Assembly (NCBI GenBank): GCA_018340805.1
Contig: JACMZG010001908.1
Location: forward strand, 18,185,095 to 18,249,094
Length of the DNA: 64,000 nucleotides
Reading direction: 5' to 3'
Source of the DNA: Microvelia longipes
Taxonomy: Eukaryota > Arthropoda > Insecta > Hemiptera > Veliidae
In this document: piece by piece, positions 1 through 64,000 of the stretch
How positions within the stretch are numbered: position 1 is the stretch's first letter
Layout of the letters: each line of letters begins with the position of its first letter
Program-made: the position numbers and the translations under genes
The notes under the pieces: generated by a model
What the model saw: the letters and a program-made list of their open reading frames with translations, nothing else
Database searches by the model: none
Told to the model about the DNA's origin: nothing

Positions 1-275
1 TACAATAAAATACAAATATACAAATGTATATTAATTCTTGTGCATTAATATACATCACGTGGTTAGTGATGTATGGGTGACCGCTGATACGGATACGGAT
101 GCATTTACTATCCGTAAACGAGCAAAGTGAGTCCAAAGGTATGTTGCAGTGTAAATTTGGCGAATGAATTTCTGAGGACGAGCGAAGCCAGTCCGAAGCA
201 GAGAGGATGAGCGTAGCAAATCCGATGAAATGAGGAAAAGTTCCGAGGTACGCCGTACCCGATTTTTTTATATTT
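1..275 (+). repeat. 5S-like composite repeat, 3' part
   Basis: The segment at about 60-83 reads like the box C region of 5S rRNA (TATGGGTGACCGC). It is followed by the shared tail of this family: the GAGCGAAG-type motif near 180 and the terminal GTTCCGAGGTACGCCGTACC block ending in a T run near 268. The same order is seen at 50535-50695 and 60511-60755. The upstream half of the family is absent, so the copy is truncated on the left. ORFs crossing it are not coding. Confidence 0.7.
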
Positions 276-1084
276 AGTTTTAAACTTAGTACTTTTTATA
301 CTAGTATGTAGTAGGTGAAGAGAAAAGTAAAAATTTGGTATGTAGCTCGCAGTCTGCTCCTTAGTCGTTTGTGTCCTAGTAGGAGTAGTGATAGCATAGG
401 AAAACCTATAGCAGGATTTAAGAAAATGTGTATTCATCATAAAAAGAAAATAGTTATTCTATGCAGAGTTTTCCCCTTTTAGCGAATTTTCATCATTAGA
501 ATGAAGCTTTTTTTATACCTGGTGTAATAATGAAGACGGGCAATAATAGTAGGGAGGTATAATTTGGATTTGTAATGAAAACGTATAATAATAATATAAA
601 TTAACTTTGTAGAAATGAAGATTTTCCTTATTTAACTTTCCTTTTAAATAAACTCTTCGCTTTAACTAGGAAATTTTTATGCTGCGATTACTAAGAAAAG
701 AAAGAGCTACAGAATTATAAAATCTGAAAAAAGGATAGAAAAGGAAGAAGCGCCAACTGACGTGCTGAATAAGGCTGTTAGCTGACAAAAGATAAGACTT
801 GACTTTAAGTATACGTAATTTTCTCCTATGTGTAATGTTAGCACGAGTTATTTACATTCGAAATCCTACATATCCTTTTTTGTTAACTTTAATATAAGCT
901 TATTAACTTTTTTGAGTTGTTAACTTTGTAATATGTATATAACATATAAAGGTTATATAAACCTTTATATAACCTTTCTTTTGTAAACGAGAAGGTATTT
1001 TAAATGAATGGGTTCGCACTTTTTTTACTTACTCTGTTATGTATAACGTTTACATACACTCACACCCACGCACATACACACATT

Positions 1085-1262
1085 AATATTTTTAACTGTG
1101 GTGAGTAAAAGAAATTTGGTGACAATATATTTCTGAATTTTCCAAAACGGTTTTTAATAAATGGTCTTATACATAGCTACATGCGTGCCATATTTCAATT
1201 GAATCGCATACTTTATTAGCGTTTTATGATTTTTCTAATGGCATTATGTGACGTCATAAAGA
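1085..1262 (-). repeat. Repeat family A fragment
   Basis: It shares with 14515-14965 and 55390-55960 the ordered landmarks of family A read in reverse: a TACATGCGTG-like block, a GTTTTATGA block and the ATGACGTCATAA block near 1248. It is diverged and truncated. Confidence 0.55.
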
Positions 1263-1265
1263 AAT

Positions 1266-1311
1266 GTTATACTATAGTATATCATTCCTTTATGATATAC
1301 TATAACATAAC
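1266..1311. repeat. AT-rich hairpin, 20-bp arms
   Basis: The arm 1266-1285 is nearly the reverse complement of 1292-1311, separated by a 6-nt loop. It lies next to the ATGACGTCAT block of a family A fragment and is probably part of that repeat's decay or of a small nested insertion. Confidence 0.6.
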
Positions 1312-1999
1312 ATACTATAATGTTTGATCTTCGAGATTATAAAGATCAAAATTATAAACGTTTGACTAAATAAGTTGTTTATAAACATTTATTAAACAAT
1401 GCGGAGAAAATGCTTTCATTTGCACATTTTGACTCTATATTGACAACGAATTCTAGTTTATACAAAAGTGTGTCTTATGTAATGCAGTCCTACCAAAGAA
1501 TAACAATATTAGGATTCGTATAAGTTATACTTAACCTGTAAAACTTTTACATCTTGATGTATAAAACCACTCAGTTTTATTCATAGAAACCAAAATCATA
1601 AACATATATCTTGGTTTGTATAAAGGTTTATATGGTACTTCTTGTTTTTATTGGCAAACATTATGCTCAAGAAAACTTTGACCAAAGAACAGGGGACATT
1701 TTCTCGGAGTAAGGTGATCCCAGCAGCTGTAAAAGGACCATGATACCTCGGGTTGTAGGATATAAAACTGATATAAAACTTCCTCATACAAAATTTATTC
1801 GCAAAGTAAAAATTATTACACCGAGACTTCGCTGCAATTTTTCCTATACGTATTTAAAGAAGTGTTGGTTTTGCAAGCAACTAATAAAGTGCCTCAGATA
1901 ATTTGTATCTAGTGACGTTTACAAATGTCTAATTGCCGTCAAATTAATAGAGTATTCCTTTTACTTTGATTCGCGATATTGAACATTTAGTTGTGAAAA

Positions 2000-2435
2000 G
2001 AGTTAGGACAGGAGTTAAAAAGTTTGCTAGAAATAGCAACTATGTGCAGCTCCCTCCTGTCCTGACACTTAAACGTTAAACCAAATTGTGAGAATTATTG
2101 CTTCTAAGGGTTTACAGTGGGGAGTCTATATAAGGGCCTAGACTCTCTACAGCACTGCTTATTCGCCAGTTAACAATCCTGCTTATTTCGCCACTTTACC
2201 AGTTTGCAAATCTTAACATAGTCTTTGCTGCTTATTCGACACGTTACATCACTATAGCGTTTTGATAATTTTAATTGTTAATTTCGTAAATTCAGTGTGC
2301 AGTGGTCCATCTCCCTAAAACCCTTATTTAGAGTCAAAATTTAATTAATTATTACTTATTATATTATATATTTTTATACTATTTTATTAAATTTGTTTTT
2401 TTATTATTTTTGCTCTACCCAGCTGCCCTAACAAT
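2000..2435 (+). other. Promoter-bearing repeat, possibly a solo LTR
   Basis: The segment contains a GC-richer TATA-box core (CTATATAAGG, 2126-2135), an initiator-like CTACAG near 2148, and a CAG/TTATTCGC-rich block repeated twice downstream (about 2157-2245). A short inverted repeat, TTAGGACAGGAG against CTCCTGTCCTGA, spans 2003-2066. A TATA box plus a structured leader without an ORF fits a solo LTR or a decayed promoter. No TG...CA boundaries with a target duplication could be fixed, so the identity is an inference. Confidence 0.35.
2121..2160 (+). promoter_or_regulatory. Candidate core promoter (TATA box and initiator)
   Basis: CTATATAAGG at 2126-2135 is followed about 20-30 bases later by CTCTCTACAGCAC. 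The local GC content is higher than the surroundings. No coding exon follows, so the promoter would most likely belong to a mobile element. Confidence 0.35.
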
Positions 2436-2942
2436 AGCAATATTTAATTTAAATTTAAATCATTAAAATTATTTCATGTTTTACTGTCCGAAGAATTGGT
2501 TAAATTTTCCTTATGGTTCTGGTTAATATAGTCTTAAACAACCGACGCCTCGTCACTAGTAAATATGTACTTTAACTATGTACAAATTTTAAAGACGGAT
2601 CGGCTTGGTTAATCTCAATGGAAGGCACCTTTTATCTCTAGTTAAAGCTGCATAAACTTGCTGTGAAGTCACGGCTCTTCTTAGGATTAAACCCAAAATT
2701 ATCTACACGTAGAGTCATTATGGATTTTGTTTTTGTGCACATGTTTTACTCACATGCACTCAACCTGAACCACAATCAAAAGTAGTTATATAGTACTATA
2801 AAAGAAGTATATGCTGTCCCAGATCCAGGTATCTTCAAATGCTGACTGTCTGAATTATAATAATTGCTTTTTTTGTTTCAGGTATGGAAACTGATTTCAT
2901 TGTCTTAAGTTCCCATTCATAAGGTATTTCACAAATAGTTTA

Positions 2943-3026
2943 CTATTCATCTTTTAAGTTTTCAATAAGCGACTCCAAAAGGTCCTGATGATCGAACATT
3001 GTCTTTTTTCCGTCCAAGTTCTGAAC
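2943..3026 (-). pseudogene. Short coding-like remnant, unidentified
   Basis: Read on the minus strand, 3026 down to 2943 gives an open peptide ending in a stop, containing FDHQDLLESLIENLKDE. Its composition (acidic, leucine-rich, helix-like) is unlike the random ORFs nearby. An in-frame TAA lies two codons upstream of the segment and the candidate acceptor before it lacks a pyrimidine tract. It may be the 3' end of an exon or a transposon remnant. I do not recognise the family. Confidence 0.2.
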
Positions 3027-3341
3027 CTTTTAAGCATATTTTAAACTGTTTCTGACGAAATACTACCGAAAATATGAATCAATATTATTTTATTGAACCG
3101 TATAATATGTAATATAAATTAATAGTTTTTGGTTATCAATAAATGATAATTGTCTGCCTGTCTGTAGAGGAAACGACTTATTATAGCTAAATTTAATCTG
3201 GAAATTTAATAAACATAAAAAAAAATCTTAAAAAATACAATTTTACTTATTTTAATTATCTATATGAGCGTCGGTGTTTCATTAGTTGATCGTGTAGAAA
3301 GTAGTAGGTCTTATATATACACACACAAATATGTATGTATG

Positions 3342-3343
<2 letters not shown>

Positions 3344-3418
<75 letters not shown>
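3344..3418. repeat. (AT)n microsatellite
   Basis: About 75 bp of alternating A and T with one AATT interruption. ORFs of Ile-Tyr repeats across it are artefacts. Confidence 0.95.
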
Positions 3419-4349
3419 CCGCAGTTTTAGTACAATATCAGTTAAACAAACTTGCTTATTACAGTTGATTAAAACCCAAGTTATTTCGTTTTGCAATAAT
3501 ATGAAAAGTAATCAATTCTAGCAAGAAAAGCATATCACTGGAGAATTCATCATGCGTATAGTAGCATTTTTCTAAATAGTCACAACAACAGTCTTAAATG
3601 CACTCGGAATGGGTGCTTTTGTATTAAAAGCTCGGTTAAATGTACTCGGAAAAATGAAGTTGTATTAAAATTTATGAAACGAGTGTGGTAGATCTGGGTG
3701 TTATTTTTTCACATTTTAAGGGTCGGATTGATACATTTTTTAGTCTGCGAAATTTATTTTACGGTTTACATTAACTACTCTTTATAATGACCCTAATTAC
3801 TTTAAGGTAATTAAGAACCTTAATGATCTTGAATTATTCATTATAACTTAACCTTTAATCTATAACTTTACAATTTAACCTAGTGCTTTGACTAGTCTTA
3901 TTTCATTTTAATAATAATAGACTTTTGATTTTTCATTTTTTTAATAATTAGACTAAATGAAATGCACGCTGAAATTAATTTCAGGTATCATTACGTTCAT
4001 GTATCGTAACACCTCAAAACAACATACCACTTTTAATCTTCTGAGGAAGAGGTATTTGACTTATTCTCGTTTATTTTCTGTGGAAGAAGGCCCAAATGTG
4101 TTACAAAATCAATAGCTGTTAATTACTCGGTTAATTTATTTGTAAAACAAATAACATTGTAACCTACTTTCAAAAAACTTTGTCACTGCCTTTCTTAACT
4201 TCAAATGTATTGTCTTCCACTGTAGGCGTCAAATGTAGGCAGATCTTGTATATTTTTATCAAAAATTAAAACTATTAATGACCTGTTGAAAGCTAAATAA
4301 AGAACCGTTCTCTGCCTTAAATATTTTACTGTCAGATTAAAAAAAGAAA

Positions 4350-4795
4350 TTGGCGCAATTTCCGCATTGCTGGGCGAATTTTCTAATGGAGAATGCGTGT
4401 TTCCGTGCTTAACAATCAACGTTTTCCTTAAGGTTTAGGTTTATGCTTTATATCTGGAGCAGTTACTCAATCTATCTAGCACTACCCATGACTCATTATT
4501 TCTATATTTTTGAAAGGAAATATACCCAGTTGGTTATACAAAACTATGCCTCTAAAATTGGCAGTGGGCACTATTATTTGTACTAGTTTAAAGCTCTGTT
4601 AGTTTTTATCTTAAAATTTGTTAGCGTATTACCTTTGAAAAATTAAAAAAAATATAAGTTACGAACATGAAAATTGAGTAACTGCTCTAGTTATGAAACA
4701 CAAAGCGAAACCTTATGCGGGAAATTGATTGTTAAGCATGGAAACACGCATTCCAAATAAAGTTTGCCCGGCATGGGGACAACTGGAAGAATTAT
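4350..4795. repeat. Palindromic element, family B copy 1
   Basis: The left arm holds AATGCGTGTTTCCGTGCTTAAC (4392-4413). Its reverse complement with one mismatch lies at 4731-4752, and the arms continue inward through the ACTCAATT and TATAC blocks. The same arms build the larger palindrome at 13741-14484. To its right a TGCCAGGATTCGAA block (about 4848) resembles the T-arm of a tRNA. Short ORFs inside are not coding. Confidence 0.75.
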
Positions 4796-4997
4796 TTTGT
4801 AGTTATAACTTATATGATGTACATAAAAGGATAAATGATCGTCTTGCCAGGATTCGAAAGCGCAGGTACCCTTGCTGTGTACATATACAGTCACACATCT
4901 GTATCGTCACAAATACAGATTTTATAAGTATGATTATACTTGGCAGACTTGTGATTATACTTACGTTAAACGTACAATAAACTATACTTAATTTTAT

Positions 4998-5319
4998 CCT
5001 TAGAGTGAGTGTAAATGGAGTCCATTTTAAATAATGAAAGACATTATAAATAATGAAAGAAAAGAAGTCTCTCCACAAATTACATCTCAACGGTAGTAAT
5101 TTTATTTATTTTTGCTTATTTTATTTATTACGTTTTTTGTAATTTATTTTTGTCTCCATTCATACTTTTGCTCATCTTTTGTTAAATAATTCTTTTGTGT
5201 TTTACTTATTTTATTTGCTTGTTTGTTAGGTTTTGCACTGCTGATGGCCTCTAGTTAGGTTGAAAGCGCTTTGCCAATAAAGTTTTATTTTGTGGAGAGA
5301 CTTCTTTTCTTTCATTATT
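4998..5319. mobile_element. Inverted-repeat element with hammerhead-like motif, copy 1
   Basis: A perfect 33-bp inverted repeat (5047-5079 against 5289-5321) brackets the element interior. A 15-bp direct repeat, TATACTTAATTTTAT, occurs at 4983-4997 and 5320-5334 and is the likely target-site duplication. The + strand interior carries CTGATGG at 5241-5247 and GAAA at 5262-5265, matching the motif in three related elements. About 48 bp lies between the left duplication and the palindrome, as an asymmetric extension. Long duplications and such tails suggest target-primed insertion, perhaps by a Penelope-like machinery; that is an inference. Confidence 0.65.
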
Positions 5320-5699
5320 TATACTTAATTTTATTTATTTCGTTATAATTTTGGTTTGCCTATTAATATAATATAAATTAAACTCTCATTAAATAGAAAA
5401 ATAAGGCAAACACGTAAATGTGTAAATATAAAATTTGTCACATTATATGTGATAATTTTTATGTTTTCACATTTGTAATCACTGGATAATACTATCACTG
5501 CATTGAAGCTGCTTGGGCAGCTTTGATTCCTCTTTGGTAATCAATGAGGACTCGAGGCCCACACTTTATAATATTAATTCGCGATTCAAAGAGGTAGTTG
5601 TAAGGTTGGCAATACCAATGGCAGGAAAACAAAAGGATCAATTTTTCATCATAGGATTAGCATGGGAGTCGATAAACAATTTTTTTTTATTTGTATATT

Positions 5700-6680
5700 G
5701 ATAGTTAATTTGTGATAAATGAGGTCAAAATTAATAGAACAACCATCGGTGCTAAAAAAATGCCAATATTTCATAGATAAATAATTCGATTATTCCGGAA
5801 TTTTAAATATAGAATCAGCCTCTTATCACTACAGAATTGTTTTTGTCCGATTTAAGCCGGAAATAATAAAACCTAAACGGATAATTTAAACAAAAATTTT
5901 ATAAAAAACTGAATTTATTGTGTTATTTATCATTTTTGTGTGTAAATAAAATAGATTAATAAATTAAAACACCATTACGGTAAAAATCAGCTTGTTATCA
6001 GTTAGTTTAAATGCCTGTTACAACTAATTCAAACAATTTAATGCAATTAAAAGGTACTTTAGTGTCTTTGTGCAAACTAAAATTATTATAAGTACTATTA
6101 TTTACCAAAACAAAAATAAAACACTATCACTGAATTTAAATACTCGTGACAATCCATTAAAACCCTACTATTCAATGAAATAGTGATTCTACTGAGTTCA
6201 TACTTTCTAAAATTAATTTAATTAAAGCTCTTTGAGAAAAAACTTAAAGAAATAATCGTCACAAATAAAAAAAAACTAAAAAACCTCCACGAGGACTTAA
6301 ACAACGATCACCCTATCGTTATCCATTTCTTATCAGCAACGGTGGTACCGCTATGTACTTTGAATCGCAAATACGTTTTCGACCGTAAGTAGTTGTCACA
6401 CTTATTTCTACTAAACTTAAATTTAATAATTAAAAAACGCAACAGAACAAAACCGCTCGAAAACAGATCAAGTTTTGAAAAGACTTGATCCCGCACATCA
6501 GATGGAGGATAAAAAAGAAATATTTGACTAAAGTGGATGTTGCATTTTTTTCTTTATACAATGCTTTCCCCTCCTACCATAAAGGTTAAAAAGTAAAACT
6601 TTTTCTTCTAGATGGTGTTCTTTTTTTAAGTTATAGTCCGATTTGTTTTGTATTTATTTTATTACTCAACGTTTTAACTA
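5700..6680. other. AT-rich stretch, nothing recognised
   Basis: No exon, splice-supported reading frame or familiar repeat was recognised. The minus ORF near 6308-6496 has no coding character. Confidence 0.5.
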
Positions 6681-6690
6681 ATAAAAATAT

Positions 6691-6773
6691 AGATTTAGGT
6701 CTTCCGGTGGTGACCGCGTCAATGCAGATTCTTCATCTACATTGATGCGGTCACCACCGGAAGACCTAAATCT
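6691..6773. repeat. GC-richer perfect-type hairpin, 37-bp arms
   Basis: Arm 6691-6727 pairs with 6737-6773 around a 9-nt loop with only about two mismatches. It contains CTTCCGGTGGTGACCGC in both orientations. A related single arm, CTTCCGGTGGTTACCGAATC, occurs near 26726. It is either the terminal inverted repeat of a small element or a structured-RNA hairpin. Confidence 0.8.
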
Positions 6774-7468
6774 TCATGACAATAACCGCGGAAGCCTACG
6801 CAGTTTATTAATAAATATAGGATGACGTTTTACCTTTATTGGTAAGCTTACACCTGAGTTGGTTCCCGCGTTGTTGATTCCTAATGAGCCGTAAGGCTTT
6901 CTATAGGAATGTCTTATTACTACCGCTTTATCTTCCTCCATTCTTTTTTTTCCTTTTTTCGCTTAAACTTCCATGCATTATTATCATTATATGAGATATG
7001 TTAGTTATTATTTTTAGAGTTTTATGGTCTATGGACTGTTTAGTGGGCCATTATTTCATACCCTAACGGTGTCCTGTCTGTCGGGTCATTGTTCCACGCC
7101 TTCTTTGTTCGCAAAATTACTGAGGCTATTTCGTATATACTCTATTATGACTTCGTAAATTCTCTATTATATTATGAGGAAGTTAAAAAAATAGATATAG
7201 AAATTCACTGTACGAGTCACATTGTAAGCCTGGATGTTGTGATTAGAATGGAACGCCCATGGACTCATTGTTATATTAGTTATTATTTATTTCTATTATT
7301 GTTAACAATAGTTGTATTTTTAGCTATTAATACTTATCATTCGTCTTTATATACATTCTTTTGTACTTCTCTTGCTTTCCTTTATCGTATGGAGAAGAAA
7401 GCATTATGATATCTATTATTTTCATGTAATTTATTCATTCATATAGTAGATACACCAGACAAGCAAAA

Positions 7469-7850
7469 ATGTTCATTACACGGCCAATTGTAATAAATAC
7501 AAATTTTCTTATTAACTCCAGCAAGCCTTGCCTTAGGAACCTAGTTAATATTCTAACCGGTCACTGCAGATTAAATAAACATATTTATACTTTAGACATA
7601 ATTTCAGAGGCTACCTGTCCCATGTATGGGCTTTATGAGGAGGACTTTTATTTGCTTGCAGAGTCAGAGGCCTATACCTCTCCTCGTACCCGCATATTTG
7701 GCGTTGGCCTCTTATATACATATCATAATAAATCAACCTTAAAGAGATTCTTGGTAGAGGTGGTGCAGCCTAAGGAATCAGGGCTGACAAGAAGGGCACA
7801 GCTTCGTGACCTATTTTTCTGATTTCGCCTCCCCGCCCTAATACTACTAC
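7469..7850 (+). pseudogene. LINE C-terminal fragment with 3' tail
   Basis: The open frame 7469-7822 (117 codons) contains LVNILTGHCRLNKHIYTLDI, followed by a degraded cysteine/histidine region and YTSPRTRIFG. This is the typical end of the RT-RNase H polyprotein of non-LTR retrotransposons (the pattern GHC.LN.H followed by R...G). After the stop comes CGCCTCCCCGCCCTAA and then a (TAC)n tail at about 7840-7857, as expected for a LINE 3' end. The same 3' block occurs at 18150-18300. The copy is 5'-truncated and has lost key cysteines, so it is dead. The upstream frame at 7089-7409 may be a further degraded part but could not be confirmed. Confidence 0.65.
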
Positions 7851-8739
7851 TACTACTAGTATATACACCCCTTCATTCCTGTAAACTTAATCCGATTCAG
7901 TTCGAGGAAAATTTGACCTATACCTATACCTATAACTCATTGACTGATTCATTCTCTTCGCTTGCCTGCTCGTAGGTTGTACAAAATATATTTTTGAATA
8001 CACTTTGTTCAGCATTTCATTTGATTAAATATATGTTTAAATTTTTTTTGGAACATTCCGAGTTATAAACATGGAGGGATGTATTTAGCTAGACACATTT
8101 TATAAAAGGTGAGCGGTTGGTATGACTAATTAGGTGAGTCTAACTGAAAACTTCGGTGACGCTCTGCATTCACCTGAAACGAGGGCTGTTGTTTGTATTT
8201 TTAAGAATTTAAATACTAGCGTAACAGCTATTTTTCAGAAATTTTCGTGGGAGCCTAATCAAAGGTGGCCTAATGAGCCTAATTAAGGTTGAGAGGTCTA
8301 ATGAAATTTCTTTCTTTTTTTTCTTTCTTTCAAAAATGTGAAGTATATTTTTCCTTGTTTTCTTTTTGGAATAAATCGAAATGTGTTAAGTGTATATGAT
8401 GATTTTAATGTACCAATTCTTATGTTTTAAAAACAGATTTGAATCGGTCAAATTGTAAATTCCGGAAATAAATCTAACAGAGGATGTCATTCAAAATGTG
8501 TGTCAACTCTGCTAAAACCGACTTGTGAACGTACAGCTTTGAATGATAGCGTTGTCAATAGAATCGTGTGATTTTAACAAACATCCAATATTATGCATTG
8601 CTATTATCTGACTACATTATATCGTAAAGAATAAAGATAATGCGTGATGAAAACTATATAAGCAACATGAAAACATCATGCTTCTATTGTTTCCGTTTAA
8701 ACTTCTTTTTAAAGCTATCAAGCATCGATCCAATACTAC

Positions 8740-9280
8740 TCTTTGTAAATAAACAATTGTACCAACACCTTCTTACATAAACCTATCTAAATAGATAATA
8801 CTAACTAACCATGTTATAAATGTTATCTCAAAAATCATCTTTTACAAGATGACTGTATCTTAAAAAACAATCCATTCTTGGATTAATCTATCTAAAACAA
8901 CGCCTTCTTTGTATGAATTTATCTAAAACGATTGTAAAACTTCTTAAATTGAGTTTATATAAAACGATTTTAAAACACCTTCTTACTATTAATTTATATA
9001 AATCGATTCTGTAATATCTACTTCTTGGTATGAATTTATATAAAACGACTGTAAAAAATCTTCTTACTAGTAAAAACTTAAATCAAAATATTGTAGAACA
9101 TCTTATTGGTATGAATTGATCTGGAACTATTGTCATAACAGTAGTAAATTAAATTATATAAATTTAATTACATTTTATATCAGTCCAAAAGCTCTAAAGT
9201 TATTAAAACTATAGTAAAACATATTTTTGCTTTGAATTTATCTAAAACGATTGTAAAACTCCTTGTTCGATTCATTTATC
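8740..9280. repeat. Degenerate minisatellite, about 55-bp unit
   Basis: Eight or more diverged units of the form TATGAATTTATATAAAACGATTGTAAAAC...CTTCTT follow each other. Unit length varies by a few bases and divergence is high, so the array is old. Confidence 0.75.
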
Positions 9281-9529
9281 TAATCAATTTTCACCGTACC
9301 CTAGAAAAGGGGATGAAATTATCAGACAGGATTTTGCACCTTCTAGATTCGACTGATTTAAAACATTTTTAAGTGTATTTTGAATCATCATTATTATCCT
9401 GATTACTCCGATCCTGTAAATATTTAATATGTATGTATTTAATAATATTCGTTAAATCTTCTAATTCCTTTAATAGTGGCTCAAAACTCCTTTGCTGGGT
9501 TTCTTTTAAAGAATTAACTAAGGCAGCAA

Positions 9530-9955
9530 AAGGTCCGCATGCCGAGCGAATTTCCTTTGAAATGCGTGCTTAGGTTTTCAACGGTTCATTTCCTGCTTTA
9601 GTTTCTGGTTTATATTTTATAACTTGAGTCGTACATGACTACTCGTTACTCAATTCTTTATTGACTTTTCTAAGGAAATGCAGATGTTTATACCATTTGT
9701 TATACAAACTATGCTTGTCCCTTTAAAGTTGGCACTCCACACCATAATTCTCACTAATTCAAAGTTCATGAATGCTTGTCATAGTTTTAGTGCATCCTCT
9801 TTGAAGCATCCAGAAAAAAGTTTTTCTGGGAGTACCCAGTAGTAATGCTAGTGCTCTAAGTATTAATCATAAACCGAAAAGTAAAGCAAGAAATGGATTG
9901 TTTAGCACGGTAGCACAAATTTCGAAGGAAATTTGTCCGGTATCTCGCCAGAATT
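9530..9955. repeat. Palindromic element, family B copy 2
   Basis: It has the same end blocks as 13741-14484: GGTCCGCATGCCGAGCGAATTTCC near 9532 and, inverted, GGAAATTTGTCCGG near 9920. ACTCAATT and TTATACAAACTATGC blocks lie in the middle. It is more diverged than the 13741 copy. Confidence 0.65.
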
Positions 9956-10039
9956 ATTTTATAATAATATAATGTAAATAAAACTATGTATAATATCGTT
10001 TTATTATATAATATCATATTAAAAAATTATTTTTTAAAT

Positions 10040-10860
10040 CGTGGGAGTGACTTAGTGTACCATACCCGGCTCATCAAACTTATAAAATAGACATCTTAAA
10101 GTGGACCGAGTGTATATTAGACCGATAAATGTCGATAAATAGCTTAGCCTAGGGGAGTTATATAATGATAAACAATAATAAACTGAATACATATTGATAT
10201 GCACGCCTTTACAAGAGAAATCATGCTTAATATAATGCTTAAATAAGCTCGTAGGAACGTAATAGGTGAAACTAAAAAGGTACCTGAGATAAGTGATTAG
10301 ATATACTATATTAAATAAACCTAAATGAAGCTGAGGTTTCCTAACTGGCCTAGCTAGCATTAAATAGCGAACCGAAAAATTATATATAACTTTAGTGAAG
10401 TCTGTTTCTGGAGGTACTTAACTGTACTGGAGATGAGGAGTTTTAAGTCCCTGTAGTCTTCCCAAACATAGTACGATATGATACCGTCTTGCCGGCTACG
10501 TAGGAAGAAATAAATAGCTGTATGGTGATGAGAGGCTTAAAGATGTTGAAGAATTTAATAAAATTTAGGACGTCCACACAGCTGCTTGGCTTATCACACG
10601 TAAATTTTTGAGTAGATCTAAAAAGTAGATTTTTCAGGGTCGAATTAGGGGGTGACATCTTGCTATAAACGCTGAAGGCGAAGTTCAATGCTTCAAAATG
10701 CAGACATTTTGTATTTCACTCGAAGACAAATGGTTGATCTTAGTAAATCGTGATACTAAACCATAAAAACGTAAATGTAGCGCGGGTTTTAAACTAACCT
10801 ATTTATGTAAGGTGTAATGAATATAGAACCTAATTTACCCTAACAGGTTGGATATTACAT
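10040..10860. other. Stretch with no recognised gene
   Basis: Two minus ORFs (10052-10360, 10443-10688) lie here, but neither shows a domain or splice context. The + strand at about 10470-10680 has a local composition reminiscent of decayed transposon coding sequence interrupted by many stops. No family can be named. Confidence 0.4.
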
Positions 10861-10892
10861 GCATTATAATTAATAAATGCATTACTAAGGCC

Positions 10893-10964
<72 letters not shown>
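10893..10964. repeat. (AT)n microsatellite
   Basis: About 70 bp of uninterrupted AT dinucleotide repeat. Confidence 0.95.
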
Positions 10965-10966
<2 letters not shown>

Positions 10967-11439
10967 AGAGTTTAACATATATTATTTTTTAACAATTATC
11001 CACAGCCGACGGGCATTATTATCAGTTGTTATAAAGCTACACTAGCGCTATCCCTCTAAATCGGGTTTTACTAAATACTTTTAAAAATCAGATTGTTTTT
11101 CAAGCAAAATTAACACAACAACAATGATATTACAATGATATTGCTTTTCTTTCTATTTTCAATAGAAGAGACTTTCATAATAAAGTCATAATTTATGACA
11201 TCAAAAGATAAGTTATAACGGAGAGAACAAGTTGTTATTAAACTTGTGGTATAAATATGGCTTTTGAGTTTAAAGTATCTCTTCATATTTTATTTTGCTG
11301 TCTGATCAATAATTCCCCAGGCGCCTTTCCGTTCACTGAGTGTCTACATCTTCCAATTACAGTGCGATAACTGAATATTCCTTGAATAAGCTCAATAAAT
11401 TTATGTTCCGGAGTGGCTAATTAAACAGATTAGGTATAA

Positions 11440-12535
11440 AATATTAATGGTAAAAGAAGACAAAGAAGTAATGGTGTTAATCAGTGGCGGACTGAGCCAA
11501 TAAGGCCCGAGAAGAGTTTGGCTTAAAAGGGCCCAAACCTACATATAAAGGGGCCCAATGGGGGGGGGTCTATATTACTTCCCAAGTAGAGAAGTCTACT
11601 TTTAACTAGAGTAGTATTATTGATTATAGTAAGCTTAATTTAATTTAAACTTTAATTTCATGTTTAATCAATTAAATCAAATATTATTTTATTTAAATAA
11701 ATTAAAATTAACTTAAGTGAATAAAATTAATAAGTAAGAATAAAATAAACTTAAGTTTATTCATTTAAGTGACATTTTTAACTAAGATATTTTATGTTCA
11801 ATCTTTAGGGCCCTTTCGTACTGCTCTAGGGGCCTGATCAATTATGTTAAGGGCCCTTGGAGGCATTAGTCTTCCGTCTAAGACCTTTAAAGGCCACAGT
11901 ATAAAGAATGGGGGCCTTAAAGGATCTAAATTTAGGTAACAAATTGAGGGCCCCTTTGACTCTTGTGTTATGAATGTATCAAATATTAAATATGTTAATC
12001 ATTTTTTTAATTTTCGTTGTTTTTTCTTTTGGTTTATTTTTGGCCCCTCAGGGCCCCAGGAGGGCTGCCGCCCTCGCCCTCAATGGCTAGTCCGCCCCTG
12101 TTGTTAATGATTCACGAAATAAACGAAAGAGAAATGGTAATACTGGAAACGAGGAAGTAAGGGTAGAAGTAAACAAAGAAGTGATGGCTGGTAGAAGCAA
12201 AGTAGTAAGGGCTGACGTAAACTGGATAATTATAGTAATTTTAGACGAAAAAGTAATCTGACAACTTATGGCGATTGCAAGCAAAGAAATAAGGTTAGAA
12301 GTAAACAGTGGAAGACAGAAGAAAATTCTAGCATAAAAGTATACAAAGAACTAAACGGAAAATTTATAGTAAATGTAGGGGTAGGAGTATATTGCGAAAT
12401 GATAGTAATAGCGAACGAAGAAGTAAAGGTACAACAAAATTGAGAAGTTGTGGTCGAATTGTTTTTAGATTCGATTGAAACGGCAGATGTGGACAAAGAA
12501 ATGATGGATGGCATCAGTAAATAAATAAGTAAGCC
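11440..12535. repeat. Degenerate GAAGTAA minisatellite, split by a hAT insertion
   Basis: Sequence of the type AAACAAAGAAGTAATGG...GGTAGAAGTAAAC recurs from 12105 to 12535 and resumes left of 11482. The hAT element at 11482-12100 interrupts it. Similar low-complexity sequence reappears near 16680-16800. Serine/threonine-rich ORFs on the minus strand (12087-12514) are readings of this repeat and not genes. Confidence 0.55.
11482..12100. mobile_element. Non-autonomous hAT element, 619 bp
   Basis: The ends are inverted: CAGTGGCGGACTGAGCCA at 11482-11499 against TGGCTAGTCCGCCCCTG at 12084-12100. The flanking 8-mers GTGTTAAT (11474-11481) and TTGTTAAT (12101-12108) match at 7 of 8 positions, as expected for an aged hAT target duplication. 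The interior is rich in GGGCCC blocks and carries no transposase frame, so it depended on an active hAT elsewhere. Confidence 0.85.
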
Positions 12536-12594
12536 TAGAAGGAATTTCGGATGTTAACAAATGTAAAAACTTTGATGTAAATCGTTTTATTCTC

Positions 12595-12760
12595 AGCGGT
12601 AACCTATCTAGGCACTGACCTCGATCGATGCTGCTTAACTTTTATGATCTAAAAATTTGTAGATCTACTTGCCTTATTATAATGTAACTCGGTGTACTTG
12701 TTAATTACGTAAGAAGATACACTTGAACCTAAGTTCAAGTCAATTAGATTATTACTATAT
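12595..12760 (-). repeat. 5S-like module, family copy
   Basis: Reading the minus strand from 12649, GATCATAAAAGTTAAGCAGC is followed by GGTCAGTGCC and the GGTTACCGC block, matching the 5S rRNA internal region (box A, intermediate element, box C). The upstream module (about 12660-12760 on +) matches 43075-43190 and 55266-55380. Family A is not attached here. Confidence 0.7.
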
Positions 12761-12837
12761 ATATTTCTCAGAATTATTAACAATAAAAATAAATATATGA
12801 AATTTAATAAATGAAGTATTAAAAGATACAATCAAGG

Positions 12838-12912
12838 AGTATATAGGTATACCTATCAAAGAGTATACCTATATACTTTTTGATACTATAGTATCAAAAT
12901 AATTCTGAGAAA
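12838..12912. repeat. Nested AT-rich inverted repeats
   Basis: AGTATATAGGTATAC and GTATACCTATATACT pair at about 12838-12881. An outer pair, TTTCTCAGAATTATT (12764-12778) and AATAATTCTGAGAAA (12898-12912), brackets the region. Confidence 0.6.
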
Positions 12913-13099
12913 TAATAATAATAATAGCTTACAGAAGGTGAAAAAAAGAGTGTGAGGGTATGACGCGACATTTCGACAAATCGTCATCAAGCTATTGAGT
13001 CGGTGCGTACTTGAGTTGTGGGCTTGACACTTCCGAGTGTCGAGTACTTACTTCTGGAGTAATTTTTCTAGTTAGTTTATATTTGATTTATTATTTCTC

Positions 13100-13106
<7 letters not shown>

Positions 13107-13161
<55 letters not shown>
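13107..13161. repeat. (AT)n microsatellite
   Basis: An uninterrupted AT dinucleotide run directly before repeat family G. Confidence 0.95.
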
Positions 13162-13164
<3 letters not shown>

Positions 13165-13735
13165 ACTATCTTTCGAACGGATTATTATTTTTTAATCAAA
13201 CTTGGTACAAGTTTGTGACGTGATTAACCCGGTTAGCTGAGTCAGCGAAATTTTCAAAAAATCGGCAAAACTCAGGGTTAATATTTTTTGCCGCAAAAAA
13301 GTTTAATATTTATGTTTTGTGAGACACTGAATCGAATGAAACCGGTCCGAAGTCGATACAACCACTCTAAGTGACCAAAAAGTCGAAAAAACCATTGTAA
13401 ATTACCGAAAACCAAAATTTAGGTCGATATAAATTAATTTTCGAGTAGGGTATCGTTTTCTATGTATTTTTGGGCACTATATCGAATGAAACCGGTCCAA
13501 AATCAATACGACCACTCTAAGTTACCAAAAAGAAAAAAAAGAAAACACCAAAAATTATCGAAAACCAAAATTACGGTCAATGATAATTAAATTTCGAGTA
13601 GGGTGTCGTTTCTCGTGTTTTTTGGGTCTCTGGGTTGAATGGCAGTGGTCCGGAGTTAATACAAGCACACAAACTCAGGATACCTGGGTTCAAATCCTGG
13701 TAGGGACGATACATTTTTATCGTTTTTTTACAACT
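13165..13735 (+). repeat. Family G: three 150-bp tandem units ending in a tRNA-like T-arm
   Basis: The block TCGAATGAAACCGGTCC recurs at about 13332, 13482 and 13635, each followed by an ACCACTCTAAG-like and an ATTACGGTC-like block, so the unit is about 150 bp. The array ends at 13688-13710 with GGGTTCAAATCCTGGTAGGG, which resembles a tRNA B box and T-arm. The same array, inverted, lies at 27415-27890. A tRNA-derived SINE with internal duplication is a reasonable reading. Confidence 0.6.
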
Positions 13736-13740
13736 ACAAA

Positions 13741-14484
13741 ATAATTCTGGCGCGGTGGTCCGCATGTCGGGCGAATTCCCTTTGGTTGCGTGTTTCCGGG
13801 CTTAACAACAATCCTGGTTGGAATGATAATTTTTATAGTTTTATGCATCATATAAGTTTACAACTGCTAAATAAATAATTCCGGCGCGGTGGTCCGCAGT
13901 CGGGCGAATTTCATTTATAATGCGTGTTTCCGTGCTTAACAACCCATTTCTTGCTTATAGTTCCGGTTCATGTTTTAGAACCTAAGCAGTTACTCAATTG
14001 TCAAGCACTCCTCGTGACTCACTTTGTCTGTATTTTTCAAAGGAAATGCGCTAATACCTTTAAAGATAACTGACTAAGCTTAAAGATAAGTAACTAAGTT
14101 TTAAACTAGTGCAAATAATAGTGCGTACTTCTAATTTTAGAACATAGTTTTGTACAACCAACTGAATAATTATGCGCATTTTCTTTGAAAAATACAGACA
14201 ATTTGAGTTACGAGCAGTGCTTGACAATTGAGTAACTGCTTAGGTTCTAAAGCATGAACCGAAACTATAAGCAATAAAAGGGTTGTTAAGCACGGAAACA
14301 CGCATTATAAATTAAATTCCTCCGTCTGCGGACCACCGCGCCGGAATTATTTTTTTAGTAGTTGTAAACTAATATAATGCATAAAACTATAAAAATTATC
14401 ATTCCAACCAGGATTTTTGTTAAGCACGGAAACACGCATCCATAGGAAATTCGCCCAACATGCGGACCACCGAGCCAGAATTAT
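13741..14484. repeat. 744-bp palindrome, family B copy 4 (nested)
   Basis: Paired positions sum to 28225 along both arms: ATAATTCTGG 13741-13750 with 14475-14484, ATCCTGGTTGG 13811-13821 with 14404-14414, and CCGG 13881-13884 with 14341-14344. The arms therefore kept register without net indels. The arm itself contains the GGCGCGGTGGTCCGC...GTGCTTAAC block twice, so one family B palindrome lies inside another. The centre (about 14060-14165) is unpaired, AT-rich and contains AAAGATAA repeats. No ORF is present. Confidence 0.85.
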
Positions 14485-14514
14485 TATTTTTGAATAATAA
14501 TTCAAAAATAAAGT

Positions 14515-14965
14515 CATTCTATAAAAACTAAACTAATGCTGATAATGCGACTTAAAATGACCTAATGAACTTGGCAATTCGTTGGTCTTACATACGACTA
14601 CATGCGTGGCAAATCTCAAACTGTTCAACAAATTTTTCACGTTTTATGAATTTTCTAGATTTTTGTTGAGTCATTATTGCGGGTTAATGACGTCATAAAA
14701 AAAAATAGATTCCAGATAGCACAATTAGGTATAAAGATTGATTTTCACACCAAGTTAACTTTATAGCATAAGTACACTGGGAGATACGATGATAACAGAC
14801 ACACACATACAGACGGACTACTTTGTGAAAATCACTCAGGAGGTCTTGTAAAACACATAAAACGGATGATTTAGGTGACATCCCGGTTTCGGATTTTTTT
14901 TTTGCAAACACAATAATTTTCCTATATACCTACGGTATAAATGAGGAAAAGTAAAAATAGTTAAA
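14515..14965 (-). repeat. Repeat family A copy
   Basis: In reverse order it shows the family A landmarks: CTACATGCGTGGCAAATCTC (about 14600), GTTTTATGAATTTTC (14641), GGGTTAATGACGTCAT (14681) and an ACACACACATACAGAC block (14800). It ends with CTACGGTATAAATGAGGAAAAG near 14930. It abuts the palindrome at 13741-14484. Small ORFs inside come from this repeat. Confidence 0.75.
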
Positions 14966-15867
14966 CTTACATGGCGGTAAAGTGATTGGAAATCATTTAT
15001 TGACTCGCTATCGCTCGTCAACAAACATATCGTCAACAGTCATAAAATTCTACTTTGCCATCCAGTAAAATAATTTGCTATATTATACATTAATTATAAG
15101 AAATAATTATCTTTACAACAAAATTAATAACTATTTGTTTCTTGTAAATTTGTTCGCATTTCTATCTTACTTTTCATCTTGTATTTTTCTCAACCATTAA
15201 CTTTTATAAACTTAGTTTCTTTGATTTCATTCATTTTTAACTAACTACAATAACTTGTTTAACAAATTGTAAAAAAAACTCTTATCAAAAGTTCTGGACT
15301 TGTTCGGAATCAAGATCAAATAGAGAAACGATAGGTAACCATAGCAACCGAAAACAATCGATCTTTTACTTGGTGAACCACTAACTCCTTGTCTCTCTTA
15401 ATGAAAAGGTATATCTGACTATCTGTTGAAATTCAGTGATAATGGAAAACTGATGTTGATTGTTTTTACTTTCCCTCGTTCGTTAAAATGAAAGGAAAGT
15501 GTTTGTAGGGAAATTGAAACCCATTTTCTTTTCTTTGTAATCTGAATGTATTATTTTTAATAGTATTTACTGTAGTAATATATTGGCGTGTACCTGTTAT
15601 TTGCTGTTGTATTGATTATTAATTTAATTAATATTGACAAATATAATATTAATAAATATTAATTTTATTTCATCTTAATATATTTTAAATCAATATTAAA
15701 TTAGCGTAATTCAATTTAGCATAATTCATTACTTCAGTGTTGTGGAGAAAAAATTATTTAATGTTTTATTGTTTTTTATAGTTTATGTTGAATTATTGAG
15801 GGGAGTGGAGGGGATCGATTTAGATTTACTTCCTGATAGCAAAAAATATGTCTGGAAAAAATGTAAT

Positions 15868-15884
15868 ATATATTATATATATAT

Positions 15885-15928
<44 letters not shown>

Positions 15929-15948
15929 TATATAATATAATATAATAC
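15868..15948. repeat. (AT)n microsatellite, interrupted
   Basis: Several AT dinucleotide blocks broken by TAATATA and TGCATATA. Confidence 0.9.
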
Positions 15949-15965
15949 AATACTGTCCTAGACTG

Positions 15966-16700
15966 ACAGGTCAAAAATGGTGAGCTAAGCTGGCACAAAA
16001 AGCGGACGGACCTCGATGTAGCTTCTTATAAGTTGGCATTCTAAAACGATTGGGACTGGTTTCAGCTCAATCGAACCATTGTAAGTGTCGCAATTGGCAA
16101 ACTTAAATATGACGTCATCACTTTTGAGTAAAAAGTTGGTTTCTTCTATTATAAATGATCTTGACACAAATTTAGACATCTGGGATTTTATAGCTGGTCA
16201 TTAAGTGTTTTTTGATTGTGCTGAAATCGAATTTTTTTTGTTTACTAAATATAGCTAATCTAATATTTAGTAAAAAAAAAATAGAATACTTTATGACCTT
16301 TTTAACCTGCTCTTATCCTTAAACACATAGGACCGTATTGATTTGTTAAAACTTAAGTCTATGTTGATCCTGTGTACTAGATGAAGGGAAGTATGCCATA
16401 TCAGGTTAAAAAATTAGTTGATCTGAATGTTGTACTAAATGCTACTTAAAAACTTTTTACGGCATCGACGGGGCTGTGAGGAGGTGATTGAAATTCGCTA
16501 AATACGTGGCAAAATGCCATGTTATAAGAAGTAATAATTAAACAATAGATAATACAAAACGGCAACAGTGTGGCCGCGAAGCGGCTACACGGGACACGGG
16601 AGTTACAGTTGTCCCAGTAACTGTTACAGTTACTCCCTTCTCCTTTTGGAAAACGGGAGTTAAAGTGAAGTAATAGTGGATGGAACCAAAGAAGTTAGGC
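15966..16700. other. Unassigned stretch with a GC-rich hairpin
   Basis: No exon was recognised. At 16569-16591 GTGTGGCCGC and GCGGCTACAC form a short hairpin, followed by near-repeats of GGGAGTTACAGTT. A GATGACGTCATA block near 16110 may be a family A relic. Confidence 0.4.
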
Positions 16701-17714
16701 TTTACGTAAACGGAGGAGTTGAGGTGGTAGGAGTATTATAGTAGTAATAAGTATAACTGAGTAATAAGTAATAGAGTATAACTGAGAAGGAATGGTAGTT
16801 GGAAAGCAATGATCTTTTTTAAATTAGTAGTCTAAGAAAGTAATTCGTTCAAGATGAATTCTCATTTATAATCTGTATCTTTCTTTGCTTCTATTTGGGG
16901 CTGAGCCACACCAAAGGTAAACTTTATAAAATATAATGTAAACAAGGATGGAATTGACTATTCAGTTGTGAAAGCTATAAATAAGCTGACCTAACCTTAG
17001 AGGTATCGTGTAGCCTAGACGGGTCTTTTATTGAAGCTTTACTGATATTACTACTTTGACCTCATACCGTATACATCGCTTAATGGAATCACTAAAGCAG
17101 CCACTAGTGACAAGCAAACTAAGCTTTTTGTTATCTGCTTGATTCGGTTTGCAACTTGTACTTTTGTGTCTAAATAAACTTAGCCAAACCCTTTCAGAAC
17201 AATTTCATTAATAATGATTATTTGACTTGTTTAAGAGCTTAGGCTCTAGGAGTCATAAAGTCTAATGGTTTAAGCAACCTGGTCTTAAACCATCTTCTGC
17301 AGATAATGTTTCGAGATACTTGTAGTCTCTACTTGGTTGTATCGATTTATCTTCATTTATACGTCCCCTTTGTTACCTTTGTTATAAAGGGTTAAAATAT
17401 CGAACAAAGTATTTTCGCCCTGGACTTACTGACCTAGCAGTTGAAGAGTAGATCTGGTTCGTCAAGGATTAGGTGGTCTCCGACACACTTAATCTTAAAA
17501 TTTTTAACTACCTTGTAACTTGCTTGTTAAAAAAAATCACTCTTGTGAATCCCTTTGCTTTTTAGGGTGGGAGAATAATAATATACTTATTACTTCTTGC
17601 TGAGAGTTCATCATTTATCTTATTTTCTCATATACAACTGCATATTCCCTCTTTAGAACCCCAATCCTTTTCCATAGAGTTATGAGTTGAAATGCTTTTT
17701 GTATCGCATTTAAT

Positions 17715-18120
17715 TTTTCTACTTTTCCTCGTGTGTACTCGAGTAAAAAATTGTGTTTCGGATTATACCTGAATTATTTGTTTCAGGTGTTTTTAAGACC
17801 TCCTGAGTGGTCATAAAGTTGTTTGTCTGTACAAGTGTAACTGTTATCATTATATCTCCTAACGTATTTATACTACAGACTTCAAGCTTTGTTCAAAAAT
17901 CAATCTTAGTTCTTGTTATGCTATGTGGAAAATATTGTTGTATGGCGTCATTAATTGACAATAATGACTCTGCAAAAATTTTGGGAAACGTGGAAAAAAG
18001 TTTTATCGATTTGTTCTGTTTCATCTCATTATCAGTATTAGTTCAGTTTCTTTCAAATAAATTACATACGTTTTTAAAATATTGTAAAAAATCGAAAAAT
18101 AATCTAATTAAGTTGATGAA
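17715..18120 (+). repeat. Repeat family A copy
   Basis: It begins with a CTTTTCCTC block and continues with TTTCAGGTGTTTTTAAGACC (17784), CCTGAGTGGT, GTTATCATTATATCTCC, GTATGGCGTCATTAATTGAC (17940) and TTATCAGTATTAGTTCAGTTTC. This is the same order as 50050-50400. The 105-codon ORF here is a reading of the repeat. Confidence 0.75.
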
Positions 18121-18149
18121 GTGATGCAGAAATATCTTCCCTTAGCTGG

Positions 18150-18300
18150 AAGGATGTTCTTCATTTTCTTAAAATCAAAGAAACTGGAGGTAGATGTGGT
18201 GGAGTAGACTGGAGGAATTGGGATAGGCAAGAAGGGCCCAACAACGTGGCCTGTTTGCCTGGCTTTGCCTCCCCACCCAATTATTACTACTACTTATAAT
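18150..18300 (+). pseudogene. LINE 3' end, same family as 7469-7850
   Basis: GAAGGGC...GTGGCCTGTTTGCCTGGC followed by TTGCCTCCCCACCC and an (ATT/ACT)n tail aligns with 7790-7857. Only the last hundred or so bases of the element remain. Confidence 0.6.
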
Positions 18301-18877
18301 AATAAATATAATAAGTTTCTAAGTAATTTGACCCTTAGTCAACAGATTCTGTTAATTTATTCTTTACTTCTTACCATCTCCTTGCCTTACCTTTTCCTTC
18401 TTCGTTAAATTTTTTTACCTTTTTACAACAACTTACCTTGCACAGTTGAATATTTATATAGCAATAAATTATTTCTTGAATTTATATAATTCTTCGTTAT
18501 ATTTCATTGATAACAGGTATTAGTGATAATATAGCGGCGTATTATAGCATTGGCTGAAAAGATTAGTTATGTTCTGGTATTTCTGTGCATTGTAATAAAC
18601 TAACTACGTACTAGCTCATTTGTTTCTTGTTATTTATAGTGTTATTGTTTATCGTCAGTTTATTTGACAATAAAATAAATATTCCATCTTCCATGGGAAA
18701 TCTCTTGAAAACAATCTATGTTGAACTATTTGATCAATTAGCTTGCGTTTACTGCTCCAAAGATGTGTAAGTTCTCGGCTTTTAGTGAATTATCAAAGAA
18801 AAAATAAGCTTATGAGATTTGGGTCATGGAGGGGGCTGGGGGGAGTTAGATTTCATGGAAAGAGGTTCTCCCTGATC

Positions 18878-18885
18878 ATGATATA

Positions 18886-18958
<73 letters not shown>

Positions 18959-18992
18959 ATATATATTCCGTTTCAATGGTATATATTATATA

Positions 18993-19037
<45 letters not shown>

Positions 19038-19061
19038 TATATATATATATTCCGTTTCAGT

Positions 19062-19160
<99 letters not shown>

Positions 19161-19235
19161 GGCCGTTTCAGTGGTCGTATATAAACATAAATATATATGA
19201 TATATATATATATATATTATATAATATTATAATAT
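18878..19235. repeat. Compound (AT)n array with CCGTTTCAGTGGT islands
   Basis: Long AT dinucleotide runs are separated by three copies of a GC-richer island, TTCCGTTTCAATGGT (18966), TTCCGTTTCAGTGGT (19049) and GGCCGTTTCAGTGGTC (19161). The inverse ACCACTGAAACGGCC is at 22720-22734 beside another (AT)n run. The 166-codon ORF is a microsatellite artefact. Confidence 0.9.
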
Positions 19236-19244
19236 ATATATAAT

Positions 19245-19400
19245 ATTAACCCTTTCTTGGATCGAAATGAAACTTGGTACAAAAATCAACCTTGTTAATG
19301 TCCCGAATACTATTGTTTATAAAGTATGTGTAATGTCATTAACCCACAAAAATAACCTCACAAACTTTTCAAATATTATGATTATTACGTCTAGACAATT
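19245..19400 (+). repeat. Repeat family A fragment
   Basis: ATGAAACTTGGTACAAAAATC (19267) and AATGTCATTAACCCAC (19330) are the middle landmarks of family A. The ends are missing. Confidence 0.6.
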
Positions 19401-20007
19401 ACCGTCTTTTAAATATCTAGCTTACTTAACTAACTAAATTATCGTCTAGCCAAACTAATTATAGCCTGATTTTAATTTAAACTCTCTCATTTGGATAACT
19501 TGCAGAGTTGCTACCTTATTATTTTAACGTTATCAAAACCGCAATTAGCTGAACTAGATTTACTTTAACGTAGGTCCGGTATTCTTAACTTACGTTATTA
19601 TTTTATTGTACAGTTGTTATTTGTAATGAGCATTTGTAGTAGTTTTGGCGCCATAAAAGGTTTAGAAGTACAGTTTTTAAATTTAATGAAAATTCTAAGA
19701 ATCGTATTATTTACTTAACAGTCGTTAAACAGCCTTGAAAACTTTTCATTTTTATTTCGACTCTCGATTGTTGGCAGTAGGTATAGAGTCTAATTGTTTT
19801 TCACAGTCAATTGATTATAACTTTCTTTCCATAGCTGATTAGCTGTTCATTCCATTCATTAAGGAACCATATGTGCTTTTATTCCATCTTTCTCTCACAT
19901 CATTCACTTTTGCCTTTTATTAGTTTTCCTTTATTCTTTTTATCTTTGGGAGATAATTAAGATCTAAGACTTTCCTTATGATGTTTTATTAAAACTATAC
20001 CATTAGA

Positions 20008-20202
20008 CGTTATTAAGGTAAAGCGCAGGTGGAGTGTATTATAATAATCAATACGAAAAAGCCTCTCTACAAAGTAAATTTAATAAAATTCAAAACCGAC
20101 TTTTACTTTGTCTTTAGGCACTGATGATGACCGTTTAGGTTGAAAGCCGGTTTTTAATTTTATTAAATTAACTTTTTGGATAGGCTTTTTCGTATTGATT
20201 AT
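20008..20202. mobile_element. Inverted-repeat element with hammerhead-like motif, copy 2
   Basis: A 25-bp perfect inverted repeat (TATAATAATCAATACGAAAAAGCCT near 20039-20064 against its complement near 20179-20203) forms the outer stem. CTGATGA at 20121-20127 and GAAAGCCGG at 20142-20150 carry the shared motif. TATACCATTAGA (about 19996) and TATACCATAAGA (about 20203) may be a diverged target duplication. As in copies 1 and 3, the palindrome has an extra tail on one side, here rich in GGTGGAGTG. Confidence 0.6.
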
Positions 20203-20209
20203 TATACCA

Positions 20210-21700
20210 TAAGAATACACATTGTACAATACTATAGTTATATCATGTTTTTAGCTATACGATAGCTAAAAATTAAGAGTTTTAAAAACTTACTACAATA
20301 TAGAGTGTATAAACCAGGTTTTCTTCGTCAGAACGTCGGACTTGCTTCACTCGTTCACAAGATGTCATAGTTAACTAGGTCCTACGGGGATATTACATTG
20401 GTTTTGCTTCGTTATTTGTTAGAAAGTAATATGTTATTCTTTATATGTTGTAAACGCTGTCTAATTAGTAAACTTTGTGTGATTGGTTTTCTCGCCCTTA
20501 TAATTAAAAGCAATATGTAAGATTTTACCTTGAGTTTTGGATTCGCTTCGGTTCTTCTTAAATTTTCAGAGAGCACTCAAAGAATGTGAAACAAAAAAAT
20601 AGGAATAATGAAAAATAGGTATAAAGGACAAATAGTGTTTTTGCAAAATAATCCTAAACCGGGATGAGCGCTATAAAGACTATGCTAAAAACATTTTACA
20701 TTCTATGGCTTGGTTTTGGAAATACATCAAAACCAAGCCTTACAACGAATTTTTTGAAAAACAAAATAAGAACTCACGAGAATTAAGGGATTAAAAGAGT
20801 TAAAGGAAGAAAGCTTTAAGCAAACGAGATTAGGTTTAATTTTGACAAAATTTAAAAGCCTAATAACTCTTTGAAAACCCTTTGGTCGGGTAAAAGAAAA
20901 TCATTTACAAGAAAAGAAGGATTTAGGCGCTTTTTCTTCTTCTTTAACTCTTCTTTCCTCTTCAATAATTCGTCCTTCCAGGTTTAATTCTTTTTGTGTT
21001 TAGGAATCAGTTAAATAAAGATTATTTTAGAGAATAATCTTTTAGGATTCTTAAGACGAATATTTCAATTAAAAATGCCTATTTCTTAAGTTGTTAATGG
21101 GATACTTCTCCAATAAAATTTGTTGTTCCCGTTTCATGTCCCCCATTTATTGCTGAAGGCTGACATTTTATACAAGTGCTAAGCAAATTAGGTAAAAATC
21201 TTAATTTACTCTTTAGTGAAAAATTTTAAAAAACAGTACGATTCTACTTGCCTGAATAGAATGTGAGTAAATTTTCGTCGGTTCAAAGTTTGGCTTTGTC
21301 TAATTGTCTATCCTTGCACAGGTATTTTTTTAAACATTTTTGGAATTACATGTTGTATCATTTAAAGAACTTAGAGTTTCGGGAGGGCGGCCTTATTTAG
21401 GTATCTTCTGGCCGACCTTGACAATCCTAGTAGACGCAGTTTTTGTGCTAAAATACGTTTGATGTGTAATAAAAAGAGCTACCAAAGACGGATGACTTAT
21501 ATAGTTCTTACTCGATCTATCTTTTACATTTTACGTAGAAAATCCAAATTAACAAACAAACCCTTATAATCCCCAATGCCTTTCTGTTCACATTTATAAG
21601 AATAATGTATACAGTATAGTTCCTCATAAATATCCTGTATATGTAGTGTTCTTAAATTTTCCCTTCAAATACCTTGAGTCCCCTTGTCTTATTTGAACTT
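20210..21700. other. AT-rich stretch before the first EVI5 exon
   Basis: No upstream EVI5 exon with matching phase (ending two bases into a codon) was recognised. Apart from the small hairpin at 20707 nothing stands out. Confidence 0.45.
20707..20741. repeat. Small perfect hairpin
   Basis: GGCTTGGTTTTG and CAAAACCAAGCC pair around a 9-nt loop near 20709-20741. No larger element was found around it. Confidence 0.6.
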
Positions 21701-21711
21701 CTATGTTTCAG

Positions 21712-21852
21712 GGCGGATCGGGATGGTGAGGTGGTAGGTAGCATGGTAGCTGAATGCAACAACAACACAACATCTAATCCTATAGAGTGCACCAACGGTT
21801 CAGCATCACCAGAAGAACTGGCGCTGCTCGCCAAACTAGAGGAGGCCAATAG
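21712..21852 (+). CDS. Evi5: EVI5 exon, N-terminal region
   Basis: The acceptor TGTTTCAG ends at 21711 and the donor GTAATT starts at 21853. The exon enters one base before a codon start and leaves two bases into a codon. It encodes 46 full codons, beginning ADRDGEVVGS, with an Asn/Thr-rich stretch, and ending PEELALLAKLEEAN. The ELALLAKLEE block is the start of the conserved pre-TBC segment of EVI5. Codon use is GC-richer than the surroundings, which supports coding. The split codon AG|G is completed by the exon at 28495, restoring Arg. Confidence 0.85.
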
Positions 21853-22029
21853 GTAATTTACCTCTCTCATATACATATTTAACTATTGCAGCACAGCATT
21901 TGCGCCAGGTTTCCGAGGCGATTTATTTATATTAATAAAGTAAATTAGTGCTAAAACGTAATTGCTTAATCGAAACCATTAACTTTGTATCCTCATAAAT
22001 ATATTCCTAATCCGTGACTGTTTCGCGGT

Positions 22030-22200
22030 CGTATGGTTGTTATCCTTTAGCAGTTTGTCGTATTAGTAGTTTTGTAAGGGGCATACTGCCAAGGTGTAAC
22101 CAAACTTCCAAATGTATTAGTCAAAATTATAACGCGGTGGTCCGCATGCCAGGCAAATTTTCTTCAGAATGCGTGTTTTCGTGCCTAACATGTATTTATT
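22030..22200 (+). repeat. Repeat fragments (family E piece and family B end)
   Basis: The block around 22030-22125 resembles 26500-26600 and 40895-41000 (TTGTCGTATTAGTAGTTTTG). At 22135-22192 GCGGTGGTCCGCATGCC...GTGCCTAAC is a single family B arm. The ORF over it is not a gene. Confidence 0.55.
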
Positions 22201-22234
22201 GCTTATTAAATTTCAAAAAATAATAAAACGCAGA

Positions 22235-22400
22235 ACAATATTGCGATCAATTTGAGATTTGCCACGCATGAATAGGACTAACATATGTGCCAAGTTTCAT
22301 ATCAGAATTTTTAGTTTAAGTTTAGTTAGATTTTAAATTTCATATCATCAGATTTAGTTAATTTTTATTAAATGACTTGTCTTCGTATTAACTTTTGTAT
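22235..22400 (+). repeat. Repeat family A fragment
   Basis: TTGAGATTTGCCACGCATG, ACTAACATATGTGCCAAGTTTC and a diverged TTAGTTAATTTTTATTAAATG block correspond to the 3' half of family A as seen near 50290-50400. Confidence 0.6.
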
Positions 22401-22630
22401 CTAATTATTTTCTTTAAATCTAAGAAAGAATTTAGTCTTACTAGTTTTTCAAAGAAAAACTAGTAAGGCCCTATCAGTCTCAAGCCCAGACAGACTAGAG
22501 ACATTGAGATGCTGGTGAGCCTAATGCAACCGAAGGTTCTAGTAAAACTGGAGCACTGGTTCCATACCTTCGCAGCCCTCATAGGAATTAAACACTTCCC
22601 TAATACCTTCGTTTGTTCTACAAAAACACC

Positions 22631-22633
<3 letters not shown>

Positions 22634-22687
<54 letters not shown>

Positions 22688-22790
22688 CACATATATATTT
22701 TATGTTTTTATATACGAGGTACCACTGAAACGGCCTTTTGTCGCACTCATGGGCCCAAATCTCGACAAGCCACCTCATTAGCAAAATATT
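22634..22790. repeat. (AT)n microsatellite inside an unidentified repeat
   Basis: About 55 bp of AT repeats is followed by TACGAGGTACCACTGAAACGGCC (22713-22735), the inverse of the islands at 18966-19175. GC-richer sequence at 22490-22630 appears to belong to the same element. No family was recognised. Confidence 0.6.
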
Positions 22791-23429
22791 CTGTAATATG
22801 AAAAAAATTTCACAACTATTAAGCTTCTTTAGATGACCAAATCAATGCCTCTTCTGATTTAGTTATTAATTTGGTTAAAGAGGCTGCTGTCATCTTTTTG
22901 TCTTGATTATTACTTATTTAATTTTTTCTACTAAGGTATGCTAAAAGTTGTTTCATATTTTTATTGGTAAATCTTCGTAGTATGTATTCTTCTAGAAACC
23001 ACAAATACATTTAATCTATAAAGGAATAAATTTTGTTTTATATTACCTTAAGTTCTATTTATATTCATTTTAGATGATCCAACTCATTGTTTTAGAACCA
23101 AGCCTGTATAAAATTATTATGATATCATCACATCACATAAATCAAATACATAAATTAAGTATTAAAAATACTGGTTCTAGAAAATCCAATAGATCTTAGG
23201 GTATGAATTTATATCCTCCAAGTTAAGCTACAATGGTAGTTCTGGACTGGACTCTAGGATGGCCAAGAGATCGATGGCGTTGTGCTTTAAATATCTTCTT
23301 ACCTAAACAACAATGTACGATCTGGTGAGGGTTCTAGAATGGCCACGAGATCGATGACGTTTTGCTTTTAATATCTTTCCACCTAAGTAATTTATCCTTA
23401 GTCTCACTTTTAAGTTTATAGAATTCACA

Positions 23430-23431
<2 letters not shown>

Positions 23432-23481
<50 letters not shown>
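23432..23481. repeat. Poly(T) run of 50
   Basis: Fifty consecutive T. It could be the poly(A) tail of a minus-strand retroposon insertion. A poly-lysine ORF over it is an artefact. Confidence 0.9.
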
Positions 23482-23482
<1 letters not shown>

Positions 23483-23616
23483 GAGGTCAACTGCAGGGTT
23501 ATGTTCCTCCATGGTAGTTTAATTAAATAAGGTCGAAGAAAATTATTTGATATTTTTGGTTATAGAATAATAATATTTAGGTTTAAGTAAATACAGATGT
23601 TTTTAAGGTACAAAAT

Positions 23617-24067
23617 ATTTTTTTATAAATTAAAAACAATGACTTTGATTCTATAAGTTCATAAGCTATAAAATTAAGCTATGGCCATTTCACCCAACAC
23701 TGTGGGCATCATCAGGCTAATAAACTAAACACTACATTAACAACTAAAAATCACAGAAAACAAATAAAGCACATATACATAAGACTAGAATTAAATAAAT
23801 AAATAATCACAGAATTAGCTAAAACCTAACCTACATTTTTATTTGTTGACGAAGTTAAGTTTTAGCTAATTCTGTGATTATTTATTTATTTAATTCTAGT
23901 CTTATGTATATGTGCTTTATTTGTTTTCTGTGATTTTTAGTTGTTAATGTAGTGTTTAGTTTATTAGCCTGATGATGCCCACTGTGTTGGGTAAAATGGC
24001 CATAGCTTAATTTTATAGCTTATGAACTTATAGAATCAAAGTAATTGTTTTTAATTTATAAAAAAAT
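23617..24067. mobile_element. Long inverted-repeat element with hammerhead-like motif, copy 3
   Basis: Arms of about 210 bp (23617-23826 and 23858-24067) pair with register sum 47684, differ at only a few positions, and leave a 31-nt loop. Each arm carries the motif: on + CTGATGA at 23969-23975, and on - the complement at about 23682-23717 with a GCCC...GGGT stem and GAAA. The near identity of the arms means either recent insertion or active homogenisation. There is no ORF. Confidence 0.8.
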
Positions 24068-24989
24068 CTTTCCACCTAAAAAACAATGTATTATCTGGTG
24101 AGGGTTCTAGAAAGGCCAAGATCGAAATATCCTCTCGCTTAAACACTATACTCGGAAGAACTCCACGTTCTATAACGTAGTTCTTTCTACATTCTATCTA
24201 CATAAAGTCATATCTTAGGCATTTCTTTAGTATAGGTGACCCCTTGGTTTTATCAACTTTGGTCATTTATTAACTGTGTCATTGGTACGTTATGATTAAT
24301 GAATATTAAAACAGAGGGACCTTCTATTCTAAATAATTACCAACTTAATATAGTTTTTATATTAAATTACATTAACCGAAGGTCTATATTGATTTGATTC
24401 TAATAATCGACACCAAAGTCAATGATTCATTGAAATACCTTCTTGATTGTTACATCACTTTATTTATTCTTTGTTATAAACTTGTACTGATAGTAACTAT
24501 CTGCGATGCCTTCCCCAACACCTATACATGACTACGGTTAACTCAATGTTTAACTAGAAAAATGTTTAGATTTTAGACATAATGATGTTGGACTTCTTAT
24601 TTTGGTTGTTTATAACAAAGCATTATGTATTCAAATTTTGTTAATTTAATTTATGATATGTTTATATAATACTGTTTGTTTTAGACAATTTCCTCTATTA
24701 TATGGTAAAGTGATAAGAATGAAACCTGTTGCCTCGCCTCTCTGTAGTTCAGTGTGATATCAGTATTTACTCGGATAGGATTTAGCTCAAGTTGTTGAAA
24801 GCTAAATATTTCGATGATATTGTCGTAACCTATTGGTTGAGAGTTTTATGAATTAAATTTGAATTGCAATCAAGCGAATTGATTTTTGTGTTGCAAATAA
24901 TTATGAATTTGTATAGCACTAGTTTTTTTAGTGAATAGTTATTAATTTATGAGGAAGTGGATTTGTTTTAATAATTATTGATTAACGGA

Positions 24990-25570
24990 GTGCAAACTTT
25001 ATTGTAAAAATTTAAAAATAAAAGGAGGGCTAACTTTGTGATAAAAAAGAGAAAGTAAAAGGATTGCTACCTTTGTTGTGAAAAAGTATAAATTAAATCA
25101 GAACAACCTTTTTTTTTGTTGTTGAAAAATTTAAATTAAAGTTGTAATAAATAAATATAAATAAACGGTGTGCTAACCTTATTGTGAAAAAATTAAAAAT
25201 AAAGGTAGTTCTAACTTGTTGTAAAAAATTAAAATGAAGGTAGTTTAACTTTGTTGTGAAAATTAAAAATGAAGGTAGTTCTAACTTTGTTGTGAAAAAT
25301 TAAAAATAAAGGTAGTTTTTAACTTTATTGTGAAAAAATGTAAATAAACGGTGTGCTAACCTTATTGTGAAAAAATAAAAAATAAAGGTAGTTCTAACTT
25401 TGTTGTGAAACATTAATAAACTAAGGTACTGCTAAGTTTTTGATGTGAAAAATTATAAATGAAGGGAGTGCTGACTTTGTGGTGAAAAAGTGAAAGTAAA
25501 AGGAGTGCTTGTTGTGAAAAAATGTAAATTAAGGTAGTGCAAACTTTTCTGTCGTGAAAATTTTAAATGG
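24990..25570. repeat. Minisatellite, about 48-bp unit
   Basis: Roughly a dozen diverged units of the form AAAGGTAGTTCTAACTTTGTTGTGAAAAATTAAAAAT follow one another within the first EVI5 intron. Confidence 0.8.
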
Positions 25571-26439
25571 GAGAAAAAAAATGTTAGTGCATATGTAAAT
25601 AGGTACAGTAAAATTTATTGTTGTACTAAATATCAAGAGCGAATGTAAACTTTTTGCTAAGCAAAGTTTTAGTTAATTATTAATTCCTCTATTTGAAGCA
25701 TATCAATTATTTCATTTAATTTTATTTTAGACACTTTGATTTTATTTTAAAAGGATATCAAGGTCTGTAAATTTAAAATAAATACTAATACAATGAATTA
25801 ATTATCATTGTATGTTGACTTTGGTTTCTCTGGTATGATGAATATGTTTCCAGCGGAATGTATTAAAGTACTTTTTTGGACAAGGACTTTAATTTAATTG
25901 GCCTAGCACTTTCATTTTTGCTAATATATTTTGTTCCCGTATTGTAGCAACTAAAAATGCGTAGCTATATTTACAGTGAAGCGTAATTTATGTGTTGAGA
26001 TTAATATCAGTGAGTAATTGTTAATGTGGAATTTATGTGTTGTCACGCTTCCATGAATTAGTGATTTAACTAATATTTAATGATATCGTTATTTTGACAA
26101 ATTTGTGTTGATTTTATAAATCAACTTATAGTAGAGTTATCAGCAATGGATAGCAGATTTAATTTGGATCCATCCCTGTATGCCTTCATTACTGATACTT
26201 CCTGGTCTTCTTTGCCGTTGTCCAATTTAAGGAGGTAATTGCTAACGCGATCCTGCGTTAATAAATAAATACGTTTGTTTTTATTTACATTTGTACTAAA
26301 CACACATCCCGCGTCTCAATGTATAAATTATTTTTCTTTACTTTAAAAATTAAAATTCCTCGATAACTGTGCTCGCCTGGGTTGTAATTGAGTTCTTGTT
26401 GGCTTCAGAACACTATAAACTAGCTCTAGTAATAAACAT

Positions 26440-26700
26440 ACAAGAGGTCTTGGGCCTCGGCGCCAACAAGATGCATTTGGCGTCGGCGCTGGGGGCCTTT
26501 TCGTGGCACATAGTTGTTGTCCTATATCAGGTTGTCATATTACTGGTTTGTAAAAGAGACATTGTCACGATATAAGCAAATTTTCAAATGTATTAGTTAA
26601 AAAACTAATAAATTTGATTTGTTTACTTTATATTAAATATGTCAACCTATAAAACGCGAAAGTTATAAGAATGACCTTATGGTCATTCTTTTGTAAAACA
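26440..26700 (+). repeat. Repeat family E copy
   Basis: CACATAGTTGTTGTCCTATATCAG, TTACTGGTTTGTAAAAGAG and ATGTCAACCTATAAAACGCG match 40895-41040 in order. The left side is unusually GC-rich (CTCGGCGCCAACAAG). The 68-codon ORF here is a reading of this repeat. Confidence 0.6.
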
Positions 26701-26984
26701 TGAACTTTATACGACAATCAAGTTCTTCCGGTGGTTACCGAATCAATGTATATCAGAACATTCAATCAGACCTTTTTCTTCCTGTGTAGAAGACATCGTC
26801 AGGGATGTAGGTAATCATAGATGAATACACTGTGCCCAGCAAAACTGGGTTGGCCAACCTCTCGTGTTTACAAAGAGAAGTGTTCGTACCTTACAAACAC
26901 ACTAACGCCAACTTTTTTGGTATTTGGGATCTGCAGGCGATGCAATCTGAACATTTGATGAAAAAGTTGTTGTAATTTCTTTCT

Positions 26985-27375
26985 TAATCTTGCTTAAGGT
27001 TCCGGTTTATGCTTCATAACTTGAGCAGTTACTCAATTATCAAGTTTCAATTTTTTTCTGTATTTTTCAAAAGAAATGCGCACAATTATCCTGTTGGCTA
27101 TACAAACATATGCCTTTAAAACTGGCATTGCACACCATTATTAGCACTATTTTAATGCTTAGTTGGTTTCTTGGTTGATTCCTTTAAAGGTTTTAGCGCA
27201 TTATCTTTTAAAAAGACAGAATAAATGAGTTACATGTAGTGCTAAATAATTGAGTAACTGTTCAAGTTATAAAGTATTAACCAGAAACTTAAGCAAAAAA
27301 TGCATTGTTTCTTAGCACGGAAACATTCCAAAAGAGTTTCGCCTGACTTGTTGACCACAGAATTATTTTGTAGTT
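26985..27375. repeat. Palindromic element, family B copy 3
   Basis: GAGCAGTTACTCAATT (27031) and AATTGAGTAACTGTTC (27247) are inverted partners, as are TGCGCACAATTATCC and its partner near 27195. The right end runs into TAGTTATAAACTTATATAATA and the T-arm block of family G at 27415. Confidence 0.65.
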
Positions 27376-27414
27376 ATAAACTTATATAATATAAACAAAC
27401 AATTAAAAATGATC

Positions 27415-27890
27415 GTCCTTACCAGGATTCGAACTGGCTTTGAGTGCTAGTATCGACTTCGGACCCCTTTCATTCAACTTACAGGCCCAAACAACATCGA
27501 TAACGACTCCCCTCTTAAAATATGTGGTTTAACGGCCGTATTTTAGGTTTTCTGGTAATTGACCACCGTTATTTGACTTTTTAGTCACTTAGAGAGGTCA
27601 TGTCCAGTTAGGACCGGCTTTATTTGATTTAACGCCCAAAAATACATATAGATAACGTCACCTGACTCAAAATTTAATTTACCGTAATTTTGGTTTCCGA
27701 AACTTTATATAATTTTTTTTGTCTTTTTGGTCGTATCGACTTCGGACTAGTTTTATTCGATTCAGGGTCCCAAAAAAACACAAATGAAGACTTTCTATTT
27801 TTCTCGGCGAAAAATAATAACTTTCAATTTTTCTGATTTTTTGAAAGTTTTGCTGACCTCACAACAACCTGGTTTTTAATAGGTTTCGTG
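27415..27890 (-). repeat. Family G copy, inverted
   Basis: On the minus strand three units with GAATGAAA..GGTCC-like blocks occur at about 27755, 27620 and 27470. They end with CCAGTTCGAATCCTGGTAAGG (27417-27437), where CCAG and CTGG pair as a T-arm. It mirrors 13165-13735. Confidence 0.6.
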
Positions 27891-28494
27891 TCCTTCTTAA
27901 GATTCTTAATTTTTTTCCAAAGGTAATTCGCTAAAAGCGAAGCAGAGGGGTGTATGTTGTGGTAGGAAGGAGGTTAAAGGAGTTAATTCAGAGCGATTAT
28001 ATTTAATGAATATAGTTAACAAATAAAGAAGAAAAATAAAACTAATACAAAAAATACCTACATTACCGGTCGCGCCGCGGAGAGTTAGCCGAAATTGAAC
28101 TTTTTTGTGTAAAAATATTAATAAAAAATACTGTAAAAAAACTAGGACCCACCGGTGGTGATATTACTATCTTGAGAAATGTTTAGTTGAAGCATACTTG
28201 GAGTCTTCGTGACTTTAGACTTTTATAAAAATTGTATTTAGAAAATTCAATTTTTCGGATAAATCCCTGCGCTGCGTCCTGTAAAGGGTTAAAACGAATA
28301 GAACAAGTTAATAGTTTAAATAAAAACTAGTAGTGAGTTAAAAATCATCAGGTTAAAGTGGTTTCCTAAAATTTAATTTTAATTTTTGCTCCAACCCTCT
28401 CCAATTAATTGAATAAAACCACTACTAATGAGATTTCCAGTCTGTTGTCAAATTGTTAGATGGTTAAGTTAATGCTATTCTTAATGTGTTTTAG

Positions 28495-28592
28495 GCTGAT
28501 CGAGGCGGACGCGAAATCTCTCAATTCTATCTCTAACACCAGCGGACACTCGAGGAAGAGTTCCGATACTTCTCAAATCTCCCTTACTTCTG
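28495..28592 (+). CDS. Evi5: EVI5 exon, serine-rich region
   Basis: The acceptor TGTTTTAG ends at 28494 and the donor GTGAGT starts at 28593. With the two bases carried from 21852 it reads R-LIEADAKSLNSISNTS, then GHSRKSSDTSQISLTS, and leaves one base (G) for the next exon. The SRKSSDTSQISLTS block is typical of insect EVI5 and is serine-rich, so possibly phosphorylated. No indels or stops. Confidence 0.88.
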
Positions 28593-28599
28593 GTGAGTT

Positions 28600-29950
28600 C
28601 CTGTGTATTTTATTTATCTATTATTTAAATTTTTATAAATCATTTCATCATTTATTTTGGTTAATGATCTACTCATTTCAGAAGAATATCATTGCCACAA
28701 AATCCTAAAAGTTATTGTACATAATAATCTAATGTACCATTTTATAATAATTTTTATTATATTATAGAGAGTAATATGTCGGATAACATACAATAAAAAT
28801 TTATTTCGCCGTATAATAAAAATTGCTAATAGTTCAATCGGGAATAATTCATTCCTATGAATTATTAAATCTAAACGTCTACAAATTTAAGTTTTTTAAA
28901 AGTATATTTATATTTCTTCTGATAAAAAATATAAATATTTTAAAAAACTAATTCTCCAAATCGTGAATAATAATCATAAATATTTTATAATATGCTACTG
29001 AAGACAAAATTCATATATTAGTAGATTCATTCTATTCGGTATATTTCCCTGCAAATGCCTAAAAAAGCCTTTTTAATAAGTATTTAATCATCAAAATGAT
29101 GACTACAACCAAAGTCATGGCTCTTTCAAATGCACCCAAAAATGGTTAATTTATGTCAAGTCACCGAATTTCTTCGAAAAAATATTAGGTTTTTGTGCAT
29201 TTTTTTAGCCATTTAATGTCATAACTTTGGTTGGAGTTATCCAATTTTGACAAACACTCGTTTTATAGGTAATTTTATTTGCTTTGAAAATGTTTTCTTC
29301 ATATTTTGCACACGGGCTACAGTAAACCACTTATTGCAAAAAAACTGGAAATTGCGCTAAAATTAGCATAAACTGAGATTCAAATAGTGCAGATAATCCT
29401 GTGCCGTGTAGTTTATATAAGATAAATATACAAATTTTCTTTGAAAACTTGGAAAAAACTAAAAATCAAGTTGTAAGCTACTGCTCAGGTTGATATGTAC
29501 CGAAGTTAAAGAAAAATTGGATTAATTGATTGAAGAAAGCGCGCTATCAAGGAATATTTGCCTGGCTTGCGGACCTCGGCGGCAAAATTCCTTAAAATTA
29601 CAAGTTTAGGTTTTTCTAATATTATTTTTGAGAAAAACCACAAGAATTAGATAATAGTGTCAGTTTTCTTTAATTTTTATGCTAATTTGTAACAGTAGTT
29701 GCGAATTACCTCAGTAAGATTACTTTATTTGCCGAAATAAAAATGGTTTATTTACTCACTTAAGTCGTCTTCCTAGGTCTTAAGACATTTTGATTAAAGT
29801 CTAGAACTAATAGTTCATATTCTTTTACGAATTTTAAGATACCGAAATATTTCTTTCGGTATAACTGAGTTCACTATTATTACGTATTTGTTACCTAAAC
29901 GCACACCAAATATCGTTATGATAAACCTTATACATCTGGGGGCAGTGTCC
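28600..29950. other. EVI5 intron, unannotated part
   Basis: No exon or clear repeat was seen. GCCTGGCTTGCGGACCTCGGC near 29560 is a diverged family B end. Confidence 0.45.
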
Positions 29951-30508
29951 CTGTCAAGTCTATTTATTTATTTATTTAATTTTACACCATTATAAGCATA
30001 ATTGCCATAATAAGGTACAATACAATATCACAATAACTTAAAAAAAAGAGTAAACACAATAACTTAAAAAAAAAATAAGATATAACTAAATTTAAAGAAC
30101 AAATACATAAAAATGTGTCTCTATAAAGGATTTATGAGATAAAAAGGAGGAGATAGGATAGTAGCAGGAAACGCTAAAGGACGGAGTAGTGGACGCAGAA
30201 CAGAAGATCTAAGCGTACTTTATAAGACAATGAGTTAAAATTACCTACTTAAACTACAGTTATGACTAGGTAGAGCAAGAGCTGAGAAAAATTAAAATAA
30301 AGAACTATAATTTAACAAGATTACTTTAACACTGACATTATATAACATAGTATAACTAATTAAAAACTAAACTAGATGACTGAGTTTAATCAGTTTGAAG
30401 TAACAAAGGAATAAATAAATAAAAAAGATAAGAAACCAAGTTAAAATAATTACATTATTAATACTAAGAAAGACTAAGTTAATCGGAATATTGTATCATA
30501 AAGTAAAC

Positions 30509-33329
30509 TTAATTTAAGATGCTAATGACATTTTTTAAGGTTTTTATGGAAGGTACATCTTCTAATTTAACACTAAGACGATTAAAGCTCTGAACTGATC
30601 GAACCACAGGAGAAATATTGGACAGTTGACTAGAATAGAGATGTCTACCAGACCTACGACCAGGAGGTAAAATAGTGACCTCATTAAGGACACGAGTACA
30701 TAAGATATTACCAGATAGGAGATTGGTCATAAATAAAGCTTCGTAAGCAGTTCTTCTTTTACATAAAGACTCAAGTTTTAACTTTATGCAAAACCTTTCG
30801 TATGAATAGAAGCATTTATGAAAAAAATAACGAAAGTACACTGTTCTGATAAAAATACGTTGAACATTTTCTAATTGATTTGAGCGAGTTAAGTTGAGAT
30901 TATTCCAAATGACGACAGAATATTCTAAAGAGGACGAACAAGAGCAACATAGAGACGTACACAAACAATCAAGAGATAGACCATTAGAGACAGAACGAAC
31001 TAAACCTAAACAACGAAGAGCCTTTGAAACTATGAGATCAACATGGCTGTGAAAGTGAGTTTAGTATCGAGCAATACACCAAATCATTTACCGTGGACAC
31101 TTGTTTCAAGTTAGTGCCAAATAACGCATAGCAAGTAGGTATGGGGTTGGTACGACGCGAGAAAGATATAAAAACAGTTTTTTCAAAGTTTAAACTTCAT
31201 CTTATTAAGTCTAGCCATAAAAGAATACTGTTAATATTATACTGAACGAAATTTGAATCAGATTTTGAATCTATTGGCCAAAATATCTTCAGGTCATCTG
31301 CAAACATAGAAAATTCAGTGCTTATGAAATAGGAAAGATCATTTATGAAGAGTGAAAACAAGATTGGTCCAAGGACAGAGCCTTGGTGGACACCGGAAGT
31401 AATATGAAACGAATCGGAATAAGCATTGCCTAACTTCACTCTACATACCCTATTAGTCAGGTAACTTTCAAACCAATCAACAAGTTGAGAATTACGTAAA
31501 AACAGGGAGAGTTTATACAACAGAATTTGGTGATCAACAAGGTCGAACGCCTTGCTAAAATCGAAATAAATAGAGTCCACCTGCTTTCCCTTTATAATCA
31601 AAGGAACTATAAAAGAAAGATAATCTGCAAGATTAGTGGTGGTAGATCGATTCTTGCGGAATCCATGCTGGTTTAGATTAAGGTGAGGTTCAACATAAGG
31701 GACTAAGAAGGATCGTACAACTCTCTCAAATACCTTACAAAAAATATTGTTTAAAGAAATAGGCCTATAATTGGATGGAAGACAACGATCGCCTTTTTTA
31801 TGGATGGGAACAATTAGGGCTTCATTCCAGAGTTTAGGAAACGTAGCAGTGGATAAAGACTTATTAAAGATAAAAGAAAGAATTGGAGCTAGCACGTGAG
31901 CTAGGCTTTTAACAACAAAGGATGGTACATTATCCGGACCAGAACTTTTGGAAGATTTCAATTCTTTAATAGCCTTAACCACTGTTTCATTACTGATGGT
32001 AGGGATGATCAGATTATCACAAGGTTGATCAGGGTTTTTAGGAAAAGGATTGTAAGGAAAGGTAACAGGGATATTGGTGGAAGGACTGTAGACAGAGGAA
32101 AAGAATTTGGCAAAAATGTTAGCAGACATTATAGGATCAGTTGATATACATCCTGTTACTTCATCTTTCACTTCTGCTGGCATATTTTTTCTTCCACGTT
32201 TAGACGAAACAAACTTCCAAAATTGTGATGGATCATTCTTTAACGAGGCGTCTATCCTTTTATGATATAGCTGGCTCTCTTTACGATAGAGATGTTTATA
32301 TCTTCGACGGTATATTGATCCCATATTGTAATCAAAACGATTCTGAGATTTAGCATACTTTCTAAAATATTTATTCTTCTTTTTTATATAAAAACGCATT
32401 TTAGAGGTAAACCATACTGGAAACTTAGAAGTTTTAACATTCTTTACAGGTATATGCTTATCTAATGCATCGTTGAGCAGCATGTTAAGAGCTAACGCGT
32501 TTTTATTGACATCTATATCGTGAAAGACAGGACCCCAGTCTGCATTTTTAAGCGTTTCATATAGACCTACATAGTCACCCCTAGCATAATCTCGATAGCT
32601 ATATTCAGTTTTGACGTGTGTATTACAGGGCTCTATTACAAAGTTCAGAAGTAATGTAGGATGATGGTCGTCTTCAGGTACAAAAGGGTCAATACTTCGC
32701 ATAACATTAAGTCCATCCAGGGAAGATAGCACTAAGTCCAAGATTACAGAGTTTTTATTACCAATATGGTTGTACTGTAAAAGGTTAAGAGTATGACTGA
32801 ATTGTAATATAAGTTCAGCTCTATTTTTCTTAGGACCGTAAGAACCTATATACGAAAACTCAACCCAATTTATTTTAGGAGCATTAAAATCTCCTAGAAT
32901 AACTATTTCATAATCATTGCAGGTTATTGAGTCCATCAAAAACTGGAAATAGCTGAGTAACACAGCAGCAGAAATATTGTCTGGTATGTAGTGATTACCA
33001 ATCAAAACAGTCTTGCATCCTTGTAGGCGAAGTTCAATCCATACACACTCAACATATTTTTCTAGGTCTAATCTTCTCAAATAGGAAAGACTATTGACTA
33101 CAGCAGTGCAAACCCCACCGCCTTTTTCATTGATGGTTGAGTACTTCCTATCATTCCTCTCAACTTGAAAATGAGATGGAAAATAGCTAGAGTTAAGTGA
33201 AGTATCGTTGAACCAGGTTTCGGTTAAAAAAATTAAATCAACATCCGTTGCAGAAACTGCACAAAAAAAATCATTGGCCTTCGTTCTGAGGCCTCTACAG
33301 TTTTGATATTGAGTTTTTAACGAAGTCAT
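30509..33329 (-). pseudogene. LINE ORF2: endonuclease and reverse transcriptase, frame broken
   Basis: The open part (33329-31197, 710 codons) has an APE-type endonuclease at about residues 1-225: QNCRGL with Asn10, TETW with Glu37, and LGDFNAPKINW near 148. The reverse transcriptase spans about 440-700: SNYRPISL, NQHGFRKNRSTTTNL, FDFSKAFDLVDH, GVHQGSVLGPILFSLFINDL and the catalytic FADD near 676. A stop at 31197-31199 plus frameshifts interrupt the thumb region. The next frame resumes with NFEKTVFISFSRR and a final open piece (30964-30509) gives the C-terminus. An intact protein of about 900 residues would nick DNA and copy the RNA by target-primed reverse transcription. This copy cannot. 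Confidence 0.88.
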
Positions 33330-33394
33330 AGTAATAATGATAAAGTAACTACTCGGACTCTTCTGTATATAATTTGTCTGGGGTTAATTTACCA

Positions 33395-34477
33395 TTAAAG
33401 GGTTTGAACTAGTACGAATTTAGGCCAGATATCCGGAGATAGTAAAGAATTGAATAAATCATTTGGCAGTTCAATCCAAAAAGAGGCATAACTAGAATTT
33501 TTAGTTTTCAAACGTTCAATAGTTATAGAATCAGAGTTCTGAATATTAGGCCCATTCTCATCCTTGAGGAAAGATAACAAATCAGCTTTAGTTGTATCAG
33601 AATGTAGGCGAGAAACAAATATTGATCGTTTTCTTGGTGCAGCAGATAGTTTAGAAGATTGTGTATTTATACCATAAACAGCATTATTTTTTCTTCTATG
33701 CTTATGCTGAACGGGAATAAAATCATTTTTATTATTATTTGATCCATTAAAATCAGTTAAATTATACATAGAATTAGGAGCAGGAGAGGGAGTAATAAGA
33801 TGATCACAATAACCGGAGGCGACTCCTGTATGGAAATTTATGTATGGGTTTTTCCTAGCAGGCTCAGATGAGGAGGGGGGCTGGGCGGAGTCTTGATTAG
33901 TGGCGAAAGATGAGGTCTCAGAAGGGTTCAGTAACGAGGCTGGGGCCGTTCCTACAGGTAGAGGGCCTAGACCAGGCTTGTTTGCAACAGCAGTTGAATA
34001 AGATCGCGGAAGTCCATAACTAGCATTCATATTCATACTATTAGAGATAAAAGATTTGAGAGCAGCATTTTCCTCAGATAATTTACTAACAGTTTTAACG
34101 AGACCATTAACAACTAATGTCAAGTTACTCAGCATATTGTAACATTCAGCAGTATTTTTTAAAATTTCAGAAAGATAACCCTTATCAGGTAGGTTATTAT
34201 CCGGTTGTTTATTAGAACAACCGGGTTCTTTTTTCTCCATTTCCTTGACAGGGCGAATGGGAGTGTTAGAATCCTTGCTAGATTTACAAGATTTGCACTT
34301 CCATTTTCCTACTATCAGATCAAATTCATCAGGAGATATGCGATTATCAAAACAATCAGCATGAACAAAACATTGACAAGTAATACAGTCTAGAAAATTT
34401 TGAGCAGAGATAATAGGTTGATTACAGATATTGCAAATAGAATTGGCTTTTTTGACCTATCTTGTAGTAGGTCCCAT
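33395..34477 (-). pseudogene. LINE ORF1 with N-terminal PHD-like zinc finger, one nonsense codon
   Basis: From ATG at 34477 the frame reads six codons, then TAG at 34457-34459, then stays open to 33395. Just after the stop comes a cysteine-rich finger (CNIC...CITCQCFVHADC...WKCKSC) of PHD type, found in ORF1 of CR1-like LINEs. A coiled-coil-like segment (about 110-150) and a basic C-terminal half with KRSIFVSRLH, which resembles an RNA-binding fold, follow. The in-frame finger upstream of the first internal ATG (34240) argues that 34477 is the true start. ORF1 proteins bind the element RNA. The stop disables translation from this ATG. Confidence 0.75.
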
Positions 34478-34913
34478 GGTTGGGTGTAAGAAGGGCAGGC
34501 TAGACGCCGGCCGCAGCTAGTATAAACACTGTTTTGAAAGATAACGCACAGTAACAACAATGATGTTTACTCAACTACATTCAGTAGAACACTGCTGTCT
34601 AGCTGTCACTGCCGTACCAACCTTTACTGGAAGGCTCTCGAAGCTATTTTCACACCCTCGTATCTTTTTATTGAGTACATATAAATGTATCATTTTAATA
34701 GCAATTAAAAGATCTTGATGATCTTATTAATTCTACTGAATTTCATCTCTTTGCCATTCAAAGGTAATTAGATATGGAGGCTCAAAGTTAGGCAGTTTTG
34801 ACACTCACTCACTCATCAAAATTTTAAGACACTTCCAGCACGTAGGCACTTGAAATTAGGTTTATAGATAAATGTTGATGTAAAAATCAATAAAAAATTA
34901 TAAAAACCTAACA

Positions 34914-34976
34914 TTTGCAGTTCCTTCTAAGTTGAAGGAACTGCAACTTTGATACGTTCTATCAAAGTTGAAAGGT
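34914..34976. repeat. Two adjacent hairpins
   Basis: TTGCAGTTCCTT / AAGGAACTGCAA and AACTTTGAT / ATCAAAGTT form two back-to-back stems with 6-7-nt loops. They sit just outside the LINE 5' end and may be a tiny nested palindromic insertion. Confidence 0.65.
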
Positions 34977-35252
34977 AATCCTGACCTTAATTTCTCGTAT
35001 AAATAAAATTTTTGACAACTAGCGCTACCTAGTAGAGAACTTTAAAACTAAGAATATCAGGAGTTTTAATTTGACAAAACATAACACAATATTTTACGGA
35101 AATTACGTATCTAATGTTTATTAAAGAAATTGCTATTTGTTAATAATTAATTAATGGTGTAGTATACTAAAACTAATTAATAATATTTCTTAGCGGATTT
35201 TTGTAAAGCTTAAGTTTCAAGCTTACAAAAAGGAATGAAATCCCAACAAAGA

Positions 35253-35590
35253 CACACAAAAAAAGGAGCCAAGTCTAGCGTTAAAAGTTGTCTTACGAGG
35301 TCTTGGCGGTTTCACTTTGTGGCTTGGCCATTACGCAGCTTGAGGAAGTGTGGTACTAAAGGTTTAGGTCTAGATTATAGAGTGTAGACAGTAGACATAC
35401 ATTCTAAAAATTCATTCAGCCTATTTAATAAGCGCACTATACATGTCTGTGTGTACTGCGCAATGGCCACAAAGTGAAACAGCCAAGACCTCGTATATTT
35501 ACAAGCATAATTAGTAACTTTTGACTTGGCTTTTTCAATGATCTCACAAGTTTTTACGCTAGACTTGGCTCTTTTTTGTACACGCATGTG
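35253..35590. repeat. Inverted-repeat element, about 90-bp arms
   Basis: AGGAGCCAAGTCTAGCGTTAAAA (35265) is mirrored by TTTTTACGCTAGACTTGGCTC (about 35552). GAGGTCTTGGCGGTTTCACTTTGTGG (35298) is mirrored by CCACAAAGTGAAACAGCCAAGACCTC (about 35468). It is a MITE-like or foldback element. The minus ORF 35375-35587 is not a gene. Confidence 0.7.
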
Positions 35591-35999
35591 TTTTTGTTAA
35601 GACATTATCATAACAAAACATAATCACTTAAAAAATTCGACAACTGTTTTTTGCGAGTGAAGTGTCTGCAAATATAACAAGCAGGAAAGAGAAAATTCAT
35701 GAAAAATATCGATTTTCTTTTATTTTTTTTGCCTCCTGAAGGCTTGAAGTCATTCATCTTGATTTGCTCGAGTTCTTCGTCTGCTGTGGAAACATTTATT
35801 ACTAAGTAGCTTTAGCTTTAATACTAAGCTGAAACCTCGACTGTTTTTATTGCTTTCTTGAATTCAAAGCATTCTTCAAACTTTAATGTCTTAAAAATGT
35901 TCTTTTTTATCTCAGAAATTCACAATAGAAAAATCTTGGTATAAACCACATTATCAAACCACTTTTTTAGTGTCGTTTACCAAAATTGCATCAACATTT

Positions 36000-38900
36000 C
36001 GTTCTTTCCAACTTCATCGACACCATGTATAATTGTTTTTCATTCCACTCTCCCTTTTCTTGCCTCTGTACTTATTCCTTTTTTTCTTGTTATTCATAGT
36101 CGATTACTTCATTCATTCGTTTTTTATACCTACTTTCATTGCTTTAGAATATTAGGGTAAGATTATTGTCATAAATGTTTCAAACTGGCGCTGGCAATTA
36201 CTTGGTTTTTCTACATAATAATACTACTAGTATTATACTAGTTTTAAAATGTCCTTGTTTTTTCTTCGTCACCATTTCTCATCTTGCCAAATACTACCAT
36301 AAGCACTACTTTTACTTGAAACTGTGAAGAAAATCTTGCATAAAAGCTGAGCCAACTATGTTTAGGAATGGTTAGATTTTGAAAACTTCAATTCAATTTC
36401 AAGGGTTTTTGAGGCTACTCACGTCTAAAGTGTCAGGCCTTTTTGAAACCTTTATTTTTAGGTCTCGTTTTAAGTAAAATCTTATCAATCCCGAGCGGCT
36501 GGAATCGTCTTTATTCACTTCTCAAATTAAAAAAAAAATGCTGGTAGCAATAAATAATGGTTCGTATTTTTTCCTTCCCTACCTTCTAAAAAGGATGAAG
36601 GAGCTTTGCATTAGCAAAAACCTCTCACTGACTTTTTTCATCAAATGTCGAGTGTTTGTTGATTTTTGTTATAGAAGAATTAACAAAAGAACAAAATATG
36701 AACACAATTTGTTTATATTATTGTAGATTTATTTGTAAAAACAATATTCTCACTGTTTAAGTATCTATAGTCTCTGATTCTGACATATAAGTCAATTAAA
36801 TTTAAAACAAAACAAGCTGCCAATCATGGAACTAGGCTTAAGGATTGTAAAGTATAACAAGCTTGCGTGTTTGCTAGACAAGAGCAAACTCGAGAGCTGT
36901 CCTAGCTACGGATGTGGTTGAGGCCTCTTTCTATTTAGAAAATTTTAAAGCATCGTTAGAAATACTTTTTATCAAACACGTATTTTCCGTAATTTATTAT
37001 GCTTTTTTTTTTTTTAATTTAATGTGTTGCCATTTCTGTTCGCCGGGTTTGAATATTTTTTAAACCTGATCTGTTCTTTCTCTAATAGCACTTGATTTTG
37101 GTGCCGCTTGATTCATTAACATTTGTTGAGCCGTTTCAGCTGTGGTTTACAATAAATGTCCATTTCCTTACACATACAAACGTTATTTTTATTTTACTTT
37201 TGGGATCTGTTGGTTTTTAAACGTATAGGTATTTGATGGTTTCATTGATTTTTTTTATTGCCTAAGCAATACTCTCTTTTTTTAAGGATAGTAAGCAAAT
37301 AGCAAATGTTACATTTTACTTTTTAAATAATAAATACAATCTTATAGGATTTTAGCATTATGTGTATTGGACAATACGAGCACATGGTGTAATCTGTTAC
37401 GTCTGAACGTTTAATGTTTATACTGCAGGTTGTTTCGACTGCTCGACCTTAGCCAAGTCCTATTTTGTAGGACTTAATGACAAGTCTGTCATTAAGTCTG
37501 CTGTATTGATTAACTACTGAAGCAATATCAAGATCAATGTACAAAGATTTCCCTTCTCTTACTCGCACAACTGGTTTAACCGCTTGTGAATCACCCCGAC
37601 AAATACTATCATCGAGTAAATTCTCTAGAGTGGTTTTACTCCACAATGAACGACTGTTCGATTTTTTCTCCTTTTCATTTCATGGACTTATTACTGTGTC
37701 TTCTCATATTGTTTTATGATATTTATCTATGGCCTCTTTCAGTATATACCTTTCAGAAAATTGTATGATATTGCTTATCGTCTTTATTTTGATCTTTTTA
37801 GTCTTTGATGAAAGTATTTTTTCCTAATTTTGCCAATTGCATTTTAATGAATTACCCCTTTCTTTCTTCTTTGGCTATTCTGTTGTTTTAATTTTTTAAA
37901 GCAATTTAGGACATTAATTTTAAGACTTATAGGCGTGATTTGCAAGATATGAGTCTCACTCAAGCCTATATGATGTTCTAAATTCTAGATTCTCACCTTT
38001 AATATGTTATTACGATATTAACTCACATTTGTGCTGGGTGTCATTCATTTTTAAGTCCTCTATATATGGTTTGCTTTCGAACTTATGAGACAGGTTTGAG
38101 GTGTTACTATTGACTGATTCTAATAACGACTTTAGGAAAGATTCCAGGCATCGCTATGTCTTTTCATAAAAGTTTGTCCAAAATTATGAATTTCGAGCGT
38201 CTCATAATTGGCTCCTCTTCTTATGGTTAATAGTAGTTTTTGGTGATTCTATTTGTTATACTTAGACCCACAAAGTCAAAGTTTACCTACTCCTGATCTC
38301 AGTGAGGCATCTGGTTTTTTCAACAGAATTCAACTTGCCTAATTGTACGTTCTATTCTACTCAAAATTATATTTTGTGCTATTCTTTAGATTTTATTAAT
38401 GTTTGCTTAAAGAAGCCTGATTCTCCTATCTTGTTTATCACCTGTTGAACTAGTACTAACCAGTTATTGGTTAAACATATTTAGAAATTCTAGTCCATGA
38501 CTCTTATTTATGTTATTGTTATCAACTCTTATTTGGTTAATGTTTATTTATGATTCTCGAAATATAAATCTATATGCCACTTTGAGTTCTCTAGTGGAGC
38601 AATTGGTTCCTCTTAATTTTAGCATGTAACTAGTTACTTAGATCTATGTCTTCTCAAACTTCTAACCTTTAAAATTTGGTTTGTTTTGTCTTCCCAACTT
38701 TTTCAAAGCTATTGCGTTTTCTATTGTTTATATTTTATATTGTATGCTTTATTATATTTTGACAATTGACAATAGATATCATTCTCGTCGTCTACAGGTT
38801 GTCCTCCGTGTTATCAGTGTCCAGGTATTTGTACTGGACATGTTGGTCTTCAGGTTATACAGGTAGCTGAGTGGGGGTGTCTCTCTGACCCTCAAAACTG

Positions 38901-39540
38901 TATCAAAACGTCAGTTGTATCGGACGCCTTCTCGTTGAATGTCACATTTTTCTACTTAATAGTATACTTTTTTGCTTAAAATCATATTCATGTGCTTTCT
39001 CATAATTTTATTATTTTGTGGTTTATAAGTAATTTTAGGTTTAAGACATTTTTCTCGGTTTTAAGTTATTTTTAATGTTTTGTGGGTTTTAAATCATTTT
39101 AAGTAAAGCAGTAATTTCGTGTGGTTTTTCGTGTTATTTATTTAATCAAAATTCTCTAAAGTTTAAGTAAGCTTAAAAATTTTAACTTTATTGGTTTTTT
39201 AATTTATACTTATTACTAGAATTATTGAGGTTTCTTTAATTTATCAGAGAAAATTATTAATTACACCTTAGAATCTTATTAATCGTTATAAAGTTGGCAT
39301 TTAAACCAAGTAAAGTTTAAACTCCGATGTAAGTTTTTGTCAGTATGTTTAATACTGAAGTTCTTTAATATTAGTTAACATTTTTTATAATCCTTACCAT
39401 TCATGAAATTTTCATTCACTTTGATCTTATCAATTTTATATTTTCTTAGTTAAGTTATGAATAATTTTTCGGCTTTAATATCTTTGAAAAAAATAAGAAT
39501 TGTTAAGAATGTGATTTCCAAATGAAGTTTAGGTGTGTTT
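36000..39540. other. EVI5 intron, T-rich stretch
   Basis: The strand is T-rich and many short ORFs occur. The minus ORF at 37449-37646 has a protein-like composition but no domain or splice context that I recognise. It could be a decayed transposon remnant. Confidence 0.4.
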
Positions 39541-39566
39541 TAGTTTTAAATTTCGATTCGATCTGA

Positions 39567-39720
39567 ATGAATTCGGGTGTGATGAAATTAAGTGAGCGAG
39601 TTAAAATGGTTTCGATGTCACTGCCATCACTTTTTGATGAGATATTTGATTGGAGCGATGAGGATAAGAAGCTGAGATATGACTCGGGCAGGAGCGACTC
39701 CTTCGGATCTACCTGCGATA
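39567..39720 (+). CDS. Evi5: Candidate alternative first exon of EVI5
   Basis: ATG at 39567 directly follows an in-frame TGA (39564-39566), so translation in this frame must start here. The 51 codons read as a real protein segment, with SLPSLFDEIFDWSDEDKK and a serine/aspartate-rich end, RYDSGRSDSFGSTCD. The donor GTAAAT starts at 39721 and leaves one base, which with GC of the exon at 45761 makes AGC (Ser): ...CDS-TSSSQD. Phase is the same as for the exon at 28495-28592, so the two would be mutually exclusive starts to the same downstream protein. Composition and phase support it. No promoter was identified. Confidence 0.6.
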
Positions 39721-39729
39721 GTAAATATC

Positions 39730-40800
39730 TTTTAACACTTATCCATACTTACGTAATACAGTATCATTGTGTCACTTATTTCATGCTTAGCAAAACTCGG
39801 TAGTATCAAACAATATATATTCAATGTTCTTATCCATGTACAGTTTTCCAGAGTAGGTATAGTTATTTATGAACCCAATATTACTTTCTAACAGTTAAGT
39901 TATTAACTTATTTATAACTTCGGTAAACTTTTATTGCCTTTCCCTTTTTCTACATTTTAATAAAACCCTTGTTGAATAGAATGTCATAATTGTTTGCATG
40001 CTCAGTTCAATTTGGTTCCCATAATTTTTCTGATATCGTAACACATTTTAAATGTTTATGTCAATTACTTTGACTATTTCAACTGGAGCTTAACCGCTGA
40101 TATTATAAATGACCTCCAATTGCTTTAAGTCTTAAATTAAATTTCCTCAGTAAGGTTTTTTGTAGAATTTAATCTGTAATTGTTACAAAAGAAATTTTTC
40201 TTATTTAACTTTATTCATCATCTTCTGCAATTCTACAGAATAATTAATTAGATATTTCCAAAAATTAAAAAGATAGGCTTCTGTTGGCAAAAAAATTCTA
40301 ATAATGTAACTAACCTTGCATCTTCTTCTGTTTAATTTCCAAAATGTTTGCTGTACGAAAATTAAATATAAATTCACTTACGCATATATTGATATACTTT
40401 TAACTCTTAGCTATTGTAACTTTTATGATACCGGATTTCTTCAAATCATACAGCAGTTATTTTAAGTATATATTTCCTTTCCTTAATGTACATTTTGAAA
40501 AATTTTAACTATGCTTGAGAAAATTTTCTATAAATAGTAACTTTTTTTGCTGTTTCATCTTAAAGAAAATTCGAAACTCATATTTCTTCTTTCTCTTTAT
40601 ATATTCTTCTTTAAGTACAAAGTTTTCATATTCTGACTTTTAGAAACTTTTACGTATTCATATATTTACTCTTGTGTTTACTTAGAAAAATTAAATTTCT
40701 TGACAGACATTTATTTTAACCGATATAGGCGTTAAAAGTATTTCAATTCTAGTGCCAAGTGCCATTAAAAAACAACGTTCATTGAGACCTGGTTGTTTCG
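39730..40800. other. EVI5 intron, nothing recognised
   Basis: AT-rich without repeats or exons that I can support. Confidence 0.45.
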
Positions 40801-40859
40801 ATAGTATTAACTAGCTTATATTCCCTTTTGAAATTCGCGAACAGGTATTATTATTATTA

Positions 40860-41060
40860 AAACGAAAGGGATTCGGCCGCTCGGCGCTTCGCGGCCACAT
40901 GGTCGTTGTCCTATGTCAGTTTGTGATGTTACTAGTTTATATAAGTGCAGTATATCACTATATAAGCGAATTTTCTTATATATTAGTAAAAACGGGATTT
41001 GTTCACATTGTGTTATATATGTCAATTTATGAAACCGGAAGTAAAGCTGATAATAAAATG
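40860..41060 (+). repeat. Repeat family E copy
   Basis: GGCCACATGGTCGTTGTCCTATGTCAG to ATGTCAATTTATGAAACCGGAAG aligns with 26500-26660. The left end has the same GC-rich block (GGCCGCTCGGCGC). The overlapping ORFs on both strands are repeat readings. Confidence 0.6.
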
Positions 41061-41094
41061 TTACTTCGTACTTTTGTTAACCATACAATAGCTT

Positions 41095-41265
41095 TACATG
41101 TGTAAAAAATTGAAGCCCAATCCTTAGACATAGTTGTGATTTTTTGAAATGTTTAGTGGTTCATTATTGTAGGTTAATGACGTCACACATATTTAAAAAC
41201 AATAGGGTTTGGGACAACAAATAGGTTGATTTTTGTACCAAGTTTTATTTTCTCAAAAACCTCTT
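41095..41265 (-). repeat. Repeat family A fragment
   Basis: GGTTCATTATTGTAGGTTAATGACGTCAC (41157-41187) and GGTTGATTTTTGTACCAAGTTTTATTTTCTC match the middle of family A in reverse. It joins directly to the family E copy. Confidence 0.65.
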
Positions 41266-41279
41266 GTACACAACCATAC

Positions 41280-43000
41280 TTACGTGTATACATCCTTGAG
41301 TCCCCACAAATTTTTTTTTAAAAAATCGCCCCCTCCCCTACCCCCTATAAGCCTACCCCTCATGGCCCCTACCTCATAAGCTCATTTCCCTTTAAAAACT
41401 CGCTAAAAAATTATACAATTAACCGAACATACCTCTAGATAAATGATAAGTGATTATTAACAACAATTGACTGTTTGATAATAAATTAAAACAGACGCCT
41501 CATAACGACCTCATACGCCACTTGATTCCAATGTCATTCATCTAACATGATAAGCAATTTTTAATACTTAAATTTATAAATGTATACGGGTGACATTGCA
41601 AAATTGATTATGGTATCAAACAACTGTAATAGTCGTATGCCACCGTTTGTTTGTCATTAGCCAAAATTATCCACAGTATTGTTGTATTTTGTTAAAAAGA
41701 ATAACTTTTATTAAATAAATTTAATTATTTAAATAACTTATTTTTGGGGTTTAATATTTCCTTGTTTATATTAGCTTCCGTTAGTTAACCTTTATATTTT
41801 GGGTAATATGCTCTGGTCACCTGGTTTATAGAGCCTTCGCTTTAGTTTTAGTTAAACTTCTTTTAATATTACTGTTGTTTACCGGTTATAGTTTTAGCTG
41901 TTAAAATTTACTGTTAAAATAACTGTTAGGAACCTGCGTATATTATATTTCTTCTATGTATTTATTTATTAATGGTCTTAGATTTTCATTAAAATGAATT
42001 ATTATTAAAGTTATTGTGTATTGTTTATGATGTCTGGGAGTCCAGGAGTGATAAGATTTATGAACCATTTGGTCATATAGGATTTACAAGACCATGGAGT
42101 AGAGTGAGAAAACCATAAGTTTGGTGTTTTAATTCGGGGCTGGAGTGTGCTGAATCAGCAAAATTTTAAAATTATTGCAACTATTTTATCTTTAAAAATT
42201 CCTAAAAAGCTTTAAATAAAAGTTGTAGTACTCAAAAATGCACAAACATTTTTATTTATGGTAATTTTTGCCTACGTCGATGTATATTCAAGATATAAAG
42301 GCACAAAGTTATACAAAAAAATATAATTGTATAATCCTAATATAATTGTATAATCCAATTGATTAAAAAAGTCTGATGTTACATAAAGCCAGTGTCTTTT
42401 ACCCAATGTAGTATGTTTTCGTGGTGTATTAAATAAATTAAGTTGAACTGATCTTGTAAATTTAAAACTAACTTGTTTGCATTTAAAACTAAAAATTTCG
42501 GACTATATTACTTTTTAAGTGGTTAAAACCAAAATGCGCGGCGCTTCAGAAGTGGGCAACACTTGAATATTTGTTTTGTTTTAAAATTAAATTACTAAAA
42601 TAAATGTTGATTTTTATATAACCTTTGAAGATGCATCAGAAGTTAAAGTGAATATGCTATATTTTATCTAAAAACATACATCCACTCCAAGCGTATTATT
42701 TACATTTTTATTTTAATTTATGTTTAAAATGATATGGGGTGCTTGAACTCGTAAAAGCAAAATGAGAGAGTTAATCATTTTAAAATTAAAAAATAAACTG
42801 TCTCTCCGCAAAACAAAATAACAAGGTACTACAGCCAACCACCTCTTATTTGGATCCATTCTTCGTAAAATAAAAATTATTCGGTGGACATTTTTCGATC
42901 GAATCAAAAAAAATTGTCGTTTCGAATTCGCGAAAGATCTTTACAAACCTTACGTAACATTTAGCAAATATGGACTTCATTTTGGCCTCAGATAGTAAAT
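41280..43000. other. EVI5 intron, nothing recognised
   Basis: A short pyrimidine/C-rich patch (41330-41390) stands out from the AT background. No gene or repeat family was recognised. Confidence 0.45.
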
Positions 43001-43014
43001 TCATTCCTTTTATT

Positions 43015-43190
43015 ATCTGCGGTCACCCATCCAGGCACTGACCACTCTCTATGCTGCGTAACCTATATGATCCAACAAAAACCATAGATATACTTTTCGT
43101 ATTGAAACGAAACGTAGTGTACTTATTTATTACGTAAAGGTATATACTTGTACCAAATTTCAATTTCATTGGGTTATTTATCGGTTTTTT
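43015..43190 (-). repeat. 5S-like module, family copy
   Basis: On the minus strand GATCATATAGGTTACGCAGC (43073 downward), GGTCAGTGCC and TGGATGGGTGACCGC (to 43019) match the internal promoter of 5S rRNA. The flank at 43080-43190 matches 12660-12760 and 55270-55370. Family A is not attached. Confidence 0.75.
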
Positions 43191-44155
43191 ACAATTAAAA
43201 AAAATATTATACTGTCTTTCAAAAACTGTCCTGATCTGTCATAATTAATATAAAAAACAAATCAAATTCAAGATCATCATTATCTCTATATTGTTTAGCT
43301 TGTTTTACCAATGTTAATCATAGTTGTCGCGTTTAGCTAATTATGTCTAATTAAGACCCGCAAGAAATAAATTTTGTAAAATATATTTATTGTGTAATTT
43401 AAAAAAATGTAATTTTGATATTAGATAATATAAATATATACATAAAAATATACATAATTTAAAATTTATATTAAAAAAAATAAAAAGTTTGTTAGTAGTG
43501 AGTATTGTTGCAAAATCATGCAAATCATTTAAAAAGTTTGTAAATATTAAAAAATAAAAGATTTATTAAAAAAAATTAACTTTTTGCTGACCAGTATATC
43601 GAATAACATAATATACTAATGTTTACTTTGTTAAAAAAATCCTAAACAAATATTTTTATTGCGTAATAAAACAGTAACTATAACTGCTACAAGTATTAGA
43701 GTTATCTTAGTTTTTGTGGCTTATTTGCCTCGGGAGAGAAACATTCCAATGACGGCACTCAGGCGGCTGTTCTGGAAGTATTACATCTAAAAGTCTAATT
43801 GACAAAAACTTTTGGCTTTTAAACTTTTTGTAATACAATGTAATGAATTATTTTAATAGCTGCTCTAGAAAGAAATGTAAGACCTAATAAAGATTTATAG
43901 CCTGAGTAGAAGCAGTCGGTACACACCAAAAAAGGTTGGAGCGCAATTTATTAGAGTTAAAATAAAAAATACTACAATACCTCTTAGCTATATGATCATA
44001 ATGGATCTAAAAACCTTTATGTATAGATGTTTCACTATGCTCTGTAAACTGTATTAATTTATAATTAACTGCATTTATTTTCATTTAAGATTTTTAATTT
44101 ATAGTGACACTACCAATATTTTGAAATCGCTAGAAAATGAACATTAACATCAGAT

Positions 44156-44350
44156 TTAAGTCCGTTCTGTCTTATATTTGGTACAGTCTAGTGAAATATG
44201 TTCTGTTTCGTCTACTGTGGGGCAGTAGTGGCATGCTGGGGAGTCGCTTAACCCAATCTTGTAGTGATATTGAATGCATCTGGCATGTTGACTTCTTAAT
44301 CTGTTTATGCAGACAATATCTCTTGATAATCTTGATTTCCAGAACCAAGG
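44156..44350 (-). pseudogene. LINE C-terminal fragment (second family)
   Basis: Minus-strand translation from 44350 to the stop at 44156 gives PWFWKSRLSRDIVCINRLRS, then QHARCIQYHYKIGLSDSPAC, then HYCPTVDETEHISLDCTKYK. The INRLRS.H...C.YC...ET..H...C..Y pattern is the conserved end of Jockey/I-type LINE proteins, including the Cys-His motif. A stop just upstream and lack of the rest show a truncated remnant. The + strand 98-codon ORF over the same bases is its shadow. Confidence 0.75.
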
Positions 44351-44459
44351 TTAGCGGAAATTATCTTGATGATTTCTTTAAAAATTCTACCCTTTTCTGG
44401 TTATTTGTTGAGTTTGGTGTTCGAGTCTTCTAGCATTTTTTTGATATTCTTAATATTAG

Positions 44460-45740
44460 ATGAAAACAGAGTGTTTATATCCCTTTGATAACAATCTTAA
44501 TCTTCAACACGACCTTTAGATATTAAAATTCATTCATTTAAAAAACTTCCCCTGTGCCTAATGTCCCTCTTTCCTTATTTAATTGTTTACTCCCGTGCTC
44601 CTTACCTACGATCGCAAGTGCTTTGTTTTTTACCAAGTTGAGTAATGCAAAATTCTTATTTTTCTCAGTTCTGTAACATTACGTCACTCTTGTGACGCAA
44701 AGTCACTTTTTCTCAAATTCATAAATATAAATGGAATAGTTACTAAGTTGATAAATATATAATTTGTATTTCTCGGGTGTTATATTTACGTCCCTGGAGA
44801 GCTAAAGAGATAAGTTTTAACTTAAAGAAATCTCTTGGGGCATATTAAGTTGGAAAATTGTTGTGGATTTCAGGCTCATTATTTTATTTTTAAATCCTAC
44901 TTGAAAACATTTTAGGTTTTTCCTAAGAATACGTTGGTTTTTTGCGAAAATTGGGAAAAAATGAAAATTGAAAAAAGTTTAATTTGGAAAAATCCTACGA
45001 ATAGAATGTTTTGCAATTTTTTTTCTTTTAAAGAAAATTAAACGAAACATTTTCCAACCCTTAATGCGAAGAGAAAATGTTTAAAGCAAAGGATATGCTG
45101 TAGTATTAAAAAAAATGTACCGATTGCTAACATTTTTAAATTCCAATGCCAGTAAACAGTTATTACTTTAACGAGTTTTCCTGTACTTCGGGTTCAATTT
45201 TTTAAAATTTTCCTCTTGAAGTATGATGTTATTAAGTCTTTGCTGTCGGTGAAGTGAAAACTTCTACTTGTTGCCCGTTAATTTAGCTTTCCTCTTAGGC
45301 ATGAAATGATGAAATCTGTAGGATTTCCATCTTTATGGGACATTTCGTCAGAATACCATCTAGCATGGTATCTTAAATTTTGGGAGTATTATAATTTTTT
45401 GAATAAAAATCAAATTATTGAAGTTAATAATTGTTTCAAATGAAAAACGTATAATACCATCTCAGTCTAGAATTTTATTGTGTGGAATGAAAATTTGAAA
45501 ATCTCTTTGTCTTTGTTAAATCTAGAAACATTGCTATTTAGGTTTATTTATTATTGCTAATAGGTTAGCTATATTAGGTTTAGGTGTATTATACATTTCA
45601 CTCTCTCCCCTTTTATAACTGAAGAGTCTTTGCTTGGATATTATGTTATCTCAAAGCTAAATATCGGCATAATTTATTCGGATTTTTTTATTATTTTCTC
45701 CTCTTTATGTTTATTTTAACAAAAATATCTAATGTTTAGA
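44460..45740. other. EVI5 intron, nothing recognised
   Basis: AT-rich with a short direct duplication of CACTCTTGTGACGCAAAGTCAC-like sequence near 44690. No exon was found. Confidence 0.4.
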
Positions 45741-45760
45741 TGGTTATGTTGGTCTTCTAG

Positions 45761-45882
45761 GCACTAGTTCAAGCCAGGACAGGGAGAAGGGAGATGAGGC
45801 TGATGAAGATGTCTGGTCAGAATGGGGTAGGATCGTTAACGACTGGGAGCAGACCAAAAAGAAAAATAATAACTATATCAAG
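45761..45882 (+). CDS. Evi5: EVI5 exon immediately before the TBC domain
   Basis: The acceptor TCTTCTAG ends at 45760 and the donor GTACTG starts at 45883. Two bases complete the split codon (Gly from the 28592 donor, or Ser from the 39720 donor), followed by 40 codons: TSSSQDREKGDEADEDVWSE then WGRIVNDWEQTKKKNNNYIK. The exon ends in phase 0. In EVI5 proteins WGRIVN.WE..KKK..  is followed directly by the TBC start, (K/R)GIPHHFRAIVW. That exon was not found downstream in the window. Confidence 0.87.
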
Positions 45883-45884
45883 GT

Positions 45885-46300
45885 ACTGTTCTAGATTATT
45901 CTTAATATAGTAATGATCAGTCATTATGGTCACCATGATCATGGTTATGATCAGTTAAAAGCATCCATGGAATAGAAATTTAAACTTTTTAGTTAACTGA
46001 ACTTTTATTGTAGTATAATTGTCTAAACTTAAGGATTTGAAAACTGAACCTTTCTTATATTTTGAAGCAATCTATATTAGAATTAAGTTCTAGTCTGCAT
46101 TAATAGGCATGGTTATGATCAGTTAAAAGCCTGTCGAAAATCAGGGGGACAAGGAATTCTATCGGTCCATTAATGGCCCTACCTTGCAAAATTCAAAATG
46201 AACCCATATAATTCATTTTCTCCCTTGTTTTTTTACTAGCTGTCAATTGATATAACCTTATTTAAATAAATAGTTTAGTTGTTTATCTTAACACTAAATT
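45885..46300. other. Downstream EVI5 intron, short duplicated phrase
   Basis: The sequence ATGGTTATGATCAGTTAAAAGC occurs at 45940-45962 and 46109-46130. No exon was recognised. Confidence 0.4.
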
Positions 46301-46339
46301 GACAAGGTAGTAAAGGTTGTAAAATTCATCTGACGTTTT

Positions 46340-46565
46340 ACCTCTGGAGGTCAAAGATACTGGAAGTTTTACTTTGGAATGTAAAAGTCAAAAGCAGTTC
46401 CACTTCTAGAGGTACAAGTTACCGGAAGTTCTACTTCTAAAGGTAGAAGTTATCGGAAGTTCTACTTCTAAAGGTAGAAGTTACCGGAAGGTCTACTTCT
46501 AAAGGTAGAAGTTACCGGAAGGTCTTCTTCTTAAGGTAGAAGGTACCAGGAGTTTTATTTTTGGA
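46340..46565. repeat. 31-bp minisatellite made of self-complementary units
   Basis: GGTAGAAGTTACCGGAAGTTCTACTTCTAAA repeats about four to five times at 46405-46560, with weaker units before. TAGAAGT and ACTTCTA within each unit are inverse, so any two neighbouring units can fold into hairpins. Confidence 0.85.
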
Positions 46566-46569
46566 GGGT

Positions 46570-48590
46570 TACTTTGCAACATTCAAAGACGAAATATTTA
46601 TTTTTGTTCTCATAAGAAGCAAGATAAAGATATCTCTGATCCATTAGACGTCAAATCTATGATCCACTGTGTCTGTGTCATAAGACCTTTATCTTTTTAC
46701 TAATACGGTAATTTTGACGAATTTATGCTTGACAGCAAGTTTTTCCTTTTTTAAGATTTAATTTAATTTTTATTTTTGATAAATAATTCTGTAAGTAGTT
46801 TTAATTTCGTAAATATAATTATTCTTTTGAATGATTTGTCTTAAAAATTGGAAATATCATCACATCTTTTCCGCTACAAGGCTCTCTATTATGGATCAGA
46901 AAGAGCAACTGCAAGGGTTCAGAAATATGGTTACATTTTCCCTCTCGACCCTAAAAATATCGAATTACTGAAATATATTGGAAAATATCCTTCCCATATT
47001 TTCATAATTTATCTGAAAATTTCTTGTAATATTTTTTCTTTTTTGTAAATTTCGACTAGAATAAACATTTTAAGTTAAAACTAAAGCAAAAAGTTTGGGT
47101 GAATCTGTTGTTGTTAAGTCCCTAAAGCTTTTAATAGAGTCAGCTTATAATATTTTACTTAGTTAGTAATAGCAAAGTAAACTTTATTTTTTTTATAATT
47201 TTACTTTGTACTCTGAAATATACTTTTATCCCTGTTCAAAAAGCTTTAACGAATTTTAATAAAAGCATGCGAGACCGAGACATTATCAAGCAGAAAAATT
47301 GTTGGTTTTAGAAGTTCTTACCGTAGATAAAACATTACAAGATTTCTAAGACATTATAATTCTGCATAGTATATTTTTTACTTTTCCTCACGTCCGTAAA
47401 GTAATGTGTTCACCCTAAAAATCCGAGATTTTATCAGAATTATCTATTTTAAAAGTTTTTGTGGTTTTCATTTTGATGTCTAACTGTATGGCTGTGTGTA
47501 AATGTGTTCCTGTTTCACGCATATCAGCCTCTTTCTTTTACTAAAGAGTTGAAGTTAGGCAAGATATAAAACTTTGGTCTATTGCTAGACTTTGGTCCTA
47601 TTGTTCTTTCATCATAATTTAAAAAAAATATAATTAAATATTAAAAAACTGAACAACGTAGTTGAAATTGGACAACAATTTATGTCTATAAATGATAAAC
47701 AGATCTACAAAATTTAAAGTTCTTTTAACCACGACTTTTAGAAGTCAGGGAATGTTCAAAAACATTACCCTTATGAGATCGTCGGCATTAAAACGTTAGA
47801 GGTGGGAACTGGAGGATCGATTAAGCTTGTCTTATTTGTTTCAAAAATATATGTTTGTCCATGTTTTATTAAAAAATTAACTCCGATTTATTATATTTTA
47901 GTAAAAAGATCTCGATGGACTTGATTTTCAACTATTTCTTATTTCTACATTACAAATTCATTTAACCTTGACTTTTTAACTCTTAGGTAACTGTCAAAGA
48001 CCATAACTTTGTTTTAAGCAAAACATAGGGATTAAATAGAACATGTATTTCTTATTTTTTTGTTTATTAAAAATATATATTTTTGAAAAAAATAGTTATA
48101 ACACTCTTAATACTAAAATAACAGTTGAAATTTAATGGAGTTTTATTTCAAAAAAACAATTTTGTTTATTCAAATTCACTATCTCTTCAATCTTTTTTGA
48201 AAATCATCTGATTGATGTTACCAAGGAGGCTTACTTATACTACTAGAGGGAGAATAGAAGAACTATTATCATTGCCTGGATAGCTTGGTACCATAACGGT
48301 ACATTGGTGTCGCCATTATTTATTTTTTATGTATTCATTTTGATTTCTCATCATTTTTTGGCCATTTAGTCTTAAATTAAGTAAAACATAATTTTAACGA
48401 GTTTCTATTATTATCTATAGCATATATTCTTTAGTTGTTTGTGTTTATAAAGTTGTTTAATGTGACATTACTGAAAAATGTCTGCTGTTAGTTGGGTGTA
48501 TTATAAATATATGCGCCCGGAGAAGTTGTAGAAGGGTTGGGAGTTTATTGTCTCTGTTAAGTTGGAGTAAGTATAGTTATAGTACCTAAT
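46570..48590. other. Stretch downstream of the deaminase gene, nothing recognised
   Basis: No TBC-domain exon and no repeat family was identified. The + ORF at 46848-47048 lacks splice context and any known motif. Confidence 0.4.
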
Positions 48591-48593
48591 AAA

Positions 48594-48758
48594 TTATGCC
48601 ACACTACCAAAAGCCACTCTAGTCCTTCCTCTAGTAATATAAGTCTGTTTGGTTGTAACACTGTTGAAACTAAAGTTGAATTTTTTCTTTGGGTTAGAAG
48701 TCCAGCATTCGAAAGACCTTGGCTTGTAGAACGTGTTGTCCCCAGTAACTGGATCAGC
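48594..48758 (-). pseudogene. Degenerate duplicate of the deaminase terminal exon, copy 1
   Basis: Minus-strand reading gives ADPVTGDNTFYKPRSFECW, TSNPKKKFNFSF and a further open stretch to TAA at 48594-48596. It parallels ADPVTGDRLTFYKPRNYRG...NFS of the exon at 48945-49144. The frame is open, and a candidate acceptor AG would even give the right phase after 51302, but the acceptor lacks a pyrimidine tract. It may be a fossil or a rarely used alternative end. Confidence 0.65.
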
Positions 48759-48805
48759 TGATTTTTAGCGTATGTAATATTTGATGATAACAGTTGATTG
48801 TTTCA

Positions 48806-48905
48806 GCTCAAGTTATGTCTTTCCATTAAGTTATAAAGTCTACCTTACACCTTTATAAGGTCTCAGCTTATAGAACGTGATTATGTCTCTAGTAGCTGAA
48901 ATTAT
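48806..48905 (-). pseudogene. Degenerate duplicate of the deaminase terminal exon, copy 2
   Basis: Minus-strand reading gives ITFYKLRPYKGVR and then stops. The nucleotide sequence aligns with the last 100 bases of the exon at 48945 (TTTCAGCTCAAGTT...CTTATAGAACGTGA against TTTCAACTGAAGTT...GTTTGTAGAATGTCA). Spacing of the TFYK block between the three copies is about 143 bp, indicating a tandem triplication. Confidence 0.65.
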
Positions 48906-48917
48906 TTTATAGCTTGT

Positions 48918-48923
48918 TTTATT
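48918..48923 (-). terminator. Candidate polyadenylation signal of the deaminase gene
   Basis: AATAAA on the minus strand lies about 21 bases after the TGA stop at 48945-48947. This is close but usable, and other AATAAA-like sites occur further on, so the true end is uncertain. Confidence 0.4.
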
Positions 48924-48944
48924 TAATTAAAAGATGTGATTATT

Positions 48945-49144
48945 TCAACTGAAGTTTAGTCTGTCCATAGAGTTTAAAAGCCCGTCGTTTCCCCTGTAAT
49001 TCCTTGGTTTGTAGAATGTCAGTCTATCACCAGTGACTGGATCAGCTGTTATCTCTTCTAATAGTATTTCTCTAGTGACTGCTGCCCACTCGCCATCCCA
49101 GTGATCTCTTTCCGGGTCTTCTATTACCTGAGCGTGAGTCATAC
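48945..49144 (-). CDS. Deaminase gene, last coding exon
   Basis: The acceptor CATTGCAG ends just before 49144. Two bases complete the Gly codon begun at 51302, then 65 codons run MTHAQVIEDPERDHWDGEWA, AVTREILLEE, ITADPVTGDRLTFYKPRNYR to a TGA at 48945-48947. No stop or indel interrupts it. It encodes the C-terminal helix and tail beyond the deaminase core. Two degraded copies of its second half follow downstream (48806-48905, 48594-48758). Whether the tail binds a partner or nucleic acid cannot be told. Confidence 0.8.
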
Positions 49145-49203
49145 CTGCAATGAAAGAAGATCAATTTTAAAGCTAAGGTTTAACTAAACAAATTACAGAG
49201 ATA

Positions 49204-49770
49204 ATGCTTTTTAAGGAAGTACATAGCTCAATAGATATTTTCCAAAAAATGCCCATTATACTAATTGTAGGTTGTCATCTGTACAATTTTAGCCACAATA
49301 GGCATACACATTGTTTAGTTATATATAATTTTATTAGTTTAATTTATTTTATTAACTTTATTTTATCTTTCCTTAAGGAAACAACTAATTTTATTTTAAA
49401 TTATATTTCTAGTTTTTTCGCTTTGTTAAAAAATCTAGTACAATAAAAGGCCATTCAACAATGAAGCAAATACCTAACTTCTTGTGATACTTTGCGTCGT
49501 CTCTTTCTCTCATTCGGCGCTGTAGCTTAAGCTAGAAGCCTCCTGAGCTATTGTATTGATTTATACAATATTTCCTTCTTTGTTTGTTTGGATATTTCAT
49601 TTTTTTTTTCTTTTTTCTCTTAAAATAGTTTTATGAACCTATATTTCGGAATATACAACCTAATTTTTTTACACAATATCATTTTATAAATAGAAGAATC
49701 TGTTTTATAGCTCTAATAAAAAAGGGGTCTTAGCTTATTTTCGTATTAAACGAAACCGTGAAAGGGTTGT
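49204..49770. other. Deaminase intron, unannotated part
   Basis: AT-rich. The 80-codon + ORF at 49204 is hydrophobic and AT-driven, without support. Confidence 0.5.
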
Positions 49771-49777
49771 TCTAGAA

Positions 49778-51169
49778 CAGAAATACGCAAAGTGTGGTCC
49801 GCTGACCCTTGGGGGTCCATATAACAATTTTCAGGGAGTCCGTAAGCCAACAAAAATTATGGCAACAAAAAATATAAAACATCTAAAGTTAGTGATATTA
49901 GCAATTTCCTTTTAACAATTTTTTTACTTTTCCTTATTTATACCGCAGGTATGTATTACTAATCCTCATTTATACCGTAGTTATATAGGAAAAGTATTGT
50001 AATTGGAAAAAATCCGAAACCAGAATGACACCGGATTTATCAGTTTCAGGTGTTTTTAAGTCCGCCTGAGTGGTTTTTACAAAGTCGTATGTGTGTGTGT
50101 GTGTTTCTGTGTAATCATCGTACCTCCTAGTGTATTTACACTAGAGAGTTGAAACTTCGTAAAAATCAGTCTACCGCTGCAGTTGTGCTATTCGGAAAAT
50201 AATTTGTATATGACGTCATTAACCTGCAATAATGACCCAGTGAAAACTTGGAAAAATCATAAAACGTGGAAAAATGATGCGATCTGATTTAAATTTAGTT
50301 CTCATGTAGCTATATGGTTAAGACTGACGTATGTGCCAGTCTTAATAGTTGTATCTTATTATCAGCATTAGTTCAATTTTTATCAAATGACTTGTGTACG
50401 TTTTTAAAAAATCGAAAAATAATCCAATTTAGTTGACATGGTATACTCTTGTATACCATAATAAATTTTTATTTATTATTATTTTTCACCCCATGTTTCG
50501 TTTCAATACGACAAGTATATCTTAGATTTTTGTATGATCATAACAGTTAAGCAGCATTGACTAAGGTCAGTCCTACATGGATGACCGCTGAGAATAAAAC
50601 GTGTTGCAGTATAAATTAGGAAAAAGGATGAGCGTAGTGAATCTGATGTAATAAGGAAAAGTTCCGAGGTACCCCAAACCCGATTTTTCATTTATCGATC
50701 TGAAAATAAATATTTTTGGTTACCAGTTTGCTATAATTTTAAATTGTATAATATTTAATTTTATACTAAAAAAATAAAAGGAACGCGATTAATTTTTTAA
50801 TCATTGAAATAATAACGAAGTATCTAATCTTTGATGCCAACATTCATCAGCTTGATTTAGCACCGACGTATGGGTATGGGTTACACCCATAGTATAAGTA
50901 TACGGTATGGGTTTTGGTTTAAAACTGTTTTTAATTATTTAATTCTTATTCGTAGTTAAAGTGTCCCGTATTTAAAGTCTTCAGTTTTTTTTTCATTTAT
51001 TTTTATTTCTTCAATTTATTAGCACGTTTTTATCATGAGTCGTTGGTTAAAAACAATTTCAGTAAAAATCCTGGTCTTGAAGATTTAAAATCAGATATGG
51101 TTGGGGGTCCAGCAAGTACCGTTAAGTCAAAAGGGGGTCCACAGAGCACTGAAAATTTGCGTTTTCTTG
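49778..51169. mobile_element. Non-autonomous hAT element, 1392 bp, with nested repeat
   Basis: Perfect 8-bp target duplications, TTCTAGAA, lie at 49770-49777 and 51170-51177. The ends CAGAAATACGCAAAGTGTGG (49778) and, inverted, CAAGAAAACGCAAATTTTC (51169 downward) are imperfect terminal inverted repeats; GTGGTCC and GGGGGTCC blocks follow inside both. No transposase frame is present. The composite repeat 49918-50695 was inserted into it later. It lies in the intron between the last two deaminase exons. Confidence 0.88.
49918..50695 (+). repeat. Family A plus 5S-like composite repeat, complete copy
   Basis: It starts with TTTTTACTTTTCCTTATTTATACCG and continues through the family A landmarks (TTCAGGTGTTTTTAAG at 50043, ATGACGTCATTAACCTGCAATAATGACC at 50210). 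It then has the TGTTTCGTTTCAATACGA block, the 5S-like module GATCATAACAGTTAAGCAGC...TGGATGACCGC (50535-50588), and the tail ending GTTCCGAGGTACCCCAAACC (50657-50677). It is bounded on both sides by hAT sequence, so its extent is well defined. The ends show short inverse similarity (ACTTTTCCTTATT against AATAAGGAAAAGT). Confidence 0.8.
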
Positions 51170-51301
51170 TTCTAGAACATATAACTAAGTTGTTGTGTTA
51201 TGCATTTGTTCATTTTAACACATTCTTCCTAATTTATAAGAAATCCGAGTGAGTATAAGAGTAATGGAATAAGCAGTTATAAAACTTAATTCTTCTTTTA
51301 C

Positions 51302-51525
51302 CTAATTTACTAGTAAGAATATCCCATTGTTCTCTTGACCAGGTACCAATGTCCACCATCGGATGTCTGGCTAATCTCGCCAATGCTCTGGCTTCTCTTG
51401 ATCTGTTATGTAGATACACAGATGTGAAATGGATCTGGAGCTTGATGTTGGTCGATGTGACTAGGTCTAATAACGAATCACTGCACTCGGCGCAAGGCGA
51501 CTGTGATAAATACATCTCCACCTCT
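51302..51525 (-). CDS. Deaminase exon with the PCAEC zinc motif
   Basis: The acceptor TGATTTTAG ends before 51525 and the donor GTAAAA follows 51302. One base completes Lys, then 74 codons: EVEMYLSQSPCAECSDSLLD, LVTSTNIKLQIHFTSVYLHN, RSREARALARLARHPMVDIG, TWSREQWDILTSKL, leaving one base. SPCAEC gives the two zinc cysteines. The following helix, the IHFTSVYL strand and the ARLA..MVDIG strand match the AID/APOBEC order. The WSREQW segment corresponds to the aromatic helix that follows. All the shared ORFs on the opposite strand are shadows. Confidence 0.85.
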
Positions 51526-51529
51526 CTAA

Positions 51530-52340
51530 AATCATAAAAATTACGTAAATTTTGGTGCTGTTAGATAGTTCATTTTACTTCTTTGGTGAATGGTGCATAA
51601 AGAAGTATTTAAAATGTTTAGAGTTAAAATGATATTTTGATTAAAGGGCTCTGTATTCATTTTGATTAAAGAAGTTTCAATTTAATATTTATGATTATGA
51701 TATTTCGTTTTCCTGAAGCAATTTATATTATCATTAATTGAACTCAAACAAATATAATTATTAAAACTCGTTTGCACACTTTTTCTTTTGCTAGAAGTAT
51801 TAATTTAGGATAAAAGCTCGGTAATGTCTGTTATAAAGATATTAGTACCAAACTGAGGGCGTTAGGACTTTATAGCGTAGTGTATTGTAACTCACTCTTA
51901 TCACGCTATCTGATCCTTTTAATGAGTTCTAGAAATAAATAGTCTTGACACGCCTTATTTTTGTGAGATTTCTCTCTAATTTTGAGGAGAAATGAACCTT
52001 TTAATTTTTCGGCGACAGGCATTAATGGTATTAGTATTGAGAGGTTGTGCCTAGGAAAAGTGCATATCTAGCATAGTCGAGATATACTCTTGTCAATTCC
52101 TAGATATGACTACAGCAGTACCCAGGTTTTTCTGGGACTAATGCAGTCTCTTAGATAGCAATTGTATGCTTCTCAGTATTATCTTGGATGTTTCCTAGGT
52201 ACTATTTTATTCCAGTCCATAGTTTGAAAATAATATATTATTAAATTTTGCTGATAGTTGGAACTTTCGGCAGAATATTTCCATCTTTCTATAAAATCAT
52301 GACTCTCCCACTATTGTTTTCAATAAGCCAATCTTTAAAC
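51530..52340. other. Deaminase intron, 819 bp
   Basis: It lies between the two catalytic exons. AT-rich, with no recognised repeat. Confidence 0.5.
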
Positions 52341-52344
52341 TTAC

Positions 52345-52595
52345 TTTGGTTTAACCTCAGTTATCTCCTTAATGAGATGTTTTTCAACGTGTCCATACTT
52401 TCCGTTCAGCTTGCAAGCTCCAGCCCATGCCTCTCTGACAGCTTCTAGTCCAGGAAGGAGCATTTTAGCGTAACCAAACGTAGTCACAACGAGTCTTTTG
52501 CCATCAGGTTCTCCCCGAGCGTTGTGTAGGTAGGATGAGTAGATCTCTTCGTTTGTCGCCCACTCTTCAGTTACTAACTGCTGCATTTCTGGATC
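52345..52595 (-). CDS. Deaminase exon with the HVE catalytic motif
   Basis: The acceptor TTTGTTTAG ends before 52595 and the donor GTAAGT follows 52345. The exon starts in phase 0 and encodes 83 codons plus two bases, from DPEMQQLVTEEWATNEEIYS through LHNARGEPDGKRLVVTTFGY, AKMLLPGLEA and CKLNGKYGHVEKHLIKEITE. HVE supplies the zinc histidine and the proton-shuttling glutamate, and GHVEKHLIKEI forms the first core helix. The preceding RLVVTTFGYAK strand and the long helical insert (LPGLEAVREAWAGACKLN) lie before it. The insert is longer than in AID. Intact and clearly coding. Confidence 0.85.
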
Positions 52596-52619
52596 CTAAA
52601 CAAATGTATGCTTTATAGA

Positions 52620-53235
52620 ATAAATAAGACTCCTAAAATTGTTTAAGTAGTTGTCATTACATTTTTTTATATAATTAAGCTTCAACCATGAGAGTATGTA
52701 TAAAATAATAGATCAACACTCTTCTTAGGAATCTTAATCAGCCAAATAAAGATCAATATTACAAATATTAAATCTATATTTAATATTTATTTATTATTTA
52801 ATAAAGAGTTAATACCGATTTGTATGTATCAATAGATATATCAATATAAATAGATATCAATAAATACATCAATAGTAGATTAATAGTAAAGACCAAATAG
52901 TAAATCAATAGTCCACCTACGATTTTTTATCAACCAAATATACCCGCAACCTTTTGCCTGGAGAGACTTAAGCTTTCAACTACCATTTTTTTCAATAAAT
53001 TTATAAAACCATTGGAAAAATCGTTTATTTTTATGATAAAGTGTAAGCAACTTGAACAATATCTTATTATTTATAAACGAACAACTATTTACAAACTGTT
53101 ATACAAAATTAAGTAGCTTCAAACACTTCGCTCGATTCTTCCTGTTGGTGAAATTTGATCTTTAAAAGAAAGTTTAGTGACATCTCGGGTCATCATTCTA
53201 TTAATTTTATAAATATATAAAATAAGCCTACCATA
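52620..53235. other. Deaminase large intron, AT-rich start
   Basis: Short ATCAATAG-type repetition at 52800-52915. Nothing else was recognised. Confidence 0.5.
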
Positions 53236-53239
53236 CTAA

Positions 53240-53365
53240 ATAATGGTAGGATTGGTAAGGCGGCTAAATGGTCTAGATTGCTATATTTTATAACCTTTCT
53301 GATGATAAACTGCTCTGTTTGTTCTGGTTAGAGTTCGAATCCTAGTCTGGATGGTTTCTTTTTAA
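53240..53365 (+). repeat. tRNA-like sequence, probably SINE head or tRNA pseudogene
   Basis: GGCTAAATGGTCTAGATTGC resembles an A box of Leu/Ser-type tRNA, and GAGTTCGAATCCTAGTCTGG (53330-53349) is a good B box. The spacing is longer than in a tRNA without a long variable arm, and the T-arm and acceptor do not pair well. An active tRNA gene is therefore unlikely. Confidence 0.45.
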
Positions 53366-53369
53366 CTAG

Positions 53370-54455
53370 TTTTTTTGGTGCATAGTTTGTTATTAGTGTT
53401 TTACCAGCGTTAGTAAACATTTCCCTAATAGCTTAATATACTTGGCTACTAAATATCCTTGGTGCTACTTAATATAAATTGAACATTTCGTTGCTTCTCT
53501 CTTATTTGCTACTAGTATCACTAATAAAAATTGGAATACTAATTTATCCTAATGATAATAAGTTTTTACCTACTTTGGACTCTTGGTGCTTTATAGATAA
53601 GATAAGTGCTTCATTACTTAACAATTAAAACATCATATGTACCTGTTTTTTTCACTGCTTGAAATTTTGCTGAATCGTCTTAATTTAGTAACCGCACTTT
53701 GGTCACACCGGAATAGGGTTTATTATTTTTTAATGCTTATAATTCTATTTTGATTTCAAACTTCTGATTAAATTAAATTTTTAAGTTTCTTTGGTAGCAA
53801 CATTGATTTAATAGAACTCACATGTTTTCATTATGTTGAGTAGACTAGCTTAACACTTTATTTTGTAATTAACATTATACAAGGTTAAGTAATTCTATTT
53901 AAAATTATGAATAAATGAATTTAACTCTATGAATGAATGAATATTTATTGGATCATTAGTTTGTTTCACATTATCTTTATAAAACATTTAACGCATAGAA
54001 AAGATAAAAATTACTTATTAATATATATAAAAACACTACAAGCACGAGTTTTAACTGAACTGCATGTGCCACTGTTTTTTCTAATTATGCTAGTTTCGTT
54101 AATTATTATTTTATCTATCATCGTTTATTTAATTAATTAAATTAAAATTCATAGTAATAATTTTAATGCAATATGACAAAAAGAATAAATTGTATGAAAA
54201 TTACTTTTAAAATCAAGATATATGCATATGAATATGACTTGGGATGAAATAAAATTCTTTTATTTATGATAAATATCTTGCCATTTTTTTATGATTCCAT
54301 AAAAATTGTTTCAGATTCTATAGAAGCTCTCAATTGTTAAAAAATAAATTATTTGGTTCGACTCCTGCTTCTTCTGATAATTTTTTGTCGTTTTGTTCAC
54401 CTTAAGAAATCCGCTAATCATTTTAACAATTTGATTCGAACAAACTGAGCTTTAA
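53370..54455. other. Deaminase large intron, nothing recognised
   Basis: AT-rich. The hydrophobic + ORF at 53937-54140 has no support. Confidence 0.45.
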
Positions 54456-54462
54456 ATTCTTG

Positions 54463-54677
54463 TTAAAGGAGTAAATAATGTGCATAGTCTGTTATAGCAA
54501 ATTGTTAAAGTAGTGAATTATGTGCACGCAGTCTGTTATAGCAAATTTTTAAAGGAGTGAATTATGTGCATAATCTGTTATAGCATATAGTTAAAGGAGT
54601 GAATTATGTGCATAGTGTGTTATAGCAAATTGTTAAAGGAGTGAATTATGTGCACGCAGTCTGTTATAGCAAATTAA
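54463..54677. repeat. Minisatellite, 42-45-bp unit, five copies
   Basis: GTTAAAGGAGTGAATTATGTGCATAGTCTGTTATAGCAAATT repeats five times. Copies alternate between a GCATAG and a GCACGCAG version, suggesting a two-unit higher-order step. Confidence 0.9.
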
Positions 54678-55965
54678 AAAATCTCGGGACTTTTTCTTAA
54701 CATACCGAATTCACTACGCTCAGCTCTCTTCTTCGGAATGGTTCCGCTCGTCCTCAGAACATTAAAAATCACATCTCATTAGCGATTTTTTCAAAGAAAA
54801 TTCGCTAAAACCACCAAATTTTACTAAACACGCCTTCGGACTCGCTTCGCTTTCGGTTTGATAATAAATACATTAACAAATAACAACACCAAAATCTCTC
54901 CACAAGACCTTTATTAAAACCAGAGCCGGCTTTCGACCTCACGATCATCATCAGTGCCAGAGTGTTGAAGAAAAAAAATCTTAGTCTGACTTTTTAGGCT
55001 AGAAAGTCTATAAGAATCCTATATGACTCTGCCTAAAAAGTCAGACTAGGATTCTCCTTCTTCAACTCTCCGGCACTGATGATGATCGTGAGGTCGAAAG
55101 CCGGCTCTGGTTTTAATAAAGGTTTTGTGGAGAGATTTTGATGTTGTTGTTTTTAGCTGTGTTTACTCCACTGCTCAGTGTTCTGTTAATAAATACATTA
55201 GTTTTATTCCCTGCGGTCACCCATCCATTAATTGACCTCGCTCGATGCAGCTTAACTTTTATGATACAACATAAAACATAGATATACTTGACTTATTGAA
55301 ACAAAACTTAGTATACTAATTTATTACGTTAAGAATACGCTTGTACCAAATTTGAACTCAATTTGATTTTTTTATTTTTAATTTTTTTTTAAAAAACGTA
55401 TTCAAGTTATTCCATAAAATTGAACTAATGCTGATAATGAGATGAAACTGATGTTAGTCTTATACGTGGCTGCATGCGTGCCAAATCTCAAACCGATTAA
55501 TAATTTTTCCGCGTTTTATGAATTTTCCATATTTTTTCTGTCAAAAATATATATATATGTATGCAAATATGTATATATGTAAATATATTATATTATATAC
55601 TATATACTGATTCATATATAATGTAATAAAATTAATATAATGTATAAAATTAATTAAAAATATGTACAATTAAAAAAACTTTGAATGGCGTTACATAAAA
55701 ATCATTTTCCGGATATCGTAACTAGACCCAAAGATGATTTTTGTAGTAAGTTTCAACTTTCTAGTATAAATGTATGTACTGGAGATACGATAATAACAGA
55801 AACACACAAATACAGTGAGACAAAACACCTATGTGTGAAAACACATAAAGGGCCTTAAAACATCTAAAACGGATAATGTCGGTAACATCTCGGATATAGA
55901 TTTTTCGCTAGCAGCATAATTTTCCAATAAATTATGCCTACGGTATAAATGAGGAAAAGTAAAAT
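54677..55965 (-). repeat. Family A plus 5S-like composite repeat, with a nested element
   Basis: On the minus strand: family A from 55965 (CTTTTCCTCATTTATACCG) to about 55390, the 5S-like module (55265-55213, AAGTTAAGCTGC...GGATGGGTGACCGC), then the tail with CGAAGCGAGTCCGAA (about 54850) ending in a CCGAGATTTTTT block at 54680. The palindromic element 54876-55186 split it. The order matches 49918-50695. Confidence 0.78.
54876..55186. mobile_element. Inverted-repeat element with hammerhead-like motif, copy 4
   Basis: A perfect 14-bp duplication, TAATAAATACATTA, lies at 54862-54875 and 55187-55200, inside the composite repeat. The arms (about 54890-55005 and 55030-55135) contain CAAAATCTCTCCACAA, the motif, and a GACTTTTTAGGC stem. 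On + the motif is CTGATGA (55076-55082), then GATC-GTGA-GGTC and GAAA (55096-55099); its complement is at 54926-54958. A 45-nt tail follows the palindrome on the right. Element boundaries are certain because the target is a known repeat. Confidence 0.82.
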
Positions 55966-56319
55966 ATATGCATTTTCTTTGTAAAATCTTATTCTTAGTA
56001 AAGTCGAAGTGTTGCTGAGTATAGACAATAACACATTAACCGAATTTTTAACTTAAAGCCAACATTTGTAATTTACGTAATAAGCTGTAAGTATAAATTC
56101 CAGTATTTTCTTGATAAATGTAAGTCGTGATTCGGTATGAATGTGTAACAGATTACGAATAACAAGGTCAGCATGTTTGGAAAAAGACAATAATTAGTTC
56201 GTTGACTCAATTACACTATGGGTATTACTACTTATATTTACTGTAATTTAAGTTTGTTACGTGTCTTTTATTTACTCTTTACGAACTTATTTGAAATTTT
56301 AAGCGTATAGACAACTATT

Positions 56320-56815
56320 CGTATTATAGTATAAACAATTTTAAAAAGTTAAGTATAATTCATAATCATATTACAGTATGAACTATTTTAATTGATTACG
56401 TATGATTCTTATTCGTATTACAGTATTATCTATTTTCATTGATAAAGTATAATTCTTATTCGTATTATAGTATTAACTGTTTTAATTGACTAATTATAAT
56501 TCTTATGCGTTTTACAGTATTAAGATTAATTATAATTCTTATGCGTTTTACAGTATTAACTATTTTAATTGATTAAGTATAATTCTTATGCGTTTTACAG
56601 TATTAACTATTTTAATTGTTAAGTATAATTCTTATGCGTTTACAGTATTAACTTTTTTAATTGATTAAGTATAATTCTTATGCGTTTTACAGTATTAACT
56701 ATTTTAATTGATTAAGTATAATTCTTATGCGTTTTACAGTATTAACTATTTTAATTGATTAAGTATAATTCTTATTCGTATTATAGTATTAACTATTTTA
56801 TTTAATTAATAAATC
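56320..56815. repeat. Minisatellite, about 47-bp unit, ten copies
   Basis: GATTAAGTATAATTCTTATGCGTTTTACAGTATTAACTATTTTAATT repeats with small changes. The leftmost units are the most diverged. Confidence 0.9.
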
Positions 56816-57265
56816 ATGAAATATTATAAAAGTATATATTAAATTATTATACATTTTATTAATTAATATATCATATAAGTAAATATTAAATAAAACTATG
56901 TAATGAAACGTAATTATCAATTTTTTAGTGTTAATTAATATTGAAAGATATTATGGTTAATTATATTTTTTTTATAGATGAACAAAAATAGTTCAAAGAT
57001 TTCAAAGAACAACAAAAGAATGTGACAAAAAATTAAACGTAAAATATGGATTCCTAAACAGCTACTATTAAGTAGTATCTGTTAAACCTGCTACTGATTA
57101 TTAATTTTATTAATGTAGTAACTTAAACAACTACCTATATGATTACTGCTATTAATGTAGTGACTTTAACAACTACATATATAATTACTACTGTTAATGT
57201 GGTAACTTTAACTACTACCAGTGGCGTAGCCAGGATTTAATTTCGGGAGGGGCTGAATGTTAAAC

Positions 57266-57389
<124 letters not shown>

Positions 57390-57794
57390 TTGTATATTGT
57401 TCAATGTTTTCAAATTATTTTTATATCTCTCAATTTCATTGTATATTTTTAGGGTTTCGAAGATAATCTTCGAAACCCTTATACTTTCTGTCGAGCGTCT
57501 GTCTGTCCGATTTCTCATCTCAGGAACTACAATAGCTAGGAAGTTGAAACTTGGTATACATGTGTAACTATTTTATCCAACAACAGGAAAAATATAGCCA
57601 ACTATCTCACACGCGCATCTGTCGATTTATGAGCGAATGCGCATATTCGCAAAAAATAAATATTTTTTTGAAAAATCATGTGGTTGATACCCCACATGTA
57701 TTGTAGGTACCGATGGGTAGAACACAAATATGCATCGCTTTTTCAAAATGGCGGCTATTACACCCGCCAAAAATATCGAAAACCCCCAAAAAAT

Positions 57795-59050
57795 CACATA
57801 AAGGCGAGCGAAGCGAGCCCTAGAATATTATGTTATGTCTTTACTCTATGCTATAAAATTAGGTTCTGATAAACATATACAAAAAGGCGAGCGAAGCGAG
57901 CCCATGAATTTCATGCCTTGTTTTAAGTGTTTCTCTTAAAGTAGGTATTGACAAACAAGCACATAAAGGCGAGCGATGCGAGCCCTTGAAGTTTATTTTA
58001 TGTTTTAAATTTTTTTCTATATTTAGGTATCGACGAAAGTTTTATAAGCGAGCGAAGCGAGCCCTAGAATGTTATGTAAAAGTTTGATTCAATACTTTAA
58101 AATTGGCTAGTACCAAACAAGCACCTAAAGGCGAGCGAAGCGAGCCCTAGAATATTATGTTATGTCTTAACTCTATGCTATAAAGTTAGGTTCTAACAAA
58201 CGTATACAAAAAGGCGAGCGAAGCGAGCCCTAGAATTTTATGTTATGTCTTTACTCTATGCTATAAAATTAGGTTCTGATAAACATATACAAAAAGCGAG
58301 CGAAGCGAGGCCATGAATAAAATAGGCCTTGTTTTAAATGTTTCTCTTATAGTAGATATTGACAAACAAGCACATAAAGGCGAGCGAAGCCAGCCCTAGT
58401 ATTGTATGGTTATTTTTATTATATACTCTTAAGTAGGTACTGATATGCAAACACATAATGGCGAGCGAATCGAGCCCTTGAATTTTTTTTTACGATTTAA
58501 ATTTTTCTCTAAAATTAGGTAGCGACAAACAAACATATATAGGCCAGCGAAGCAAGCCCATAATATTTAATAAAAATTTGAATTTATAGTTTAAATTGGC
58601 TAGTAGCAAGTTTATAATGGCGAGCCTCAATGTATATGTATAATGTTTTTTTTATTTCATACTTATAAGAAGGAAATGATAAGCAAACACATAAAGGCGA
58701 GTGAAGCAAGCCCTAGAACTTCATGTTGTATTATAATTATTTTTCCTAAAATCAGTACTAACAGACATATATAGGCGAGCGAAATGAGCCCTAGTATATT
58801 TGGTAAAATTATATTTTTACCCTGCGAAATTTGCTTATAACAAACATACAAATGAAATGAGCACTTATATATTTTGTTATCTTTTCAGTGTAGATTCTAA
58901 ATTAGGTAATGATTTCTGATACACAGAAACGCAAGCGTAGCGAGCCGTGGAATATTATGTTATAACTTATTTATTTTTTCTAAAATTAGGTATCGACAAA
59001 TACTAACATATAAGCGATTGAAGCGAGGCGTAGAATATTAAGTATATTGT
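57795..59050. repeat. 82-bp satellite array inside the hAT element
   Basis: The core GGCGAGCGAAGCGAGCCC recurs at about 57803, 57886, 57968, 58048 and onward at 80-83-bp steps, fading towards 59010. Between cores lies AT-rich sequence with TTAGGTACTGACAAACAAACATATA. Divergence rises to the right. Confidence 0.9.
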
Positions 59051-59892
59051 ATGATTGTATAGTATTAATACATTTTATTTATGAAAATATCTGAGAAACC
59101 CTTATAATGCTTACAAAGCAAGCACTTTGACGGATTTTTTTTTATATTATGATATTTATATTATAAGTTTATTGTTAAAAAATATATGTAATTTATTATT
59201 TTTATATATTTTTTATAGGTTTTATTTTTTTTTCACTCATTTATTGCGGGTTTAGGTTATGTAAAAATTTCGGGGGGGCTGAAGCCCCCTCAGCCCCCCC
59301 CTGGCTACGCCACTGACTACTACATATATAATTACTAGTATTAATGTAGTAACTTTAACAACTACATATATAAATATTACTATTCAGTGTATAAACCCTA
59401 TTATAGATTTTATAAGTAAATAGATATTACCTTAAAAATGTAATGAAGATATGGAAAATTATAATTTAGCTAAGTGTACAGATGCAGCCCGCAGATGTTC
59501 TCGAGGACAAGTAATGGGTCTGTCTGGATATCTGCGATGTACTCTCAGTCCACTTATCTCTAAGATACCCTTTTGTAACCCTTTGAGGGGGGTATACATG
59601 TTTTATCTTAGCTTAAAATTTGTATCTTAACGGAATTGTTTTTATCTGGTTATTTAACCCGAAAAATTAGGTTTATCTTTTTGTATTGCTGAAAGTCTGG
59701 ATATTGAACTATGACTAATGCATATTTGTTTCACAAACTTTTTAAAATTTTGCTTACCTTTCTCCTAAAAGGGAGAGAAAGCATTGCATTAGCGACACGG
59801 TTTTTTCTTATCTAATGTCGAGTATCAGTTTCTAATGATCCCAATAATCCTGGTTTGTATACATTGATTTTTTTAATATGCGCTGTATTTGT

Positions 59893-60387
59893 CAACATTT
59901 TTACATTTCCTTATTTATACCGTAGGTATATAGAAAAGTATTACGTTTGCAAAAAATTCGAAACCGTCACCGGAAATATTAGGTGTTTTTAAGACCTGCT
60001 GAGTTGTTTTTACATAGTTGTCTATCTGTATGTGTGTGTGTTTGTCTGTTATCATCGTTGCTTATAGCGTATTTATGCTAGAGAGCTGAAACTTAGTATT
60101 AAAATCAATCTCTTGGTCAAGTTGTATTATTCGTACAATATTTATTTATGACGTCATTAACCCATTAAATTCATATAACAAGGAAAATGTTTTGATCGTG
60201 TTGAGATTTGGAACGCATGTAAGTGATACATAAGACAAATAAATGTACCAAGTTTCATGTCATTATTAGCATTAGTCCAAATTTTTAGTTCCAAATGTCA
60301 AAAATCAATATAAGTTGAAATCTGCTACCAGTGTATTTCTTTACTTAATAAATATGTTTACTAAGTTTCGTTTTAATTACGTCATAA

Positions 60388-60486
<99 letters not shown>

Positions 60487-60755
60487 TTTGCGTGTGTGTG
60501 GTTTTTGTCAGATCATAAAAGTTAAGCTACAGTGACCAAGGTCAGTCCCTGGTTGTATGACCGCCAGGGGAATGAAACGGATGTATTTTACTATTTAAGG
60601 ACGAGGGAAACTAGTCTGAAGAAGTGTTGCAGTATCAATTTGGCGAATTGTATCATCTGAGAGCGAGCGAAGCGAGTCCGAAGTAGGTATTGTGAGCGTA
60701 ACGGATCCGATGTAGTAAAGAAAATTTTCAAAGTACCCAGTAACCGAATTTTCAA
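59893..60755 (+). repeat. Family A plus 5S-like composite repeat, third copy
   Basis: Family A runs from TTTCCTTATTTATACCGTAGG (59908) through ATGACGTCATTAACCC (60148) to about 60345. An (AT)n run (60388-60486) follows, then the 5S-like module GATCATAAAAGTTAAGC...ATGACCGCC (60511-60564) and the tail with GAGCGAGCGAAGCGAGTCCGAAG (about 60661) to 60755. Confidence 0.78.
60388..60486. repeat. (AT)n microsatellite
   Basis: About 100 bp of AT repeats located where the family A part meets the 5S-like module. Confidence 0.95.
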
Positions 60756-60824
60756 TATACCCTACAGCTCAAACGGCTGGTTTGATTATAATGAAGTTTG
60801 TTCTCAAAAATATACATTATTTCC

Positions 60825-60890
60825 TTATAGCCTGTCCAAAGTTGGGGGAAAAAAGTTCCGAGGTACCCCGTTCCCGATTTCTTAAATAAA
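60825..60890 (+). repeat. Composite repeat tail fragment
   Basis: GTTCCGAGGTACCCCGTTCCCGATTT (60856-60881) is the terminal block of the 5S-like composite, without the rest. Confidence 0.6.
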
Positions 60891-61494
60891 AAAATGGATT
60901 CCAAATTTCCCATCGGTTAAACCTTTAACTAAACGGATTAATTAGTGGCTACAAATTGTTTAAGGTTGAATAAACCGGTTTTACCCTGTTAAAGTTCTAT
61001 CGTGGTTTGAGAGTTAAACTATAGCTGGGGGTATATTCGAGAAGAGAATGGGGTTGGAATGTCGGTCTAGAGGTCTAGGGTTAGGGTTGATGGATTTTAT
61101 GGTTGAATCAGTTCCTGAGGAATGGGTGGTTAAGCAAGGCAATTGATTAACTAGAGGAAATTGAAATGAAAATCCGTGTTTTTCTGAAGTTCTAAACACA
61201 TTATTAAGCGGGTTTTCCTTTTAAGCATTGCCTTAGGACCGTCTAATCTTGCAGAGAAATTCCATTGGACGCATGGTTTTTTTTACTTTTACTTAATTTG
61301 ATCACTTAAGTACTTATTATTACTTACATATTTTATTGTTAACATAAGTATCTATCTACTTAGTATTATTTAGTATATTGTACTTTAATGTTTATTTTCT
61401 AATTTTGTATTAATACTTAATATTTATGTTATTACTCAAGATGATTTAAAATATATACTTATAAAATATGTAATTTAAATAGAGACGCAAGGGT

Positions 61495-61625
61495 CTCTAC
61501 AGTTCAATTGTCTTTCTCTGTAGTTCTCGAATTGTATATTTTGAGGACGAGTAAAGCGAGTCCGATGTAGGGAAGACTCAATGTGATAAGGAAAAGTTCC
61601 GAGGTACCCCGTACCCGTTTTTTTA
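61495..61625 (+). repeat. Composite repeat tail fragment
   Basis: GAGGACGAGTAAAGCGAGTCCGATG and GTTCCGAGGTACCCCGTACCC followed by a T run match the tail of the composite. Family A in the opposite orientation starts right after it. Confidence 0.65.
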
Positions 61626-61639
61626 AAATTATATTTTTA

Positions 61640-62425
61640 CTTTTTCTCGCCTACTATCTAGGAAATGTTTATTGTTTTTGGTTTTATGTAGGACTATACG
61701 CGTGCTAATTTTCAAATCATTTTTTAAGTTTTATGAATTGTTAGGTCATTAATTATAGTACGTTCACACACACTTCTAGATCCGCGGATCGTATTTGGAT
61801 ACGATCTCTCAATACGGTAATATTAGCTATTGAACCTAGCGGAGGGGATCCGATCGCATACGCTAGAACTAGGGAGATGGAATCTAAATGGATCCCCCGA
61901 TACGCTGTATGTACCTTTAGAGACGATCGTATTTAACGAATAACCTTCTCGTCGAACTTTTTAATTTATTTTATTTCACTTCAATATTACCGTTTTTGAT
62001 CAAATAACTTTTGGAATATTATTTTTTTTTTTAGTGTAACTTTATTATTATGCAAAGAAATCACAATTTAATTAAATATATTTTTTGTGTTAAACTTCCT
62101 TATAACCAAGAGTGAACCTGCACTATAAAAGACACGATGTTTTGGCGGGATCAGTTATCACGTAATCTCACTCGATCGACTAAACAAAGACGCTGTAAGA
62201 ACCATGAAGTTAGTTGATCGTATTGCATCCGTATCCAATACGATCGCCTGTTAAATACGCTGTGTGTGCGTAGTAAATGATGGTTAATGACGTCATAATA
62301 TTATTTTCCCCGAAAGTAAAATAAACCTAACGATTGATTTTGTACTAAGTTTCAATTCTCCAGCATAAACACACTGAGAGCTGCGACACTCACACGTATA
62401 CTACAAGTAAAGAAATATATATACA
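61640..62425 (-). repeat. Repeat family A copy split by a small element
   Basis: ACTATACGCGTGCTAATTTTCAAATC and GTTTTATGAATTG (61691-61742) lie left of the insertion, and GGTTAATGACGTCATAATA (62282) and the ACTAAGTTTCAATTCTCCAGC block lie right. Removing 61761-62275 restores the family A order. Confidence 0.7.
61761..62270. mobile_element. MITE-like element, 510 bp
   Basis: It interrupts family A with TAGTA on both sides (61756-61760 and 62271-62275). The ends CGTTCACACACAC and, inverted, CGCACACACAGCG are imperfect inverted repeats. Inverse GATCGTAT/ATACGATC blocks recur inside both ends. It carries a TATAAAAGACACGATG stretch (about 62121). There is no transposase. The superfamily is unclear; the 5-bp duplication may include one end base. 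Confidence 0.7.
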
Positions 62426-62429
62426 AATT

Positions 62430-63140
62430 AGGGAAACTTATATACTGACACATGTAACAAAATGCAGACCTGTCCGATCAGCTGATAGCTGGCTCAAAAA
62501 TAAAAAATAGCTAAAATTAAAATAACTGCGCATGCGTCTTTTCGGATTTAGGGTTTTTTATTTAATTTTATTGGCAACCCTGATAACATTACGTGAGTTT
62601 TACATTTTATTGTATTTTCGTACTTTAATGTGTACGTGATAATTTAATGATTTTGTATTAAATTCTGATAAGTAATTGTTATAATAATTTAGTAAAAGAA
62701 AAAGAGACACTATAGTAAAGATAAACCTCATGTTTTTATTAAGATTTTGAAAAAAATGCAGACGACAGTGTATCGCCTTAAAATTACGATTGCTTTTATT
62801 ACATTAAAAAATAAGTTAAATTTGTTAAATTACTAATTACAATTAATATTTGAACGGGAAAAAACAAATATCATTTGCAAAAATGTATCAAGTTAAGTAG
62901 TACACACGAAAAAAAAAGTTAAATTAGCCGGTTGTTTTAAGTCATTTAAACGAACCTAGTATTTCAAGATTTGGACTTAAACCACTATTGGATGTGGTAA
63001 AATGTATTTCTTACACAAATTATTAACATTTTAAACTGAACTGTTCAAATAAATGCAATAAAAACAAAAAAATTTAGTACCGTAAATAGTTTGTTTACCT
63101 TTACTATAGGGTAAAACAAAATGGCCGCGGCCATAGGAAA
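62430..63140. other. Deaminase large intron, nothing recognised
   Basis: AT-rich. No exon between 52596 and 63960 with phase-0 ends was found. Confidence 0.45.
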
Positions 63141-63330
63141 ATTTGAGGAGGTCTGACAGAAATCGCGTTTGTTTCCCTACTTGGTTTATATATTACTTTA
63201 ACTACAAGACTCGTACACACACGCATTCAGATAGAAAACTTAAGTAATTCAGTTTTTCGGATTTTTATTACGAACACAATACTTTTCCTTTGTAATTACA
63301 GTATAGACGAGAAAAAGTAAATATAAAAAT
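63140..63330 (-). repeat. Repeat family A fragment
   Basis: GTACACACACGCATTCAGA, TTTTTCGGATTTTTATTACGAACACAATACTTTTCC and ACGAGAAAAAGTAAA are the 5' part of family A in reverse. Confidence 0.55.
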
Positions 63331-63828
63331 TAAATTAAAAATAATAAAACGATGCCAAATGAGAAAAATTGTTATTTAGATAAAATTGATAAATATTGTT
63401 GGATAAAATGTGATTGAAAACTGGAAAATTGTTGGAATACCGTGTGGAAAACTGGGTTTCTTTTTAAGTTATCACTGGTCGATTTGAAAATCCTACATCT
63501 AGCTCTATATGGGCGGAATGATGCTGAAATCTCCCTACACAAGAGACAGATCCATGCTTCAAATAAAATACTGTTCTCTCCCTTCACACTGAAATAAATT
63601 TTCTTGTTCTTTCTTAAAATAATTTACTTTTTACTATTAGTGGCATTCGTTATTAGAAGCACAATAATGATTTGTTTCGAACACGGTTTGTTTATGTTCT
63701 AATATTTATAACTTAACTGAAATAAAATGATTAGTATCTTGACAACACGACCTAACCAATGAGCGTGTTTATTTAGTTTCTGCGCTACCAGCAATGCCAC
63801 TTAGTCACTTGTTTCCTATGTATGTATA

Positions 63829-63895
63829 TATCGGAAACACGCATTCCAAAGGAAATTCGCTCGGCCTACTGAACGCGGTGTCAGAATTATTTTAT
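63829..63895. repeat. Family B arm, single
   Basis: CGGAAACACGCATTCCAAAGGAAATTCGC...ACGCGGTGTCAGAATTATTTT matches one arm of the palindromes at 4350 and 13741. Confidence 0.65.
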
Positions 63896-63960
63896 CTAAT
63901 TAAAAACACCTGTAGCATAAAGTTCATAGCAAGGTCAACGCGGCTCTGCGTATAACTTAC

Positions 63961-64000
63961 CTTATACACCAGTGATCCCATGATAACTTGTGGTTTACAA
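63961..64000 (-). CDS. Deaminase exon, cut by window edge
   Basis: On the minus strand the open frame CKPQVIMGSLVYK ends at 63961 with the donor GTAAGT right after it, in phase 0. It joins DPEMQQLV of the exon at 52345-52595 without a split codon. The exon continues beyond the window, so the start codon, any signal peptide and the N-terminal domain are unknown. The intron is 11.4 kb. Confidence 0.65.

What the first reader, a model, noticed from the sequence alone, without database searches (positions are those of the whole stretch)
48945..64000. An AID/APOBEC-like cytidine deaminase gene in an arthropod genome
Four minus-strand exons splice in perfect phase into a protein with HVE, about 22 residues, then PCAEC, followed by the strand and helix order seen after the zinc site in AID/APOBEC proteins (IHFTSVYL, ARLA, GTWSREQW). 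Seen in the sequence: motifs, splice sites, phases. Established: this pattern defines the zinc-dependent deaminase fold, and members of the AID/APOBEC-like group edit single-stranded nucleic acids in vertebrates. Comparative surveys have reported scattered members in invertebrates, including arthropods, but function there is largely unknown. Inference: a nucleic-acid editing defence factor against viruses or retroelements. The long helical insert before HVE (LPGLEAVREAWAGACKLN) is unusual.
Basis: partly seen in the sequence, partly recalled or inferred. Interest (0 to 1): 0.9.

Follow-up and report, generated by a model that had tools for sequence, protein, structure and literature searches.

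The report
Single-copy AID/APOBEC-like deaminase in an insect
An insect chromosome carries one apparently intact gene for an enzyme of the family that vertebrates use to mutate antibodies and viruses; members have been reported outside vertebrates, but what this one does is untested.

Summary
Three minus-strand exons (52595-52345, 51525-51302, 49144-48945) splice in phase into 224 residues with HVE, 22 residues, then PCAEC, ending at a stop. Eight Pfam families, all AID/APOBEC, exceed their cut-offs; the general cytidine/CMP deaminase family does not. Exon 3 folded alone matches AID/APOBEC structures in all 50 listed rows of two searches, at modest scores. The fourth (first) exon, MGSLVYK at 63981-63961, is only a candidate. 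The host is very probably an insect: 43 odorant-receptor (7tm_6) matches over cut-off in its 664.6 Mb genome. Exons 2, 3 and 4 each match once in that genome. The gene lies antisense inside an 18.7 kb intron of an EVI5-like gene on a 64 Mb contig, so contamination is unlikely. The protein search found no relative. Most likely it is an intracellular zinc-dependent cytidine deaminase of single-stranded nucleic acid used against viruses or retroelements; family membership is well supported, activity and role are inferred. Arthropod members are already in print: a new, divergent member of a known kind.

The parts
52345..52595 (-). Exon 2 (first well-supported exon): N-terminal part of the deaminase domain, long stretch before the active site, HVE motif; acceptor tttgtttag|GATCC, donor CCAAA|gtaagt, ends in phase 2
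   Evidence: one match in the whole genome at E <= 10
51302..51525 (-). Exon 3: PCAEC zinc site and the strand/helix series after it; acceptor gattttag|AGAGG, donor TTAG|gtaaaa, ends in phase 1
   Evidence: one match in the whole genome at E <= 0.001, only place where the SNAD4 profile rings
48945..49144 (-). Exon 4: C-terminal part and stop codon TGA; acceptor ttcattgcag|GTATG
   Evidence: one match in the whole genome at E <= 10
63961..63981 (-). Candidate exon 1, MGSLVYK followed by gtaagt, phase 0 (tentative)
   Evidence: best donor of 3 candidates; sequence seen
48640..48910 (-). Apparent degenerate tandem copies of the end of exon 4: one at about 48775-48640 (tblastn E 0.008), a second at about 48910-48790 seen only in an alignment without statistics
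45754..45882 (+). Exon of an EVI5-like TBC-domain gene on the opposite strand; its next exon starts at about 64583 (just outside the window), so the deaminase exons lie within this intron

Best explanation
A single-copy, apparently intact insect gene for a single-domain AID/APOBEC-like zinc-dependent cytidine deaminase of about 224-231 residues. Shown: spliceable exons, intact zinc ligands (H, C, C) and catalytic glutamate, family match, predicted fold of the catalytic half. Inferred from the family: H and the two C hold zinc, the glutamate shuttles protons, and C is turned into U in single-stranded DNA or RNA. Inferred further: with no signal peptide found, it works inside the cell, most likely as an innate mutator of viral or retroelement nucleic acid. 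Separate estimates: AID/APOBEC-like gene 0.95; expressed and catalytically active 0.65; defence role 0.45.
Against: No transcript was available. In the printed alignments the Trp of the WSPC motif (4 of 4 stretches) is Gln here, which could change or weaken base binding. The 22 residues between HVE and PCAEC are fewer than the 24-36 printed for vertebrate members. No Foldseek E-value reaches 0.001 and Z stays below 8, where the tool warns that a common arrangement may suffice; only 2 of 5 AlphaFold2 models were confident. Exon 2 alone gave no usable model. No homologue in the protein search. The SNAD4 profile also rings, below cut-off, in 2 of 14 control genomes. Single copy, without the expansion typical of arms-race genes.
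Confidence: 0.6

Rival explanations
1. A catalytically weak or inactive AID/APOBEC-fold protein that binds nucleic acid, working as APOBEC2 or APOBEC4 are thought to.
For: Gln in place of the WSPC tryptophan; APOBEC4, APOBEC4_like and APOBEC2 profiles are among those above cut-off; a 2026 review says that APOBEC4 and at least one other member (its name outside the passage) are reported inactive but bind DNA (PMC12993061, passage).
Against: The zinc ligands and the catalytic glutamate are intact.
Confidence: 0.2
2. A C-to-U editor of the insect's own mRNAs rather than a defence factor.
For: Single copy without lineage expansion suits a housekeeping or tissue function; APOBEC1 profile just above cut-off, 29.1 of 27 bits.
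Against: No direct evidence; that no relative was found (a search limited to shared short words) would suit fast, conflict-driven evolution better (inference).
Confidence: 0.15
3. A decaying or unexpressed gene: the exons are remnants.
For: Ordinary donor after exon 3 (90th percentile) and acceptor before exon 2 (85th); apparent degenerate copies of the last exon just downstream; surrounded by repeats.
Against: Three open exons in phase with clear coding bias.
Confidence: 0.1
4. Another deaminase of the same superfamily (free cytidine/CMP deaminase, tRNA adenosine deaminase, or a recently acquired bacterial deaminase toxin).
For: dCMP_cyt_deam_1 at E 0.025, below cut-off; TIGR01355 cytidine deaminase at E 0.12, far below cut-off.
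Against: Eight AID/APOBEC families score 29 to 46 bits against 14.9 for dCMP_cyt_deam_1; no bacterial relative found; introns; the listed fold rows are all AID/APOBEC.
Confidence: 0.03

Closest known systems
SNAD4 (Pfam PF18750), secreted AID/APOBEC-like deaminases
   Same: Highest Pfam score (46 bits, E 6.7e-12); HxE/PCxxC core.
   Different: SNADs are described by a signal peptide (abstract start), and almost all SNAD1 proteins examined by a C-terminal cluster of three cysteines (PMC11004436, passages); here the only cysteines are C68, C102 and C105 of the 231-residue model and no hydrophobic N-terminus was found. SNAD4 is said to have been identified only in sponges.
Classical AID/APOBEC enzymes (AID, APOBEC1-4)
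   Same: APOBEC_N and APOBEC1-4 profiles above cut-off; predicted fold of the catalytic half; one domain of about AID size.
   Different: AID profile itself below cut-off (24.0 of 27.3 bits); Trp to Gln in the WSPC motif; 26 residues between FGY and HVE, against 7 in human AID (recalled); calculated pI 5.5.
Invertebrate AID-like enzymes of sea urchin and Lingula (SpAIDL, LaAIDL)
   Same: Invertebrate members with the catalytic motif; LaAIDL1 active in E. coli (PMC5956068).
   Different: Nine loci in the sea urchin, two domains in LaAIDL1; here one single-domain gene in an insect. Sequences not compared.
NAD1 / NAD2 (novel AID/APOBEC clades of Pfam)
   Same: NAD1 40.4 bits, above cut-off.
   Different: NAD2 below cut-off (24.2 of 27 bits); clade-defining features not tested.

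Membership tests
AID/APOBEC-like deaminases (as a group) | HxE and PCxxC motifs | tested here: met
   HVE and PCAEC in one spliced frame
AID/APOBEC-like deaminases (as a group) | Profile match above curated cut-off | tested here: met
   8 AID/APOBEC Pfam families above cut-off, no other deaminase family
AID/APOBEC-like deaminases (as a group) | Strand-helix order after the zinc site, with helix 4 between strands 4 and 5 | tested here: met
AID/APOBEC-like deaminases (as a group) | C-to-U deamination of single-stranded nucleic acid | not testable with these tools
   needs biochemistry
Vertebrate-type APOBEC_N domain as worded in PMC5956068 | H[AVS]E, 24-36 residues, PCxxC | tested here: not met
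   22 residues between E and P; the APOBEC_N profile is nevertheless above cut-off
Classical vertebrate AID/APOBEC | Tryptophan in the WSPC motif (seen in 4 of 4 printed stretches; that it is general is recalled) | tested here: not met
   SQSPC
SNAD (secreted) | Signal peptide | tested here: inconclusive
   None in the candidate N-terminus (highest 12-residue hydropathy in the first 40 residues -0.24), but exon 1 is tentative
SNAD (secreted) | C-terminal cluster of three cysteines (stated for almost all SNAD1) | tested here: not met
   No cysteine after C105
Free cytidine/CMP deaminases | PF00383 above cut-off | tested here: not met
   14.9 of 25 bits

The most novel reading that the evidence does not exclude
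An insect lineage keeps a private, fast-evolving AID/APOBEC-like clade with a re-built active-site wall (Gln for Trp) and a long substrate loop, acting as a mutator restriction factor against retroelements or viruses in a group of animals usually thought (recalled) to rely on RNA interference and to do without nucleic-acid mutators.
Probability: 0.25. Interest if true: 0.8.

Novelty: new member of a known kind. Interest (0 to 1): 0.5.

Why it matters
Insects are experimentally accessible invertebrates, and a single-copy AID/APOBEC-like gene in one of them would let the role of these mutators outside vertebrates be tested by knock-out, editing profiles and retroelement activity. It would also show how far the active site can be remodelled. 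If it proves inactive, it is an instructive case of a retained fold with changed function.

Tried and rejected
Paralogues: none in the 281.5 kb neighbourhood except a degenerate copy of the last exon, and no second match genome-wide for exons 2, 3 and 4 or the SNAD4 profile (2 candidates scored, 1 match; 2 of 14 control genomes rang below cut-off). The tool scores only its best candidates. The APOBEC_N search of the own genome did not complete, so a paralogue seen only by that or another profile is not excluded. Homologues by protein search: none up to E 10 for the joined protein (676 candidates) or the exon 3 ORF (3 candidates). Viral contigs: one stretch matched a peptide pattern, none was a relative; two repeat patterns gave nothing. 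Rfam at gathering thresholds and tRNA scans of the window were empty. Pfam scan of 122 of the 126 listed ORFs (of 134 that passed the length and composition filter, 8 in the LINE region were left out, then the exon 3 ORF and three repeat-rich ORFs; exons 2 and 4 were included): one weak, unrelated match (GLV1-2, E 0.0072). A micro-exon around 49520-49470 was considered by eye and dropped because its phases do not fit. Taxon by LINE relatives: best hit 38% identical, nearly all unnamed, not informative. Taxon by looking at the ends of 13 contigs for a mitochondrial one: nothing gained. Krishnan et al. 2018, the survey of these clades, is not held; its content is known here only through citing papers and recall. 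Papers: in nine answered searches none of the listed titles and abstract starts (capped lists) describes an insect AID/APOBEC-like gene. Passages only were seen of PMC11004436, PMC13402138, PMC13428168, PMC8201067, PMC10354150, PMC3482391, PMC6757416 and PMC12993061.

Full report
What is there. On the minus strand three exons, 52595-52345, 51525-51302 and 49144-48945, join in phase (phase 2, then phase 1) into an open frame of 224 codons that ends in TGA. HVE and PCAEC are 22 residues apart. The exons have 44-46% G+C, the two introns 30%. With codon usage taken from neighbouring EVI5-like exons and a phosphatase-like ORF, the true frame is the best of three in every exon, and 0, 0.4% and 0.06% of 5000 random 222-base stretches of the window score as high as exons 2, 3 and 4. 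Splice signals range from strong (exon 4 acceptor, 99.9th percentile of AG sites of the strand; exon 2 donor, 98th of GT sites) to ordinary (exon 2 acceptor 85th, exon 3 acceptor 92nd, exon 3 donor 90th) (the weights in that script are my own approximations).

The first exon. Between 52.6 and 64.0 kb three ATG-to-donor candidates in phase 0 scored 4 or more; the best, 63981-63961, reads MGSLVYK and is followed by gtaagt. It would make a protein of 231 residues. I treat it as tentative: it is tiny, 11.4 kb away, and the ATG four codons into exon 2 could serve as start.

Which clade. SNAD4 scores highest, but by only about five bits. SNADs are described as secreted (abstract start), and almost all SNAD1 proteins examined have a C-terminal three-cysteine cluster (passages of PMC11004436). 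Here no cysteine follows C105 and no hydrophobic N-terminus was found, so I do not file it as a SNAD. The tryptophan of the WSPC motif, present in all four printed PDB stretches, is glutamine here, and the 22-residue spacing is below the 24-36 printed for the vertebrate-type domain, so I do not file it as a classical vertebrate-type enzyme either. It is best called a divergent AID/APOBEC-like deaminase of unassigned clade.

Which organism. The window lies in a 664.6 Mb assembly of 1470 contigs, on a contig of 64.2 Mb. The genome has 43 matches to the odorant-receptor family 7tm_6, all over cut-off though several hold stops, with 0 of 14 control genomes ringing (that this family belongs to insects is recalled, and the nature of the controls is not known to me). 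The order is not known.

Surroundings. The gene lies antisense within an intron, about 45883-64582, of a gene whose exons read DVWSEWGRIVNDWEQTKKKNNNYIK and EMVRKGVPQHFRGMVWQLL; its pieces match RabGAP-TBC at 5.2e-44 and RABGAP1 structures; the name EVI5-like is recalled. Being embedded in a host gene on a chromosome-size contig, the deaminase is unlikely to be a contaminant. Exons 2, 3 and 4 have one match each in the whole genome (E up to 10 for exons 2 and 4, 0.001 for exon 3), and the SNAD4 profile rings only at exon 3 (it also rings, below cut-off, in 2 of 14 control genomes). The APOBEC_N search did not complete. Degenerate copies of the end of exon 4 seem to follow the stop codon. A LINE-type retroelement with reverse transcriptase and endonuclease lies at 30.5-34.4 kb.

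How it probably works. By established knowledge of the family, H and the two C hold zinc, the glutamate activates water, and cytidine becomes uridine in single-stranded DNA or RNA. A cellular mutator of viral or retroelement nucleic acid is the likeliest role. The brachiopod enzyme LaAIDL1 mutates E. coli reporters, and sea-urchin and brachiopod genes are most expressed in the digestive tract (PMC5956068: Results part 1 of 3 and the brachiopod section; sea-urchin activity from the abstract). None of this has been shown for this gene.

Novelty. [quoted passage not shown] the Krishnan survey itself is not held. Nothing like this protein was found among about 5.8 billion sequences, a search limited to relatives that share short exact words. 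So it is a new and divergent member of a known kind, interesting mainly because an insect gene is experimentally accessible.

Noticed in passing
window 30509-34456, minus strand: A LINE-type retroelement: one ORF with reverse transcriptase and endonuclease domains (RVT_1 4.1e-24), a separate upstream ORF with a Cys/His-rich N-terminus and a separate 3' ORF, both without a Pfam match; apparently interrupted.
   Followed up: partly
window 57750-58735: A minisatellite of about 82 bases whose units carry a motif like AAAGGCGAGCGAAGCGAGCCC; its pattern was not found in viral contigs.
   Followed up: partly
window 48640-48910: Apparent degenerate tandem copies of the end of the deaminase's last exon, possibly former alternative last exons.
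   Followed up: partly
window 197-296, 50618-50717, 60682-60781: A dispersed repeat, two copies of which carry AAAAGTTCCGAGGTAC; a related stretch lies in L002 near 2440.
   Followed up: no
L022 591-1064: An intron-free open frame that looks like a low molecular weight tyrosine phosphatase, possibly a retrocopy (seen; identity recalled, not searched).
   Followed up: no
window 13711-14514 and 23613-24071: Long inverted repeats (341 nt arms, 89%; 218 nt arms, 98%), possible foldback elements.
   Followed up: no
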